Assembly (NCBI GenBank): GCA_003252455.1
Contig: QKED01000075.1
Span: forward strand, 1 to 53,850
DNA from: Gammaproteobacteria bacterium
GTDB lineage: Bacteria; Pseudomonadota; Gammaproteobacteria; Thiohalomonadales; Thiohalomonadaceae
Length of the DNA stretch: 53,850 bases
Direction: 5' to 3'
Every line of letters starts with the position of its first letter. Positions within the stretch are counted from its first letter, which is position 1. Below the pieces are notes generated by a model, which saw only the letters and a program-made list of their open reading frames with translations, ran no database searches and was not told where the DNA came from. Both the position numbers and the translations under genes were made by a program. Of this stretch, positions 1 to 53,850 are shown one piece after another.

Positions 1-96
1 ATCAGCTTGAGAGGGATGAGTCTAGGCTCAAATAACTTGTATCAATAAGTTAGCACAAATATTTAACTTTCGTATCACTATTTATGCTTAACCCAT

Positions 97-1140
97 TCAA
101 TTATTTGAGATTACCTCTTCAATGCTGTTGATATTGCCGAGTTTGACGGTGAGCGCGAACTCGTCATCGATGAGGCCACTGATATCGTTGTTCTCTGTCA
201 GATGGTAGTGACGCATCAGGTCAGCCATCTCCTGGAACTCACTCTGTAGGGGTAGATAGCGGTCGAAGCGGATCCGCTCGGGCGGGTGGGTAAAGGCGTA
301 GCGCACCACATCCTGCGGCTGGTTCCAGTATTTGGATGCGACCTCGATCGCCTCATCCAGATGGGTCTTGGCCCAGTAACCGCTGCGGATGGCGGAGTGC
401 ACCAAGGTGCGCACCGCGTCCGGGTCGGAATCGATGAGGGATTGTTTGACCACCATCAGATTGCACATGAAGTAGGGCCACACCTCTTCAACATGTAGCA
501 CTTGATCAGATTCCCCGCGCATCAGCGTCTGTGCCGCGAACGGTTCGCCCACGTAGTAGGCGTCGAGTGCACCTGAGGCGAGTGCCGAGGCCATATCGGG
601 TGGGTTCATCTCAACAACCTTGACTTGGCCGTTGAGACCATATTTGTCGATCAGCTGCAGTGCACTGATATTGTGTCCCGAGTAACGCATGGGCACGGCC
701 AGTGTCTTACCCGAGAGGTCGGAGAAGGAGGTGACGCCGAGCCCGTGGCGCGCCACCAGGGTGCTCTCATGGCGGTTGCCGATATAGACTACCTTGACGT
801 CTTCGCCCTGCTGACGCAGTACGATCGAGAGTGGGGCGATCATGAAGCCCGCGTCGATCTTGCCGTTACGCAGTGCCTCGGCCATCTCGGCGAACGAGGA
901 GAATTTCAATGCCTTGAAGCGGATGCCGTCACCCTGCTTTGTCGCTTCGTCGAGGAGCGGGGCAGCAAGGTTGGTGATCACCGGCATGTAACCGATCTGC
1001 AGGATGCGGCGGCTGGCGGACTCGCCATTCAGCTGCGCATGCAGGATAGAGATGAGGAGTAGCCAAGCGAAGGCCCCGAAGCTCAGCTTCCAAGGCCTAG
1101 GGTTACGTCGGATGAGGGTGAGGAGGGCGCTAAACCGCAT
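97..1140 (-). CDS. ABC transporter substrate-binding protein, NMT1/NrtA/SsuA-like
   Basis: A 347-residue periplasmic binding protein of the nitrate/sulfonate/taurine type. An N-terminal hydrophobic segment at about residues 20-36, after a basic start rich in Arg, looks like a signal peptide or membrane anchor. The body has the usual two-lobe pattern of the NMT1 family: ILQIGYMPVITNLAAPLL near the start, a segment DAGFMIAPLSIV, then GKTLAVP and DAYYVGEPFA. Its start overlaps the end of the upstream ABC ATPase gene by 11 bases, so the two are translated together. It is the last gene of the long minus-strand signalling/transport array. The substrate cannot be read from sequence; nitrate, sulfonate or a small organic ion are all possible. 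Inference: it may deliver its ligand to the permease encoded in the same array, and could also present it to the chemoreceptor there. Confidence 0.88.
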   Translation of the reverse strand: MRFSALLTLIRRNPRPWKLSFGAFAWLLLISILHAQLNGESASRRILQIGYMPVITNLAAPLLDEATKQGDGIRFKALKFSSFAEMAEALRNGKIDAGFMIAPLSIVLRQQGEDVKVVYIGNRHESTLVARHGLGVTSFSDLSGKTLAVPMRYSGHNISALQLIDKYGLNGQVKVVEMNPPDMASALASGALDAYYVGEPFAAQTLMRGESDQVLHVEEVWPYFMCNLMVVKQSLIDSDPDAVRTLVHSAIRSGYWAKTHLDEAIEVASKYWNQPQDVVRYAFTHPPERIRFDRYLPLQSEFQEMADLMRHYHLTENNDISGLIDDEFALTVKLGNINSIEEVISNN

Positions 1141-1921
1141 AGCTCACCCCGAGCATAAAGAAGAGTTCGTCTCGCAGTGCCGCCAACTCCGGGTCGCGGT
1201 CGAGATTGCGTGGTCGACCCATTTCGAGCTTACGTACCAGTTTGACCTGAGTAGGCCGGTCACCCATTACGACAATGCGGTCACCCATCACTAGCGCGTC
1301 ATCGATATCGTGGGTGACCATGAGGGTCGTCTTGGCGATAAATTCGTGCATGTTGACCACCTCTTCGCGCATCTTCATATGCGTTAAGAAGTCAAGGCCG
1401 TTAAAGGGTTCATCCATGATGAGCATCTCCGGGTTCACTGCCAGCGCACGTGCGAGTTCTGCACGACGCTGCATGCCGCCGGAGAGTTGAGAGGGGTAGT
1501 GATTTTCAAACCCAGCGAGTTCTACCATGTTGATGAACTCCTGGATCTGTGCACTCTTCTCCTCCTCATCCTGCATATTGCGCAGGCCCAGTTCGACGTT
1601 CTCCCATACCGTCATCCAAGGTAACAGGCCGTTGTGCTGGAAGACGAAGATGATATCGGCGCTGGGTGCGGTGACCTGTCGACCGTCGATGAGGATTTGG
1701 CCCGAGCTGGGGGTATCGAAGCCGGCGATCATGCGTAGAAGCGTTGATTTGCCGCAGCCTGATGGGCCGAGGATGCAGACCATTTCACCATCTTGAAACT
1801 CAAGATTGACGTTATCGAGTACCGTTAATACCTCATCGCGGGTATTGTCCTCGCCGTTGCGTGGGCGGCGGCGGCGGTTTACGTACTCTTTGGTGATGTT
1901 TTGAATAAGGATATGGCCCAT
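1130..1921 (-). CDS. ABC transporter ATP-binding protein, SsuB/NrtD/TauB-like
   Basis: ATPase subunit of an importer. All ABC motifs are intact: Walker A GPSGCGKST, Q-loop VFQHNGLLPW, signature LSGGMQRRAELARAL, Walker B LIMDEPFNGLD and H-loop VTHD. I chose the start at MGHILIQNITKEY because it matches the usual beginning of the family; the frame is open 16 codons further upstream without family-like sequence. An unusual basic/acidic insert (RRRRPRNGEDNTRDE) lies near residues 13-27, between the first strand and the rest of the ATP-binding core, where most relatives have only a few residues. The gene overlaps the binding-protein gene downstream by 11 bases and follows the CZB gene upstream. 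With the permease it would form a high-affinity uptake system. Substrate unknown. Confidence 0.92.
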   Translation of the reverse strand: MGHILIQNITKEYVNRRRRPRNGEDNTRDEVLTVLDNVNLEFQDGEMVCILGPSGCGKSTLLRMIAGFDTPSSGQILIDGRQVTAPSADIIFVFQHNGLLPWMTVWENVELGLRNMQDEEEKSAQIQEFINMVELAGFENHYPSQLSGGMQRRAELARALAVNPEMLIMDEPFNGLDFLTHMKMREEVVNMHEFIAKTTLMVTHDIDDALVMGDRIVVMGDRPTQVKLVRKLEMGRPRNLDRDPELAALRDELFFMLGVSYAV

Positions 1922-1990
1922 GCTCAACCTGGGTACACAAAAAGGCGGGCGGGGCCCCGGTGAGATCACCGGGGCGAGAGAGTGTGGGGT

Positions 1991-2347
1991 TTAACCCACC
2001 TCGCGGTCGATGTCGTCGAGGAGCCGCAGGATCTTCTCGGAGGAGGTGGTGAGGGCGTCGTACTCGTGCTCAGCGGAATCCTCGTTACCGAGGTTCTTCT
2101 GCTCAATGACCTTGCGTACGCTTCGGTGCATGTCTGCGTGCACCTTCTCCAGCTCATTCATGGCACTGACGCTGCTGAACTGCTTCATGCCGATGTCGTA
2201 GATCCAGTGGCCCAGTTCGCAATCTCTGTGAGAGACGGCCTCGCTCTCGGACATGGCGATCTCACCGTCGAGCAGTGCGCGCAGACGCAGCTTCCACTGT
2301 TGATGCTGAAGTTTGGCCACAGAGAAGTCCAGTGTCAGTTTACCCAT
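1991..2347 (-). CDS. Stand-alone CZB (chemoreceptor zinc-binding) domain protein
   Basis: 118 residues that are almost entirely a CZB domain. The pattern is a first His in LQHQQWKLRLRALLDG, then the signature RDCELGHWIYD, then VHADMHRSV. These give the conserved 3His/1Cys zinc-binding set (about H24, C53, H80, H84). CZB domains normally sit at the C terminus of soluble chemoreceptors or diguanylate cyclases and sense zinc or redox/HOCl state. Here the domain stands alone between the ABC permease and ATPase genes, 58 bases after the permease stop. Inference: it is a small regulatory partner, giving a zinc- or oxidant-dependent signal either to the transporter or to the chemosensory proteins of the same array. 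No membrane segment is visible. Confidence 0.85.
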   Translation of the reverse strand: MGKLTLDFSVAKLQHQQWKLRLRALLDGEIAMSESEAVSHRDCELGHWIYDIGMKQFSSVSAMNELEKVHADMHRSVRKVIEQKNLGNEDSAEHEYDALTTSSEKILRLLDDIDREVG

Positions 2348-2405
2348 GTTGATACTCCGTCGTTGTGTTGTGGCGCCTGATGCGCCTGCGAATTTGGTCG
2401 GTCAG

Positions 2406-3179
2406 TCAATGCTTGCGAATCGCCCAACTCGTCGACTCGATGTTGCCGAGCATACGCATCAACAGGTCTAGGATCACGCCGATAATGCCGATGGTGATCA
2501 TGCCGACCATGACGTAGTCCATGCGTAGTGCATTACGTGAATCGAGGATCATATACCCAAGGCCCGATTGCACGGCGATCATCTCTGCCGCCACGACCAC
2601 CAGCCAGGCGATGGAGATCGTTAAACGTAAGGCGGTAATCACGTCCGGGAGGATGGCCGGAACGATGATTTTGGTCACCACCTCTGTGCGATTGAAACAG
2701 AAGTTGGCCGCAACCTGGAAATAGACCGGACTGATGGAGCTGACAGCGACCATAGTGGCCACTACCAGGGGAAAGAAACTGGAGAGAAAGATCAGGAAGA
2801 TGGCCGGTTGATCACCGATGCCGAACCAGAGCATTGCCAACGGGATCCAGGCGAGTGGTGAAATCGGCCGCAGGAATTGGATCAGTGGGTTGAGCATGTC
2901 ACGCATGAGCAGCATGCGCCCGAGCATGATGCCAAAGGGGATGCCAAGTAACGCAGCGAGATAGAAGCCGACAGTCACGCGGTAGAGACTTGCGACCGAG
3001 TGCTTGAGCAGCGTGCCGTTGACGATCAATGACCACATGCTGTTGAAGACGGTCGTCGGGCTTGGAAACACCTGACTGCTCCAGCCGCTGAAGCTTGAGG
3101 TGACCTGCCACAACAGCAGCACGGTGCCAAAGGATAGGAGGCTGTTGAACACAGCACGTGCAGAGAAGGGCTTGAACAT
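2406..3179 (-). CDS. ABC transporter permease, SsuC/NrtB/TauC-like
   Basis: 257-residue inner-membrane permease of the nitrate/sulfonate/taurine importer type. Several hydrophobic segments are visible, including AVFNSLLSFGTVLLLWQV at the start and MITIGIIGVILDLLMRML at the end. The cytoplasmic EAA-type loop that contacts the ATPase lies around TEVVTKIIVPAILPDVITALRL, with its conserved P-x-(I/L)-x-x-G-like stretch reading PAILPDVITALR. The start lies only 2 bases after the stop of the upstream ParA-type ATPase gene, which indicates translational coupling. A single permease gene is present, so the channel would be a homodimer. The membrane part matches the family's normal length (about 250-260 aa). 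Confidence 0.93.
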   Translation of the reverse strand: MFKPFSARAVFNSLLSFGTVLLLWQVTSSFSGWSSQVFPSPTTVFNSMWSLIVNGTLLKHSVASLYRVTVGFYLAALLGIPFGIMLGRMLLMRDMLNPLIQFLRPISPLAWIPLAMLWFGIGDQPAIFLIFLSSFFPLVVATMVAVSSISPVYFQVAANFCFNRTEVVTKIIVPAILPDVITALRLTISIAWLVVVAAEMIAVQSGLGYMILDSRNALRMDYVMVGMITIGIIGVILDLLMRMLGNIESTSWAIRKH

Positions 3180-3181
3180 CG

Positions 3182-4129
3182 TTAGTCGAGACTCGCGACC
3201 ATCTTGGCCAGTTTGAGGTATTCAAGACCCGAGAGGCTGGTCTTGTCGTAGTAGATCACGGGCGCGCGCACGATCTGCGACTCCTGCAGTTTTGGGTCCT
3301 TTTCGATCGCCAGCCGCAGCATCTTTTCGTCGAAGCGTTCACTGAGTTTGTTGAAGATCACCTTGCTGGCGGTGTTATCTCGCTCGAACATGGTGGCGAG
3401 GATGCGATAGTCGATCTCCTTCCCCGTCTTCTCGGCGATGATGCGTAAGATGTTGATGATGTGGTTCACCCCGTTCACTGCCAGATAATCACATTGTGTC
3501 GGGATCAGTGCCATGTTCGAGGCCATCAGCGCGTTGATGACGAAAAACTCGATGGAGGGTGGCGTGTCGATAATGATGTGATCGAACCGCTCAGTGAGTG
3601 GTTCGAGGTGTCGTGCCAGTAGGTACTCGTAATCCTTTTCATGCCGGTGGTGCTTGGGTAGCAGCGACATGTGGTGATTCGAGGGTAGTATCCAGAGATT
3701 TGGCAGAGGATTCTTCAGGACCCCATCTAACTTGCCGTCACCCCCGTGCAGGGCGTCATAGAAGGAAGGACTATTGCGGTAGCCAAGGAGTAGTGAGAGG
3801 TTGGCCTGTACATCGAAGTCGACCAGCAGGACACGGCGCTTCATCAGCGCCAGTGAGACCGCGAGGTTGAGACATGTGGTGGTCTTGCTCACACCGCCCT
3901 TTTGATTGCAGACGGTAATGATGTGGTTGCGCCGTGCGCGCAACGATTTGCCGTGTTCATCCACCTCGTGGTCCGGGTGCAACACCAGCGGACTCTCTTC
4001 CTGTTGTGGGGGCTTGAAGACAGTGAAGGTGTGATCGCACTTTGAACACTTGACGCGAAAGACCTGCTTACTGATCGCACTCTCATCGAGGCGGAAGCGA
4101 GTCTGGCAATTTTCGCAGGTGATGATCAT
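3182..4129 (-). CDS. ParA/Soj-type ATPase with N-terminal zinc ribbon (MJ0042 type)
   Basis: 315 residues. Residues 1-40 form an MJ0042/zinc-ribbon module with two CxxC pairs (C5/C8 and C28/C31). After a short linker comes a ParA-family domain with the deviant Walker A QKGGVSKTTT, switch I LLVDFDVQANLS, and Walker B HIIIDTPPS. ParA-like ATPases in chemotaxis loci (ParC of Vibrio, PpfA of Rhodobacter) position or segregate chemosensory arrays. This gene sits directly between cheB and the ABC permease and ends 2 bases before the permease start. Inference: it places the chemosensory array or couples it to the transporter. The zinc ribbon is not part of the ParC/PpfA proteins I know, so it may give a different DNA- or protein-binding anchor. 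No ParB-like partner is in the window. Confidence 0.9.
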   Translation of the reverse strand: MIITCENCQTRFRLDESAISKQVFRVKCSKCDHTFTVFKPPQQEESPLVLHPDHEVDEHGKSLRARRNHIITVCNQKGGVSKTTTCLNLAVSLALMKRRVLLVDFDVQANLSLLLGYRNSPSFYDALHGGDGKLDGVLKNPLPNLWILPSNHHMSLLPKHHRHEKDYEYLLARHLEPLTERFDHIIIDTPPSIEFFVINALMASNMALIPTQCDYLAVNGVNHIINILRIIAEKTGKEIDYRILATMFERDNTASKVIFNKLSERFDEKMLRLAIEKDPKLQESQIVRAPVIYYDKTSLSGLEYLKLAKMVASLD

Positions 4130-4171
4130 CGAGCGGGTCCTGGGCGTCTTGGTCGTTTGTGTGTCGGCTGG

Positions 4172-5212
4172 TCAATGACCGCGGATACAGGTTTCAATCT
4201 GTTCGGCCAAGTTGGCCTCGTCGACCACATAGTCGACGGTACCGCGTTCGATTGCGCACTGGGTGAGGTTGGGGTAGACGCAGGTGTCAGTATCCTGAGC
4301 GATAGTGATACCACCGCCCTCCTTAATCTGGGCGAAGCCGTCGGCACCATCGTCACCCACGCCGGTCAGGAGTACTCCAATGGCGTTGCTGCCAAAGTGC
4401 TCTGACACCGATTGAAACATGGCGTTGAGGGGGCGACGCATCGCCGGGCTCATCATCAACACTGGGTTACCCGCCTCGTCGGTACTGACCGTCAAGGTCT
4501 GCTCGTTGGAGCATACGTAGCAGGTACCTGGTTCGATCCGCTGTCCGGCCTCGGCTACTACCACCTTCCAGGGGACATACTCGTCGAACTTGCTGACGAA
4601 GGAGCTTAGGATTTTAGTGGATATCTCCTGCGTCACCAAAACGGCAGCGGGCAGGTCGGGTGAGAGATGGGTAAGTAGGCGGATGACAGTGTTCGGGCCG
4701 CCGAGGCTGGTCCCGATGGCGATTACCGATTCCAGGTCTCGGTAACCGTAGGTGTTGAGCAGACTGCTCCCAGCGTGTGTATCGAGCTTGGCGCGGTGGA
4801 TGTTGTGGATCTTGATCGAGGCGGCAATCTTGACGCGATCGATAATCTGCTGTTTGGCGTTATGGATATCGGTCGAGATGGCGCCCGAGGGCTTGGGCAG
4901 GAAGTCGACCACACCCAGTCGCAGTGCCTCGAAGGTGATGCTGCCATCCTTGAAGAGCGAGCTGAGGATGACGATTGGCACCGGTGCATTGATCATGATG
5001 TGCTTTACAGCCTTGATACCGTCCATCACTGGCATGTCGATATCCAGGGTAATCACATCAGGGCGTAGCTGTTTCACCTTCTCCAGCCCTTCGAGGCCGT
5101 TGCGTGCAGAGCCTACCACCTCAATGGCGGGGTCAGAGTCCAGGATCTCACTCACCGCCTTGATCATGAAGGTGGCATCGTCCACCACGAGAACTCTCAA
5201 TTTTTCATCCAT
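4172..5212 (-). CDS. cheB: CheB-like receptor methylesterase/deamidase, catalytic His replaced
   Basis: 346 residues: a receiver domain (D11/D12, phosphoacceptor D57 in ITLDIDMP, K107 in LPKPSG) followed by a CheB methylesterase domain. The nucleophile is present: Ser169 in IAIGTSLGGP. The acid is present: Asp288 in LLTGVGDDGA. The catalytic His (H190 of Salmonella CheB, in the TQHMPP motif) aligns with Glu196 in AAVLVTQEIS, so the triad is incomplete. This is a direct reading of the DNA (codon GAG). It is encoded between cheA and the ParA gene. Inference: it may be inactive as an esterase, act as a phosphate sink or bind receptor without hydrolysis, or use a shifted general base. Family membership is certain; the activity is in doubt. 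Confidence 0.92.
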   Translation of the reverse strand: MDEKLRVLVVDDATFMIKAVSEILDSDPAIEVVGSARNGLEGLEKVKQLRPDVITLDIDMPVMDGIKAVKHIMINAPVPIVILSSLFKDGSITFEALRLGVVDFLPKPSGAISTDIHNAKQQIIDRVKIAASIKIHNIHRAKLDTHAGSSLLNTYGYRDLESVIAIGTSLGGPNTVIRLLTHLSPDLPAAVLVTQEISTKILSSFVSKFDEYVPWKVVVAEAGQRIEPGTCYVCSNEQTLTVSTDEAGNPVLMMSPAMRRPLNAMFQSVSEHFGSNAIGVLLTGVGDDGADGFAQIKEGGGITIAQDTDTCVYPNLTQCAIERGTVDYVVDEANLAEQIETCIRGH

Positions 5213-5273
5213 AACTATCTCGTTATGCTAGTCGTAGTGCCGATAGGCGGTGACTGCTACCGGGTGGGCAGCA

Positions 5274-8200
5274 TTAACCGGCGGTGAGGCTCTTCTCAGC
5301 GGTCTGTTCTTCTGCCTCGACAGCCTTACGACCGTAGCGTTGGCGGTGCGCGAACTCCTGAAGGCGACGGACCTGTTTGCTGGCGGTCATATTAACGAGT
5401 TCGTAGATATCCAAGATCAGCGAGATACGTCCATCGCCGATAATTGTGGCGCCAGAGAAACCGCTACGCTCCTGAAGGTAATCGACCAAGGGTTTGATCA
5501 CCACCTCATCCTGTCCCATCAGCTCGTCGACCACCAGTCCGATCTGTTCAGAACCGGTATTGACGATCACCACGAAGGATTTGTCTTCACCTGCATGCTG
5601 GTCGTAATCGGCGGATAGGTTGAAGAGATTGCTCAAGCGGAAGATCGGCAAGGTGCGACCGCGTAGATGGATTACCTCTGTACCCTCGATGGTGGATGTG
5701 TCGGCCTCGTAGATGCGAAGCGTCTCCTCCACATTGGAGAGTGGAATGGTGAAGGAACCACGCCCAACGCGGACCAGCAACGCCGCGATGATGGCGAGCG
5801 TGAGAGGGATCTTCAGGCGAATTCGCGTCATGCTCCCTGGCTTAGACTCGATCTCGATGGTGCCATTGAGCTTCTCGATATTCTTTTTCACCACATCCAT
5901 ACCGACGCCGCGCCCGGAGGTCTTGGTGATGGTGGCCGCAGTGGAGAAGCCCGGGGCCATGATCAGCCGTACTAAATCGCGTTGGGTCAGACCATCGGCC
6001 TCATCGGGCTTGACCATACCACGCTCCACTGCCTTCTGGCGGATACGCGTGAAGTCTAGGCCACGACCGTCGTCGGTGACCTCGATGACGATGTGGTTAC
6101 TCTCTTGATAGGCCTCGAGAATCAGGGTCGCCATCTCATCCTTGCCTGAGCTGCGACGCTCGGCAGCGGTCTCGATGCCATGGTCCACCGAGTTACGGAT
6201 GATGTGAATCAGCGGGTCAGAGAGCTCCTCGACGATCATCTTATCGAGTTCGGTCTCCTCACCGCGAATATCCAGACGCACGCGCTTATCGGTGTTGTGT
6301 GTAAGGTCATGTATGAGGCGCGGATAGCGGTTGAAGAGCTGAGAGATGGGTAGCATGCGCACCTTCATCACGCCTTCCTGCAGCTCATTGGAGGTGCGGC
6401 TCAAGGAGGCGATCGCTTCACCTAGACGGTAGGTGAAGGCACGCATGTTCTTCAGCTCCTTCTGGTCGAGCCCTAGCTCCTCTTTGAGGTGCTGTTGAAG
6501 ACCGCGCATCTCGTTGTAGAGCTGAAAGAAATAGGAGCGATCGACGATTAACTCACCGACCTGATTCATCAGTGTGTCGATCTTGTCGGCGTCAACACGG
6601 ACACTCTTCTTGATGATCTTCTCGCCATCGGCACGCTTAGCCTTCGCCTGAGCAGACTCGCGCGGCTCGGTCGACGACTCATCGCTATCGACGATGTTGG
6701 GTTTGTTCTCGACCACTCTTTTGCCTTCGACGCTAGCCGAGGGGGAGCTCTTCTCCGCAGACTTAGGCTCCACCAATGCACGCGCAGCGGTAGGCTTGCT
6801 GGCAGCGGCATGTTCCGAGGCCGCAGGGGCCTCATCCGTCTTTGCACTTACAGCGGTCCTGATCGCCGATGTCTGACTCGCGGGTGTCGTTGGCTTTGAA
6901 GGCTTAGCGGTCGGTGCTGACCTTGGTCTATGGTCGGCAGGGGGGTGTACGAAGCTCACATCAGGTAGACTCGATAGCATTTCATCGAACACTTCGGACA
7001 GCGTTGTGTAGTCATCCTCAAGCGAAGGGATCGCGCTGCTGTCGAGGGCCTCTGTCAACTTGGTATAGAGCTGACCCTCTTCATCCATGCCCTTTTGCAG
7101 GGCAGGGGCAGGGGCGGGTGCGGCTGACGGCGCAGCGATAGGCGTGGCTGCTGTCGGCTTTACTGGCGGCGCGTGCACAGGGGTGGCAGTAGACACTTGT
7201 GACGCCATGGTGGGGCTGGGCACAGAGGGGGCTGTTGTCGCTGGTGCCTGCATGGATACTTCACCTTGAGGGAAGAACCCAAACAACACACCCATACGTG
7301 CCCTATGTATATCCAGAGCGGGCCTGCGGCCCATCGCCAGTGCCGCTTCGGCCTCGTCTAGGTCGCTGAGCCAGAGGTCGTAGATGGCGACCGGTTCATC
7401 GTAGCCCATGTAGTTGGCCGCAGAACGCAAATTACCGACCAAGTCGGTCAGCTCGGCGATTTGTTGAGGTGTTGCCCCTGTGGCCTCCATCTGCGTCAAC
7501 AGCAACTCGACCTCTTGCATGCGGTCGCGGAACTGAGTGATAAAGATGCCAAAGAGCTCACTATCGTACTCATCCTCCACGATCGGCTGAATGCCTTGGC
7601 GCGCGTTAGAGGTAGTGACACCCTGGCTCGGGGCAGATGCGAGGATATGTTCGGGTGCTGACGCCGGAGACTCTGTGGTGGCGGCTGATGAGGGGATGTG
7701 CTCCCCGTCATCGGCCAACACCGCAGATTCACTCTTGTTAGCCACGGTGGGCGCGACCGCAGCGACCAAGCCACGACTGTCGATCACCTGAGTGACGACC
7801 TCGATAAGGTCATTGACCGGCGTCTCTTCGGTCTGAGTGCGTTCGAGGTCTTCAATGAGGTGGACGATGCGGTCACGGCCCTGCATCAGCAACTCAGTAA
7901 TGGCCTGATTGTTGGTGATTTCGCCTTGGCGAAGGAGATCGAGGAGGTCTTCGAGACGGTGCGAAAGTGCAGCAACCCGCTTCACGCCGACGAACTGCGA
8001 GGCACCCTTAATGGTGTGGATGGGTCTGAAGATGTCGTTCAATATCTCCAATGTCTCAGGGCTTTCACTGAGTTTGAGGAGATCGTCCTCCATCTCTACC
8101 AGGTGTTCGTCAGCCTCAATGATGAAGTCGCCGAGCAGAGTGAGGTCGATTTCATCAGAGATAAGCTCGGGTGCGAGGCCAGCACTGGGCTCATTTTTCA

Positions 8201-9179
8201 CAGATACGTCTTGGACCTGTGGAGCAGCCGACAGTGGCTCGGGCGCAGGGGCGGTCTCACCGGCTGGTGACGAGGCGATCAAGCCCGCTGCTGCAAGCAG
8301 TTCATCGGGGAGTGTGCCGATGAGGTCGTCTGTATCCTCATCGGCATCCGCATCACCTTGCATCATCAGTTCGAGTTGCATCGGTGAGAGTGTGAGGTGT
8401 GCGGTGTCAGGGAATCGGGTGGCGATCTCGTCGAGAAAGCGGGTGTTGAGTGATGGTGCGACAGGATTGCCACGCATTGCGGACTGCATGGCGAGGTCGA
8501 GCAGGTCGAGCCACTCACTATAGACCTCTGCCAAGTCGGCATAGCCCATGTAGTTGGCCGAGTTGAAGAGGTCATGAACGGCTTCAGAGATGAGTGAGAT
8601 GAAGGTAAATGCATCCTCACCGAACTGAAGGCGCTGGTCTGCGGCGCGGATCAACGCCACTTTTTCGTGCAACTGGGTAGAAAAGACCTCGAACAGCTCT
8701 TGGTCGGCGGGCTCTGAGTAGGTCGTTGAGGTCTCTGCACTCGCGGCGTCGTCATAAGCCTCAACGTCAACCGCGGGTGACGGCGCAGTGGTATCGCCTT
8801 CGATGACGAGCGTCAGCGCATCGACCAGGTCTTCGACTTCACTCTGTTCGACCTGATCACGTTCCAACTCATCGACCAGGGCGATGATACGGTCGCGACC
8901 CGCGATGAGAATTTCGATAATCGGATCGGTGACCTCGACCTCACCGTTTCGGCAGAGGTCTAAAAGGTCCTCCATCCTGTGGGAAAGGACCGAAACCTTG
9001 CTTAGGCCGATGAATTGTGACGCCCCTTTGATGGTGTGGATCGGTCTGAAAATATTGTTCAGGATCTCCACGCTATCGCGCTGCTCATCCAGCTTGAGCA
9101 GTTCGGACTCCATCTCTTCGAGATGCTCTCTGGCCTCAACGATGAAATCGCCAAGAAGTGACAAATCGATCTCGGTCAT
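5274..9179 (-). CDS. cheA: CheA-type histidine kinase with two HPt and two degenerate HPt-like segments
   Basis: About 1301 residues, roughly twice the size of E. coli CheA. The start at MTEIDLSLLGDF has a good ribosome site (AAGGAAGA) just upstream; the open frame further upstream is not family-like. Domains in order: HPt-1 (about 1-128, H48 in HTIKGASQF); a degenerate HPt-like segment (about 160-270, aligned His202 in VHDLFNSANYMGY); HPt-2 (about 343-467, H388 in HTIKGASQF); a second degenerate segment (about 540-635, His replaced in VGNLRSAANYMGY); a long Ala/Pro/Ser linker (about 640-856); P3 dimerisation (about 857-966); HATPase (about 967-1123, with HIIRNSVDHGIE, DDGRGLD and SGRGVGMD); and the CheW-like P5 domain (about 1124-1275). 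No separate P2 domain is recognised. It feeds phosphate to the CheY and receiver proteins of this array. Confidence 0.95.
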   Translation of the reverse strand: MTEIDLSLLGDFIVEAREHLEEMESELLKLDEQRDSVEILNNIFRPIHTIKGASQFIGLSKVSVLSHRMEDLLDLCRNGEVEVTDPIIEILIAGRDRIIALVDELERDQVEQSEVEDLVDALTLVIEGDTTAPSPAVDVEAYDDAASAETSTTYSEPADQELFEVFSTQLHEKVALIRAADQRLQFGEDAFTFISLISEAVHDLFNSANYMGYADLAEVYSEWLDLLDLAMQSAMRGNPVAPSLNTRFLDEIATRFPDTAHLTLSPMQLELMMQGDADADEDTDDLIGTLPDELLAAAGLIASSPAGETAPAPEPLSAAPQVQDVSVKNEPSAGLAPELISDEIDLTLLGDFIIEADEHLVEMEDDLLKLSESPETLEILNDIFRPIHTIKGASQFVGVKRVAALSHRLEDLLDLLRQGEITNNQAITELLMQGRDRIVHLIEDLERTQTEETPVNDLIEVVTQVIDSRGLVAAVAPTVANKSESAVLADDGEHIPSSAATTESPASAPEHILASAPSQGVTTSNARQGIQPIVEDEYDSELFGIFITQFRDRMQEVELLLTQMEATGATPQQIAELTDLVGNLRSAANYMGYDEPVAIYDLWLSDLDEAEAALAMGRRPALDIHRARMGVLFGFFPQGEVSMQAPATTAPSVPSPTMASQVSTATPVHAPPVKPTAATPIAAPSAAPAPAPALQKGMDEEGQLYTKLTEALDSSAIPSLEDDYTTLSEVFDEMLSSLPDVSFVHPPADHRPRSAPTAKPSKPTTPASQTSAIRTAVSAKTDEAPAASEHAAASKPTAARALVEPKSAEKSSPSASVEGKRVVENKPNIVDSDESSTEPRESAQAKAKRADGEKIIKKSVRVDADKIDTLMNQVGELIVDRSYFFQLYNEMRGLQQHLKEELGLDQKELKNMRAFTYRLGEAIASLSRTSNELQEGVMKVRMLPISQLFNRYPRLIHDLTHNTDKRVRLDIRGEETELDKMIVEELSDPLIHIIRNSVDHGIETAAERRSSGKDEMATLILEAYQESNHIVIEVTDDGRGLDFTRIRQKAVERGMVKPDEADGLTQRDLVRLIMAPGFSTAATITKTSGRGVGMDVVKKNIEKLNGTIEIESKPGSMTRIRLKIPLTLAIIAALLVRVGRGSFTIPLSNVEETLRIYEADTSTIEGTEVIHLRGRTLPIFRLSNLFNLSADYDQHAGEDKSFVVIVNTGSEQIGLVVDELMGQDEVVIKPLVDYLQERSGFSGATIIGDGRISLILDIYELVNMTASKQVRRLQEFAHRQRYGRKAVEAEEQTAEKSLTAG

Positions 9180-9356
9180 CTGATTCTTCCTTCGGTCCTG
9201 TGTGTCAGGCCTGATACCCCATCGTCTGGCCAAGAGGGGCCTGACGAATGACGGGCGCTCGGTCAGCCCTGGTGGTCTCAGGCGCTGACCCACTAACTTG
9301 CCCCAGAGCAACTGTGCTCAAAGGGCCCTCGACTACGCTCGCGTATAGTAAGGCGA

Positions 9357-9716
9357 TTACGCCTGGCTACTATCGATGAGGTCGAGGATCTCTTTCGACT
9401 TATGTTTGTTCACGAAGCCGACAGCGCCAAGGCTCTCGACCTCAGAGCGGTATCTGTCTTCATCGAGATTTGAGAGGAAGAGGATCTGCGCCTTACTGTC
9501 GATCTTGAGGATCTCTTTGGCGGTCGTGATCCCATCCTTGCCGCGCATGGTGATATCCATGGTGACCAAGTCGGGCTTAAGTTTCGAGTAAAGATCGATG
9601 GCTTCATCACCGTCCTTGGCCTCGCCAACGATGATATGCCCAGGCGGGTTGAGGACCCGGGAGATCATCTTCCGCATCATGGCGGAGTCATCGACTATCA
9701 GAATGCGCTTGCTCAT
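9357..9716 (-). CDS. CheY-like single-domain response regulator
   Basis: 119 residues forming a lone receiver domain, the standard size for CheY. The acidic pocket is present (ILIVDDSAMM), the phosphoacceptor Asp lies in VTMDITMRGKDG, the switch Ser is in LFLSNLDED and the conserved Lys in GFVNKHKSKE. The Lys is not followed by the usual Pro (NKHK in place of xKPx). There is no output domain, so it acts by protein contact. Its gene lies between cheW and cheA with 177 bases before the cheA start. CheA is the natural kinase. Because no flagellar motor or pilus gene is in the window, the target (flagellar switch, type IV pilus, or another CheA-fed output) cannot be told. Confidence 0.92.
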   Translation of the reverse strand: MSKRILIVDDSAMMRKMISRVLNPPGHIIVGEAKDGDEAIDLYSKLKPDLVTMDITMRGKDGITTAKEILKIDSKAQILFLSNLDEDRYRSEVESLGAVGFVNKHKSKEILDLIDSSQA

Positions 9717-9754
9717 TACTATTCGCTATCGACGGCCTGTCCGCATGAGGGGTC

Positions 9755-10288
9755 TCATGCTTCTTGGGCACGCCCGTTGATGAGTGTTTTATTCACGTCT
9801 TTCAACTGCTTCATCTCCTCGATCAGGAGAATCCTGTTGAAATCGAGCAGGATCAGCAGTTTGCTATTGATGTCGACGACACCACGGATGTACTGATTTT
9901 CAAGCCCCTTGACGATGATGTCGGGGGCATGTTCGATGGCGCTCTCTTCGATTTTGAGCACCTCGGTTACCTTATCGACGATGAAGCCGGTCACACGACC
10001 GCCAATATCGAGAATAAGGATCCAGTTGTGTTCGCCTGACTTCCTCTCCTTAAAGAGGTTGAGGCGCTTGCGCAGGTCGATCACCGGGATGATGTCACCA
10101 CGGAGATTGATCACGCCCTCGACAAAATCGGGCGAGTTGGGTACAGCCGTGATGCTGACCTGGCGGATGATCTCCTGCACCATGAGGATGTCGACGCCGA
10201 ACAGCTCTTTGCCGATCATGAAGCCGACCAGCTGCATCAACTGTTCTTTATCAGAATCGTCTCGGCTGGATGAATATGAACCTGCCAT
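9755..10288 (-). CDS. cheW: CheW coupling protein
   Basis: 177 residues with a single CheW domain. Recognisable family segments include QLVGFMIGKELFGVDI, the core VEGVINLRGDIIPVIDLRKRL and the RGVVDINSKLLILLDFNRIL strand near the end. It tethers CheA to the receptor tip in chemosensory arrays. It is slightly longer than E. coli CheW because of a charged/Ser-rich N terminus (about 16 residues) and a C-terminal extension after the last strand. It is encoded directly downstream of the chemoreceptor gene and upstream of cheY, which matches its role as the link between receptor and kinase. Confidence 0.95.
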   Translation of the reverse strand: MAGSYSSSRDDSDKEQLMQLVGFMIGKELFGVDILMVQEIIRQVSITAVPNSPDFVEGVINLRGDIIPVIDLRKRLNLFKERKSGEHNWILILDIGGRVTGFIVDKVTEVLKIEESAIEHAPDIIVKGLENQYIRGVVDINSKLLILLDFNRILLIEEMKQLKDVNKTLINGRAQEA

Positions 10289-10380
10289 CTGCTGATTCTC
10301 CAGTTGGGTGACTACCAGACGACCGAGGCACCCCCGTCAAGCGGAAGAGGGTACCTGGTCAACACCTTATCGTAGGGGCG

Positions 10381-13300
10381 TCAGATCTTGAACTGCGCCA
10401 CCTGTTCGTTGAGGTGCTTAGACTGCGTCTGCAGGTCGTCGGTAATGCTCACCACGGTACCGGCACCCTCCACCGTCATCTGCGCGGTTTCAGCAGTTTC
10501 CTTGGCGATGGTCTGTACACGGGCTGAACGTTGTGCCTGTGCGGAGGTCATGTCGATCATCTCTGCCACACGAGAGACGATACCCTTCATCTCTTGGCCC
10601 ACCACGATGGCACCCTGGTTGGCCTCCATCACCGCGCGGTTGATTCGCTTGGTCTCCTCCAGCAGAGTGGCGAGCGCCTGTTCTGCTGCCACACGACGAG
10701 TACCCTGCTCACCCGCCATTGCACCGATCTGTTCGGCCAAGGTGTTCAGCTGTTGCATGAGCCCCTGCACCTCGGTGGAGCTGGTGGCCAGGATGGTTGC
10801 GGTTTTGGCGATCTGCTCGATGGCGAGCATGTTCTCACGACCGCCCTCGTCGATCTTGATCAGCGCCTGCTGTGAGGCGTCGGTCAGGTGGGTACCCTCA
10901 GCCACGCGGCTGGTGGAGTCCTTGATGAGCTGGGTAATCTCTTTCGCGGCCTCGGAGGAGCGTTGTGCCAGTTTACCCACTTCGTCAGCAACCACCGCGA
11001 AGCCCTTACCGTGCGCACCCGCACGGGCGGCCTCAATGGCGGCATTGAGTGCGAGGAGGTTGGTCTGCTCGGCGATTTCGGTAATCACACCGATGATCTC
11101 AGAGATCTGCTCGGAGGACTCGGAGATGGCGCGCATACCTTCCACGGTGGCGGCCACTGAGTTGCGGCCCTCGTGTGCGGCTTGTAGTGAGGCCTGACCG
11201 AGCTCGGTGGCCTGGGTCACTGCGCGACGCATCTCGTCCACAGCGGTAATCATGCCGTTAACGGACTTGGATACGGTCACCACCATCTCACCCTGACGGC
11301 GGGCGGTATCGGCCACACGCCCACCGGTTTCACCCATTTCCTTCACACGGGCCATGGTCTCGTGCACCTCGCGGCCCTGGGCGTCTGCGGAGTTGGACAC
11401 TTCGCCCATTGCGCGGAGTAGGGCGGCAATACCCTCATTGGAGCGCTCAGCGGCTCTACTCTGGCCCTGGGTGGCCTCGGCGACCTTGGCGGCGGTGCCA
11501 CCCATTTCGGTAATCACGCTCTCGGAGGTGGTTGCACGCTCATACTGCAGCTGTGCACGTTCACGGTTTGCACCTGCACGTGTGGCCACGTTACCGGCAC
11601 TACTCTGTACCTGGCCTGCTGCGTCGCGTACCACAGAGAAGGAGGAGCGAATCACACGGATCATCTCGTTGAACGCTGAGGACATACGGCCAATTTCGTC
11701 CTTGGAGTTGACCTCCACCTCAAGGGTAAGGTCACGGTTCTCAGCGATGTTACGAACGGTCTCTGCCATGTGCAGAATGGGGCGAGCCAGTGCGCCAGCC
11801 ACGATAAGGGCGATGATGATCACGGAGAGCACAACGGCGATCGCCAGGCCGTACATGATGTACTGGTACTCGGCCACGGCAGCGAGCGCCTCTTCGGTGG
11901 GCAGCTCAATGATGATACCCCACTCGAAATCGACCCCGAATAGTTCCTTCATACCGATGTCGGAGTAGGACGCCAGTACGGGCATGCCACGGTAGCTGAC
12001 CGAGTAGTCGGTGCCCTCTTTCTTGGCCAGTGCGGTGGCGGCACCCTTCGTATCGACCAGGGTACGCAGCGTAGTGCTCTCATTGGAGAAGCGCGAGTCA
12101 GAGCGCATGGTCTTGTCAGGGCCGACGAGGAAGGCCTGACCGGTCTGACCCAAACCCGTGCTCTCCTGCATGACGGAGTTGATGTTGGCCGTCGAGAGGG
12201 AGAGGGCCATCACGATGTTGACGTCGCCGCGGGCATTGAGCAGAGGTGCGGCCATGAACATGGCCGGCTTGCCATCGGCCGGTGCGTACTTCTCCATATC
12301 GACAATGCCGAACGACTTGGTCTTCATCACCTCGCGGAAGAGGCGGGCGAGGTTGGTATTGCTGAAGCGGCCGTTGACCAGATTGGTGTTGTATTCGGCG
12401 TTGTTCGCCACTGAGTAGAAGACATAGCCGCTTGGATCGATCAAGAGTACGTCGTAGTAGCCGAACGCATTGTTGTAGTAGGTCAGGTAGTCGGAGTTGG
12501 TGCCAACGACCTCAGGGGAGATGTTCTCGACCAAGTTACCCGTAGCCAGGATGGCCCAGTTAAGACCCTTTACCTTGATGGGGGTATACACGAAGAGCTC
12601 CATCTGCCCCGTGGTACCGAGGGAGATCTCGTCACCGGCTTGGCCGGAGAGGGCCTTCTTCGCTGCTTCTGCGCCGTAGGGGTCGCCGAGGTTGCCGCTC
12701 TTCACCACGCGTGTAGAGCGCAAGGTGACGGTGTTGTCGACCATACCGACCAAGAACGATTCGGTACCTGCCTTCATGCCGGTGCGGTCTTGGGCGATGG
12801 CATTGATGTCATCGGGGCGTAACTGGAAGGCCGCAACGCCCCAGAAGTAACCATTGGAGTCGATGAGTGGCGTGCCGATAAAGGCCGATACGCGCTTCTC
12901 CGGCTCGTAGTAGCTGTAGTCTTCGATGGCGATGTCGTAGCGCGCCTTGCTGAAGATACGGCTGATGCCCGTACTGCGGAGCTTGCCAGAGTTGACGTTC
13001 TCACCCAGGTCGTTGCTCTTGCCGACGCTGTAGATGATGTCGCCATTGGCGTCGATGAGGTAGACATCGTCAAAGCCGAAGTTCGCAGCAAAGGCCTCGA
13101 AGCCAGCGTTACGACGGGTAAGCAACTGCTTGTAGGCCTCGCTGTTGAGGCCCTCTTTGAATGCCTCACCAAAGAGCTTGATACCATCGGTGAAGCGCAG
13201 GTTGGCCTGTACGTCCTCCATTACGCGGTAGCGGGTCTCGAAGTAACGCTCGATCTCCTGCCGCTTGAGGTGGATGGCGGTATCCAGCTTGCGGTAACCG

Positions 13301-13560
13301 TCGTTGCGGAAGGTGGAGAGCGTCTGTTGTAGAACGCCGATGTCGTCACCACGCTCGCGGAGGTAGTCTGAAATCTGCTTCTTTTTAATTTCGCGCTGTG
13401 CCTTTGCCTGATCGAGTGCCGCTTGTGCAAGTGCAGTCGAGGAGCGATCCACTGCAACCAAACCGCTGACTGCGAAGGGCACCAACCCCACGAGCAAGAA
13501 GAAGATGATGAGCTTGGCTCGAAGACTGAGGTCTCGATACCAGGTCATTAATGCATTCAT
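10381..13560 (-). CDS. Methyl-accepting chemotaxis protein with duplicated periplasmic sensor module
   Basis: 1059 residues, nearly twice the usual receptor length. TM1 is at about 17-37 ([21 protein letters not shown]) and TM2 at about 568-592. Between them lie some 530 periplasmic residues made of two similar Cache-like modules: about 160-345 ([15 protein letters not shown], then [19 protein letters not shown]) and about 368-560 ([15 protein letters not shown], then [19 protein letters not shown]). A HAMP domain follows at about 592-645, then the cytoplasmic hairpin with the tip [20 protein letters not shown]. No C-terminal NWETF-like CheR tether is present; the protein ends NEQVAQFKI. It is the only receptor in the array, upstream of cheW. 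The ligand is unknown; the transporter's binding protein is one candidate partner. Confidence 0.95.
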
Positions 13561-13621
13561 AGTACCCTCCTTACAGGATCCCCTTGGTGGTGTGATACCG
13601 AGCCGTAGCTTAGTTGCATGG

Positions 13622-14683
13622 TCACGCTGTCCGCTGTGTTGAGATTGACTGGTTGAAATGATGGTTAATGGTAGAAGCTATTTTCGAGTCTGCCTGAATG
13701 ATATGTGCCCGTGTGTTGTCCATGGCGTGGCGGGGCATCTGTTTACTCAGGCAACTCTTCGGATCTTGGATGATGGCCATCCCCCCCATGCGCAGTACCT
13801 CTTCTAGCCCTTCGGAGCCATCGTCTCCTGAACCGGAGAGGAGCACGCCGATGCTGTTCTGCATCAGCGTGTCGGCGATGGAGAAGAGGATGCGATTGAT
13901 CGAACCCTTGAGGGTGGCGAAAGGGGCCGGGTGCACGTGTAGCGCGAGTCGACCCGCACGCTGCTGCAGGGTGACATAGTCATCGCCACTGGCGAGATAA
14001 CAGCTGCCAGCGGAGAGCTCCTCGCCATCGCGCGCACGGCGTACAGGCATGGGCGAGAAGTCATCGAGATAGCGAATAAAGGCGTCTACATGCGCCGAAC
14101 TCTCGTAGAGCACGATGATGTAGGCAGCCGGAAGGTTCGGATTGAGCCGCGGCAGGATCTTGAGGAGAGAGCTGTATGCGCCCTCGTGGCCACCCATGGC
14201 GACCAGGTGGGTGGGTGTTCGGTAGGTCTGCCCAGGGCGGGAGGTAGGGCGCAGGCGAATATAGCGCAGTACGTCGAGTTCAATGTTGGCAGCCCAGTGT
14301 ACCTTCTGGCGGATCTCCGCTTCGCGTCCGAGCAGGCTACTGTCGTCGAGACGGTTTGGCTTGGGCAGAAAGTCGACTGCGCCGTAGCGTAGGGCATCGA
14401 AGGTGAGGCGCTCGCCATCACGGGTCAAGGTGCTGAGCATCACCGTGGGTGTGGCACACTCGATCATGATGTGCTTGAGCACACGGATGCCATCCATCTC
14501 GGGGATATTCACATCGAGTGTGACGACATCGGGTTTGAGCGCCTTGATGCCGATGAGTGCATCATGCCCGGTGGCCGCCTCACCGACAATTTCGATGCCA
14601 GGGTCGCGCTCGAAGATTGCCCGTATCGCCCCCCGCAAGAGCGCTGAGTCGTCGACGACAAATAGTCTACGGGGTTGATTCAT
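13622..14683 (-). CDS. CheB-like protein lacking catalytic Ser and His
   Basis: 353 residues with the CheB layout: a receiver domain (D11/D12, phosphoacceptor D57 in [10 protein letters not shown]108 in LPKPNR) plus a methylesterase-like domain. The nucleophile position of the GxSxGG motif reads [10 protein letters not shown], putting His166 where Ser164 of Salmonella CheB sits. The catalytic His position falls on Tyr193 ([10 protein letters not shown]), or on Glu194 if one residue is shifted. Asp288 in [10 protein letters not shown] remains. Two of three triad residues are therefore missing, so methylesterase activity is unlikely. The receiver domain looks intact. It lies between the DUF4388-REC gene and the receptor gene, next to the partner it would bind. 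Inference: a phospho-regulated, non-catalytic receptor-binding protein, or an enzyme with changed chemistry. Confidence 0.9.
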
Positions 14684-14754
14684 GCGGCGTTGCTCAATCT
14701 TCTCGTTGTTAGACAGCTTACCGTGTTCTCACGGTTCGAAGGGGTGGAGTCCCC

Positions 14755-15537
14755 TCACGCCTGGTTCAGGTCTAGGTAGTGCGCCACCTTCTCCATCAAG
14801 GCCTGAGGTGAGAAGGGCTTCGTCAGATATTCGTCAGAGCCGGAGACCTTGCCTTTAATCTTATCAAACAGGGTATCGCGAGATGTGAGAATAATCACTG
14901 GTATGTCAGCAAAATCCTCACGTTTACGGATGTGTGAAAGGATCTTATAGCCATCGATACCGGGCAGGATCAAGTCGAGCAGCACCAAGTCTGGCTTTTC
15001 ATTGTTGAGTTGAGCCAGCGCCTCGAAGCCATCTTTCGCCTCTACGACAGTGAGCCCACGCTGACGCAGGGTCAGGGTGATCACCTTGCGCGAGGTGGTG
15101 CTGTCCTCTACGACGAGCACTTTCTTGGCAACGCTCTGCTCCGGTGCGGGGGCGATAGGGGCCGCTGCAGCAGCAGTCGGCGCCGTGCGGTTCTGCGCCT
15201 GACCACCGTCTGTCTCACTCTGAGAGAGAAAGTTGATGATGTCGTCGGTCGGGGGCAAGGGGGCCTTGCTATCTCCGCTCTGCCGGTCATGCAGGATGAT
15301 GTTGTCTGTAGAGAAGTTGTAGCGGGCACGTTTGATGCGCCGGATCAGGGCTAGCGCAGCGATACCATGCTTCGCTTTGTAGCCGATCTCGACGATGTTG
15401 CCACTGTAAAGAATGATCTCGGCCCAGTGCTTCTCTTCAGTGACGATGTACATAGTGCCGCTCTCACCGTCGGCGATGAGGCGCTTGAGAACCTGTACGA
15501 TTTCACTAAATGGGACCAGGTTGTGTTCCTGCTGCAT
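14755..15537 (-). CDS. Response regulator with N-terminal DUF4388/PatA-N-like domain and C-terminal receiver
   Basis: 260 residues. Residues about 1-105 (FSEIVQVLKRLIADGESGTM, then IILYSGNIVEIGYKAKHGIAA) resemble the DUF4388/PatA N-terminal domain found in gliding and signalling proteins. An Ala/Pro linker follows, then a receiver domain from about residue 138, with VLVVEDSTTSRK, phosphoacceptor in VLLDLILPG, and the KPFSPQ Lys. The order (sensor-like first, receiver last) is the reverse of most output regulators. It is the first gene of the minus-strand array, so its promoter region is the 15538-16050 stretch. It is a likely CheA target. The domain name is tentative; the receiver is certain. 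Confidence 0.85.
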   Translation of the reverse strand: MQQEHNLVPFSEIVQVLKRLIADGESGTMYIVTEEKHWAEIILYSGNIVEIGYKAKHGIAALALIRRIKRARYNFSTDNIILHDRQSGDSKAPLPPTDDIINFLSQSETDGGQAQNRTAPTAAAAAPIAPAPEQSVAKKVLVVEDSTTSRKVITLTLRQRGLTVVEAKDGFEALAQLNNEKPDLVLLDLILPGIDGYKILSHIRKREDFADIPVIILTSRDTLFDKIKGKVSGSDEYLTKPFSPQALMEKVAHYLDLNQA

Positions 15538-16050
15538 CCAGACCGTCCTCGGGATCTAAATCGGTAGCGTAGTTCGTGAGCGTGTGAACGCTATGAGTGG
15601 TCGCCGAGACGGTGTGTCAGCGTCATGAAAGGGGCTGATGAGCACTGCCTGGCGCACGTTGGTGTGGGTCTGCCCACCTAAAACAATGCATTACGATCAT
15701 CAATGACTACCCAATGTAGCGCATGTAGATCGGCCATGAAAGACTATTTTTCCACACTTTGTGAATAGAGGTTAACTTGCTGACTCAACTATAAGCAAAT
15801 GCAATATAAACAATTGTCTACATCACACTTTTGACTAGGTATAAACCCTTGCTTGCTAGTAGATGAGGTCAGTAATTGGCAGCTTTTTGCAACGCTGCAC
15901 ACATTTGTGAGACTTACATCACTTCGTTTCCGAGGCAATGCGTAGGCGCTCATCGGCTTGACACCGCCTAGACCACGCTCAGGCGCGTCAGTTCCATTGG
16001 GTGTGGGCCGAGCCGCGATGTCCGTTCCGCCGGTAAAGCGGGGTAGGGGC
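15538..16050. other. Intergenic region between the chemosensory array and tRNA-Leu
   Basis: About 510 bases without a supportable protein gene. The middle (about 15680-15900) is clearly richer in A+T than the flanking genes, as expected for promoter DNA. It must carry the start signals of the minus-strand array. I see one weak sigma28-like candidate (separate entry) but no convincing sigma70 promoter on that strand. The right-hand part is GC-rich and looks featureless. Confidence 0.5.
15727..15752 (-). promoter_or_regulatory. Possible sigma28 (FliA)-like promoter for the chemosensory array
   Basis: On the minus strand a GAAA element is followed after 14 bases by GCCGATCT. The FliA consensus is TAAA, 15 bases, GCCGATAA, so this is an imperfect match with one base less spacing. 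It lies about 190 bases upstream of the first gene of the array. Chemotaxis operons are often FliA-dependent, which makes it worth recording, but the match could be chance. Confidence 0.22.
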
Positions 16051-16080
16051 TTAACAGCTTGAGACACCTCATAGTAGAAT
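16051..16080 (+). promoter_or_regulatory. Sigma70-type promoter of tRNA-Leu
   Basis: TTAACA and TAGAAT separated by 18 bases. The -10 ends 10 bases before the first base of the mature tRNA, so transcription would start only a few bases upstream of the tRNA 5' end, as is common for single tRNA genes. Confidence 0.65.
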
Positions 16081-16090
16081 GGCAAACCGA

Positions 16091-16175
<85 letters not shown>

Positions 16176-16297
16176 TTTTTCTATCCCACGTCCTGAACGC
16201 CCATCCTGGCCCGCCCCTGCGAGGCCACGGTAGCTGGTGCTTGATTTCGCACCCAGGCCCCCTGATATATCCACCCAAGATTGAGTTAGGAGTAATG

Positions 16298-17599
16298 ATG
16301 CAGGTTTCAGTCGAAGCGACCGGTACCCTGGAGCGCAAGATCACCGTTGAGATCCCTGCCGCGTCTATCGAGTCCGAGGTCAACAAGCGCCTCCAGCAAC
16401 TGGCCCGCACCACCCGCGTCAAGGGCTTCCGCCCCGGCAAGGTGCCGATGAAGATCGTGGTCCAGCGCTATGGTCAAGAGGTGAAGTCAGAGGTGCTGGG
16501 TGACCTGGTACAGAGCTCCTTCTATCAGGCCGTCGCTCAGGAGAATCTGAGCCCCGCCGGGCACCCCTCGATCGAGCCTGCTGCCGGTTACTCGGGTGAG
16601 GGATTCCAGTACGTGGCCACCGTTGAGGTGATCCCCGAGATCGAGCTGCAGCCGCTCTCTGGCGCCAAGCTCTCTCGCACTACTGCCGACGTGACCGCTG
16701 AAGATGTCGACAAGATGATGGATACCTTGCGCAAGCAGCGCACCACCTGGGTCGCTGTCGAGCGCCCTGCGGCCGAGGGTGACCGTGTGGTCGTCGACTT
16801 TGTGGGTACCATCAACGGTGAAGAGTTTGGTGGTAATCGTGGCCAGCAGGTGCCGGTAACCATCGGTGGTCAGCGCATGATCGCCGGTTTTGAAGAGGGT
16901 TTGGTGGGCGCCTCCGCTGGCTCCGAGCTTACCCTCGATCTGAGCTTCCCCGCGGACTACGGCAATAAAGAGCTCGCTGGTAAGCCGGTACAGTTCGCCG
17001 TTACTGTCTCTGCCGTCGAGGCCGCTGAGCTGCCTGAGCTGGACGAGGCGTTCGCCGCCAGCTTTGGCATCGCAGAGGGGGGCGTCGAGGCCTTGCGTGT
17101 CGAGGTCGAGAAGAACATGGCCCGTGAGCTGAAGGCCAAACTTGAAGGCAACACCAAGCAGGCCGTGATGGACCTGCTGCTCGAACTGAATGCGGTTGAG
17201 GTGCCGAAGGCGCTGATCGACCAGGAGGCCGATGCCCTGCTCAAGCAGATGAAGGAGCAGATGTACACGCCCCCCGGCAAGGATGGCTTGGCACTCAACC
17301 CTGGCATGTTCGCCGAGCAGGCCAAGCGCCGCGTCTCGCTCGGTCTGCTGTTGGCCGAAATCATCAAGAGTACCGAGCTCAAGCCCGACGCCGAGCGCGT
17401 ACGTGCCAAGCTCGAAGAGCTTGCTGCCAGTTATGCCGAGCCCGACGAGGTGGTCAAGTGGTACTCCTCTGACCGCAAGCGTCTGGCGGAGATTGAATCC
17501 GTGACCCTGGAAGACCAGGTCGTGGACTGGGTCCTGCAGCAGACCCAGGTCGAAGATGTGATCTCTTCCTTTAGTGAAGTGATGAACGCCGGTCACTAA
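16298..17599 (+). CDS. tig: Trigger factor
   Basis: Ribosome-bound chaperone and peptidyl-prolyl isomerase that meets nascent chains at the exit tunnel; 433 residues, the normal length. Two ATG codons lie in tandem (16295 and 16298). The ribosome site AGGAG ends 2 bases before the first and 5 before the second, so I take the second, giving [15 protein letters not shown]. The ribosome-binding loop signature is visible near residue 45 as [12 protein letters not shown]. The middle FKBP-like domain contains [17 protein letters not shown] and [17 protein letters not shown] helical C-terminal chaperone domain follows. The frame stays open upstream through the tRNA but that part is not coding. The gene ends 29 bases before clpP and probably shares its transcript. 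Confidence 0.97.
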
Positions 17600-17628
17600 G
17601 CCGGACCAACCTAAAGAGGGTGGAAGCT

Positions 17629-18276
17629 ATGTTCAGCGACGAGCCGATGGGGGGCGCATCCCCGATTACCAACCTGGGCCTGATCCCCATGGTGGTCGAA
17701 CAGACCTCAAGGGGCGAGCGTTCCTACGACATCTATTCACGCCTGCTCAAGGAGCGTGTCGTGTTTGCCGTCGGCCCGGTGGAAGACCACATGGCCAACC
17801 TCATCGTGGCGCAGTTGCTGTTCCTGGAGTCCGAAAATCCGGATAAGGACATCCACCTCTATATCAACTCGCCCGGTGGTTCGGTGAGCGCGGGTCTGGC
17901 CATCTACGACACCATGCAATTTATCAAGCCCGATGTGAGCACCATGTGCATCGGTATGGCCGCGAGTATGGGGGCCGTGTTGCTGGCTGGTGGTGCGGCG
18001 GGCAAGCGCTTCTGTCTGCCGCATTCACGAGTGATGATCCACCAACCCCTCGGTGGTTATCGTGGCCAAGCGACCGACATTGAGATCCACGCTAAGGAGA
18101 TCCTCTACATCCGCGAGCGCCTCAATCAGATCCTCTCGAATCACACCGGTCAGCCGATCGATGTCATCCAGAAGGACACCGATCGTGACAACTTCATGAG
18201 TGGCGAGGCGGCCGCAGAGTATGGTCTGATCGACAAGGTGCTCGACCGTCGGGCGATGGAGGAAGGGGCGGCGTGA
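17629..18276 (+). CDS. clpP: ATP-dependent Clp protease proteolytic subunit
   Basis: Serine peptidase core of the ClpXP and ClpAP machines; 215 residues. I place the start at the ATG of MFSDEPMGG, which follows the purine-rich site AAAGAGGG; a GTG three codons earlier is possible. The catalytic triad is intact: Ser in [11 protein letters not shown], His in [13 protein letters not shown], and Asp in the downstream [11 protein letters not shown] stretch. The SPGGSVSAG oxyanion segment is also present. The N-terminal segment before the conserved LIPMVVEQT would be removed as a propeptide. It follows tig by 29 bases. A strong intrinsic terminator separates it from clpX. Confidence 0.98.
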
Positions 18277-18318
18277 GCAGCCCCACTGCCCCTGTAACGG
18301 CGATTTGACAAACCCACA

Positions 18319-18352
18319 GGGAGATTACACCATGCGTGTAGTCTCCCTTTTT
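18319..18352 (+). terminator. Intrinsic terminator after clpP
   Basis: A 12-bp stem (GGGAGATTACAC with GTGTAGTCTCCC, one G-U pair) closing a 5-base loop, followed by TTTTT. It lies 42 bases after the clpP stop and would separate clpP from clpX transcription, at least in part. Confidence 0.9.
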
Positions 18353-18495
18353 CTTGTATCGTGAACCGCCACGCGCAGGTTGGTATAGACGCAGCCGCAG
18401 GGTCACCGAGTCATGCCTTTGGCCTTGATATTCGCCCAAAGACTCTGCATCTATTCAACTAAAAGTAAGCCCGTGGCCAGTGTGAGATAGCGAGC

Positions 18496-19800
<1,305 letters not shown>

Positions 19801-19820
19801 GCTAAGCGCCTTGTGCGAAC

Positions 19821-19846
19821 AAAAGGGGTGCTTCGGCACCCCTTTT
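19821..19846 (+). terminator. Intrinsic terminator after clpX
   Basis: AAAAGGGGTGC and GCACCCCTTTT form an 11-bp stem closed by a TTCG tetraloop and ending in a T run. The A-rich left arm means it could also work on the opposite strand. Confidence 0.95.
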
Positions 19847-20015
19847 GCGTTGAGGCGCGTGATATTCTCGAACCATCCACGGGTCGTGGCATGTGATTTG
19901 AATAGTGATTCCGGCGAGTCGGCCAGACCTGTTAGACGAGGCGTGCAACAAGTTTTTTCTGTGGCACCTTTAACCGCAGACGACTAAGCACCATCATCCA
20001 TCTCATGCGGGTGTA

Positions 20016-20027
20016 GAACGATCGTTC
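20016..20027. promoter_or_regulatory. 12-bp perfect palindrome in the lon leader
   Basis: GAACGATCGTTC is its own reverse complement and lies 35 bases upstream of the lon start codon. Its position suggests an operator or an RNA hairpin near the ribosome site. No known regulator is recognised from the sequence. Confidence 0.4.
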
Positions 20028-20062
20028 CACCCTGGTGTGGGAAGAAAGTGAGGTTATCCACT

Positions 20063-22492
20063 ATGGAGCAGACAACAAACAGCAACGACGGCACTCAACA
20101 GCGTACCTTGCCGGTACTACCGCTGCGTGACGTTGTGGTCTACCCACACATGGTGATCCCCCTGTTCGTGGGGCGTGAGAAATCCATCGAGGCGCTAGAG
20201 GCGGCCATGGCCAGCGACAAGGAGATCGTACTGGTCGCACAGAAGAGTGCCTCAGACGATGACCCCGGTACCGACGACATCTACCGTATCGGTACCCTCT
20301 CCAACATCCTGCAACTGCTCAAACTCCCCGACGGCACAGTAAAGGTCCTGGTCGAGGGCTCGCAGCGTGTACTCATCAGCCGCTTCGACGAGGGTACGGC
20401 CTTCTTCTCTGCGACGGTCGATCTGGTGCCCGAAGAGAGCTTCGAGGAGCGTGAGGCGGATGTCATGTCACGCTCGCTGATCAATCAGTTCGAGCAGTAC
20501 GTCAAGCTCAACAAGAAGGTCCCGCCCGAGGTCCTCACCTCTCTCTCCGGTATCGATGAGCCCAACCGCTTGGTCGATACCATCTCGGCGCACATGTCGC
20601 TGAAGATCGAGGAGAAGCAGACCATACTCGAGATCATCTCCCTGCGTGACCGCTTTGAGCACCTCATCAGCCTGATGGAGAACGAACTCGACCTGCTCCA
20701 GGTCGAGAAGCGTATCCGTGGTCGGGTGAAGAAGCAGATGGAGAAGAGTCAGCGTGAGTATTACCTCAACGAGCAGATGAAGGCGATCCAAAAAGAGCTC
20801 GGCGAGCTCGATGATGCCCCCAACGAGCTCGAAGAGTTGGAGCAGAAGATCGACAAGGCCGGCATGAGCCGTGAGGCGAAGAAAAAGGCCTCCACCGAGC
20901 TGAACAAGCTACGCATGATGTCACCCATGTCCGCCGAGGCGACCGTTGTACGCAACTACATCGATTGGCTGGTCAATGTGCCATGGAAGAAGCGCACTAA
21001 GGTGAAGCACGATCTGGTACAGGCGCAGCAGGTGCTGGATGACGACCACTTCGGGCTGGAGAAGGTCAAGGAACGCATCATCGAGTACTTGGCTGTGCAG
21101 CAGCGTGTGAAGTCGCTCAAGGGCCCAGTGCTCTGCCTCGTGGGTCCACCCGGCGTGGGCAAGACCTCCCTCGGGCAGTCTATTGCCCGCGCCACCAACC
21201 GCAAGTTTGTACGCATGTCTCTGGGTGGCGTACGGGACGAAGCGGAGATCCGTGGCCACCGGCGTACCTACATCGGTTCCATGCCAGGCAAGATCGTGCA
21301 GAATCTCTCCAAGGTCGGCACGCGTAACCCGCTTTTCCTCCTCGATGAGGTGGATAAAATGGCCATGGACTTCCGTGGCGACCCCGCCTCGGCACTGTTG
21401 GAGGTGCTCGACCCGGAGCAGAATCACACCTTCAATGACCACTACATGGAGGTCGACTACGACCTCTCTGAGGTGATGTTCGTCGCGACCTCCAACTCCA
21501 TGAACATCCCCGGACCGCTCCTGGACCGCATGGAGGTGATCCGCATCCCGGGTTACACCGAGGAGGAGAAGCTCAATATCGCCCGCCGCTACCTGTTGCC
21601 TAAAGAGGTCAAGGCCAACGGCCTCAAGGAGGAGGAGATCAGTGTCGATGAGAGCGCGATTCGTGACATCATTCGCCACTACACCCGTGAGGCGGGCGTG
21701 CGCGGCCTGCAGCGTGAGATGGCCAAGATCTGCCGTAAGGCAGTGAAGGAGATCCTCACCAATCCTGAGACGAAGAAGCTGGTCGTCTCCAGCGAGAGTC
21801 TAGAGCGTTACCTGGGCGTACAGCGCTTCCGCTACGGCCTAGCCGAGGAGAGCGATCAGGTGGGGCAGGTGACTGGCCTGGCCTGGACCGAGGTCGGTGG
21901 TGAGCTGCTCTCCATCGAGACGGCAGTCATGCCCGGCAAGGGTAAGTTCAGTGTCACCGGTCAGCTGGGTGATGTGATGAAGGAGTCGATTCAGGCCGCC
22001 ATGAGTGTGGTACGTAGTCGCTCACAGGCCCTGGGTGTCGCCGCTGACTTCTACGAAAAGAACGACATCCACGTACATGTCCCCGAGGGTGCTATCCCGA
22101 AGGACGGTCCGAGTGCTGGCATCGGTATGTGTACGGCCTTGGCCTCGGCGCTGACGGGTATTTCGGTGCGGGCCGATGTGGCCATGACAGGCGAGATCAC
22201 ACTGCGCGGTGCGGTGTTGCCCATCGGTGGCCTCAAGGAGAAACTGCTCGCCGCTGTGCGTGGGGGTATCAAGCTCGTACTGATCCCCGAAGAGAACCGC
22301 AAGGACCTCGCGGATATCCCACAGAACGTCTTCGATAATCTCGAAGTACGGCCGGTGAAGTGGATTGACGAGGTGTTCGATCTAGCCCTTACTCGTGCCC
22401 CGGAGCCCCTGAAGGAGGTTTCGGCTGTCGAGGCCAATGAGGCCGCCGACAAAGAGGGGAAGGAGAACGGGCGGACCGTGCATACCCATTGA
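20063..22492 (+). CDS. lon: ATP-dependent protease La
   Basis: Homo-oligomeric AAA+ serine protease degrading misfolded and regulatory proteins; 809 residues. I chose the ATG of MEQTTNSND, about 9 bases after a GTGAGG ribosome site; an in-frame GTG five codons earlier is less likely. The N-terminal LAN domain opens with [21 protein letters not shown] charged coiled-coil stretch follows ([20 protein letters not shown]). Walker A is [15 protein letters not shown] and Walker [10 protein letters not shown]. The protease domain has the catalytic Ser in [11 protein letters not shown] and the Lys in [11 protein letters not shown] Glu/Lys-rich tail ends the protein. It follows clpX with a terminator between them, so it has its own promoter. 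Confidence 0.98.
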
Positions 22493-22507
22493 GCGGTGAG
22501 TGACCAA

Positions 22508-22527
22508 TCGGCGCAGGGAGGCGCCGA
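22508..22527 (+). terminator. Hairpin after lon
   Basis: TCGGCGC and GCGCCGA form a 7-bp GC-rich stem with a 6-base loop, beginning 16 bases after the lon stop. It is not followed by a T run, so it may be an RNA 3'-end stabiliser or a weak terminator. Confidence 0.4.
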
Positions 22528-22725
22528 ATTGTGAACTTACGCACAAGTGTGAAGTGGCCCACGAAAGCCGTATCGCAATCCAGCCTTTAACCGCTTGATC
22601 TTGCGAACGGGTGCGCAAAACACACCGCTCCAATCATTGATTGATGATCCCAACTTATTGTTCTGTCAGAAAAATATCTGACTGCAAACAATGCTTTCAG
22701 CCCCCCGTCCGTACTCTTACTTATC

Positions 22726-22754
22726 TTGACTGACCATCGGTCAATTGGTATAAA
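22726..22754 (+). promoter_or_regulatory. Strong sigma70-type promoter upstream of hupB
   Basis: TTGACT and TATAAA with exactly 17 bases between them, close to consensus. A perfect 5-3-5 inverted repeat (TGACC, ATC, GGTCA, 22731-22743) overlaps the last base of the -35 and the spacer, and could be an operator. The expected start point is near 22761, about 84 bases upstream of the hupB start codon and only about 9 bases before a terminator hairpin. Confidence 0.75.
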
Positions 22755-22769
22755 ACCGTCCAACCTCAC

Positions 22770-22794
22770 GACCGCCTTCAAGGCGGTCTTTTTT
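22770..22794 (+). terminator. Intrinsic terminator between the hupB promoter and hupB
   Basis: GACCGCC and GGCGGTC form a 7-bp GC-rich stem with a 5-base loop, followed by TTTTTT. It could end the lon transcript, but it also lies at about +9 to +34 of the predicted hupB transcript, where it would act on hupB itself. Confidence 0.8.
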
Positions 22795-22844
22795 ACTTGG
22801 GGAGCCCCCTCGGCTACCGCCATGAATATAATAAGGAGTACTCA

Positions 22845-23117
22845 GTGAACAAAGCAGATCTCATTGACGTGGTTGCAGAGAGTGCCGATCTGTCGAAAGC
22901 CAATGCCCGCAACGCCGTCGATGCGGTGCTCAACGCCATCACCGAGGCGCTGAAAGAGGGTGAGCAGGTCAATCTGGTCGGTTTCGGCACCTTCCTCGTG
23001 CGTGAGCGCGCAGAGCGTATCGGGCGTAATCCCCGTACCAAAGAAGAGCTGAAGATCCCGGCCTCAAAAATTCCGAGCTTCAAGGCTGGTAAAGGCCTGA
23101 AGGATGCCGTAAACTAG
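22845..23117 (+). CDS. hupB: DNA-binding protein HU, beta type
   Basis: Small histone-like protein that bends and compacts DNA; 90 residues, the exact family length. The start is a GTG with a strong ribosome site (AAGGAG, 6 bases spacing), giving [13 protein letters not shown]. The conserved core [20 protein letters not shown] is followed by the DNA-intercalating arm [16 protein letters not shown]. Most HU proteins read NPxTGEE(I/L) at the arm; here the Gly is Lys, which adds a positive charge. The gene is in its usual place after lon, preceded by a strong promoter with a hairpin directly downstream, and followed after 10 bases by two tRNA genes. Confidence 0.97.
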
Positions 23118-23127
23118 TCCGCCTTTC

Positions 23128-23203
23128 GGGTGCTTAGCTCAGCTGGGAGAGCATCGCCCTTACAAGGCGAGGGTCGGGGGTTCGAACCCCTCAGCACCCA
23201 CCA
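23128..23203 (+). tRNA. tRNA-Val (anticodon UAC)
   Basis: 76 bases with encoded CCA. The acceptor stem is GGGTGCT with AGCACCC, the anticodon stem TCGCC/GGCGA encloses CTTACAA with anticodon TAC, and the T arm has GTTCGAACCCC. It begins 10 bases after the hupB stop codon, so tRNA and hupB mRNA are probably cut from one transcript. Confidence 0.97.
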
Positions 23204-23210
23204 TGTTTCT

Positions 23211-23287
23211 GGAGCGGTAGTTCAGTTGGTTAGAATACCGGCCTGTCACGCCGGGGGTCGCGGGTTCGAGTCCCGTCCGCTCCGCCA
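23211..23287 (+). tRNA. tRNA-Asp (anticodon GUC)
   Basis: 77 bases with encoded CCA. The acceptor stem is GGAGCGG with CCGCTCC; the anticodon arm GGCCTGTCACGCC carries GTC; the T arm has GTTCGAGTCC. Only 7 bases separate it from tRNA-Val, and an intrinsic terminator follows immediately. Confidence 0.97.
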
Positions 23288-23292
23288 ACTCT

Positions 23293-23320
23293 AAAAAGGC
23301 GCACTCGTGCGCCTTTTTTT
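23293..23320 (+). terminator. Intrinsic terminator after the hupB-tRNA-Val-tRNA-Asp unit
   Basis: AAAAAGGCGCAC and GTGCGCCTTTTTT form a 12-bp stem with a 2-base loop on paper (more likely 4 bases in RNA), ending in seven T. The A-rich left arm makes it bidirectional. Confidence 0.93.
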
Positions 23321-23358
23321 ATGCCGTAAAAACACTTCAACACAGCGCCGAACGAGTC

Positions 23359-25272
23359 ATGCTTGATTACATCCGTCAACGCTCCCAGGGCTGGCTGGCC
23401 TGGGGTATCGTCCTCCTCATCATCATTCCCTTCGCCCTCTGGGGAATCAATCAGTACACCACTGCGAAGCCGCAGAACGACGCGGCGACCGTCAACGATG
23501 TCGGTATCAGCAAGCAGAGCCTGGAGCAGGCCTATTACCGCCAACGCGCGCGTCTGCAGCAGATGTTCGGGGAGAACTTCCGCCCCGATATGTTCCCTGA
23601 AGATGCCCTCAAGCGTCAGTTGCTCGACGGCCTGGTGAGTCAAGAGGTCATCCGACAGGCCGCGCGTGAGCGACACATGGCCGTCGGTGATCAGCTGCTG
23701 ATCCAGACGATTGCCTCCATCCCCAGCTTCCAGGTAGATGGTCAGTTCTCAGATGCCGCCTATGCGCGTGTCCTCGCCGCACAGGGTATGCAACCAGGCT
23801 ATTTCGAGTATCAGGTTCGCCGTGACCTGCTCAATGAGCAGTACAGCAAGGGCATCAGTGGCAGCGATTTTGCCCTCCCTGGTGAGGCCCAGGTCGCGCT
23901 GGAACTGCAGAATGCCCAGCGCGATGTGGGTTGGATGCGTCTTCCCATCGAGCGCTTCGAGGCCGAGGCGAACGTGAGTGAGGAGGAGGTCACGGCCCAC
24001 TATGAGGCGAACAAACCGTCGTACATGCTCCCTGAGCGTGTCCGTGTGGCCTACATAGACCTCTCGGTCGCAGGCCTCGCCGAGGGTATCGAGGTGGACG
24101 ATACCGAGTTGAAGGCGCGCTATGAGAGCCAAAGTAGCAATTATGTGGCCCCCGAGCAGCGCCACGCCCGCCATATCCTCATCAAGGTGGCCAAGGATGC
24201 AGACGATGAGACCAAGGCACAGGCGCTGGCCAAGGCCAATGAGTTGCGTGGGCGTATCCTAGCGGGTGAGGCGTTGACCGATCTCGCCGCCGAGTTCTCC
24301 GATGACCCTGGTTCCAAAAACGCCGGTGGCGACCTCGGCTTCTTTACCAAAGACCAGATGGTCGGCCCCTTCAGCGCGGCGACCTTCGCCATGCAACCGG
24401 GTGAGTTGAGTGAGCCGGTGCTGACAGACTTCGGTTATCACCTCATCGAACTCGTGGCCATCGCCGAGGAGCACACCAAGCCCTTTGAAGAGGTGCGTGA
24501 GACGCTCGCCAAAGAGATGCGCGAACACATGGCCACAGAGCGCTTTGACGATCTGGCCGAGAAGCTGCGCACCCTCAGCTATGAGCACCCCGACACCCTC
24601 CAGGTCGCCGCTGAAGAGCTGGGCCTTCCTGTGAAGGAGAGCCAGCCGTTCCCGCGTCAGGGTGCTGGTGGTCTCTTCAGCAACCCAAAGGTGACGGCCG
24701 CAGCCTTCTCTGAAGAGGTGATGGCGCGCGGGATGAACAGTGAGGCGTTGGAGGTCACCGACACGCGTCTGGTGGTGCTACGTAATCTGGAGATCCTCCC
24801 CGAGGAGCTGCGTCCGCTCGACCAGGTGCGTGGCGAGATCGAGTCTCAGCTCAAGCGTGGTAAGGCGCGCGACCTGGCCAAGGCCAAGGCCGATGCCCTG
24901 GTCGAAAAGCTCAATGCAGGCGATGCACCAGAGGCCCTCGCCGAGGCCGAAGGGCTTGAGTGGGTGCATAACAGTGCGCAGTCACGTAGTAGCGCAGGCG
25001 CCGATGGCGAACTGGTTACGGCACTGTTCGGTATGCCCCGCCCTGTAGAGGGTAAGCCTAGTATCGAGCGGGTTGCACTCGCCAACGGCGATCAAGCGGT
25101 CGTCGCACTCTTCGCCACCTTACCCGTGGCCGAGGAGACCGATAGTGCCAAGCTCGATGCCGAACGCACCCAGCTCGCCAACGCGAATGGCATGGCGGCC
25201 ACCGATGAGGTGACCAGCTATCTCGAAGGGGTTGCAAAGGTGAAGTACTTGGTGGGGCAGACTCAGGAGTAG
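23359..25272 (+). CDS. ppiD: Periplasmic folding chaperone / peptidyl-prolyl isomerase D
   Basis: Inner-membrane anchored periplasmic chaperone that helps proteins leaving the Sec translocon; 637 residues, near the 623 of E. coli. A single N-terminal membrane anchor (WLAWGIVLLIIIPFALWGI, about residues 13-31) is preceded by the family opening MLDYIRQRSQG. A SurA-like N-terminal domain follows. The parvulin domain lies at about 265-365, with RHARHILIKV, EFSDDPGSKNAGGDLGFF and GYHLIELV. A C-terminal helical chaperone part completes it. The start lies only 38 bases after the tRNA terminator and has a weak ribosome site (GAACGAG). No promoter is obvious, so it may depend on readthrough or on a promoter within the tRNA genes. 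Confidence 0.96.
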   Translation: MLDYIRQRSQGWLAWGIVLLIIIPFALWGINQYTTAKPQNDAATVNDVGISKQSLEQAYYRQRARLQQMFGENFRPDMFPEDALKRQLLDGLVSQEVIRQAARERHMAVGDQLLIQTIASIPSFQVDGQFSDAAYARVLAAQGMQPGYFEYQVRRDLLNEQYSKGISGSDFALPGEAQVALELQNAQRDVGWMRLPIERFEAEANVSEEEVTAHYEANKPSYMLPERVRVAYIDLSVAGLAEGIEVDDTELKARYESQSSNYVAPEQRHARHILIKVAKDADDETKAQALAKANELRGRILAGEALTDLAAEFSDDPGSKNAGGDLGFFTKDQMVGPFSAATFAMQPGELSEPVLTDFGYHLIELVAIAEEHTKPFEEVRETLAKEMREHMATERFDDLAEKLRTLSYEHPDTLQVAAEELGLPVKESQPFPRQGAGGLFSNPKVTAAAFSEEVMARGMNSEALEVTDTRLVVLRNLEILPEELRPLDQVRGEIESQLKRGKARDLAKAKADALVEKLNAGDAPEALAEAEGLEWVHNSAQSRSSAGADGELVTALFGMPRPVEGKPSIERVALANGDQAVVALFATLPVAEETDSAKLDAERTQLANANGMAATDEVTSYLEGVAKVKYLVGQTQE

Positions 25273-25295
25273 GCGGTCCCGCCTGAATGGAAAAG

Positions 25296-25322
25296 CGCCG
25301 ACTTCGTGTCGGCGTTTTTTTT
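25296..25322 (+). terminator. Intrinsic terminator after ppiD
   Basis: CGCCGAC and GTCGGCG form a 7-bp stem with loop TTCGT followed by eight T, beginning 23 bases after the ppiD stop. Confidence 0.93.
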
Positions 25323-25673
25323 GCGTTGGATTTGTTGCGACGCCCCGGTGCAGTGTATTCGACGCCCTTTCACACATGTACGCCTTGAGGTAATGCAGCG
25401 TCACACTGCGGCTATGGGCAGAGCGTAGGTCTCTCTCTCGAACAGCACGATAGTATTCACCGCGTGACTTGACATGCATCTATCGCGCAAGGGAGATGTC
25501 GACGTGACCGAGGAGATGCCTTTGTGGCTGTAGACCCCGAGATGGGAAGGGGGTCAGGAGTCAGGACGATGGGTGAATCCACGACATCGCCAACGAGCAG
25601 GGAGGGGAAGCGCAGCAGCCCGCCACGAGGCGTGGCGGGCTGTGGTTGAGACCGATGGGACGATAGGCGCGGA
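25323..25673. other. Intergenic region between convergent ppiD and htpX
   Basis: About 350 bases with no supportable gene. The only clear element is a perfect 12-bp inverted repeat near its right end (listed separately). Short open frames here lack a ribosome site and family-like sequence. Confidence 0.5.
25616..25642 (-). terminator. GC-rich hairpin after htpX
   Basis: CAGCCCGCCACG and CGTGGCGGGCTG form a perfect 12-bp stem with a 3-base loop. It lies 31 bases past the htpX stop on the minus strand. No T run follows on either strand, so it is a hairpin-type end or RNA-stability element more than a classical terminator. Confidence 0.55.
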
Positions 25674-26558
25674 TTACCCGCGACGCAGCGCCTCGATACG
25701 CTGCTCCAGCGGCGGGTGGGTCATGAACAGCTCACCCAGGCTGGAGGGGCGTGAGCCGATGCCGAAGGCGAGCATGGCATCCGGCAGGTGTGAGGGTTCG
25801 TGCAGGGCACGCAGGCGCTCCAGGGCGGCGATCATCTTCTCGCGACCGGCGAGACGCGCACCGCCGGCGTCGGCGCGGAACTCACGCTGGCGACTGAACC
25901 ACATGACGATCACCGAGGCGAAGATGCCGAGCACCATCTCGGCGATGAAGACAGTGATCATGTAGCCGATGCCGTAGCCACTGTTTTCGTTGTCATTGCT
26001 GCGCAAAAACTGATCGACGATGTGGCCGATGATGCGTGCGATAAAGATGACAAAGGTGTTTACCACGCCCTGGATCAGCGTCAGGGTGACCATGTCGCCG
26101 TTGGCCACGTGACTCACCTCATGGGCCAGGACGGCCTCTGCCTCGTCAGGGCTCATCTGTTCGAGCAGACCCACGGAGACCGCGACCAGGGCGTTGTTTT
26201 TACTCGGACCGGTGGCGAAGGCGTTGATCTCGGGAGAGGGGTAGATGGCCACCTCGGGCATGGCGATACCGGCCTCCTTGGCCTGGCGGGCGACGGTGTC
26301 GAGCAGCCACGCCTCCATGTCGTTGCGCGGGGTGTCGATCACCTCGGCGCCGGTGGAGCGCTTGGCCATCCACTTGGAGATCCACAGGGAGATGAAGGAA
26401 CCCCCGAAGCCGAAGACGGCAGCGAAGCCGAGTAGGGCGCCGAGGTCGAGTGCCCCACCACGGCCGGTCGGATGACCGAACCCGAGCAGCGAGGCGACGA
26501 TACTCAAGAGCAGTATCACGGCCAGGTTGGTGGCAAGGAACAGTAGGACGCGTTTCAT
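25674..26558 (-). CDS. htpX: Membrane-bound zinc metalloprotease HtpX
   Basis: M48-family quality-control protease of the inner membrane; 294 residues, the normal length. The start is the ATG of [14 protein letters not shown], preceded by AAGGAG at 9 bases; the frame is open far upstream but that part reads through repeat-like non-coding DNA. Two N-terminal membrane segments are visible ([20 protein letters not shown] and [19 protein letters not shown]), then the active site HEVSH (HExxH) in [14 protein letters not shown], then another hydrophobic hairpin. The third zinc ligand is expected at the Glu of [14 protein letters not shown]. HtpX acts with FtsH on misfolded membrane proteins and is often under heat-shock or Cpx control; I could not identify such a site here. 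Confidence 0.96.
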
Positions 26559-27018
26559 GGTGTGCAGCTCCTTATTTTTTGGTGCACAGGTTGTTGAGTC
26601 GCAAATATGGACCTGGGGCGAGGCATCGAGTTCCCACAGATACATCAGTAAAACGTATAGGTATCGTAAGTCGTTCGATGTCGTACGAACCCGGGTGCAG
26701 TGAGCGCCGCGATTCGTGCCCTCAGTGGGCCGACGGCTACGGCACAGGCTGCGTGCAGAGGATGTGCCACAGAGGCACGAAGAGGCGGAATTCGGGCGCG
26801 ATCGTATGTTGAAACGCACCTCGCCACCTATTCGTGCAGTCTTTCCCATGCACCAATAACCGTGTTTCTCCGTCTCCTCTGTGTCTGCGTGGCTGATTGT
26901 CAGCCGTCCGGGCAAAGTATGTGCTTGCGCTGACAGAGGCGTAGATGTGGGGTGTGGCAGGTTGTAAAGCGCCGTATAGTAATAGATTGCCCGGCCACCG
27001 GACGCCCTGCGCGCACCC
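26559..27018. other. Divergent intergenic region between htpX and recC
   Basis: About 460 bases with no supportable gene. It holds the promoters of the two divergent genes, none of which I can assign with confidence, and an inverted pair of CACAGAG-type tracts (separate entry). A 6-3-6 inverted repeat GGCTGA TTG TCAGCC lies at 26891-26905. Confidence 0.5.
26766..26893. repeat. Inverted pair of CCACAGAG-type dispersed-repeat tracts
   Basis: The plus strand at 26766-26788 reads GCCACAGAGGCACGAAGAGG and a few more bases. The minus strand at 26893-26860 starts GCCACGCAGACACAGAGGAG and continues in the same purine-rich style. Such CACAGAG/CACGAAG tracts are common intergenic repeats in many environmental bacteria. 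Here two copies face each other with about 70 bases between them. A third similar tract is at the rpoS start. Confidence 0.5.
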
Positions 27019-30000
27019 ATGCTCCACCTCTATCACTCCAACCGCCTGGAGCGACTCTTCGATGCCCTGGCGATCCTCACCGACCGCCCCCTGGCAGACC
27101 CCTTCGCCGCCGAGGTGGTCGTGGCGCAGAACCCCGGTATGGCGCGTTGGTTGGCGATGCAGCTGGCGCATCGACACGGCATTGCCGCCAACCTCGATTT
27201 CCCGCTCCCGGCGAACTTTGTCTGGCGCCTCTACCGTGCCCACTTCCAGAGCCTGCCGGAGCAGCACCCCTACGAACGTCAGGTCCTCGCCTGGCGTATC
27301 CTCGACGTGCTCGACGCACTCTTGCCCCTGCCTGAGTTCACGCCCCTGGCCCACTATCTCGGCGACGAACGGGGTGCGCATGACGAGCGGCGGCGTCATC
27401 AACTCGCGGGCCGCATCGCCGACTTGTTCGACCAGTACATGGTCTACCGCCCCGACTGGATTGTGGCTTGGGAAGAGGGGAGGGCGCAGGCGGGGTGGCA
27501 GTCGTTACTTTGGCGCGCCCTCATGCCTGCCGAGGCCCCACACCGCGCCCGACTGCTGCTACAGTTCGGCGCCGCGTTGGCCCGAGGTGAGGTGAGCCCC
27601 GAGCGGCTGCCCGAGCGTGTGGCGATCTTCGGCATCGCTGCGCTACCGCCCGCCTATCTGCAGCTGTTCGATCAACTGGCACGTCACTGCGAGGTGCATC
27701 TATTCGTCCTCAACCCCTGTTGGAGCTTTTGGAGCGAGATCACCCCGGCAGCGGACCAGGCACGGCTACGCCAGCGTTGGCAGACCAGCGGTCTGCAGCC
27801 TGAGCTGGACTACTTCCAGCAGGGCAACCCGCTGCTCGCCTCCTTGGGCAAGTTGGGGCGTGACTACCAGCGTCTGCTCCATGCGCACACCACCGAGGAT
27901 TTCGAGCTCTACGACCCGCCCGAGAGCAGCGCACTGCTCGCCGAATTGCAGCGTGACATCCTCGAACTGCGGGCCCGGGGCGAGGCCGCTGAGCCACCAC
28001 ACACCCTCACGCACATCGACCGCTCAGTACAGTTGCACGCCTGTCACACACCCATGCGCGAGGTGCAGGTGCTGCACGACCAGCTACTGTCGATGTTCGA
28101 AACGCTACCAGGCCTCACCCCCGCCGATGTGGTGGTGATGACCCCCAATATCGACACCTACGCGCCCTACATCGAGGCGCACTTTGCCAGTGCCGCCGAG
28201 GATCAGCGCATCCCCTTCTCCATCGCCGACCGCAGCTCTCAGGCCGAGTTGCCGATGGTGCAGCTCTTTTTGCAGTTGCTCGACCTGCCGCGTATGCGCC
28301 TCACCCAGTCCGAGGTGTTGGGTCTGCTGGAGGTATCGGCCCTGCGTCGTCGCTTCGGGCTCGATGCGGATGCCGTAGAGCGCCTGCGTCAGTGGTTGCA
28401 TGGCGCCGGGGTACGCTGGGGTGTGGATGCCGCGCAGCGCCAGGCCGAGGGGGAGGCGGGCGGTGCACGCTTCAGTTGGCGCTACGGCCTCGACCGCCTG
28501 CTGCTCGGCTACGCCATGGCCCCGGATGCCGAGCTGTTCCAAGGCATCGCCCCCTACACGGATGTGGAGGGGGGCGAGGCCGTGCTGATCGGTGCGCTGC
28601 ATAGCCTCATCGACCACCTGGTGCGCCTGCGTACCCGCCTGCGTGCCGACCACACCCCCGCGCAGTGGCAGGGGCTCCTCAACCAACTGCTCGACGAGCT
28701 GTTGGTGGTGGAGGAGGCCGAATACCCGATCCTGCAATTTATCCGTGACGCCATCGAGCAGTGGGCCGAGGCGGCACGCCTGGCCGCATTTACGACCCCC
28801 ATCGGCATGACCCCGGTACGCGACGCCCTGCGCGGGGCACTCACCGCCAGTTATGCCACCCAACGCTTTCTCACCGGCCAAGTCACCTTTTGTGCCATGG
28901 TACCGATGCGCTCGCTGCCGTTTCGTGTGGTCTGCCTGCTCGGTATGAACGACGGAGAGTTCCCCCGCGTGGTGCACCCCTTGGGCTTCGACCTGATGGC
29001 CCAGCAACCCCGTCCCGGTGACCGCTCACGGCGAGAAGACGACCGCTATCTCTTTCTGGAGGCGCTCCTCTCCGCCCGCGACCAGCTCTACATCAGTTAT
29101 CTCGGGCGGGGTGTACGCGACAACGCCGAGCGGCTCCCCTCCTTGGTGGTCAGCGAGTTGCTCGACTATCTGGAGCAGGGCTACCGGGCCCCCGATGGCG
29201 AGCCTCTGCGCGACCAGCTGATTACCGTGCACCCCCTGCAGCCCTTCAGCCCGCGCTACTTCGTCGGCGAGCCAGGGCTTTTCTCCTACGCACAGCCGTG
29301 GCGACATGCGGCCCGGGCCCTGGTCGGCCCCAAGACGGCTGCGAGCCCCTTCCTCGATCACCCCCTCGACCCGCCCGAAACGGGGTATGACGTGGTGCAA
29401 CTCAGTGACCTGCTCGCCCTCCTGTGCCACCCACTGCGCCACTTCCTCACCCGCCGTCTGGCCATCCCGTTGGCCGTGGCAGGGCTGGAGTGCGAGGACC
29501 ACGAACCCTTTGCCCTCGACCGCGATGACCAGCGCCGGGTGCGCCAACGCCTCCTACAAGAGGCGTTGGCGGGCCATGACCTCGGTCAACGCGAGCCCAT
29601 CTATCACGCCGCCGGGGTGTTGGCCGAAGGTGCCTTCGGGCACCTCGATTATGCGGCCGAGGCGGCCAGCGCCGCCGAGTTCGCCGCCCGCCTCACCCCC
29701 TATCAAACGGGGTTGGTCGAGCCGGTGGAGCTGGATTTCACCCATCAGGGGCTTCGCCTGGTCGGTTGGATCGATCAGGTCAGCGTGAGCGGTATCCTCA
29801 CCTGGCGGCGGGCCAAGCTCAGCTATGCGGACCTTATGGGGCTGTGGCTGCGCCACCTCGCCCTCACCGTGGCACGCCGTGACGGGTGCCTCAGTCTGCA
29901 TCTGGACGAACAGGGCGAGTTCACCCTCGCGCCGATGGCCGTCGAGGAGGCGCAGGCCCTGCTCGGTGGACTCCTCGAACGCTGGCAGGCGGCGCAGCGT

Positions 30001-30249
30001 ACGCCCCTGCCCATCCCCCCCTACAGCGCCTGGGTCTACTGCGAGGCGCGATGGCTCAAGCAGGCCGAGCCCGACGAGGCGCTCAAAAGGGCCGTGCAGC
30101 GTTGGGTCGGTACCGAGCATCAGGTGGGGGAGGCGAACTACCCCGAGGCGTGGCGCCTCTACCGCGGCCAGTTCCCCGAGCCTGCCGACTTCGTCTCGAC
30201 CTTGGAGGGGCTCGTCGCCCCCCTCTTTGTCCACCGGGGAGGGGCGTGA
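27019..30249 (+). CDS. recC: Exodeoxyribonuclease V gamma subunit RecC
   Basis: Chi-recognition and scaffold subunit of the RecBCD helicase-nuclease, which processes double-strand ends; 1076 residues (E. coli 1122). The start [17 protein letters not shown] is typical of RecC. Recognisable segments include [18 protein letters not shown] near residue 38, then [15 protein letters not shown]-like sequence around residue 200, and the inactive helicase-fold stretch [13 protein letters not shown] near residue 640. RecC has lost helicase and nuclease motifs in all relatives, and it has none here. It ends in a GTGA context that overlaps or nearly touches recB, so the two are coupled. recD lies about 5.5 kb further on, beyond three unrelated genes. 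Confidence 0.95.
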
Positions 30250-30251
30250 AC

Positions 30252-33200
30252 ATGCAGCCGCTCGACCCGAATCAGATGCCGCTGCACGGGCGCCGACTCA
30301 TCGAGGCGAGCGCCGGCACGGGCAAGACCTTCACCCTCGCCGCCCTCTACCTGCGCCTGCTGCTGGAGTGTGAGCACACTGTCGATCAGATCCTCGTGGT
30401 CACCTTCACCGAGGCCGCCACCGAGGAGCTGCGCGGACGCATACGTGCACGTATCCGCCAAATGGTGCAGCGCCTGCAGGGCGGGCGACCGGCCGACCCC
30501 CACTTGGAGGCCTTGGTCGCCACCACTACCCCTGAGAGGGCGCTACCGCTACTCGACGCTGCACTCAAACGCATGGATGAGGCGGCCATCTTTACCATCC
30601 ATGGCTTCTGTCGGCGTATGCTCGCCGAGAACGCCTTCGAGAGTGGCCTCACCTTCGACCATGAGTTGGTCACCGACCTGGCGGAGCTGGAAGAGGAGGC
30701 GGTGCACACCTTTTGGCGCACCCGCTGCTACCCCATGGACACGCGGCAGGCGCGCTGGATGCGTGGTCAGTGGCCCACCCCGGGCGCGCTGCAGGCCAAC
30801 CTACGCGGTTGGCTGGGGCGCGAGGCGGGGGGCTGCCGTCTGCCCGTAGGGCTCGACGGCTTTGATGCGGAGATGGCCCGCCACCAGACGCAGTTTGCCG
30901 CACTGGCCGCACACTGGGCCGCTGATGGCGCGACGGTGCGCGACCTGCTCTTGGGCAGCAAGGCGCTCAACGGCAACAGCTATAAAACGGCACAACTCCC
31001 CGCGTGGCTCGACGCCCTGGAGGCCTGGTTCACCGCCGGTGACGCCACCGCACCACCTCCGGCCAGGGTGGAGAAGTTCACCCCGGCGGAGCTGGAGCGT
31101 GGCACCAAGAAGAACCAGACCACGCCCACGCACCCGCTCTTCGAGCAGTTGGCCGCCTATCTGCAGCGCCCCGACACCCTGCGTGCGCAGATGCTCGCCG
31201 AGGCCCACACCTACCTACGCCAACGTCTCGGCGAGCTGAAGGCAGTGCGCAATCTGCTCGGCTTCGACGACCTACTCACCCTGCTCGATCGTGCGTTGCA
31301 GGCCCCGGCCGGCGGGCGGCTCGCCGAGCGGGTGCGCGGGCGCTTCCCGGTGGCCCTCATCGACGAGTTCCAGGACACCGACCCGACCCAATACCGCATC
31401 TTCGACACCCTCTATCCGCCGGGAGGCGAGGCGAGCCTGTTCCTCGTCGGCGACCCGAAGCAGGCGATCTACGGCTTCCGTGGGGCGGATATCTTCGCCT
31501 ACCTCGCGGCCCGTGACGCCACGCCCGAGGCCGACGCCCAGTTTACCTTGGAGACCAACTGGCGCTCGGTCACCCCACTGGTGGCCGGGGTCAACGCCCT
31601 CTTCGCGCAGCACCAGGAGCCCTTCGTGCTGGCACGGGGGATCCCCTTTCACGCGGTGCAGGCTGCCGGGGCGAGCGATGCCGAGCCGTTCACCTACGAT
31701 GGTGCCTCTTCTCCCCCTATCACCCTTTACCAACTCACCCGCGACCACACCGGCGACGACAAGTCTGCGCCGAGCAAGGAGCGCGCCTACGCCGCCATCC
31801 TCGAACCCCTGGCGGACGAGATCGCCGAACTGCTCAACGCCGCGGGCGAGGGGCGCGCCCGTCTCGGCGAGCGTCCCCTCGCGGCACGAGACATCGCCGT
31901 GCTGGTCGCCACCCACAGCCAGGCGCGTCGGGTGCAGCGGGTGCTGCACGCGCGCGGGGTCGCGAGCGCCTACCAAGGTCGAGCCAGTGTCTTCGCCAGC
32001 GTCGAGGCCGAGGAGCTGGAGAGGGTGCTGCAGGCGGTCAATACGCCCGGTCATGCAGGCCGGCTACGCGCGGCACTAGCCACTGGCCTGCTCGGCTACA
32101 GCGCCGCACGCCTCGATGCCCTGCAGGGGCACGAACTGGCCTGGGAGGGGGAGTTGGTGCGCTTTGCCGACTACCTGGAGGTGTGGCGTCATCGTGGTGT
32201 GATGGCCCTGCTGCAACGCCTATTGATCGAGCAGCAGATCCCGACCCGTCTGCTCACCACCCCCGATGGCGAGCGACGCATTACCGACCTGTTGCAACTC
32301 GGTGAATTACTGCAGGAGGCGCAGGGGCGCCACCACGGCCAGGAGGCGTTACTGCGCTGGTTCGAGGAGCAGCGCCGCGCCCCGAACGGCGACGAGGAGG
32401 CACAGCAACTGCGCCTGGAGAGCGATGCACCGCTGGTGAAGGTGATCACCATCCACAAGTCCAAGGGGCTGGAGTTCCCCCTGGTCTTTCTCCCCTTTCT
32501 CTGGGCCCGTGGCCAGGAGCGGAGCGAACCACCGCGCACGCTGCACGACGCCGACGGCCGCGCCTGCCTCGACTTTGGTAGCGAGGTAAACGAGCACCTG
32601 GCGCGGTGGCGCGAAGAGGGGCTGGCCGAACAGTTGCGCCTGCTCTATGTCGCCCTCACGCGAGCGCGCAACCGTTGTGTGCTGGTGTGGGGCGACATTG
32701 CCGGGGCCGGACGCAGCGGCCTCGCGTGGCTACTGCATGGCGAACCTGGCCTCGACGAGCTGGCGTTGGAGGCGCGCTTCAAGGCGCTGGGTGACGACGC
32801 GATCGGTGCCACCCTGCGCGCACTGGCCGAGTCTCACCCCGAGTCCTTCCACTACGCCCGGTTACCCGAGGCGCGGTTTACCCCGTTCCAGGGCCACACC
32901 CAGCCCCCGGATCTCACCCCGGCACGGGTCTTCGCCGGTGAGCTGCGCCCGCCGTGGCGTATCGGCAGCTACACGACCCTGGCCAGCGGTATCCACGTCG
33001 CCCCCCCGAACCTGCCGGAGCTCCCCGACCACGACGCCCAAGGGCCCGACGTATCTTCACGTGCCGACCTGCCCGGTGAACACCTCGACCGCTTCAGCTT
33101 CCCGCGTGGCGCGCGGGCGGGGACGCTGTTACACAGCCTCTTCGAGCTGATCGACTTCACCCAGGTGGGGCGCGAAGACCTGCTGACCCTGGCCGAGCGT

Positions 33201-33794
33201 CAGCTCCAACGCTTCGGTTTCGAGTCGAAGTGGAGCGAGGTCCTGGCCGACTGGGTGCTCGACGTCCTCGCCACCCCGCTCGATGCCTCCGGGCTCTCGC
33301 TGCGGCAGGTGTCCACTGCACGCCGTTTGGTGGAGCTGGAGTTCTATCTACCGGTGCGCCACCTCGACGCCGTTCGCCTCGACCGGCTCTGTGCCGAGGG
33401 GTTTGGCCGCGACGACCTCCCACCGCTCAAACCCCAGCAGCTCGATGGTCTGCTCAAGGGCTTCATCGACCTGGTGTTCGAGGCCGACGGGCGCTGGTAT
33501 GTGGTCGACTACAAGTCCAACTGGCTCGGCGACACCCCGGCGGCCTACAGCGAGGCACGGGTGGCCGAGGCGATCTTCGCCCACCGCTACGAGCTGCAGT
33601 ACGTGCTCTATACCCTGGCACTGCACCGCTACCTACAGCGGCGTCTGCCGGCGTACGACCCCGAGCGCCACCTCGGTGGGGTGCGCTATCTGTTTCTGCG
33701 CGGAATGCCCGAGGCGGGCGTGCACGCGGTCGCCGCACCGTTGGAGATGGTGTTGACCTTGGAGCGTTGGTTGGTCGCCGATAACAGGGCCTAG
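30252..33794 (+). CDS. recB: Exodeoxyribonuclease V beta subunit RecB
   Basis: 3'-5' helicase and the only nuclease of RecBCD; 1180 residues, the same as E. coli. I start at the ATG of MQPLDPNQMPLHGRRL, 2 bases after the recC stop, with a GGGGAGGGG ribosome site; a GTG two codons earlier would overlap recC by GTGA and is also plausible. Superfamily 1 motifs are clear: Walker A IEASAGTGKTFTLAAL at residue 18, DEFQDTDPTQ (motif II), and LYVALTRARNRCVLVW (motif VI). The C-terminal nuclease has the metal ligands in FIDLVFEADGRWYVVDYKSN at about residues 1071-1090, with D, D and K all kept. The subunit looks fully active. Confidence 0.97.
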   Translation: MQPLDPNQMPLHGRRLIEASAGTGKTFTLAALYLRLLLECEHTVDQILVVTFTEAATEELRGRIRARIRQMVQRLQGGRPADPHLEALVATTTPERALPLLDAALKRMDEAAIFTIHGFCRRMLAENAFESGLTFDHELVTDLAELEEEAVHTFWRTRCYPMDTRQARWMRGQWPTPGALQANLRGWLGREAGGCRLPVGLDGFDAEMARHQTQFAALAAHWAADGATVRDLLLGSKALNGNSYKTAQLPAWLDALEAWFTAGDATAPPPARVEKFTPAELERGTKKNQTTPTHPLFEQLAAYLQRPDTLRAQMLAEAHTYLRQRLGELKAVRNLLGFDDLLTLLDRALQAPAGGRLAERVRGRFPVALIDEFQDTDPTQYRIFDTLYPPGGEASLFLVGDPKQAIYGFRGADIFAYLAARDATPEADAQFTLETNWRSVTPLVAGVNALFAQHQEPFVLARGIPFHAVQAAGASDAEPFTYDGASSPPITLYQLTRDHTGDDKSAPSKERAYAAILEPLADEIAELLNAAGEGRARLGERPLAARDIAVLVATHSQARRVQRVLHARGVASAYQGRASVFASVEAEELERVLQAVNTPGHAGRLRAALATGLLGYSAARLDALQGHELAWEGELVRFADYLEVWRHRGVMALLQRLLIEQQIPTRLLTTPDGERRITDLLQLGELLQEAQGRHHGQEALLRWFEEQRRAPNGDEEAQQLRLESDAPLVKVITIHKSKGLEFPLVFLPFLWARGQERSEPPRTLHDADGRACLDFGSEVNEHLARWREEGLAEQLRLLYVALTRARNRCVLVWGDIAGAGRSGLAWLLHGEPGLDELALEARFKALGDDAIGATLRALAESHPESFHYARLPEARFTPFQGHTQPPDLTPARVFAGELRPPWRIGSYTTLASGIHVAPPNLPELPDHDAQGPDVSSRADLPGEHLDRFSFPRGARAGTLLHSLFELIDFTQVGREDLLTLAERQLQRFGFESKWSEVLADWVLDVLATPLDASGLSLRQVSTARRLVELEFYLPVRHLDAVRLDRLCAEGFGRDDLPPLKPQQLDGLLKGFIDLVFEADGRWYVVDYKSNWLGDTPAAYSEARVAEAIFAHRYELQYVLYTLALHRYLQRRLPAYDPERHLGGVRYLFLRGMPEAGVHAVAAPLEMVLTLERWLVADNRA

Positions 33795-33882
33795 GCGTAG
33801 GTGCGCGTAGGGTATTCAGCCGGGGGCATTTGCGCTAGCATCGCCCGGCCCCGACGTGCGGGCCACTGCCAGGAGCCGCGCG

Positions 33883-34563
33883 ATGGCGCCCCACACCGAC
33901 CCTGAATCGCCCCTCTACCTCGATCAGACGACACTAGAGCAGGGCATCGAGCGGTTGATCGAGGCCCTGCTGCACGAGGGGCGGGCGGTGGTCGACGACG
34001 CTCTCCCTACCGCCCTGGTCGCCGCATTGCAGGCCGAGTTCCACGCCGTACACGCAGAGGGCGGTTTCCGCCCGGCGGCCATCGGGCGTGGCGGTGAGCG
34101 CCATGTCGACCCCGAGGTGCGTGGCGATGAGATGATGTGGCTCGCCCCCGACGCCCCGTTGCCCGCCTGGCAGGCCTACCGCCACTTCGTTGCGGCCTAT
34201 CAACAGGCGCTCAATCGGGCCCTCTACCTCTGCATCGATCACTTCGAGGGGATGTACGCCCGCTACCCACCAGGGGGTGGGTATGCGGCCCATTTCGACC
34301 GCTTTGTCGGCAGTGAAGAGCGGGTCGTGACCTTGATCCTCTACCTCAATGCCGCGGGCTGGTGCGCCGAGGATGGCGGTGAGCTGCGCATCTACGCGGG
34401 GGATACAGTGTCGGGAGAGTACCAGACGGTGTTGCCCACGCAGGGGCGTCTGGTCACCTTCATCACCCAGGGGCTGCTGCACGAGGTGATGCCAGGGCGG
34501 CGTGAGCGGCTCAGCCTCACTGGCTGGTTTCGTACCCGTGGGAGGGGCCCGTTGGGGCTCTGA
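33883..34563 (+). CDS. 2-oxoglutarate/Fe(II)-dependent oxygenase, prolyl-4-hydroxylase-like
   Basis: 226 residues from an ATG with AGGAG 7 bases upstream. The double-stranded beta-helix core carries the iron ligands HxD in YAAHFDRFVGSEER and a distal His in TQGLLHEVMPGRRERLS, with the downstream Arg (in RRERLSLTGWFR) that would bind the 2-oxoglutarate carboxylate. Between them lies LILYLNAAGWCAEDGGELRIY, typical of the P4H-like (COG3751/PKHD) group. The natural substrate cannot be predicted; protein or small-molecule hydroxylation are both possible. It is placed between recB and the recD side of the cluster with the same orientation, 88 bases after the recB stop. No functional link to DNA repair is evident. 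Confidence 0.85.
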   Translation: MAPHTDPESPLYLDQTTLEQGIERLIEALLHEGRAVVDDALPTALVAALQAEFHAVHAEGGFRPAAIGRGGERHVDPEVRGDEMMWLAPDAPLPAWQAYRHFVAAYQQALNRALYLCIDHFEGMYARYPPGGGYAAHFDRFVGSEERVVTLILYLNAAGWCAEDGGELRIYAGDTVSGEYQTVLPTQGRLVTFITQGLLHEVMPGRRERLSLTGWFRTRGRGPLGL

Positions 34564-34615
34564 AGAGGGGGGAGGGCGCCGCCCGAGTGGGTCGGCGCGC
34601 GACGCCTGGGGTGGC

Positions 34616-34897
34616 TCAGGCGTAGGTGCAGAGGTAGGCGGTCTCGACCGGCACCTGCAGCTTGAATCGGGTGTTGGCCGGTACCTGGAAGCTGTCGCCC
34701 GCCACGTAGGTGCCCCACTCCTCGCTGCCGGGGAGCTGCACGACGAGACGGCCACTGACCACGGTCATGGTCTCCAACTGGCTGGTGCCGAACTCGTAGT
34801 CGCCCTTGGCCATCACGCCGACGGTGGCGGGGAGGGTCTCGGTCTGAAAGGCGATGGAGACGACATTGCCATCGAAATAGCTGTTGGTGTTGAACAC
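34616..34897 (-). CDS. ppnP: Pyrimidine/purine nucleoside phosphorylase (DUF1255 family)
   Basis: 93 residues of the small cupin-like PpnP/YaiE family, which cleaves nucleosides with phosphate to base and ribose-1-phosphate. The start is a GTG giving [18 protein letters not shown], preceded by AAGGAA; this matches the normal family N terminus. Diagnostic segments are [29 protein letters not shown] and [13 protein letters not shown], ending in TAYLCTYA. It is the only minus-strand gene between recC and rpoS, and interrupts the recBCD region. A nucleotide-salvage role near a DNA-degrading enzyme is suggestive but unproven. Confidence 0.93.
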
Positions 34898-35056
34898 GGT
34901 GGGTTCCTTGTAGGTAAGGGACAGGAGAATTTTTTCGCCCGCGATGTTACCCCGACTCACGGCGCGCGACCAGCGCCGCGGCTGGTAATCTGGCGCGCTT
35001 GTCGCTAGATTGTTGGGCTGCTGCCGGGTTGCCCGGTCTTAGCCACTGCCACCGGG

Positions 35057-35767
35057 ATGCCCATGCCGTATCAGCTCGAACCTCGCCAACTCGACATCGC
35101 CTTCCAGCAAGGGGAGCTGAACACCGAGGGGGGCGTCGTGCGCTTCTCGACCCACGCCCTCGGCGAGCTACACCTCACCTCCGGGCGGTTGGCCGCGTGT
35201 GACCCCTTCATCCAACTCGCCCCCGAGCCCTTCTCCCTGGCGCTCCCGCCCGGCCACTATCCGGTCGAGTTGGCGGTGGCGCACTTTCCCAATGGCGACG
35301 AGCGTAGCGCCTTCGCCCGCCTGCGCCTCGGCACGGGGGCGGCGCAGCGCTGGCAGATGGCGCTCTTGGCCGGACAGTCCGCCGCGACGCTGGAGGTGGA
35401 CCAGTACTTCGGCTACCAGGCCGATATGGGCGCCGGCGGCTTCATGGACGCTACCCTGGGCACCGAACTGACGGCGGATGAGGCCGCCAACCCCGACCTC
35501 TTCGAGCGCTTCACCCAGGCCATGGCCGAACACTTTCGCCCCTCGCGCGGCTGGATGGAGTACACCCCGCCCCGTGACGACGGTGTCACCGAGGGCCCCA
35601 ACCTCATCGCCTTCACCAGTGGTTGGGGCGGTGGCACCTATCCCACCTTCTTCGGCCTCTCGCGGCGAGGGGCGGTGGTCGCGGTGGTGACCGATTTCAT
35701 GCTCATCCCCACCGAGGCCTGGGGCCTGCCGCCTTGTGGGGAACGGCCCTGGTGGCGCCTCTGGTAG
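35057..35767 (+). CDS. DUF4241 domain protein
   Basis: 236 residues matching the pattern I know for DUF4241: FSTHALGELHLTSGRLAACDP near the start, LPPGHYPVELAVAHF, a GYQADMGAGGFMD segment, and the C-terminal IAFTSGWGGGTYPTFFGLSRRG with VAVVTDFMLI. Function unknown; members occur scattered in bacteria, sometimes near toxin-immunity genes. The last 15 or so residues (GLPPCGERPWWRLW) fall outside the usual domain and run close to the recD start. The gene ends 20 bases before the chosen recD start, so the two are likely cotranscribed. No ribosome site is evident at the ATG (preceded by CACCGGG). Confidence 0.75.
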   Translation: MPMPYQLEPRQLDIAFQQGELNTEGGVVRFSTHALGELHLTSGRLAACDPFIQLAPEPFSLALPPGHYPVELAVAHFPNGDERSAFARLRLGTGAAQRWQMALLAGQSAATLEVDQYFGYQADMGAGGFMDATLGTELTADEAANPDLFERFTQAMAEHFRPSRGWMEYTPPRDDGVTEGPNLIAFTSGWGGGTYPTFFGLSRRGAVVAVVTDFMLIPTEAWGLPPCGERPWWRLW

Positions 35768-35787
35768 GCGCGACGGGGCAGGGCGAC

Positions 35788-37644
35788 GTGCTGGAGTGGT
35801 CGGCGGGGGGGGCGCCCTTACCCCTGCGTCTGCGTGAATTGGACCTACACCTGGCCGACACCCTGGAGCGGCTGCACGGTGCCCCTAACCCCGCCCTGCG
35901 CCTCGCCACGGCGCTGGTCAGCGGCCTCACCGGGGCCGGGCACATCTGCGTGCCACTGGCCGACTACGCCGGGCGGCGTATCCCCTGGGAGGGGCCACTG
36001 GCACCGCCACTGCAGATGGCCCCCCCCCTCGACGCCTGGCTCGATAGTCTGCGTCAGAGTCGTCAGGTGGGTGGGCCCGGGGCGCAGACCCCGCTGGTGC
36101 TCGACCCGGCGGGGCGCCTCTACCTCGGGCGCTACTGGTACCTGGAGGCGCAGCTCGCCGCACGTATCGAGGCGCTGCTCGATGCCCCGCCCATGCCGGT
36201 CGACGCGCACCTGGCGCGGGTGCGCCTCGACCAGCTCTTCCCCGCATGCGCGCAGGTGGATTGGCAGCGCGTCGCCGCCAGCCTGGCGCTGGACGGGCGC
36301 CTGACACTGATCACCGGCGGCCCCGGCACGGGCAAGACCACTACCGTGTGCAAGTTGCTCATCCTGCTGCAAGAGCAGGCCCTGACGCAGCAGGGGCGTC
36401 CCCTGCGCATCGAGTTGGCGGCACCCACCGGTAAGGCCGCCGGGCGCCTCGGGGAGTCGATCGCCGCCACCCTGCAACGACTGGCCGCCAGCGTCCCCGC
36501 CGCACTCCTGCAGAGCATCCCCCGCGAGGCGCGAACGCTACATCGCCTGCTCGGCGCACGCCCCGGCCAGGTCGATTTTCGCCACCATGCCGCTAACCCG
36601 TTGCACCTCGACCTGCTCCTGGTCGACGAGGCCTCCATGGTCGACCTGGCACTCATGAGCCGCCTCTTCGCGGCGCTTCCGCACCAGGCGCGCGTGGTCC
36701 TGCTCGGTGACCGCGACCAGCTCGCCTCGGTCGAGGCGGGCGGGGTGCTCGGTGACCTCTGCCTACCGAGTACGGCGGGGGCCGCGTTCAGTGCCACACG
36801 CCAGGCCCGCCTCGCCGCGCTCGGTACGCCACTCACGCTACCCAACGAGGTCAAGGCGCCCTTGGCCGACCACCAGGTGCGCCTGCGTCACAGCCATCGC
36901 TTTCTCCCCGACAGCCCCATCGCCGCCCTGGCCGAGGCGGTCAACGCCGGGGACGGCCCCGGTGTGCGAAGTGCCCTGGAGGGGGCTGGCGAGGGGGCTG
37001 GGTTGAGCTGGCGTGCCTACGACGAGGGTAGCCTCGCGCGCCTGCTCGGTGAACGGGTCATCCCCACCCTGGCCGAACAGGTCCGCCGACGCGACCCCCT
37101 CGCCGCGTTGGAGGGGCTGGAGCAGTTGCGCCTACTCTGTGCCGTGCGCGAGGGGCCGGGCGGGGTGGTCGAGGTCAACCGTCTGGTGGAGCGCCTGCTG
37201 GCCCAACAGGGGGCGATCGAGCCTCAGGGGCGCTGGTACGCCGGGCGCCCAATCCTCATCACGCGCAACGACGCCACCCTGGGGGTGGCCAACGGCGATG
37301 TGGCTGTGCTGCTACCAGAGCCGAACCGGGGTGGGCGGCTGCGCGCCTTTTTGCGTCGCCCCGAGGGTGGGGTGCGCAGCCTGCTCCCGGAGCGCTTGCC
37401 GAGCCACGAGACGCTCTTCGCCATGACCGTGCACAAGTCGCAGGGTTCGGAGTTCGACCACACCCTGTTGTTGCTGCCGCCGCGCGACAACCCGCTGCTC
37501 ACCCGTGAGCTGCTCTATACCGCCATTACCCGCGCCCGTCGCCAGATCGAGGTGTGGGGTGACCCCGCACTCTTCGCCGCCGCCGTGACGCGCCGCGTAC
37601 AGCGCCACTCCGGCCTGGCCGCGCGTCTCTGGGGCGACGCGTGA
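35788..37644 (+). CDS. recD: Exodeoxyribonuclease V alpha subunit RecD
   Basis: 5'-3' helicase subunit of RecBCD; 618 residues with the GTG start of VLEWSAGG (E. coli 608). The frame is open upstream inside the DUF4241 gene, so a start at GTG 35752 is possible. RecD features: LATALVSGLTGAGHICVPL in the N-terminal domain, Walker A ITGGPGTGKTTTVCKL near residue 173, the Walker B region LLLVDEASMVDLALMSRL, LLGDRDQLASVEAG (motif III), and the C-terminal FAMTVHKSQGSEFDH with LLYTAITRARRQIEVWG. All helicase motifs are intact. Since recC and recB are just upstream but not adjacent, all subunits are encoded within 10.6 kb. Confidence 0.95.
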   Translation: MLEWSAGGAPLPLRLRELDLHLADTLERLHGAPNPALRLATALVSGLTGAGHICVPLADYAGRRIPWEGPLAPPLQMAPPLDAWLDSLRQSRQVGGPGAQTPLVLDPAGRLYLGRYWYLEAQLAARIEALLDAPPMPVDAHLARVRLDQLFPACAQVDWQRVAASLALDGRLTLITGGPGTGKTTTVCKLLILLQEQALTQQGRPLRIELAAPTGKAAGRLGESIAATLQRLAASVPAALLQSIPREARTLHRLLGARPGQVDFRHHAANPLHLDLLLVDEASMVDLALMSRLFAALPHQARVVLLGDRDQLASVEAGGVLGDLCLPSTAGAAFSATRQARLAALGTPLTLPNEVKAPLADHQVRLRHSHRFLPDSPIAALAEAVNAGDGPGVRSALEGAGEGAGLSWRAYDEGSLARLLGERVIPTLAEQVRRRDPLAALEGLEQLRLLCAVREGPGGVVEVNRLVERLLAQQGAIEPQGRWYAGRPILITRNDATLGVANGDVAVLLPEPNRGGRLRAFLRRPEGGVRSLLPERLPSHETLFAMTVHKSQGSEFDHTLLLLPPRDNPLLTRELLYTAITRARRQIEVWGDPALFAAAVTRRVQRHSGLAARLWGDA

Positions 37645-37750
37645 GTCGGTTTTCTCGGCCCATGCAGGTGAGTAGGGTGAGGCGTGCGCCCAACGGCACG
37701 AAATTTCACCCAAGGCGTGACTTAAGGGTTTGCGACGATGCTTGTTCCCA

Positions 37751-37766
37751 TGGGATCCTGATCCCA
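37751..37766. promoter_or_regulatory. Perfect 7-2-7 inverted repeat in the nlpD leader
   Basis: TGGGATC CT GATCCCA lies about 84 bases upstream of the nlpD start. It could be an operator or a small RNA hairpin. No known binding motif is recognised. Confidence 0.35.
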
Positions 37767-37849
37767 GATAGATGAGAAGCGAGCGTGGCACGGCCCCGCC
37801 TCGTGAAGCGGCACCCCGAAGGTGCTCGAATGACCCAGCGGAGGTGAGG

Positions 37850-38809
37850 ATGCGTTCCGCACACCGTATCGATGCCATCGATAAGCTCAATTTGTGTACG
37901 CCGCGCCAGGTGACCCTGCTGCTGTTGGTCTTCGCGCTGCTGCTCAGCGGCTGCGGACAGATGCGTACCGGTGGCGTGCGTCCAGCCCTCTCCTACCACA
38001 AGGTGCAGCCGGGCGAGACCCTCTACGCCATCGCCTGGGCCTACGGCTACGACCACCGTCAGGTGGCGGCCTGGAACCGCATCTCGCCCCCCTACAACAT
38101 CCGTGTCGGCGAGACCCTGCTGCTCATCCCCCCCTATCAGCGCGATCCCAAGAGTACCGAAGGGGTGCTGCCACCCACCGCCAGTGCCGCCGGTACGCGC
38201 GTCGTCTCCACCGTCTCCTCTTCGCCGCTCAACATCCCCTCGTCCGCGCGCACGGGCAGTGTCAGCCGCCCGGTGCCGCGCGTCGAACCCGGGGTCACCG
38301 TGAGTCCGGCACGCCTGCCGAGTGCCGCCGACGAGAACCTCGCCAGCGCGACGCCACCGAGTCGCTCACCGCTCAGTGTCCCCGCGCGCCCGAGTGCCCC
38401 GGTGGCGTCGCCCGGTGCCGCGCCGAGCAGTGATGAGCTAGGCCCGGTGCGGCAGTGGCTCTGGCCGCTCCAGGGCAAGGTGGTCGAGAACTTCGACCCG
38501 AGCAAGGGGCGCAAAGGTATCGACATCCTCGGTAACGAGGGGGACCCGGTACACGCCAGCGCCGCTGGCGAGGTGGTCTATGCGGGCAACTCCCTGTTCG
38601 GGTACGGCAACCTGCTGATCCTCAAACACAACGAGCTGTTCCTCAGCGCCTACGGCCACAACCGCGAGTTGCTGGTAAAGGAGGGGGACAAGGTCAAGGC
38701 CGGCGCCGCCATCGCCAAGGCGGGGCGCGACACCAGTGGTCGGCCGGTACTGCACTTCGAGATCCGCTACGAGGGGGAACCCATCGACCCGATGAGTAAG
38801 CTCCCTTGA
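37850..38809 (+). CDS. nlpD: Murein hydrolase activator lipoprotein NlpD
   Basis: 319-residue outer-membrane lipoprotein that activates amidases during cell division. The start is the ATG of MRSAHRIDAIDKL with GAGG upstream. A lipobox LLLSGCGQ puts the lipidated Cys at residue 35. A LysM domain follows (about 48-95, VQPGETLYAIAWAYGY), then a Pro/Ser/Ala-rich linker, then an M23-like domain (about 215-315). The M23 metal ligands are degenerate: the HxxxD His is Arg in GRKGIDILG, and the HxH motif reads LHFEIR. This is as in NlpD/EnvC activators, so the protein is non-catalytic and works by activating others. rpoS follows 166 bases downstream, as in most gammaproteobacteria. Confidence 0.95.
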   Translation: MRSAHRIDAIDKLNLCTPRQVTLLLLVFALLLSGCGQMRTGGVRPALSYHKVQPGETLYAIAWAYGYDHRQVAAWNRISPPYNIRVGETLLLIPPYQRDPKSTEGVLPPTASAAGTRVVSTVSSSPLNIPSSARTGSVSRPVPRVEPGVTVSPARLPSAADENLASATPPSRSPLSVPARPSAPVASPGAAPSSDELGPVRQWLWPLQGKVVENFDPSKGRKGIDILGNEGDPVHASAAGEVVYAGNSLFGYGNLLILKHNELFLSAYGHNRELLVKEGDKVKAGAAIAKAGRDTSGRPVLHFEIRYEGEPIDPMSKLP

Positions 38810-38946
38810 TTAAGAACTAGAGAGTATCCATTTACTCCAAGTGGCCTTGACCTCGCCCTTCGGGTAACCTCCCAGCGATGACATCGGTCACGGGTAGGAA
38901 CGGAATCGACAGGCAGAGATGCCCTACAACACGCACTATCAGGATT

Positions 38947-38978
38947 GCCACAGAGACAACAGAGGTACCACAGAAATG
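38947..38978 (+). repeat. CCACAGAG-type tract overlapping the rpoS start region
   Basis: GCCACAGAGACAACAGAGGT followed by ACCACAGAAATG. It resembles the tracts at 26766-26893, and it supplies the purine-rich AGAGG just upstream of the likely rpoS start codon, the ATG at 38976. Similarity is visual only. Confidence 0.35.
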
Positions 38979-40016
38979 CCGCGTAAGAAGGCTAGTGAAG
39001 CAACTGCAGTGGTAGACGGTAACGCCCTCAAGGCGCCCGCCGAGGCCGAACTGCTCAACGACAAGGACGACGAGATCCTCATCGAGGACGACGACCTCGA
39101 ACTGGGGGGCGAGAGCGACCTCGACGCAGAGGCCGACAGCCCCGAGGAGGAGAAAGAGGAGAGCTTCGAACCGGGCCATCTTCTCGACTCGCAGATCGAT
39201 GCCACACGTCTCTACCTGAGTGAGATCGGCTTCTCGCCTCTGCTCACCGCCGAGGAGGAGGTCTACTTCGCTCGACGCGCGCAGAAGGGTGAAGAGGCGG
39301 CGCGCAAGCGCATGATCGAGAGCAACCTGCGCCTGGTGGTGAAGATCGCCCGACGCTACCTCAACCGTGGCCTGCCGCTGCTCGACCTGATCGAGGAGGG
39401 CAACCTCGGTCTGATCCGCGGCGTGGAGAAGTTCGACCCGGAGCGCGGCTTCCGCTTCTCCACCTACGCCACCTGGTGGATCCGCCAGTCCATCGAGCGC
39501 GCCATCATGAATCAGACGCGCACCATCCGCCTGCCGATCCACGTGGTCAAGGAGATCAACGTCTATCTGCGCGCCGCCCGCCACCTGGCGCAGACCCTCG
39601 ACCACGAGCCGACCCCGGAGGAGATCGCCGAGATGCTCGATAAGCCCATCGAGGACGTCAAGCGCATGCTCGGCCTCAATGAGCGGGTCACCTCGGTGGA
39701 TGTGCCTATCGGGCGTGATACCGATAAGTCGGTGCTCGACTCGATCCCGGACGACAACAACGTCGACCCCTCGGAGCTGCTCCAGGACGACGACATGAAG
39801 GATAAGATCGACCTCTGGCTCGACAAGCTCACCGACAAGCAGCGTGAGGTGGTGGAGCGCCGTTTTGGCCTGCACGGCCACGACGTCTGTACCCTGGAGG
39901 AGGTGGGCAACCAGATCGGGGTCACCCGCGAGCGGGTGCGTCAGATCCAGATCGAGGCGCTGCGTCGCCTGCGCAACATCATGGAGAGCCAGGGCTTCTC
40001 CAACGACGTCATTTGA
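38976..40016 (+). CDS. rpoS: RNA polymerase sigma factor RpoS
   Basis: Stationary-phase and general-stress sigma factor; 346 residues from the ATG of [13 protein letters not shown] (E. coli 330). AGAGG lies 10 bases upstream. An alternative ATG at 38919 would add 19 residues with a weaker ribosome site. A long acidic N-terminal part ([20 protein letters not shown]) precedes region 1.2 ([21 protein letters not shown]). Region 2 contains [20 protein letters not shown] and [18 protein letters not shown], with the -10 recognition helix [20 protein letters not shown]. Region 4.2 reads [19 protein letters not shown]. In other gammaproteobacteria the main promoter lies inside nlpD. The acidic N terminus is longer than in E. 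coli RpoS. Confidence 0.96.
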
Positions 40017-40020
40017 GCAC

Positions 40021-40053
40021 CGCCGTACCCGCCCCCTAGCGGCGGGTACGGCG
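40021..40053. terminator. Strong bidirectional hairpin between rpoS and the glycosyltransferase gene
   Basis: CGCCGTACCCGCC and GGCGGGTACGGCG form a perfect 13-bp stem with a 7-base loop, starting 4 bases after the rpoS stop. Both flanking genes end into it. There is no clean T run, so the strength as an intrinsic terminator is uncertain, but the stem is very stable. Confidence 0.7.
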
Positions 40054-40061
40054 CCCCTCTG

Positions 40062-41246
40062 TCAGGCGATGGAGGGGAGCCCCTCGGGTGGCGCCACCCC
40101 TTGCGCCGCCGCGCGCAACACCCCCTCGAAGCGTTCCACGATCAGCGGCCAGGTCGCTGCCAGCGCCGCCGCGCGTGCCGCTCGGCGCAGCCGTTCGACC
40201 TGCTGTGGTGCCTGTGCCAAGGAGGCGGCCAGCGCCACGAACTGCTGCGGTTCGTCCAGTGGGGCGAGCAGGCCGCTCTCGCCGTGGCGCAGGTGCAGAC
40301 GCCCGGCGGCATAGTCGAACACCACGGGTGCCAGGCCGCTGGCCATCGCCTCCAGGGTGACGTTGCCATAGGTCTCGGTGGTGCTGGGGAAGAGGAAGAT
40401 GTCGGCACTGGCGTAGTGTTGCGCCAGCGCCTCGCCGGTGTGCATGCCGACGAAGCGCACCTCGGGATGGCGGCGCTGCAACTGTCCGCGCAGTGGTCCG
40501 TCGCCCACCACCACCAGGGGGATGCGCGGGTCGCCCTGGCGTAGTGCGTGCCAGGCCTTGATCACCAAGGGCAGGTTCTTCTCCGGCGCCACGCGACCCA
40601 CGTAGATGGCCACCGGTGTCTCCTCCTCCACCCCCCACTGTGTGCGCAACTCGGCGCGGCGTTTGACCGGGCTGAAGCGCTCGGTATCGACCCCGCGACC
40701 CATCACCGCCATGCGCTCGAAGCCTTGTGCCGTGAGCTGAGCGGCCAGTTCGTGGGTCGGTACCAGGGTGCCCTGGGTGCGGTTGTGCAGGTGGCGCAGG
40801 TAGGCCAGCGCCAGTGGCGCGATGACGCCCGCATGGTAGCTCTGGCTGTAGCTGTGGAAATTCGTATGAAAGCCGCTGATGCAGGGGATGCCGAGGCGTC
40901 GCGCGCTGGCCACTGCCGACCAGCCCAGCGGCCCCTCGGTGGCCACATAGAGCACGTCGGGTCGCCACCCCTGCCACGCCCTGTGCAGTCGTCCCCCGGC
41001 GGGTAGGCCGAAGCGCAACTCACGGTAGCCCGGGATGGGCAGCGAGGCGACGGGCAACTGCTCGACCTGCTCCGGGGCACTGCCCTCGCTGTCGGGGATG
41101 CGTGGGCGCACCAGTTGCAGTTGGTGGCCGCGTGCGTGCAGGCCACGCACCAACTGACCCAGGGTGTGGGCCACGCCGTTGATCTCGGGGGCGAAGGTCT
41201 CGGTGACCAGGGCGATACGCAGGGGGGGGATGTGTTGGCTGTTCAT
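40062..41246 (-). CDS. GT4-family glycosyltransferase, MgtA/SQD2-like
   Basis: 394 residues with a GT-B fold. The opening RIALVTETFAPEINGVAHTL is the hallmark of the group containing MgtA (GDP-mannose-dependent mannosyltransferase) and SQD2 (sulfoquinovosyl-diacylglycerol synthase). The acceptor half continues to GFHTNFHSYSQ. The donor half has VAIYVGRVAPEKNLPLVIKA, VVVGDGPLRGQL, and FLFPSTTETYGNVTLEAMASGLAPV, with the catalytic E-x7-E motif in SSTTETYGNVTLEAM-like sequence. A likely acceptor is a membrane lipid such as diacylglycerol or a phosphatidylinositol-like lipid, but the specific product cannot be told. It is convergent with rpoS. Confidence 0.88.
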   Translation of the reverse strand: MNSQHIPPLRIALVTETFAPEINGVAHTLGQLVRGLHARGHQLQLVRPRIPDSEGSAPEQVEQLPVASLPIPGYRELRFGLPAGGRLHRAWQGWRPDVLYVATEGPLGWSAVASARRLGIPCISGFHTNFHSYSQSYHAGVIAPLALAYLRHLHNRTQGTLVPTHELAAQLTAQGFERMAVMGRGVDTERFSPVKRRAELRTQWGVEEETPVAIYVGRVAPEKNLPLVIKAWHALRQGDPRIPLVVVGDGPLRGQLQRRHPEVRFVGMHTGEALAQHYASADIFLFPSTTETYGNVTLEAMASGLAPVVFDYAAGRLHLRHGESGLLAPLDEPQQFVALAASLAQAPQQVERLRRAARAAALAATWPLIVERFEGVLRAAAQGVAPPEGLPSIA

Positions 41247-41346
41247 CCGCCCATTGTTGGTGGGCGGCGTGAACTGCGCGTGGCCGCTACGTGAAGGCTC
41301 GGTGTCAGCGCCGTGAAGCGGTTATGACGGCGCGTGTCGGCGTTGT

Positions 41347-43566
41347 CTAGTCGGTGCTGCAGTGCGGCAGCAGTAGATTCTGGCGACGCGCGCGCGCCTC
41401 CAGCAGTTTCCACAGCACCACTGGGATCTGGGTCAGCGGGAAGCCGTCGATGCGCACCATCTCCACGGCCTCCAGCGCACGCGCGGCGAAGCTGTGGGGT
41501 AGGGCGTCGAAGGTCCCCTCCTCGCCGCAATAGTCGCCCGCACCGAGCAGCTCCAGGGGGCGGCCGTCGGGGGCGAGCAGCTCCAGGGCACCACTCACCA
41601 CGAGGTTGAGGGCATTGCGTGCCGGGGCCGGTGCCACCTCTCCGGGGGCGAGGCTGAAGGTGTGGCAGTGGTCGGCCATCTGGCGCAGGGTGGCGTGGCC
41701 GATGCGTTCGCCGAAGAGGCGCGAGCGGCGCAACTGGGCGATACGCTTGACCTGTTCGCGCACCCGTTCGAGCATCCCCTCGCTCTCCAGGGTGCGGCTG
41801 ACCATGTGCAGCGGCAGGCGCAGCAGCGCGGCGTGGCTCACGGCACGCCAGGAGCCGGGCAGTGGGGTGTTATCGAAGAGCGCCTGCTCGCCGATCAGTG
41901 CGCCGGTGGCGTAGAGGGTGCGCAGCGCGTTCTCGCTCTGGATGAACTCCAGGGTGCCGGTGAGTAGCAGATAGAGGTGCTCTGGGCGGCTGCCACGCCG
42001 CAGCACGATGGCCCCGGCGTTGAACTCCATGAGCGGGGCGTTGAGCAGCGCCTCGATGCGGTAGTCGGGCGACTTGGGCAGGTAGGTGCGCAGGTAGCGC
42101 AGGGCGCGCTGGCGGCGATAGTCGCGCTCACTGGGGATGAGGATATCCTCGGCGCCGAAGGTGGCGCTGGAGCCGATCTCACGCTCGGCATCGGTCAGCG
42201 GGCGGGCGATGTGGGCCAGGACCAGGCGCCCGGAGGCGTCACCGGCGAAGTCTTCGGCGCGACCATGGATGGCTCCGCCGCCGATGTCGAGCTTCTTGAT
42301 GTCGGCGGGGGTCTGGTAGTCCACCTTGATGCGCTTGAGAAAGGCCTCGGAGATGGGGGGATGGCGGTGGCTGTTACTGGCCATTTTCTCCAGCACCGGT
42401 AGCGCGGTGAGGTCGGCCCAGTGGCCGTAGCTGCGATAGCCGTCGGCCCCCAGGGCGCGGAACAGGAACAGGTTGTTCTCCACCGGATGCGGCGAGTAGA
42501 TGGGCTTCACCTCCAGCCCGTCGCACTCGTTCCAGCGGTCGAAGTCGAGGTCGCGGATGGTGAAGAACTGGGCGAAGCGGCGCTCGTCCATGCCGGTGAG
42601 GGCGCTCAGTTTTTTCGTCACCGAGTGGCGTACCAGGCGCGTGGCGTAGTAGCGCACGCGCTGGCCGGTGCGCATCAGGGTGGCGAGCCCGGCGAAGTGG
42701 TCGTCGTGGGCGTGGGTATGGAAGATCCCCTCCACCTCGGAGAGGTCGATGCCCAGGTGCGAGAGGGTCTGCTCGATGTTGGGCGGGGCGTCGACCAGAA
42801 AGCAGCGCCCCTGAAACATCAGCACGCTGGACATGCTCGGGCGGTTGATGTCCCAGCCGTCACCCTCGCCGGTGTGGATGATGGAGAAGTAGGCGCGCGA
42901 CACCTCGTGGTGCTGGAGCGAGTAGGGCAGCTCGTAGGTGCTCCCCTCCGGGAGGTTGAGGTCGACCATCTGGCGGTCGTCGCGCAGGCGGAACTCGAAG
43001 CGGTTGGTGCCAAGACGGCGCACGCTGAGTCCCGGGCGGAGGGTGACCGGCTCCTGCTCCACGCTGAGGGTGTCGATATAGTCTTGTGGGGCGCGGATCT
43101 CGCCGAAGGCGAAGGCGAGTTTGACGCTCATCATCTCCTGCGCCAGCCCCGCCTCGACACCGGCATCGAGCAGCTCCTGCAGGTCGAGTAGGCCATAGTT
43201 GCCGCGATGGATGTAGTCGAGCTGACGGCGGATCTTGGTCGGGGTGCCGATGAGCAGTGGGCGGCGGCCGTAGTTGGGGTGTCCGGGGATGAGCATGCCT
43301 TGGCGATAGAGCATCTGCAGCACGGGGAACTCACTGAGGTTGGCCAGCGTGCCGCTCTGGATCGGCAGTTCGGAGAGGAGGATGGCATTGGGGCCGCTCT
43401 CGATCTCCCGTCCGCCGCGCAGCTCTTGGCGGATGAAGCCGCGCCGGGTCAGGTGCTTGACCACCTCCGCCGGGCAGCCACAGAGGATGCGCAGGTCGAA
43501 CTCGGGGACCTCCAGCCAGTGGACGCCAGGGGTGACCTGATAAAGCTGCATCGCGTTTTGCGCCAT
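41347..43566 (-). CDS. Metallo-beta-lactamase-fold protein with two C-terminal cyclic-nucleotide-binding domains
   Basis: 739 residues from the ATG of MAQNAMQLYQV, which has AAGGAGAC upstream. Residues about 1-240 are an unusual N-terminal part (no known domain recognised; it contains RRPLLIGTPTKIRRQ). The MBL core has the metal motif HTHAHDDHFAGL (HxHxDH at 283-290) and further conserved His residues (SHRHPP, GGAIHGRAEDFAGD). After residue about 510 there are two cNMP-binding-like domains: NAGAIVLRRGSRPEHLYLL with IGEQALFD, and CGEEGTFDALPHSFAARA, where GE(E/Q) and the RAA-type Arg resemble the phosphate-binding cassette. It lies 10 bases from the MscS gene. Inference: a cNMP-controlled hydrolase. 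The substrate is not identifiable. Confidence 0.85.
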   Translation of the reverse strand: MAQNAMQLYQVTPGVHWLEVPEFDLRILCGCPAEVVKHLTRRGFIRQELRGGREIESGPNAILLSELPIQSGTLANLSEFPVLQMLYRQGMLIPGHPNYGRRPLLIGTPTKIRRQLDYIHRGNYGLLDLQELLDAGVEAGLAQEMMSVKLAFAFGEIRAPQDYIDTLSVEQEPVTLRPGLSVRRLGTNRFEFRLRDDRQMVDLNLPEGSTYELPYSLQHHEVSRAYFSIIHTGEGDGWDINRPSMSSVLMFQGRCFLVDAPPNIEQTLSHLGIDLSEVEGIFHTHAHDDHFAGLATLMRTGQRVRYYATRLVRHSVTKKLSALTGMDERRFAQFFTIRDLDFDRWNECDGLEVKPIYSPHPVENNLFLFRALGADGYRSYGHWADLTALPVLEKMASNSHRHPPISEAFLKRIKVDYQTPADIKKLDIGGGAIHGRAEDFAGDASGRLVLAHIARPLTDAEREIGSSATFGAEDILIPSERDYRRQRALRYLRTYLPKSPDYRIEALLNAPLMEFNAGAIVLRRGSRPEHLYLLLTGTLEFIQSENALRTLYATGALIGEQALFDNTPLPGSWRAVSHAALLRLPLHMVSRTLESEGMLERVREQVKRIAQLRRSRLFGERIGHATLRQMADHCHTFSLAPGEVAPAPARNALNLVVSGALELLAPDGRPLELLGAGDYCGEEGTFDALPHSFAARALEAVEMVRIDGFPLTQIPVVLWKLLEARARRQNLLLPHCSTD

Positions 43567-43576
43567 TCTCGTCTCC

Positions 43577-44455
43577 TTATGCCTCATCCGGCCCCGGTGG
43601 TGGTGCTCCTTCGTGGGGCTTGAGGGTGACTATCAGGGGGGCATCCCCTGGGATGAGTTGTACCTTGTGCTGAGGATAGGGGATCTCGATCCCGGCGACC
43701 TTGAAGCGGTTCTGGATCTCCTCCATCAGGCTGTTGCGCAGGTCGAGGTAGAGTTCGCGCTTGGCCCACACCGAGAACTGAAAGCGCACGCCGTTATCGG
43801 CGAAACCCTGATGGATGAAGAGCGGTTTGGGCTCCTCTAGGCAGAGCGGGTTGGTGTCCGCCACCTCGAACAGCAGTGCCTTGACCTGGGCCAGGTCGGC
43901 GCTGTGGGCGACACCCATCTGCAGGTCGAAGCGGCGGATGGGGAAGCGGGTGAGGTTGGTGATCTCCGATTTGATCAGCGTCTCGTTGGGCAGGCGTACA
44001 TAGAGGTTGTCGAAGGTGCGCAGCTTGACCGAGAGCAGGTCCACGGAGAGTACCTCGCCGGTGGTGGTGCCGACGGTGATCACGTCGCCGACGCGAAACG
44101 GCCGCTCACTGAGCAGGAAGAGGCCGCTGATGAGGTTGGAGGCGGAGGTCTGCGAGGCGAAACCGAGCGCCACGGAGAAGATACCGGCGGCCCCGAGCAG
44201 CACATTGAGGCGAAAGCCCAACTCACGCAGCGCGGAGACGACGAAGATGAACAGCAGGGCGAAGAACACCAGGCGCTTCCACAGCATCAGGCTGTGTGCC
44301 TCGGTGCGTTTGGAGAGGGAGCGCCCCACCGCACCGCTCGCCGCGCGCGCCAGCAGGATCCCGACCAGGAGTAGCAGGATGGCCCGTAGCACCGCCATCG
44401 CCTGGGTGCCGTGTAGCCAGTTGATGGTGTCGAAGAGCAGGTCGAACATACCCAT
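43577..44455 (-). CDS. Small-conductance mechanosensitive channel, MscS family
   Basis: 292 residues of the basic MscS architecture. Three hydrophobic segments are visible: AMAVLRAILLLLVGILLARA, LVFFALLFIFVVSALRELGF, and the pore-lining VLLGAAGIFSVALGFASQT. The Gly/Ala-packed helix is followed by SNLISGLFLLSERPFRVGD, the most conserved MscS segment. A beta domain (VGTTTGEVLSVDLLSVKLRT, then LYVRLPNETLI) and a C-terminal alpha/beta domain complete it. A GGGGGG-rich ribosome site precedes the start; the ATG two codons later (MFDLLF) is equally possible. It lies between the DUF432-like gene and the MBL/cNMP gene in a tight minus-strand unit. It protects cells from hypo-osmotic shock, or may be gated by the neighbouring proteins. 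Confidence 0.95.
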   Translation of the reverse strand: MGMFDLLFDTINWLHGTQAMAVLRAILLLLVGILLARAASGAVGRSLSKRTEAHSLMLWKRLVFFALLFIFVVSALRELGFRLNVLLGAAGIFSVALGFASQTSASNLISGLFLLSERPFRVGDVITVGTTTGEVLSVDLLSVKLRTFDNLYVRLPNETLIKSEITNLTRFPIRRFDLQMGVAHSADLAQVKALLFEVADTNPLCLEEPKPLFIHQGFADNGVRFQFSVWAKRELYLDLRNSLMEEIQNRFKVAGIEIPYPQHKVQLIPGDAPLIVTLKPHEGAPPPGPDEA

Positions 44456-44461
44456 CCCCCC

Positions 44462-45244
44462 TTATGAGAAGAGCCCGCCGAAGGCGCGCACCAGCATGCC
44501 GCTGCTCACCTTGCGGCGCGGGTCGCTGATACGCACGGCGCGATTGGCCTGACTCGGCGCCACCTTGCTGATCTGCAGCTCGGCATACTCCCCATCCTCC
44601 TCGCGCAGCAGGGTCACCGCCTCACTCCAGAGCCGCCCGCTGTGGTCGGCGTAGATCGACAAGAGCGGTGCCGGCAGGCTGATGCGTTCGAGATTGAGGT
44701 GGCTGCTGGCGCGGTTGCGGATGATCAGCGGGGTGACCACCCGGTGCGGGCGGTGCTGTAACTGGTCGGCATGCAGCACGCCGCGGATGCGTGTGTCGTA
44801 GCACAGCTCCCCCTCGCGGGTGGAGGGGCCGAACCAGGTGTCGGAGGGGCGCAGTGCGGGGACTTCGAGGAGCCGGCGGCGGCCCGTGTCCACCGAGATC
44901 TCCACCCAGACTGGGCAGGTGACGAAGAGGGTGGTCTGTTCGTTGCTCGGCAGGAAGAAGGGCTCCTGCGGGCGAATCACCATGTTGCGGTCGGGCATGC
45001 GCGGGTGCAGGCGCACGTTGCGCGAGGTGGCCTGGACGATGTAGCGCGAGGTGGCGGCGCCGGGGGCGAAGTCGTTGTCGCTGCTGAAGCGGGTCACCGA
45101 CTCCAGGTTGGGCTCGCTGACCGGGTCACTGCGCCAGGCGATGCGCCACTCCAGTGGGCGGCGAAAGAGTTCGACACCGAGCGGCCCGACGCGCCAGCGT
45201 AGGCCGCTGTAGTTCTCCAGGGTCTGTTCTTCCCACCAACTCAT
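44462..45244 (-). CDS. DUF432-like protein of unknown function
   Basis: 260 residues, soluble-looking, with no signal peptide and no membrane segment. Sequence opens MSWWEEQTLENYSGLRWRVG and contains RMPDRNMVIRPQEPFFLPSN, VWVEISVDTGRRRLLEVPAL and PLIIRNRASSHLNLERISLP. This resembles the DUF432 family, which I recall being found beside mechanosensitive channels, but I can only call it tentatively. The start ATG has a weak ribosome site. It overlaps nothing and ends 6 bases before the MscS start. Mostly beta-strand patterns with alternating hydrophobics suggest a jelly-roll or sandwich fold. Inference: a regulator or accessory of the channel. Confidence 0.5.
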   Translation of the reverse strand: MSWWEEQTLENYSGLRWRVGPLGVELFRRPLEWRIAWRSDPVSEPNLESVTRFSSDNDFAPGAATSRYIVQATSRNVRLHPRMPDRNMVIRPQEPFFLPSNEQTTLFVTCPVWVEISVDTGRRRLLEVPALRPSDTWFGPSTREGELCYDTRIRGVLHADQLQHRPHRVVTPLIIRNRASSHLNLERISLPAPLLSIYADHSGRLWSEAVTLLREEDGEYAELQISKVAPSQANRAVRISDPRRKVSSGMLVRAFGGLFS

Positions 45245-45521
45245 CGCAACACCATCGGCTCGGTTTCATGACAGGGTACCCCAGGGGGAAGAGGTGTGCC
45301 TACCTCCCTGGACGGGGTAGCGGGTGGGTGCATGCGTCGGGAAAACGTAGAAAATTGTGTCGCAAAGATTGATAGGGTCCGGTGCCTCGACGTAGACCCG
45401 ATAAGGGGGCCACACAACGGACGGGGGTCGGCTTGCATGGAGTCAGCCACCGCCTATCCCGTGCCGTCGCCTCTGCGTCCACACGTGGCCGGGGCCTGTC
45501 GGCACACGCCACAGCGTGGCC
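45245..45521. other. Non-coding spacer with nested inverted repeats (structured-RNA candidate)
   Basis: About 277 bases between the DUF11 gene stop and the DUF432-like gene start. From 45355 a TTGTGT is matched by ACACAA at 45412; inside it GGGTC (45375) pairs with GACCC (45395). A separate hairpin GGCT...AGCC lies at 45430-45448. On the minus strand this is the leader of the DUF432-MscS-MBL unit; on the plus strand it reads into the 3' end of the opposing DUF11 gene. I considered riboswitch families and could not assign one. Confidence 0.3.
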
Positions 45522-48500
45522 TCAGCGCACTTGGCAGACGTAGTGGAGGGTAAAGCTGGCGCCGGAGTGGTGCATGGTGCCGCTCATGACGATGCGCCAG
45601 TTGGTGATGTTGCCGTCGTAGCCGCTGGGGGCGCCACCGGCGCCGGAGAGTGGCGTGTAGCCCCAACTGGCGCCGTTGTCGTCGGAGTATTCGGGGGTAC
45701 CCAGGGTGAGCCCGGAGCTACTGGCGCCATCGCTGAAGCTGAAGGGCTGGCCACTGTAGGTGTCGAGCCGAAATAGGGTGTAGGGGCTCAGTTGGTCGCT
45801 CAGGGTGACATTGACCGCGTCGCCGCTGCCGGCGTTGACCACTTGCACGGTGTAGGGGATCAGGTCGCCCGGGTCGGCGTTCGCCACCCCGGCCATCTTC
45901 AGGATGGTGAGGTTGGGAAAGGCGACCGCCACCGGGGTGATATCCACCGAGGCGCTGTCGTTGGTGCTGTTGGAGTCGGCCTGCTGGGCGCTGACGGTGG
46001 CGGTGTTGGTGATGGTACTGCCGCCGCTACCGAGGTCGGCACTCACGGTGATGTTGAGCACCGCGCTGGCCGATTTGGCCAGGGTGCCGATGCTCCAGGT
46101 GCCGGTGATGGCGTCGTAGCCGCTGTGGCCGCTGGAGGAGAAGTGCGAGACATAGGTGACCCCGGCCGGGAGCAGGTCGCTGACGCTGACGCCGGTGGCG
46201 GTGTGCGGCCCGAGGTTGTTGAGGGTCAGGGTATAGGTGGTGGTGGCCCCCTCGTCGGGGGTACTGTCGTTGACCACCTTGGAGAGCACCAGGTCGACCC
46301 GCTGTACCACCAGGCTGATGCTGGCGCTGTTGTTGGTCGAGACCGGGTCGACCCCGGATTGTGCCGTGATGGCCGCACTGTTGGTGATCGTCGTGCCCGC
46401 GGTACCGCTGTTCACCGTGGCGGTGATGGCGAGCGTGCTGCTCGCACCGCTGGCGAGGCTGGTGATGGCCCACTGCCCCGTGGCACTCACATAGGTGCCG
46501 CCGCTGTGGCTCACATAGGTGAGTCCGGCGGGGAGCAGGTCGGTGACGACGATGGCGCTGGCGGTGTTAGGGCCGTTATTGGTCAGGGTGATGGAGTAGA
46601 CCAGGGTATCCCCCTCGGTGGGGGTGGCGTTGTCCACCGTCTTGCTCAGGGCCAGGTCGGTGCCGCCCACGTAGAGGGTGGCGGAGGCGGTGTCGTTATA
46701 GGTGTTGGTGTCGGCCTGGTCGACGCTGCCGAGACCGGCGGTATTCGTGATAGTGGTGCCGTCGGTGCCGCTATTCACGTTGACCGTGATGCTGAGGGTG
46801 GTGGTGGCGCCCACCGCCAGGCTGCTGATGCTCCACTCGCCCTTGGTGCGGCTATAGCCGGTGGTCGAGCTGTTGTAGGTGACCCCGGCGGGGAGGACAT
46901 CGCTGATGATGATGCCAGTGGCGGTGTTAGGACCGTTGTTGGTGGCGGTGAGGGTGAAGACCACCGAGGCGATGGAGCCCGCCGCTGGCGTGGTGTTGCT
47001 CGCCACCTTGGTGATGGCGATATCCACCCCGTCGACCTTGACCGCGGCACTGGCGCTGTCGTTGCTGCTGTTGGGGTCGGCCTGGTCGAGGGCGTCGATA
47101 GTCACCGTGTTGTAGAAGCTGGTGGGATCGTGCGGCCCGAGCCGGTCCACCTCGGCGTTGAACACCAGGGTGGCGGAGGCCCCGGAGGCGAGGCTGGGGA
47201 TGCTCCACACCCCGGTGGCGGTGCTGAAGGTGCCGCTGGAGGGGCTCGGCGTCCCGCTCCAGAGCAACTGAGGGGGGAGCGCGTCGGTGGCCAGGATGTT
47301 GGTCGCGGTGGCCACACCGTGATTGGTGATGGTGAGGGTGAAGGTGATGATGTCACCCTCCTGTGGTGTCGGGTTGTTCACCGTCTTGGTCACGCCGAGG
47401 TCGGCGTAGCTCACCACCAGCGCGGCACTAGCGTGGTTGTTGGTGCTCACGTGGTCGAGGCGTGCCGAACTGGCGCTGGCGCTGTTGGTGAGGGTCTGGC
47501 CAGCCGTGTTGGCATTGACCGTCGCGTTCAAGGTCAGCACCGCACTCGCCCCGGTGGTCAGGGTGCCGACGCTCCACACCCCTGTGGCGCTGTTGTAGCT
47601 GCCCACGCCGCTGTGGCTGGCGTAGGTGAGGCCGGTGGGGAGCAGGTCGTCGACCACGACGGCGGCGGCGGTGTTGGGGCCGAGATTGGTCACGGTGAGG
47701 GTGTAGCTCACCGTATCGCCCTCGTCGGGCGTGGGGTCGTTGACCGACTTCTGCATCTGCAGGTCGGCGGCGCCCACATAGAGGGTCGCCGAGGCGCTGT
47801 CGTTGCTGCTCACTGGGTCCGCCTGATCCACCGCAGTGACGGCCACGCTGTTGACCAGGGTGGTGTCGGTGGCGGCGGTGACGTTGGCCACCAGGGTGAG
47901 CGTCGCCGTGCTGCCTACCGTGAGGGTGCCGATGCTCCACACGCCGCTGCCACTGGCATAGCTGCCACTGCCGACGGCGCTGACGTAGGCGAGGCCACTC
48001 GGTAGTAGGTCGGTGAGCTGCACGTTGGTGGCATCGTTGGACCCGGCGTTGTAGACGCTGAGGGTGAAGGTGACGTTGGTGCCGCTGGCGGGGGCCGGGT
48101 TGTTCACGCTCTTGCTCACCTGTAGGTCGGCGCCCTGCACGGCGATGGCGACCGTGGCGCTGTCGTCACTCGGGTCCGGGTCGGGCTGGCCGCGACTGAC
48201 GGTGGTGGCGCTGTTGGTGATAGTGGTGTTGGCCGTGCCCCCGTCCACCGTCGTGGTGAGGGTGAGACTGATGGTCGCCCCGACCGCCACCGCGCCGAAG
48301 GTCCAGTAGCCGCTCGCCGGGTTGTAACTGCCGCTACTGGCGCTGTGGCTGACGTAGGTAACACCACTCGGCAGGCTGTCTTCAATCTGCGCGCTGAGCG
48401 AGTTGCTCGGTCCTTGGTTGGTGATGGTCAGGGTGTAGGTGATGGTCTCCCCCTCGTTGGGGGTAGGGTTGTCCACCGTCTTGGCCAGGGCGAGGTCGGC

Positions 48501-49589
48501 CAGCGGCAGCGCCTCGATGGTGTCGGTGCGACTCAGATTGCTGGTGAGGGTGGCGTCCACCGCGTCGATGTAGGTGACGGTGACATACTCGATCAGCTCG
48601 ATCTCCATCAAGCCGTTGTGGCTGCTGAGGGGGCCGCCGTCGGTGAGGATGCTGCCGGTAAAGATGCCGGTATCGAGCCCGGTCTCGTAGAGGGTCAGGG
48701 TCTCGCTGTCGCCGGAGGGGGTGGTGAGGGTCACCTGCAGCGACTCGATGCTGTTGGCCTGCGCGTTCTGGTCGCCGTCGTCGACACGCACGTAGAGCGT
48801 GTCGGTGACGTAGAACTGGGTCTCGTCACCGCTGCCGGCGAGGTCGGCGACGAACCTCACCGTACCGCTGGTGGGGCGCTGGCCGTTGGGCAACACGAAG
48901 TTGCTCAGGCCCGAATAGAGGTCGGTGCCGAGTAGGTCGGCGGAGAGGGTCTGGGCGCTATTGGAGCTGCCGACGAAGTAGCGGATGAGCGAGCTGTCGC
49001 TCAGCCCGAGTTCGGTGCGAAAGACGTTGTAGGGGATGCGAAACTCGATGAAGTAGTCGGTGTTGCCATCGCCCATCAGGTCGCTGGGGGTGGCCGCTGT
49101 GACGCGGTAGTTACCGCTCACCAGATTGTCGTCCGCCAACTGCGACCAGACGATCACCTCGGCCTTGTCGGAGGGGTCACCGAGGTAGGTCTTGGTCGTG
49201 TTCTTGGCCAGGTAGAAGGCCTCGGGGCTGACGATACCATCGAGCATGATCATGTACTCGTAGTCGTCGGCATTCATGTCGGTGTCGATCAGGATGCCCC
49301 AGCCGAAGGGTTGCAGGCCGCCAGAGGCGTGGATCGGGTCGTCGTCCAGGCGTAGACGAAAGTACATCTGTGCGCCGTCGTTGTAGATGTAGGCGGCGGG
49401 GTAGGCGAGGGTGCCGACGATATCACGCGAGGTGGCGCTGTCCCCCTCCGGGTCGGTGATCGGCGCGTTGTTCTGGTAGAGCTCGATCCAGTCCGACTCC
49501 GCCGGCCAGGCGTGCCCCTGCAGCGGCCAGAGCAGGGCCGTCAGGAGCAGGGCGATCAGCGCCGTCAGAGGGGTGTGGTTGTGGCTCAC
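45522..49589 (-). CDS. Secreted DUF11-repeat envelope protein
   Basis: 1355 residues. The GTG start at VSHNHTPLTALIALLLT gives a signal peptide ending near GHAWPA and overlaps the upstream gene stop by GTGA; GGGAG lies a few bases before it. An N-terminal region of about 350 residues (YIYNDGAQMYFRLRLDDDPI, then IEFRIPYNVFRTELGL) is followed by the repeat array: seven DUF11 domains of about 120-125 residues with (A/V/T)DLxxxKxVxNxTPxEGD and DLLPxGLTYVSHSG, plus an eighth, divergent one at the C terminus that ends SFTLHYVCQVR. DUF11 repeats are Ig-like beta domains of surface and secreted proteins. Likely a surface adhesin or secreted partner of the OmpA/barrel protein encoded just upstream. 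No sorting signal or barrel is evident in it. Confidence 0.93.
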   Translation of the reverse strand: MSHNHTPLTALIALLLTALLWPLQGHAWPAESDWIELYQNNAPITDPEGDSATSRDIVGTLAYPAAYIYNDGAQMYFRLRLDDDPIHASGGLQPFGWGILIDTDMNADDYEYMIMLDGIVSPEAFYLAKNTTKTYLGDPSDKAEVIVWSQLADDNLVSGNYRVTAATPSDLMGDGNTDYFIEFRIPYNVFRTELGLSDSSLIRYFVGSSNSAQTLSADLLGTDLYSGLSNFVLPNGQRPTSGTVRFVADLAGSGDETQFYVTDTLYVRVDDGDQNAQANSIESLQVTLTTPSGDSETLTLYETGLDTGIFTGSILTDGGPLSSHNGLMEIELIEYVTVTYIDAVDATLTSNLSRTDTIEALPLADLALAKTVDNPTPNEGETITYTLTITNQGPSNSLSAQIEDSLPSGVTYVSHSASSGSYNPASGYWTFGAVAVGATISLTLTTTVDGGTANTTITNSATTVSRGQPDPDPSDDSATVAIAVQGADLQVSKSVNNPAPASGTNVTFTLSVYNAGSNDATNVQLTDLLPSGLAYVSAVGSGSYASGSGVWSIGTLTVGSTATLTLVANVTAATDTTLVNSVAVTAVDQADPVSSNDSASATLYVGAADLQMQKSVNDPTPDEGDTVSYTLTVTNLGPNTAAAVVVDDLLPTGLTYASHSGVGSYNSATGVWSVGTLTTGASAVLTLNATVNANTAGQTLTNSASASSARLDHVSTNNHASAALVVSYADLGVTKTVNNPTPQEGDIITFTLTITNHGVATATNILATDALPPQLLWSGTPSPSSGTFSTATGVWSIPSLASGASATLVFNAEVDRLGPHDPTSFYNTVTIDALDQADPNSSNDSASAAVKVDGVDIAITKVASNTTPAAGSIASVVFTLTATNNGPNTATGIIISDVLPAGVTYNSSTTGYSRTKGEWSISSLAVGATTTLSITVNVNSGTDGTTITNTAGLGSVDQADTNTYNDTASATLYVGGTDLALSKTVDNATPTEGDTLVYSITLTNNGPNTASAIVVTDLLPAGLTYVSHSGGTYVSATGQWAITSLASGASSTLAITATVNSGTAGTTITNSAAITAQSGVDPVSTNNSASISLVVQRVDLVLSKVVNDSTPDEGATTTYTLTLNNLGPHTATGVSVSDLLPAGVTYVSHFSSSGHSGYDAITGTWSIGTLAKSASAVLNITVSADLGSGGSTITNTATVSAQQADSNSTNDSASVDITPVAVAFPNLTILKMAGVANADPGDLIPYTVQVVNAGSGDAVNVTLSDQLSPYTLFRLDTYSGQPFSFSDGASSSGLTLGTPEYSDDNGASWGYTPLSGAGGAPSGYDGNITNWRIVMSGTMHHSGASFTLHYVCQVR
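45525..48500 (-). repeat. Tandem DUF11 repeat array (seven clear plus one diverged copy)
   Basis: The coding repeats have a period of about 365 bp. Repeat starts on the minus strand lie near 48498, 48132, 47768, 47405, 47028, 46656, 46294 and 45918. Most begin with a codon pair for (A/V/T)D and end with a stretch like DQADPxSSNDSASA. The copies are diverged at the DNA level, so this is an old array, not a recent expansion. Confidence 0.9.
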
Positions 49590-52500
49590 TCTCTCTCCCA
49601 CCAGGCCATGAAGTCACGGCTGGAGCGCCGGTCGAGCGACAGACGCAGCTTCAGATAGGGTCCGCGCGCGGTGTAACCGGCGGCGGTCAGATCCTCATCG
49701 CGGTACCCCCGCAGATTGTAGCCGAGGCTGAGCCAGAGGTTGCGCCCTGGGGAGAGGCCGACATCGGCCCCGACGCTGTACGCCTGCGCACCCTGGGAGA
49801 AGAGGGTGCTGCTGCGCAGGCCCATGTCCCAGCGCGCATTGAAGGCGTGGCGATACTCCAGGCCGACGAGCTGGGTGATGGCCACCACCTCACCGATGGC
49901 CAACTGATCGAGTACACGCTTGTAACCGTGCTGCAGGGCGAGCTGGTCGCGCGTGCCGTAGAGATAGTTGCTGTTGAGGTTGTTGACCAGCTTGTGACTG
50001 AGGCTCTCCTCGCCGAGGCTGGTGCGGCTTTCGTCGCGATAGAGGGTCAGGCGGTCGAGGTGGATCCAGCGGCTGGTGACCGGACGCCAGGCGAAGGAGA
50101 GGTTCAGCTCCTGGCTACTGTCACGGCCCCCGGCTGTGCTCTGCGTGGTGTAGCTCTCCAGGGTGGAGGAGAGGCCCAGACCGGGTGACTGCTGGCGATA
50201 GAAGCCGATGAAGTAGCCGCGTTTACGCTCGGCCTCGGCCACGCGCTGCTCGGCGCGCAGATTGCCCGACCAGAGCTCCTCACGGTAGGTGAGGCCGGTG
50301 GTGACGGCGGTAAAGTCGGTCGTACTGACCTGGGTCGGGTCGAGGCTCAGGTGGGTACCGTCGTTGAGGGTGTGGCTGTGGTCCAGACCCAGGTCGAGGG
50401 AGAGGTTGGGCGAGAGGGTGAAGCCCTGCGCCAGGCCGAGGGTGGCATAGGTACGCGGACCGTATTCGTTCTGCTCGCTGGCCACCGAGGAGGTGACGTG
50501 CGCCTGGGCCCAGGGTGAGGTGGTGAGACCGACACGGTTGAGGGTGTAGCGGCTGTCGTCGCTCTCGCTCAGCTCGGTCTCGGCGAACAGTACGGTGTCG
50601 ACCCCGGCGTGGTAGTCGACCCCGAGCACCAGACGCGAGGGGTAGTCGTCGTTGGCGCGCTCGCCGATCGCCTGCTCACCGCTGGCACGCAGCACGACCT
50701 TATCCTCGAACAGGCGACGTGTGGCGCGCGCCGTGACCAGGTCGGCGTTCTGCTCCTGGCCGTTACTGTAGCGGTCGCGTACCAGGGTGAGCCCGAGGCC
50801 GACCAGGTATCGGTCGGTGTCGTAGGTCACCTCGCTGCTGCCGAGGTGGCGTACGGCCTGGGTATCGAGGTTCTCCTGACGACTCGCCTCCAGGGTCAGT
50901 CGCAGCCCCTCGCGCACCGTCATCTCCAACTCGGCGCCCACCTTTTCGCTGCCCACCTCGGCACCGGAGGTCTGTCCCAGGCCGTAGTCGGGGTCGACAC
51001 GTCGGGCGTAGAGGCGCCCCTCGCGCGTACTGTCGAGGTGGCTCAACTCCGCCAGCCAGGCGTTGCCTTTGCTGTTGCCGCTGCTGTCGTCGCGCTCACT
51101 GCTGGCCAACTCGGCGCGCAGGCGGGTGTTGTCGCTCAGGCTGTAGTCGAGGTCGAGGCCACCCATGCGCCCCTCGCCGCCGTCGGCCTCCTCGCTCACC
51201 AGGGTGGCACCGAGCAGCAGCTTGTCGTCGGCCAGTTTGAGCACACCGCGCCCCCCCAGGGTGAGGGCGCGCTCGCCGCTGGCCACGCGCTCGTACTCGA
51301 CCACGATCCAGACGGGGTTGAGGGCGTCGTCGCGGCTGTAGATGGGCTCCTTGAAGTAGAGGGTGCCGTCGATCGGGTCGATCACATAGTCGACGTTGCG
51401 TGTCAGGCTACGACGGCTCTCGACCACCTCACTGTGCAGGCGGTTGCGCGTCTCGATGGTCACCTTCTCGGAGTTGAGGCGGATCCCCTGACGCGAGAGG
51501 TGGTAGAGCCCGGAGGTGCCGTCGCCACGGATCTCGTCACGGACGAAGGCCTGGTTGGTGTCGCTGGCGAAGGCGCTCAGGCTCGACGTGTCTCCTTCGT
51601 ACTGCAGGCGTAGGCCGGTGAGTGAACGACTATAACGGCTCAGCTCGGTGACCGTGAGCCCGCTGTCGAAGTCGCCGAAGAGCAGGTTGAACTGGTCCGC
51701 CTCCAGGCGCAGGTAGAGGCGCTCACTGCTCGGTGCGTCGTAGTGCTGCTCGCTGGTGTCGCCGTAGAGGGTGTAGTAGCGGTCGGGGTCGATGGACTGG
51801 AACAGCGCCTGCTCTTCGCTATCCGGGTCGCGCTCGCTGTCGTAGGCGAGGGTCAGCAACCAGTCACCGCGCACGCGCCCCTTGGCGTAGAAGGCGAGGC
51901 GCCCGTCGCGATAGATCCCCTCCTGTTCACCGACGGCGTCCAGCGCCTGCAGGTTGCCGCTCAGGGTGCGATGGGCGACGCTCCCCTCCGCGATGCCGAC
52001 CATCAGCCACTCTTCACGTAGCGCCGGTTTGACATAGGTGCGCAGGGTGTACTCCTTCTCACCCACCGCCACCTTCACTGCGTAGAGGCCGCTGGCGTTG
52101 ACCGGCATGAAGCGCATCTGACCATCGGCATCCACCTGCACCTTGTCTTCGGCACGCTGCAGGGTCGGGTCGAGTTGTACCTGCTCGGGGGGGATGTAGG
52201 GGCGCAGGTCGCCCCCGCGCAGCTCCAGTGCGGCACCGGCGGCAATCACGCCCCCGGCGGCGTCGAGCAGCTCCACGCGCAGGTGCACCGGCGTGGTGCC
52301 GTCGGCGATGTTGCCACTGGCGTCGGCCAGGCGCAGGGCGCTGATCTGGCCGGTGCGCGTGTAGTGGATCTCCTCCTTGAAGCGCACCACGTTGAAGTTG
52401 TCGCTACCGGTGAGGCGCAGCAGGTGCTCGCCCGGTAGGCCGAAGTCGACGCCGATATAGCTGACGATGTTCAGCCCACTGGCGTCGTCGAACATGCGAA

Positions 52501-53850
52501 AGCCGATGCGCTCATCGTCGATCACCTGCCCGTCGATGGTCAGGGTGTACTTCAAGCGCGGGTTGAGCGCCAGGCGCAGGGCGCCGATCCGCAGCGGTAC
52601 ACGGTCATCCTGATGCAACGACTGCACCCCGGGGGTGACCTTCTGCGCCGCTGTCGGCCCCTTGTCCAGCTCACTCCCCGGGGGCGGGATGGGGTGGATC
52701 TCGGTGCGCATGCCGCTGTCGCGCTCCAGCGCCAAGAGACGCGTGCGGGCGTGTGACTCCACGCGTAGCTCGACACGGCGGTTCTGCGCGCGGGCGCTGC
52801 GGTCCTTGCCCGGAGTCAGGGGCTGGGCGTCACCCAGCCCCTGGACCTCGACCTGATGTTCGTCGAGCGCCAACTTGGCCATCAGATAGTCGGCCACTGC
52901 CTCGGCGCGCGCGCGCGAGAGGGCCTGATTGTCGGCAAAGGGGGCGCCAGGCGGTACCGGCAGGTCGTCGGTATGGCCGAAGACCTGAATCCGTTTGAGC
53001 GGACGGCGGCGCAGCTCGTCGATCACCCGGTCGAGGGCGGCGCGGTCTGCGTCGGTGAGGGTCGCGCTGAGGCTGGCGAAGTGGGTGGTGATGGCGTAGT
53101 TCTGCTCTACGGCGGGCTCGACGTAGAGGCGGTTATGTACCTCCAGCGAGCGCTGGTTCTTCTCCTCACCCAGGTCGTAGTAGATCTGGGCACTGCTCTC
53201 TTGCTCACCGGCGGCGCGCTCGTCGAGGGTCGCCTGGAAGCGGATCTCCATCTCCCAGGTGTGGCTCTCGCCCGGTTTGATCGGGAACAGCAGGCGTCCG
53301 AAGACATTCTCCGGGTCGGCGATGGTGGCGCCATCGAGGCGGCTACTGCCGGGGCGGTAGCGCTGTCCCTTGGGCAGACGCACCATGACGCGGGCGTTGC
53401 TCAGTGGGCGCTCGCTCACCGACACCGTGGCGCGGTAGTTGAGGATGTTGCCTTGCTGCTCGTGGTCGAGGCGCAGGCCCAAGCGGCCGAGGCTGGCGTT
53501 GAGCCGACGCAGGTGGAAGTCGGTGCGCCAGACCCCGCCACCCTGCACGTCGACCATCAAGGAGTCGGGTGAGCCCGCGTAGCGCGGGTCCTCTACACAG
53601 TCGACCACCGCGTAGCCGGGGGGGAGGCTATCGCTGTCGAGTTGCACCACATGGCTGCCTGCCTTGACCCCCTCGAAGTGGAACAGACCCTGGGCGTCGC
53701 TGTCCGCGAAGCGCCCATCCTCCAGATAGAGGCGCACCCCCTCGACCCCTTCGAGTCGACGCCCTTCGACTGGGGCGGTGGCGGCGCCCGGATCGCCCAT
53801 CAGGCGCATGCGCTGCACGCCGCTGTCGGACTGGGTCAACAGGTAGCGCC
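49586..53850 (-). CDS. Large outer-membrane protein with OmpA domain and C-terminal barrel (partial, 5' end outside window)
   Basis: At least 1420 residues; the frame stays open to the window edge, so the N terminus and signal peptide are not seen. Domains in order: an SdrD/prealbumin-like module (GVEGVRLYLEDGRFADSDAQ, then GLFHFEGVKAGSHVV); a beta-rich segment; an OmpA-like peptidoglycan-binding domain (IQVFGHTDDLPVPPG, then NQALSRARAEAVADYL, with GLGDAQPL and ARAQNRRVELRV); an Ig-like part with PVHLRVELLDAAGGV; and about 800 residues of alternating strands (SERLYLRLEADQFNLLFGD, LYHLSRQGIRLNSEKV, LGLSSTLESYTTQSTAGG) that look like a large outer-membrane beta-barrel. It ends SRDFMAWWERE, without the usual terminal Phe. 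The stop overlaps the DUF11 gene start (GTGA). Inference: it displays or exports the DUF11 protein. Confidence 0.85.
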   Translation of the reverse strand, partial: RYLLTQSDSGVQRMRLMGDPGAATAPVEGRRLEGVEGVRLYLEDGRFADSDAQGLFHFEGVKAGSHVVQLDSDSLPPGYAVVDCVEDPRYAGSPDSLMVDVQGGGVWRTDFHLRRLNASLGRLGLRLDHEQQGNILNYRATVSVSERPLSNARVMVRLPKGQRYRPGSSRLDGATIADPENVFGRLLFPIKPGESHTWEMEIRFQATLDERAAGEQESSAQIYYDLGEEKNQRSLEVHNRLYVEPAVEQNYAITTHFASLSATLTDADRAALDRVIDELRRRPLKRIQVFGHTDDLPVPPGAPFADNQALSRARAEAVADYLMAKLALDEHQVEVQGLGDAQPLTPGKDRSARAQNRRVELRVESHARTRLLALERDSGMRTEIHPIPPPGSELDKGPTAAQKVTPGVQSLHQDDRVPLRIGALRLALNPRLKYTLTIDGQVIDDERIGFRMFDDASGLNIVSYIGVDFGLPGEHLLRLTGSDNFNVVRFKEEIHYTRTGQISALRLADASGNIADGTTPVHLRVELLDAAGGVIAAGAALELRGGDLRPYIPPEQVQLDPTLQRAEDKVQVDADGQMRFMPVNASGLYAVKVAVGEKEYTLRTYVKPALREEWLMVGIAEGSVAHRTLSGNLQALDAVGEQEGIYRDGRLAFYAKGRVRGDWLLTLAYDSERDPDSEEQALFQSIDPDRYYTLYGDTSEQHYDAPSSERLYLRLEADQFNLLFGDFDSGLTVTELSRYSRSLTGLRLQYEGDTSSLSAFASDTNQAFVRDEIRGDGTSGLYHLSRQGIRLNSEKVTIETRNRLHSEVVESRRSLTRNVDYVIDPIDGTLYFKEPIYSRDDALNPVWIVVEYERVASGERALTLGGRGVLKLADDKLLLGATLVSEEADGGEGRMGGLDLDYSLSDNTRLRAELASSERDDSSGNSKGNAWLAELSHLDSTREGRLYARRVDPDYGLGQTSGAEVGSEKVGAELEMTVREGLRLTLEASRQENLDTQAVRHLGSSEVTYDTDRYLVGLGLTLVRDRYSNGQEQNADLVTARATRRLFEDKVVLRASGEQAIGERANDDYPSRLVLGVDYHAGVDTVLFAETELSESDDSRYTLNRVGLTTSPWAQAHVTSSVASEQNEYGPRTYATLGLAQGFTLSPNLSLDLGLDHSHTLNDGTHLSLDPTQVSTTDFTAVTTGLTYREELWSGNLRAEQRVAEAERKRGYFIGFYRQQSPGLGLSSTLESYTTQSTAGGRDSSQELNLSFAWRPVTSRWIHLDRLTLYRDESRTSLGEESLSHKLVNNLNSNYLYGTRDQLALQHGYKRVLDQLAIGEVVAITQLVGLEYRHAFNARWDMGLRSSTLFSQGAQAYSVGADVGLSPGRNLWLSLGYNLRGYRDEDLTAAGYTARGPYLKLRLSLDRRSSRDFMAWWERE

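Follow-up and report, generated by a model that had tools for sequence, protein, structure and literature searches.

Triad-less CheB homologues as candidate phospho-regulated pseudo-methylesterases in a gammaproteobacterial chemosensory cluster

Results

Gene cluster and genome context

The window, i.e. the whole stretch of 53,850 nucleotides that was analysed, carries a cluster of eleven genes on the minus strand in the following order: a protein with a receiver domain (REC), a first CheB homologue (CheB-a), a methyl-accepting chemotaxis protein (MCP), CheW, CheY, CheA, a second CheB homologue (CheB-b), a ParA-type ATPase, the permease and the ATPase of an ABC transporter and an NMT1-like protein. 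The features and the evidence for each are as follows.

14755..15537, minus strand: response regulator with REC at aa 140-251; Pfam matches nothing in the N-terminal half (conserved neighbour, five class genomes)
13622..14683, minus strand: CheB-a (P0001), pseudo-CheB of 353 aa, REC + CheB_methylest (ORF, Pfam, alignment, AlphaFold2)
14345..14662, minus strand: CheB-a receiver domain, aa 8-113 (Pfam PF00072); phospho-acceptor D57 at 14513-14515 (codon)
13670..14203, minus strand: CheB-a methylesterase-fold domain, aa 161-338 (Pfam PF01339; VIA-align)
14186..14188, minus strand: CheB-a His166 (CAC), position of the nucleophile Ser164 (alignments and codon)
14105..14107, minus strand: CheB-a Tyr193 (TAC), position of the catalytic His190 (alignments and codon)
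13820..13822, minus strand: CheB-a Asp288 (GAT), the retained Asp286 (alignments and codon)
10381..13560, minus strand: methyl-accepting chemotaxis protein, dCache + HAMP + MCPsignal, 1059 aa (Pfam)
9755..10288, minus strand: CheW (Pfam)
9357..9716, minus strand: CheY, single receiver domain (Pfam)
5274..9311, minus strand: CheA, two Hpt stretches, start codon uncertain (ORF, Pfam)
4172..5212, minus strand: CheB-b (P0002), second non-canonical CheB, Ser169-Glu196-Asp288 (alignments and codons)
3182..4129, minus strand: ParA-type ATPase with N-terminal zinc ribbon (domain matches; conserved among cluster genomes)
2406..3179, minus strand: ABC transporter permease (domain matches)
1130..1969, minus strand: ABC transporter ATPase (domain matches)
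97..1140, minus strand: NMT1-like substrate-binding protein (domain matches)

We examined a DUF4388 domain as a candidate for the REC protein at 14755-15537 and found no support for it: only REC was matched by Pfam at E values up to 1, and the copies of two of four neighbours gave matches below the cut-off. Elsewhere in the window, the gene at 41347-44455 (minus strand) encodes a protein of 746 aa that combines a metallo-beta-lactamase-like part with two cyclic-nucleotide-binding stretches, and at its start it overlaps with the final part of an MscS-type channel gene. At 45522-53839 (minus strand) there are two very long ORFs of 1359 and 1417 aa, the first with eight DUF11 stretches and surface-protein-like.

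The genome from which the window derives is 99.72% complete. Its other three CheB-domain proteins all carry Ser-His-Asp, two MCP matches were found and there was no match to FliM. Contig 51 holds a second chemosensory cluster that contains a CheR; judging by gene order, we take it to be Pil-Chp-like.

Active-site residues and predicted fold

We aligned CheB-a with the CheB of Salmonella (1a2o). Both motifs align without gaps and the single gap lies six residues upstream of the His position; the alignments with E. coli CheB give the same triad columns. CheB-a fails the test for the Ser164-His190-Asp286 triad and reads His-Tyr-Asp. This first copy had been recognised in an earlier analysis of the letters (the sequence-only reading) as a CheB-like protein with Ser and His replaced, and both sets of alignments and the codons confirm it. 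The His position, given there as Tyr or Glu, is Tyr: the column shows Tyr in all five orthologues of the class and His in five of the eight from another phylum. The receiver domain with D57 had been called intact, and indeed the phosphorylation residues (acidic pair, D56, S/T and K) are present, reading DDDSLK in the window copy. The gene also adjoins the receptor gene at 10381..13560, as had been stated.

Pfam matched Response_reg with 72.6 bits (cut-off 30.2) and CheB_methylest with 120.3 bits (cut-off 24). The NCBIfam cut-offs were missed, with 235 of 293 bits for NF001965 and 218.4 of 342 for NF009206. As a control we scored five canonical CheBs, all of which passed NF001965 (434.6-496.1 bits) and four of which passed NF009206. 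On the plus strand over 13622-14683, frame 1 is interrupted by stops. The AlphaFold2 model of CheB-a, computed from 30 sequences, has a mean pLDDT of 94.6 and a pTM of 0.91. It matches solved CheB structures over nearly the full length (6ymz with Z 40.3; 1a2o with Z 40.0 and an rmsd of 3.1 over 343) and in the methylesterase domain (3sft with Z 29.5 and rmsd 1.7; 1chd with Z 28.4 and rmsd 1.9). CheB-a is an intact protein with a confidently predicted fold and without two of the three catalytic residues.

The second homologue, CheB-b (4172-5212), had been overlooked, as had the absence of a CheR gene from the cluster. Ser and Asp are kept and Glu stands in place of His190. Both NCBIfam cut-offs were missed (NF001965: 286.4 of 293 bits; NF009206: 252.1 of 342), and a single-sequence structure prediction gave no usable fold for this protein (pLDDT 34.9).

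Orthologues and distribution of the triad

The 11-gene order is also present in four further genera of the same class (G013, G318, G307 and G120); in G307 the ParA protein was confirmed as a cluster member with 48% identity. None of the ten cluster CheBs in these five class genomes has Ser-His-Asp. CheB-a reads HYD in two and AYD in three of them, and CheB-b reads SED in one, TED in three and TDD in one. Across all 13 CheB-a orthologues we observed SHD five times, AYD three times, HYD and SYD twice each and RWD once. The SHD copies belong to G981, G811, G1085, G1121 and G1040a, the last on a 3.9-kb contig. The loss in CheB-a is therefore lineage-specific rather than ancestral and, judged by these residues, the five copies show that CheB-a is not non-catalytic across its whole range. 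Whether the substitutions are conserved among orthologues, a question that had been raised with the first description, has a divided answer: all five class copies are without the Ser-His pair, whereas 5 of 13 overall keep Ser-His-Asp. Orthologues with Ser and His had also been named as a sign of a recent mutant. Such orthologues do exist (5 of 13), but the loss is shared by five genera and the window copy is thus not a recent mutant.

The Ser position varies among the eight CheB-a copies without Ser-His-Asp (Ala in three, His in two, Ser in two, Arg in one) and hence no new catalytic residue is conserved. The "changed chemistry" proposed by the sequence-only reading did not hold up for CheB-a, and we rejected a conserved replacement chemistry in this protein. 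For CheB-b all 15 orthologues read [ST]-[ED]-D (two SED, nine TED, one TDD and three SDD). The receiver residues are intact in all 13 CheB-a and all 15 CheB-b proteins.

The other phylum is that of G763, a Desulfobacterales MAG, in which the cluster was found whole or in part in G763, G1003, G981, G811, G1085 and G1121. The G763 cluster lies on two contigs and its ABC genes have the opposite orientation; for G1121 the ParA gene was read separately. The REC gene upstream of CheB-a was not seen where the contig continues (G981, G811). At 12852-14241 of the stretch L199, from the same phylum, genes for a HAMP membrane protein and a TauE/SafE exporter separate ParA from the ABC genes, an arrangement that hints at a sulfonate or sulfite link. 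Relatives in this phylum often have three CheB paralogues (a, b and c). All eight CheB-c proteins have Gly in place of the Ser and are without the His, and one keeps the Asp column; the eighth is a CheB-c-like protein of G1040 (L202, GAD), which was read separately and stands outside the CheB-c alignment, tree and conservation set. The CheB-c row of G763 comes from an incomplete frame that lies at the end of a contig. According to Pfam, CheB-c has the architecture DUF4388-REC-CheB in the two copies scanned (G1085, G1003). The CheBs of L048 (SAF and GQS) stand outside all a/b/c counts.

Five genomes of this phylum show a second arrangement of three tandem CheB-like genes together with CheA, and with CheY in three of the five stretches. 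All 15 CheBs are without Ser-His-Asp. L212 (7436-17457), L213 and L214 combine the degenerate tandem triplet with both CheY and CheA. In L212 these genes lie beside HDOD, a Ras/Arf-like small GTPase, Roadblock and a PilB-like T2SSE/MshEN ATPase (all Pfam); the GTPase is presumably MglA-like. Nearly identical starts of the GTPase are present in L213 and L214.

The substitutions are not a chance finding: of 107 CheB rows (E. coli counted twice), 91 read Ser-His-Asp; these rows were gathered mostly by similarity to CheB-a and are hence no unbiased survey. Fifteen of the 16 remaining rows come from the lineage of the window and one is a 1707-aa fusion (L120). CheB-a was found in 2 of 20 genomes of the same family and order. 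In the draw from the class, 4 of 369 genomes reached at least 460 bits, followed by 264.7 bits (the window's own CheB-b) and then by 247 and below. The draw from the phylum gave 1 of 398, i.e. the window genome only, and the draw from the phylum of G763 gave 7 of 395 with at least 390 bits. In these last three draws five candidates were scored per genome.

Trees and conservation

In a quick tree the 15 non-canonical CheB rows lie on one side of a branch with support 98; this tree was built without the Ser-His-Asp CheB-a orthologues, L120 and rows outside 300-560 aa. A second quick tree, in which some branches are long, supports CheB-a with 97, CheB-b with 88 (96 with three b' rows), CheB-c with 85 (100 with five c' rows) and the 26 canonical rows with 99. 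For this tree CheB-c proteins of more than 420 aa were trimmed to their last 420 residues and ORFs were filtered for coverage. The CheB-a proteins of G1003 (Tyr) and G981 (His) are sisters with support 98, and position 190 has thus switched between His and Tyr repeatedly or has undergone a reversion.

The mean pairwise identity of the methylesterase domain is lower than that of REC, with 0.46 compared to 0.55 for CheB-a and 0.44 compared to 0.68 for CheB-b. We then computed the ratio of conservation between the active-site loops and the rest of the domain. For 22 canonical CheBs this ratio is 2.00, and 3 of 5000 random window triples were as high. CheB-a reached 1.26 (708 of 5000; 12 rows, without the diverged G1040b, RWD), the class by itself giving 1.20 and the other phylum 1.23. 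For CheB-b the ratio is 1.54 (74 of 5000), or 1.40 (241 of 5000) for the 12-row core without the three SDD copies, and for CheB-c it is 1.58 (59 of 5000; seven rows). In CheB-a the old pocket looks as if it matters less, its active-site loops being no clear hotspot of conservation, and the pockets of CheB-b and CheB-c may have been re-specified.

CheR and receptor methylation

The CheR model found no match in any of the 13 core-cluster stretches (12 genomes), several of which stop at contig ends, nor in the five stretches of the second arrangement; both control stretches were detected. Elsewhere in the genome CheR is present in 9 of the 12 cluster-bearing genomes. It was not detected genome-wide in the drafts of G307 (93% complete), G1003 and G1121. 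CheB-a reads HYD and CheB-b TED in G307, yet in G1121 CheB-a has Ser-His-Asp. The window genome has three CheR-domain genes, any of which could methylate the cluster receptor. Away from the cluster, G013, G318 and G120 each have a normal Ser-His-Asp CheB close to CheR, and these lineages can therefore keep the triad where it is used. The related clusters of G778, G816 and G881 contain CheR together with an SDD CheB-b and with CheB proteins that read AYD and are about 600 aa long (architecture DUF4388-REC-CheB in the single copy scanned); the presence of CheR thus does not preclude degenerate CheBs.

The cluster MCPs are long-armed, with a C-terminal arm of about 211 residues compared to 165 in Tar with its tail. 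We counted relaxed E. coli-type methylation sites and found none in the window MCP (shuffled mean 1.91), whereas other cluster MCPs have five (G318), four (G307), three (G1085) or one (G013 and G1003). The motif is equally absent from the MCPs of the CheR-bearing clusters of G778 and G816, and for this reason we dropped the loss of methylation sites as proof of methylation-independence.

Discussion

We propose, with a probability of roughly 55%, that CheB-a and CheB-b are phospho-regulated pseudo-methylesterases of an array that does not depend on methylation, and that they exert their effect through stoichiometric binding, competition for phosphate or both. The proposal starts from the lost triad, the intact receiver residues and the conserved cluster with its paired CheBs and without CheR, as read from the sequences, and from a fold that the model predicts to be kept. 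These CheB homologues, which fail the catalytic test, probably still work as CheA-driven response regulators. The two-Hpt CheA would pass phosphate to CheY and to the receivers of both CheBs, which would open the two-domain protein in the manner of ordinary CheB. The exposed methylesterase face, presumably free of esterase and deamidase activity, would only bind, its partner being the receptor bundle, CheA or CheW, and/or the CheB receiver would draw off phosphate. The resulting effect on signalling would be a stoichiometric and quickly reversible feedback with no stored methyl mark. As the loss of the triad is common to relatives and the clusters show no CheR, the receptors may be tuned by reversible binding and not by chemical marking. 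The earlier suggestion of a phospho-regulated non-catalytic binder of the receptor is partly supported: in all five genomes of the class the receiver residues of CheB-a are intact and the catalytic pair is missing, and the protein may bind the receptor, but five orthologues elsewhere keep Ser-His-Asp.

Several observations weigh against the pseudo-methylesterases. Five of 13 CheB-a proteins have the full triad, and the pocket ratio is no higher in the phylum to which they belong (1.23). CheR is encoded elsewhere in most of the cluster-bearing genomes, and degenerate CheBs occur together with it in G778, G816 and G881. Finally, all 15 CheB-b copies combine a hydroxyl residue, an acidic residue and Asp, which would not be expected from free decay.

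The other readings are all less probable. The receivers of CheB-a and CheB-b might merely compete with CheY for phosphoryl groups, the methylesterase fold being a passenger. The intact receivers (28 of 28) agree with such a phosphate sink, and in other CheA systems receiver domains have been described as phosphate sinks (PMC10542144). As may be the case for CheB-a, the receiver there may take phosphate without a catalytic output; however, that sink is a domain of CheA, whereas here we have separate two-domain CheB proteins. One might expect a passenger domain to disappear, yet the methylesterase domain is kept at a mean pairwise identity of 0.44-0.46 across two phyla and the old active-site loops of CheB-b (1.54x) and CheB-c (1.58x) retain raised conservation. 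We consider a sink on its own unlikely.

It is improbable that a residual or alternative esterase activity persists through other residues and acts on methyl groups placed by a CheR of another locus. Asp286 is kept, five CheB-a orthologues have the full triad and CheR genes exist at other loci in 9 of 12 genomes. On the other hand, the nucleophile is Ala or His in all five class copies and CheR is undetected in G307, whose CheBs read HYD and TED. Slightly more doubtful still is an altered chemistry, with CheB-b (Ser/Thr-Glu/Asp-Asp) as a different sort of enzyme that has the inactive CheB-a for its regulator or partner. Sedolisin peptidases have a Ser-Glu-Asp triad, the triad positions of CheB-b follow one pattern in 15 of 15 copies and its pocket is more conserved than the rest of the domain; but Ser/Thr and Glu/Asp swap among the orthologues and CheB-a offers no conserved replacement residue. 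The idea of a recent mutation or a pseudogene confined to one strain, or of a faulty assembly, has nothing in its favour beyond the substitutions themselves and was rejected as highly implausible given the intact 353-aa frame, the conserved operon, the confidently predicted fold and the four other genera likewise without Ser and His.

CheB-a resembles the known CheBs of Salmonella (1a2o) and P. atrosepticum (6ymz) in its two domains, its receiver residues, its predicted fold (Z of about 40 for both) and an operon with CheA, CheW, CheY and MCP, and differs from them in the replaced Ser164 and His190 and in a cluster without CheR. The closest precedent concerns the other enzyme of the pair. According to PMC7666581, the CheW-CheRlike protein of Treponema is without key CheR residues and removal of its CheR-like domain leads to fewer and smaller arrays. 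As with CheB-a, a degenerate member of the adaptation pair is kept in the array (F2 in spirochaetes). There, however, a CheR-like domain is fused to CheW, whereas here the CheB side is degenerate, the receivers are intact and the role is putative. CheR with an N-terminal TPR has been suggested to be inactive on the basis of four sequences (PMC3447774); this is likewise a subfamily in which the catalytic residues of an adaptation enzyme are not conserved, but of CheR and not of CheB. A loose analogy for CheR loss acting on CheB may be seen in evolved E. coli lines without cheR, in which the mutations of cheB concentrate around the catalytic and phosphorylation pockets, although these lines still needed CheB activity (PMC12270135). 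Our literature search, which covered open-licence papers in PubMed Central, found no description of a natural pseudo-CheB family of this kind.

Methylation by CheR and CheB is the textbook memory of bacterial chemosensing. More tentatively than for the two proteins themselves, and with the odds rather against it, we suggest that in at least two phyla this adaptation might have been replaced by two to three pseudo-CheB paralogues (a, b and c), whose pockets would be re-specified for phosphorylation-gated binding and whose adaptation would be non-covalent; one branch would be tied to an ABC transporter and another to genes for a small Ras-like (MglA-like) GTPase, Roadblock and a PilB-like ATPase. 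An array family with intact receivers, mostly triad-less CheBs and three drafts without a detected CheR makes it testable which role a CheB has when it is unable to cut. On the CheB side, a triad-less CheB would match the inactive CheR-like protein found in the arrays of spirochaetes.
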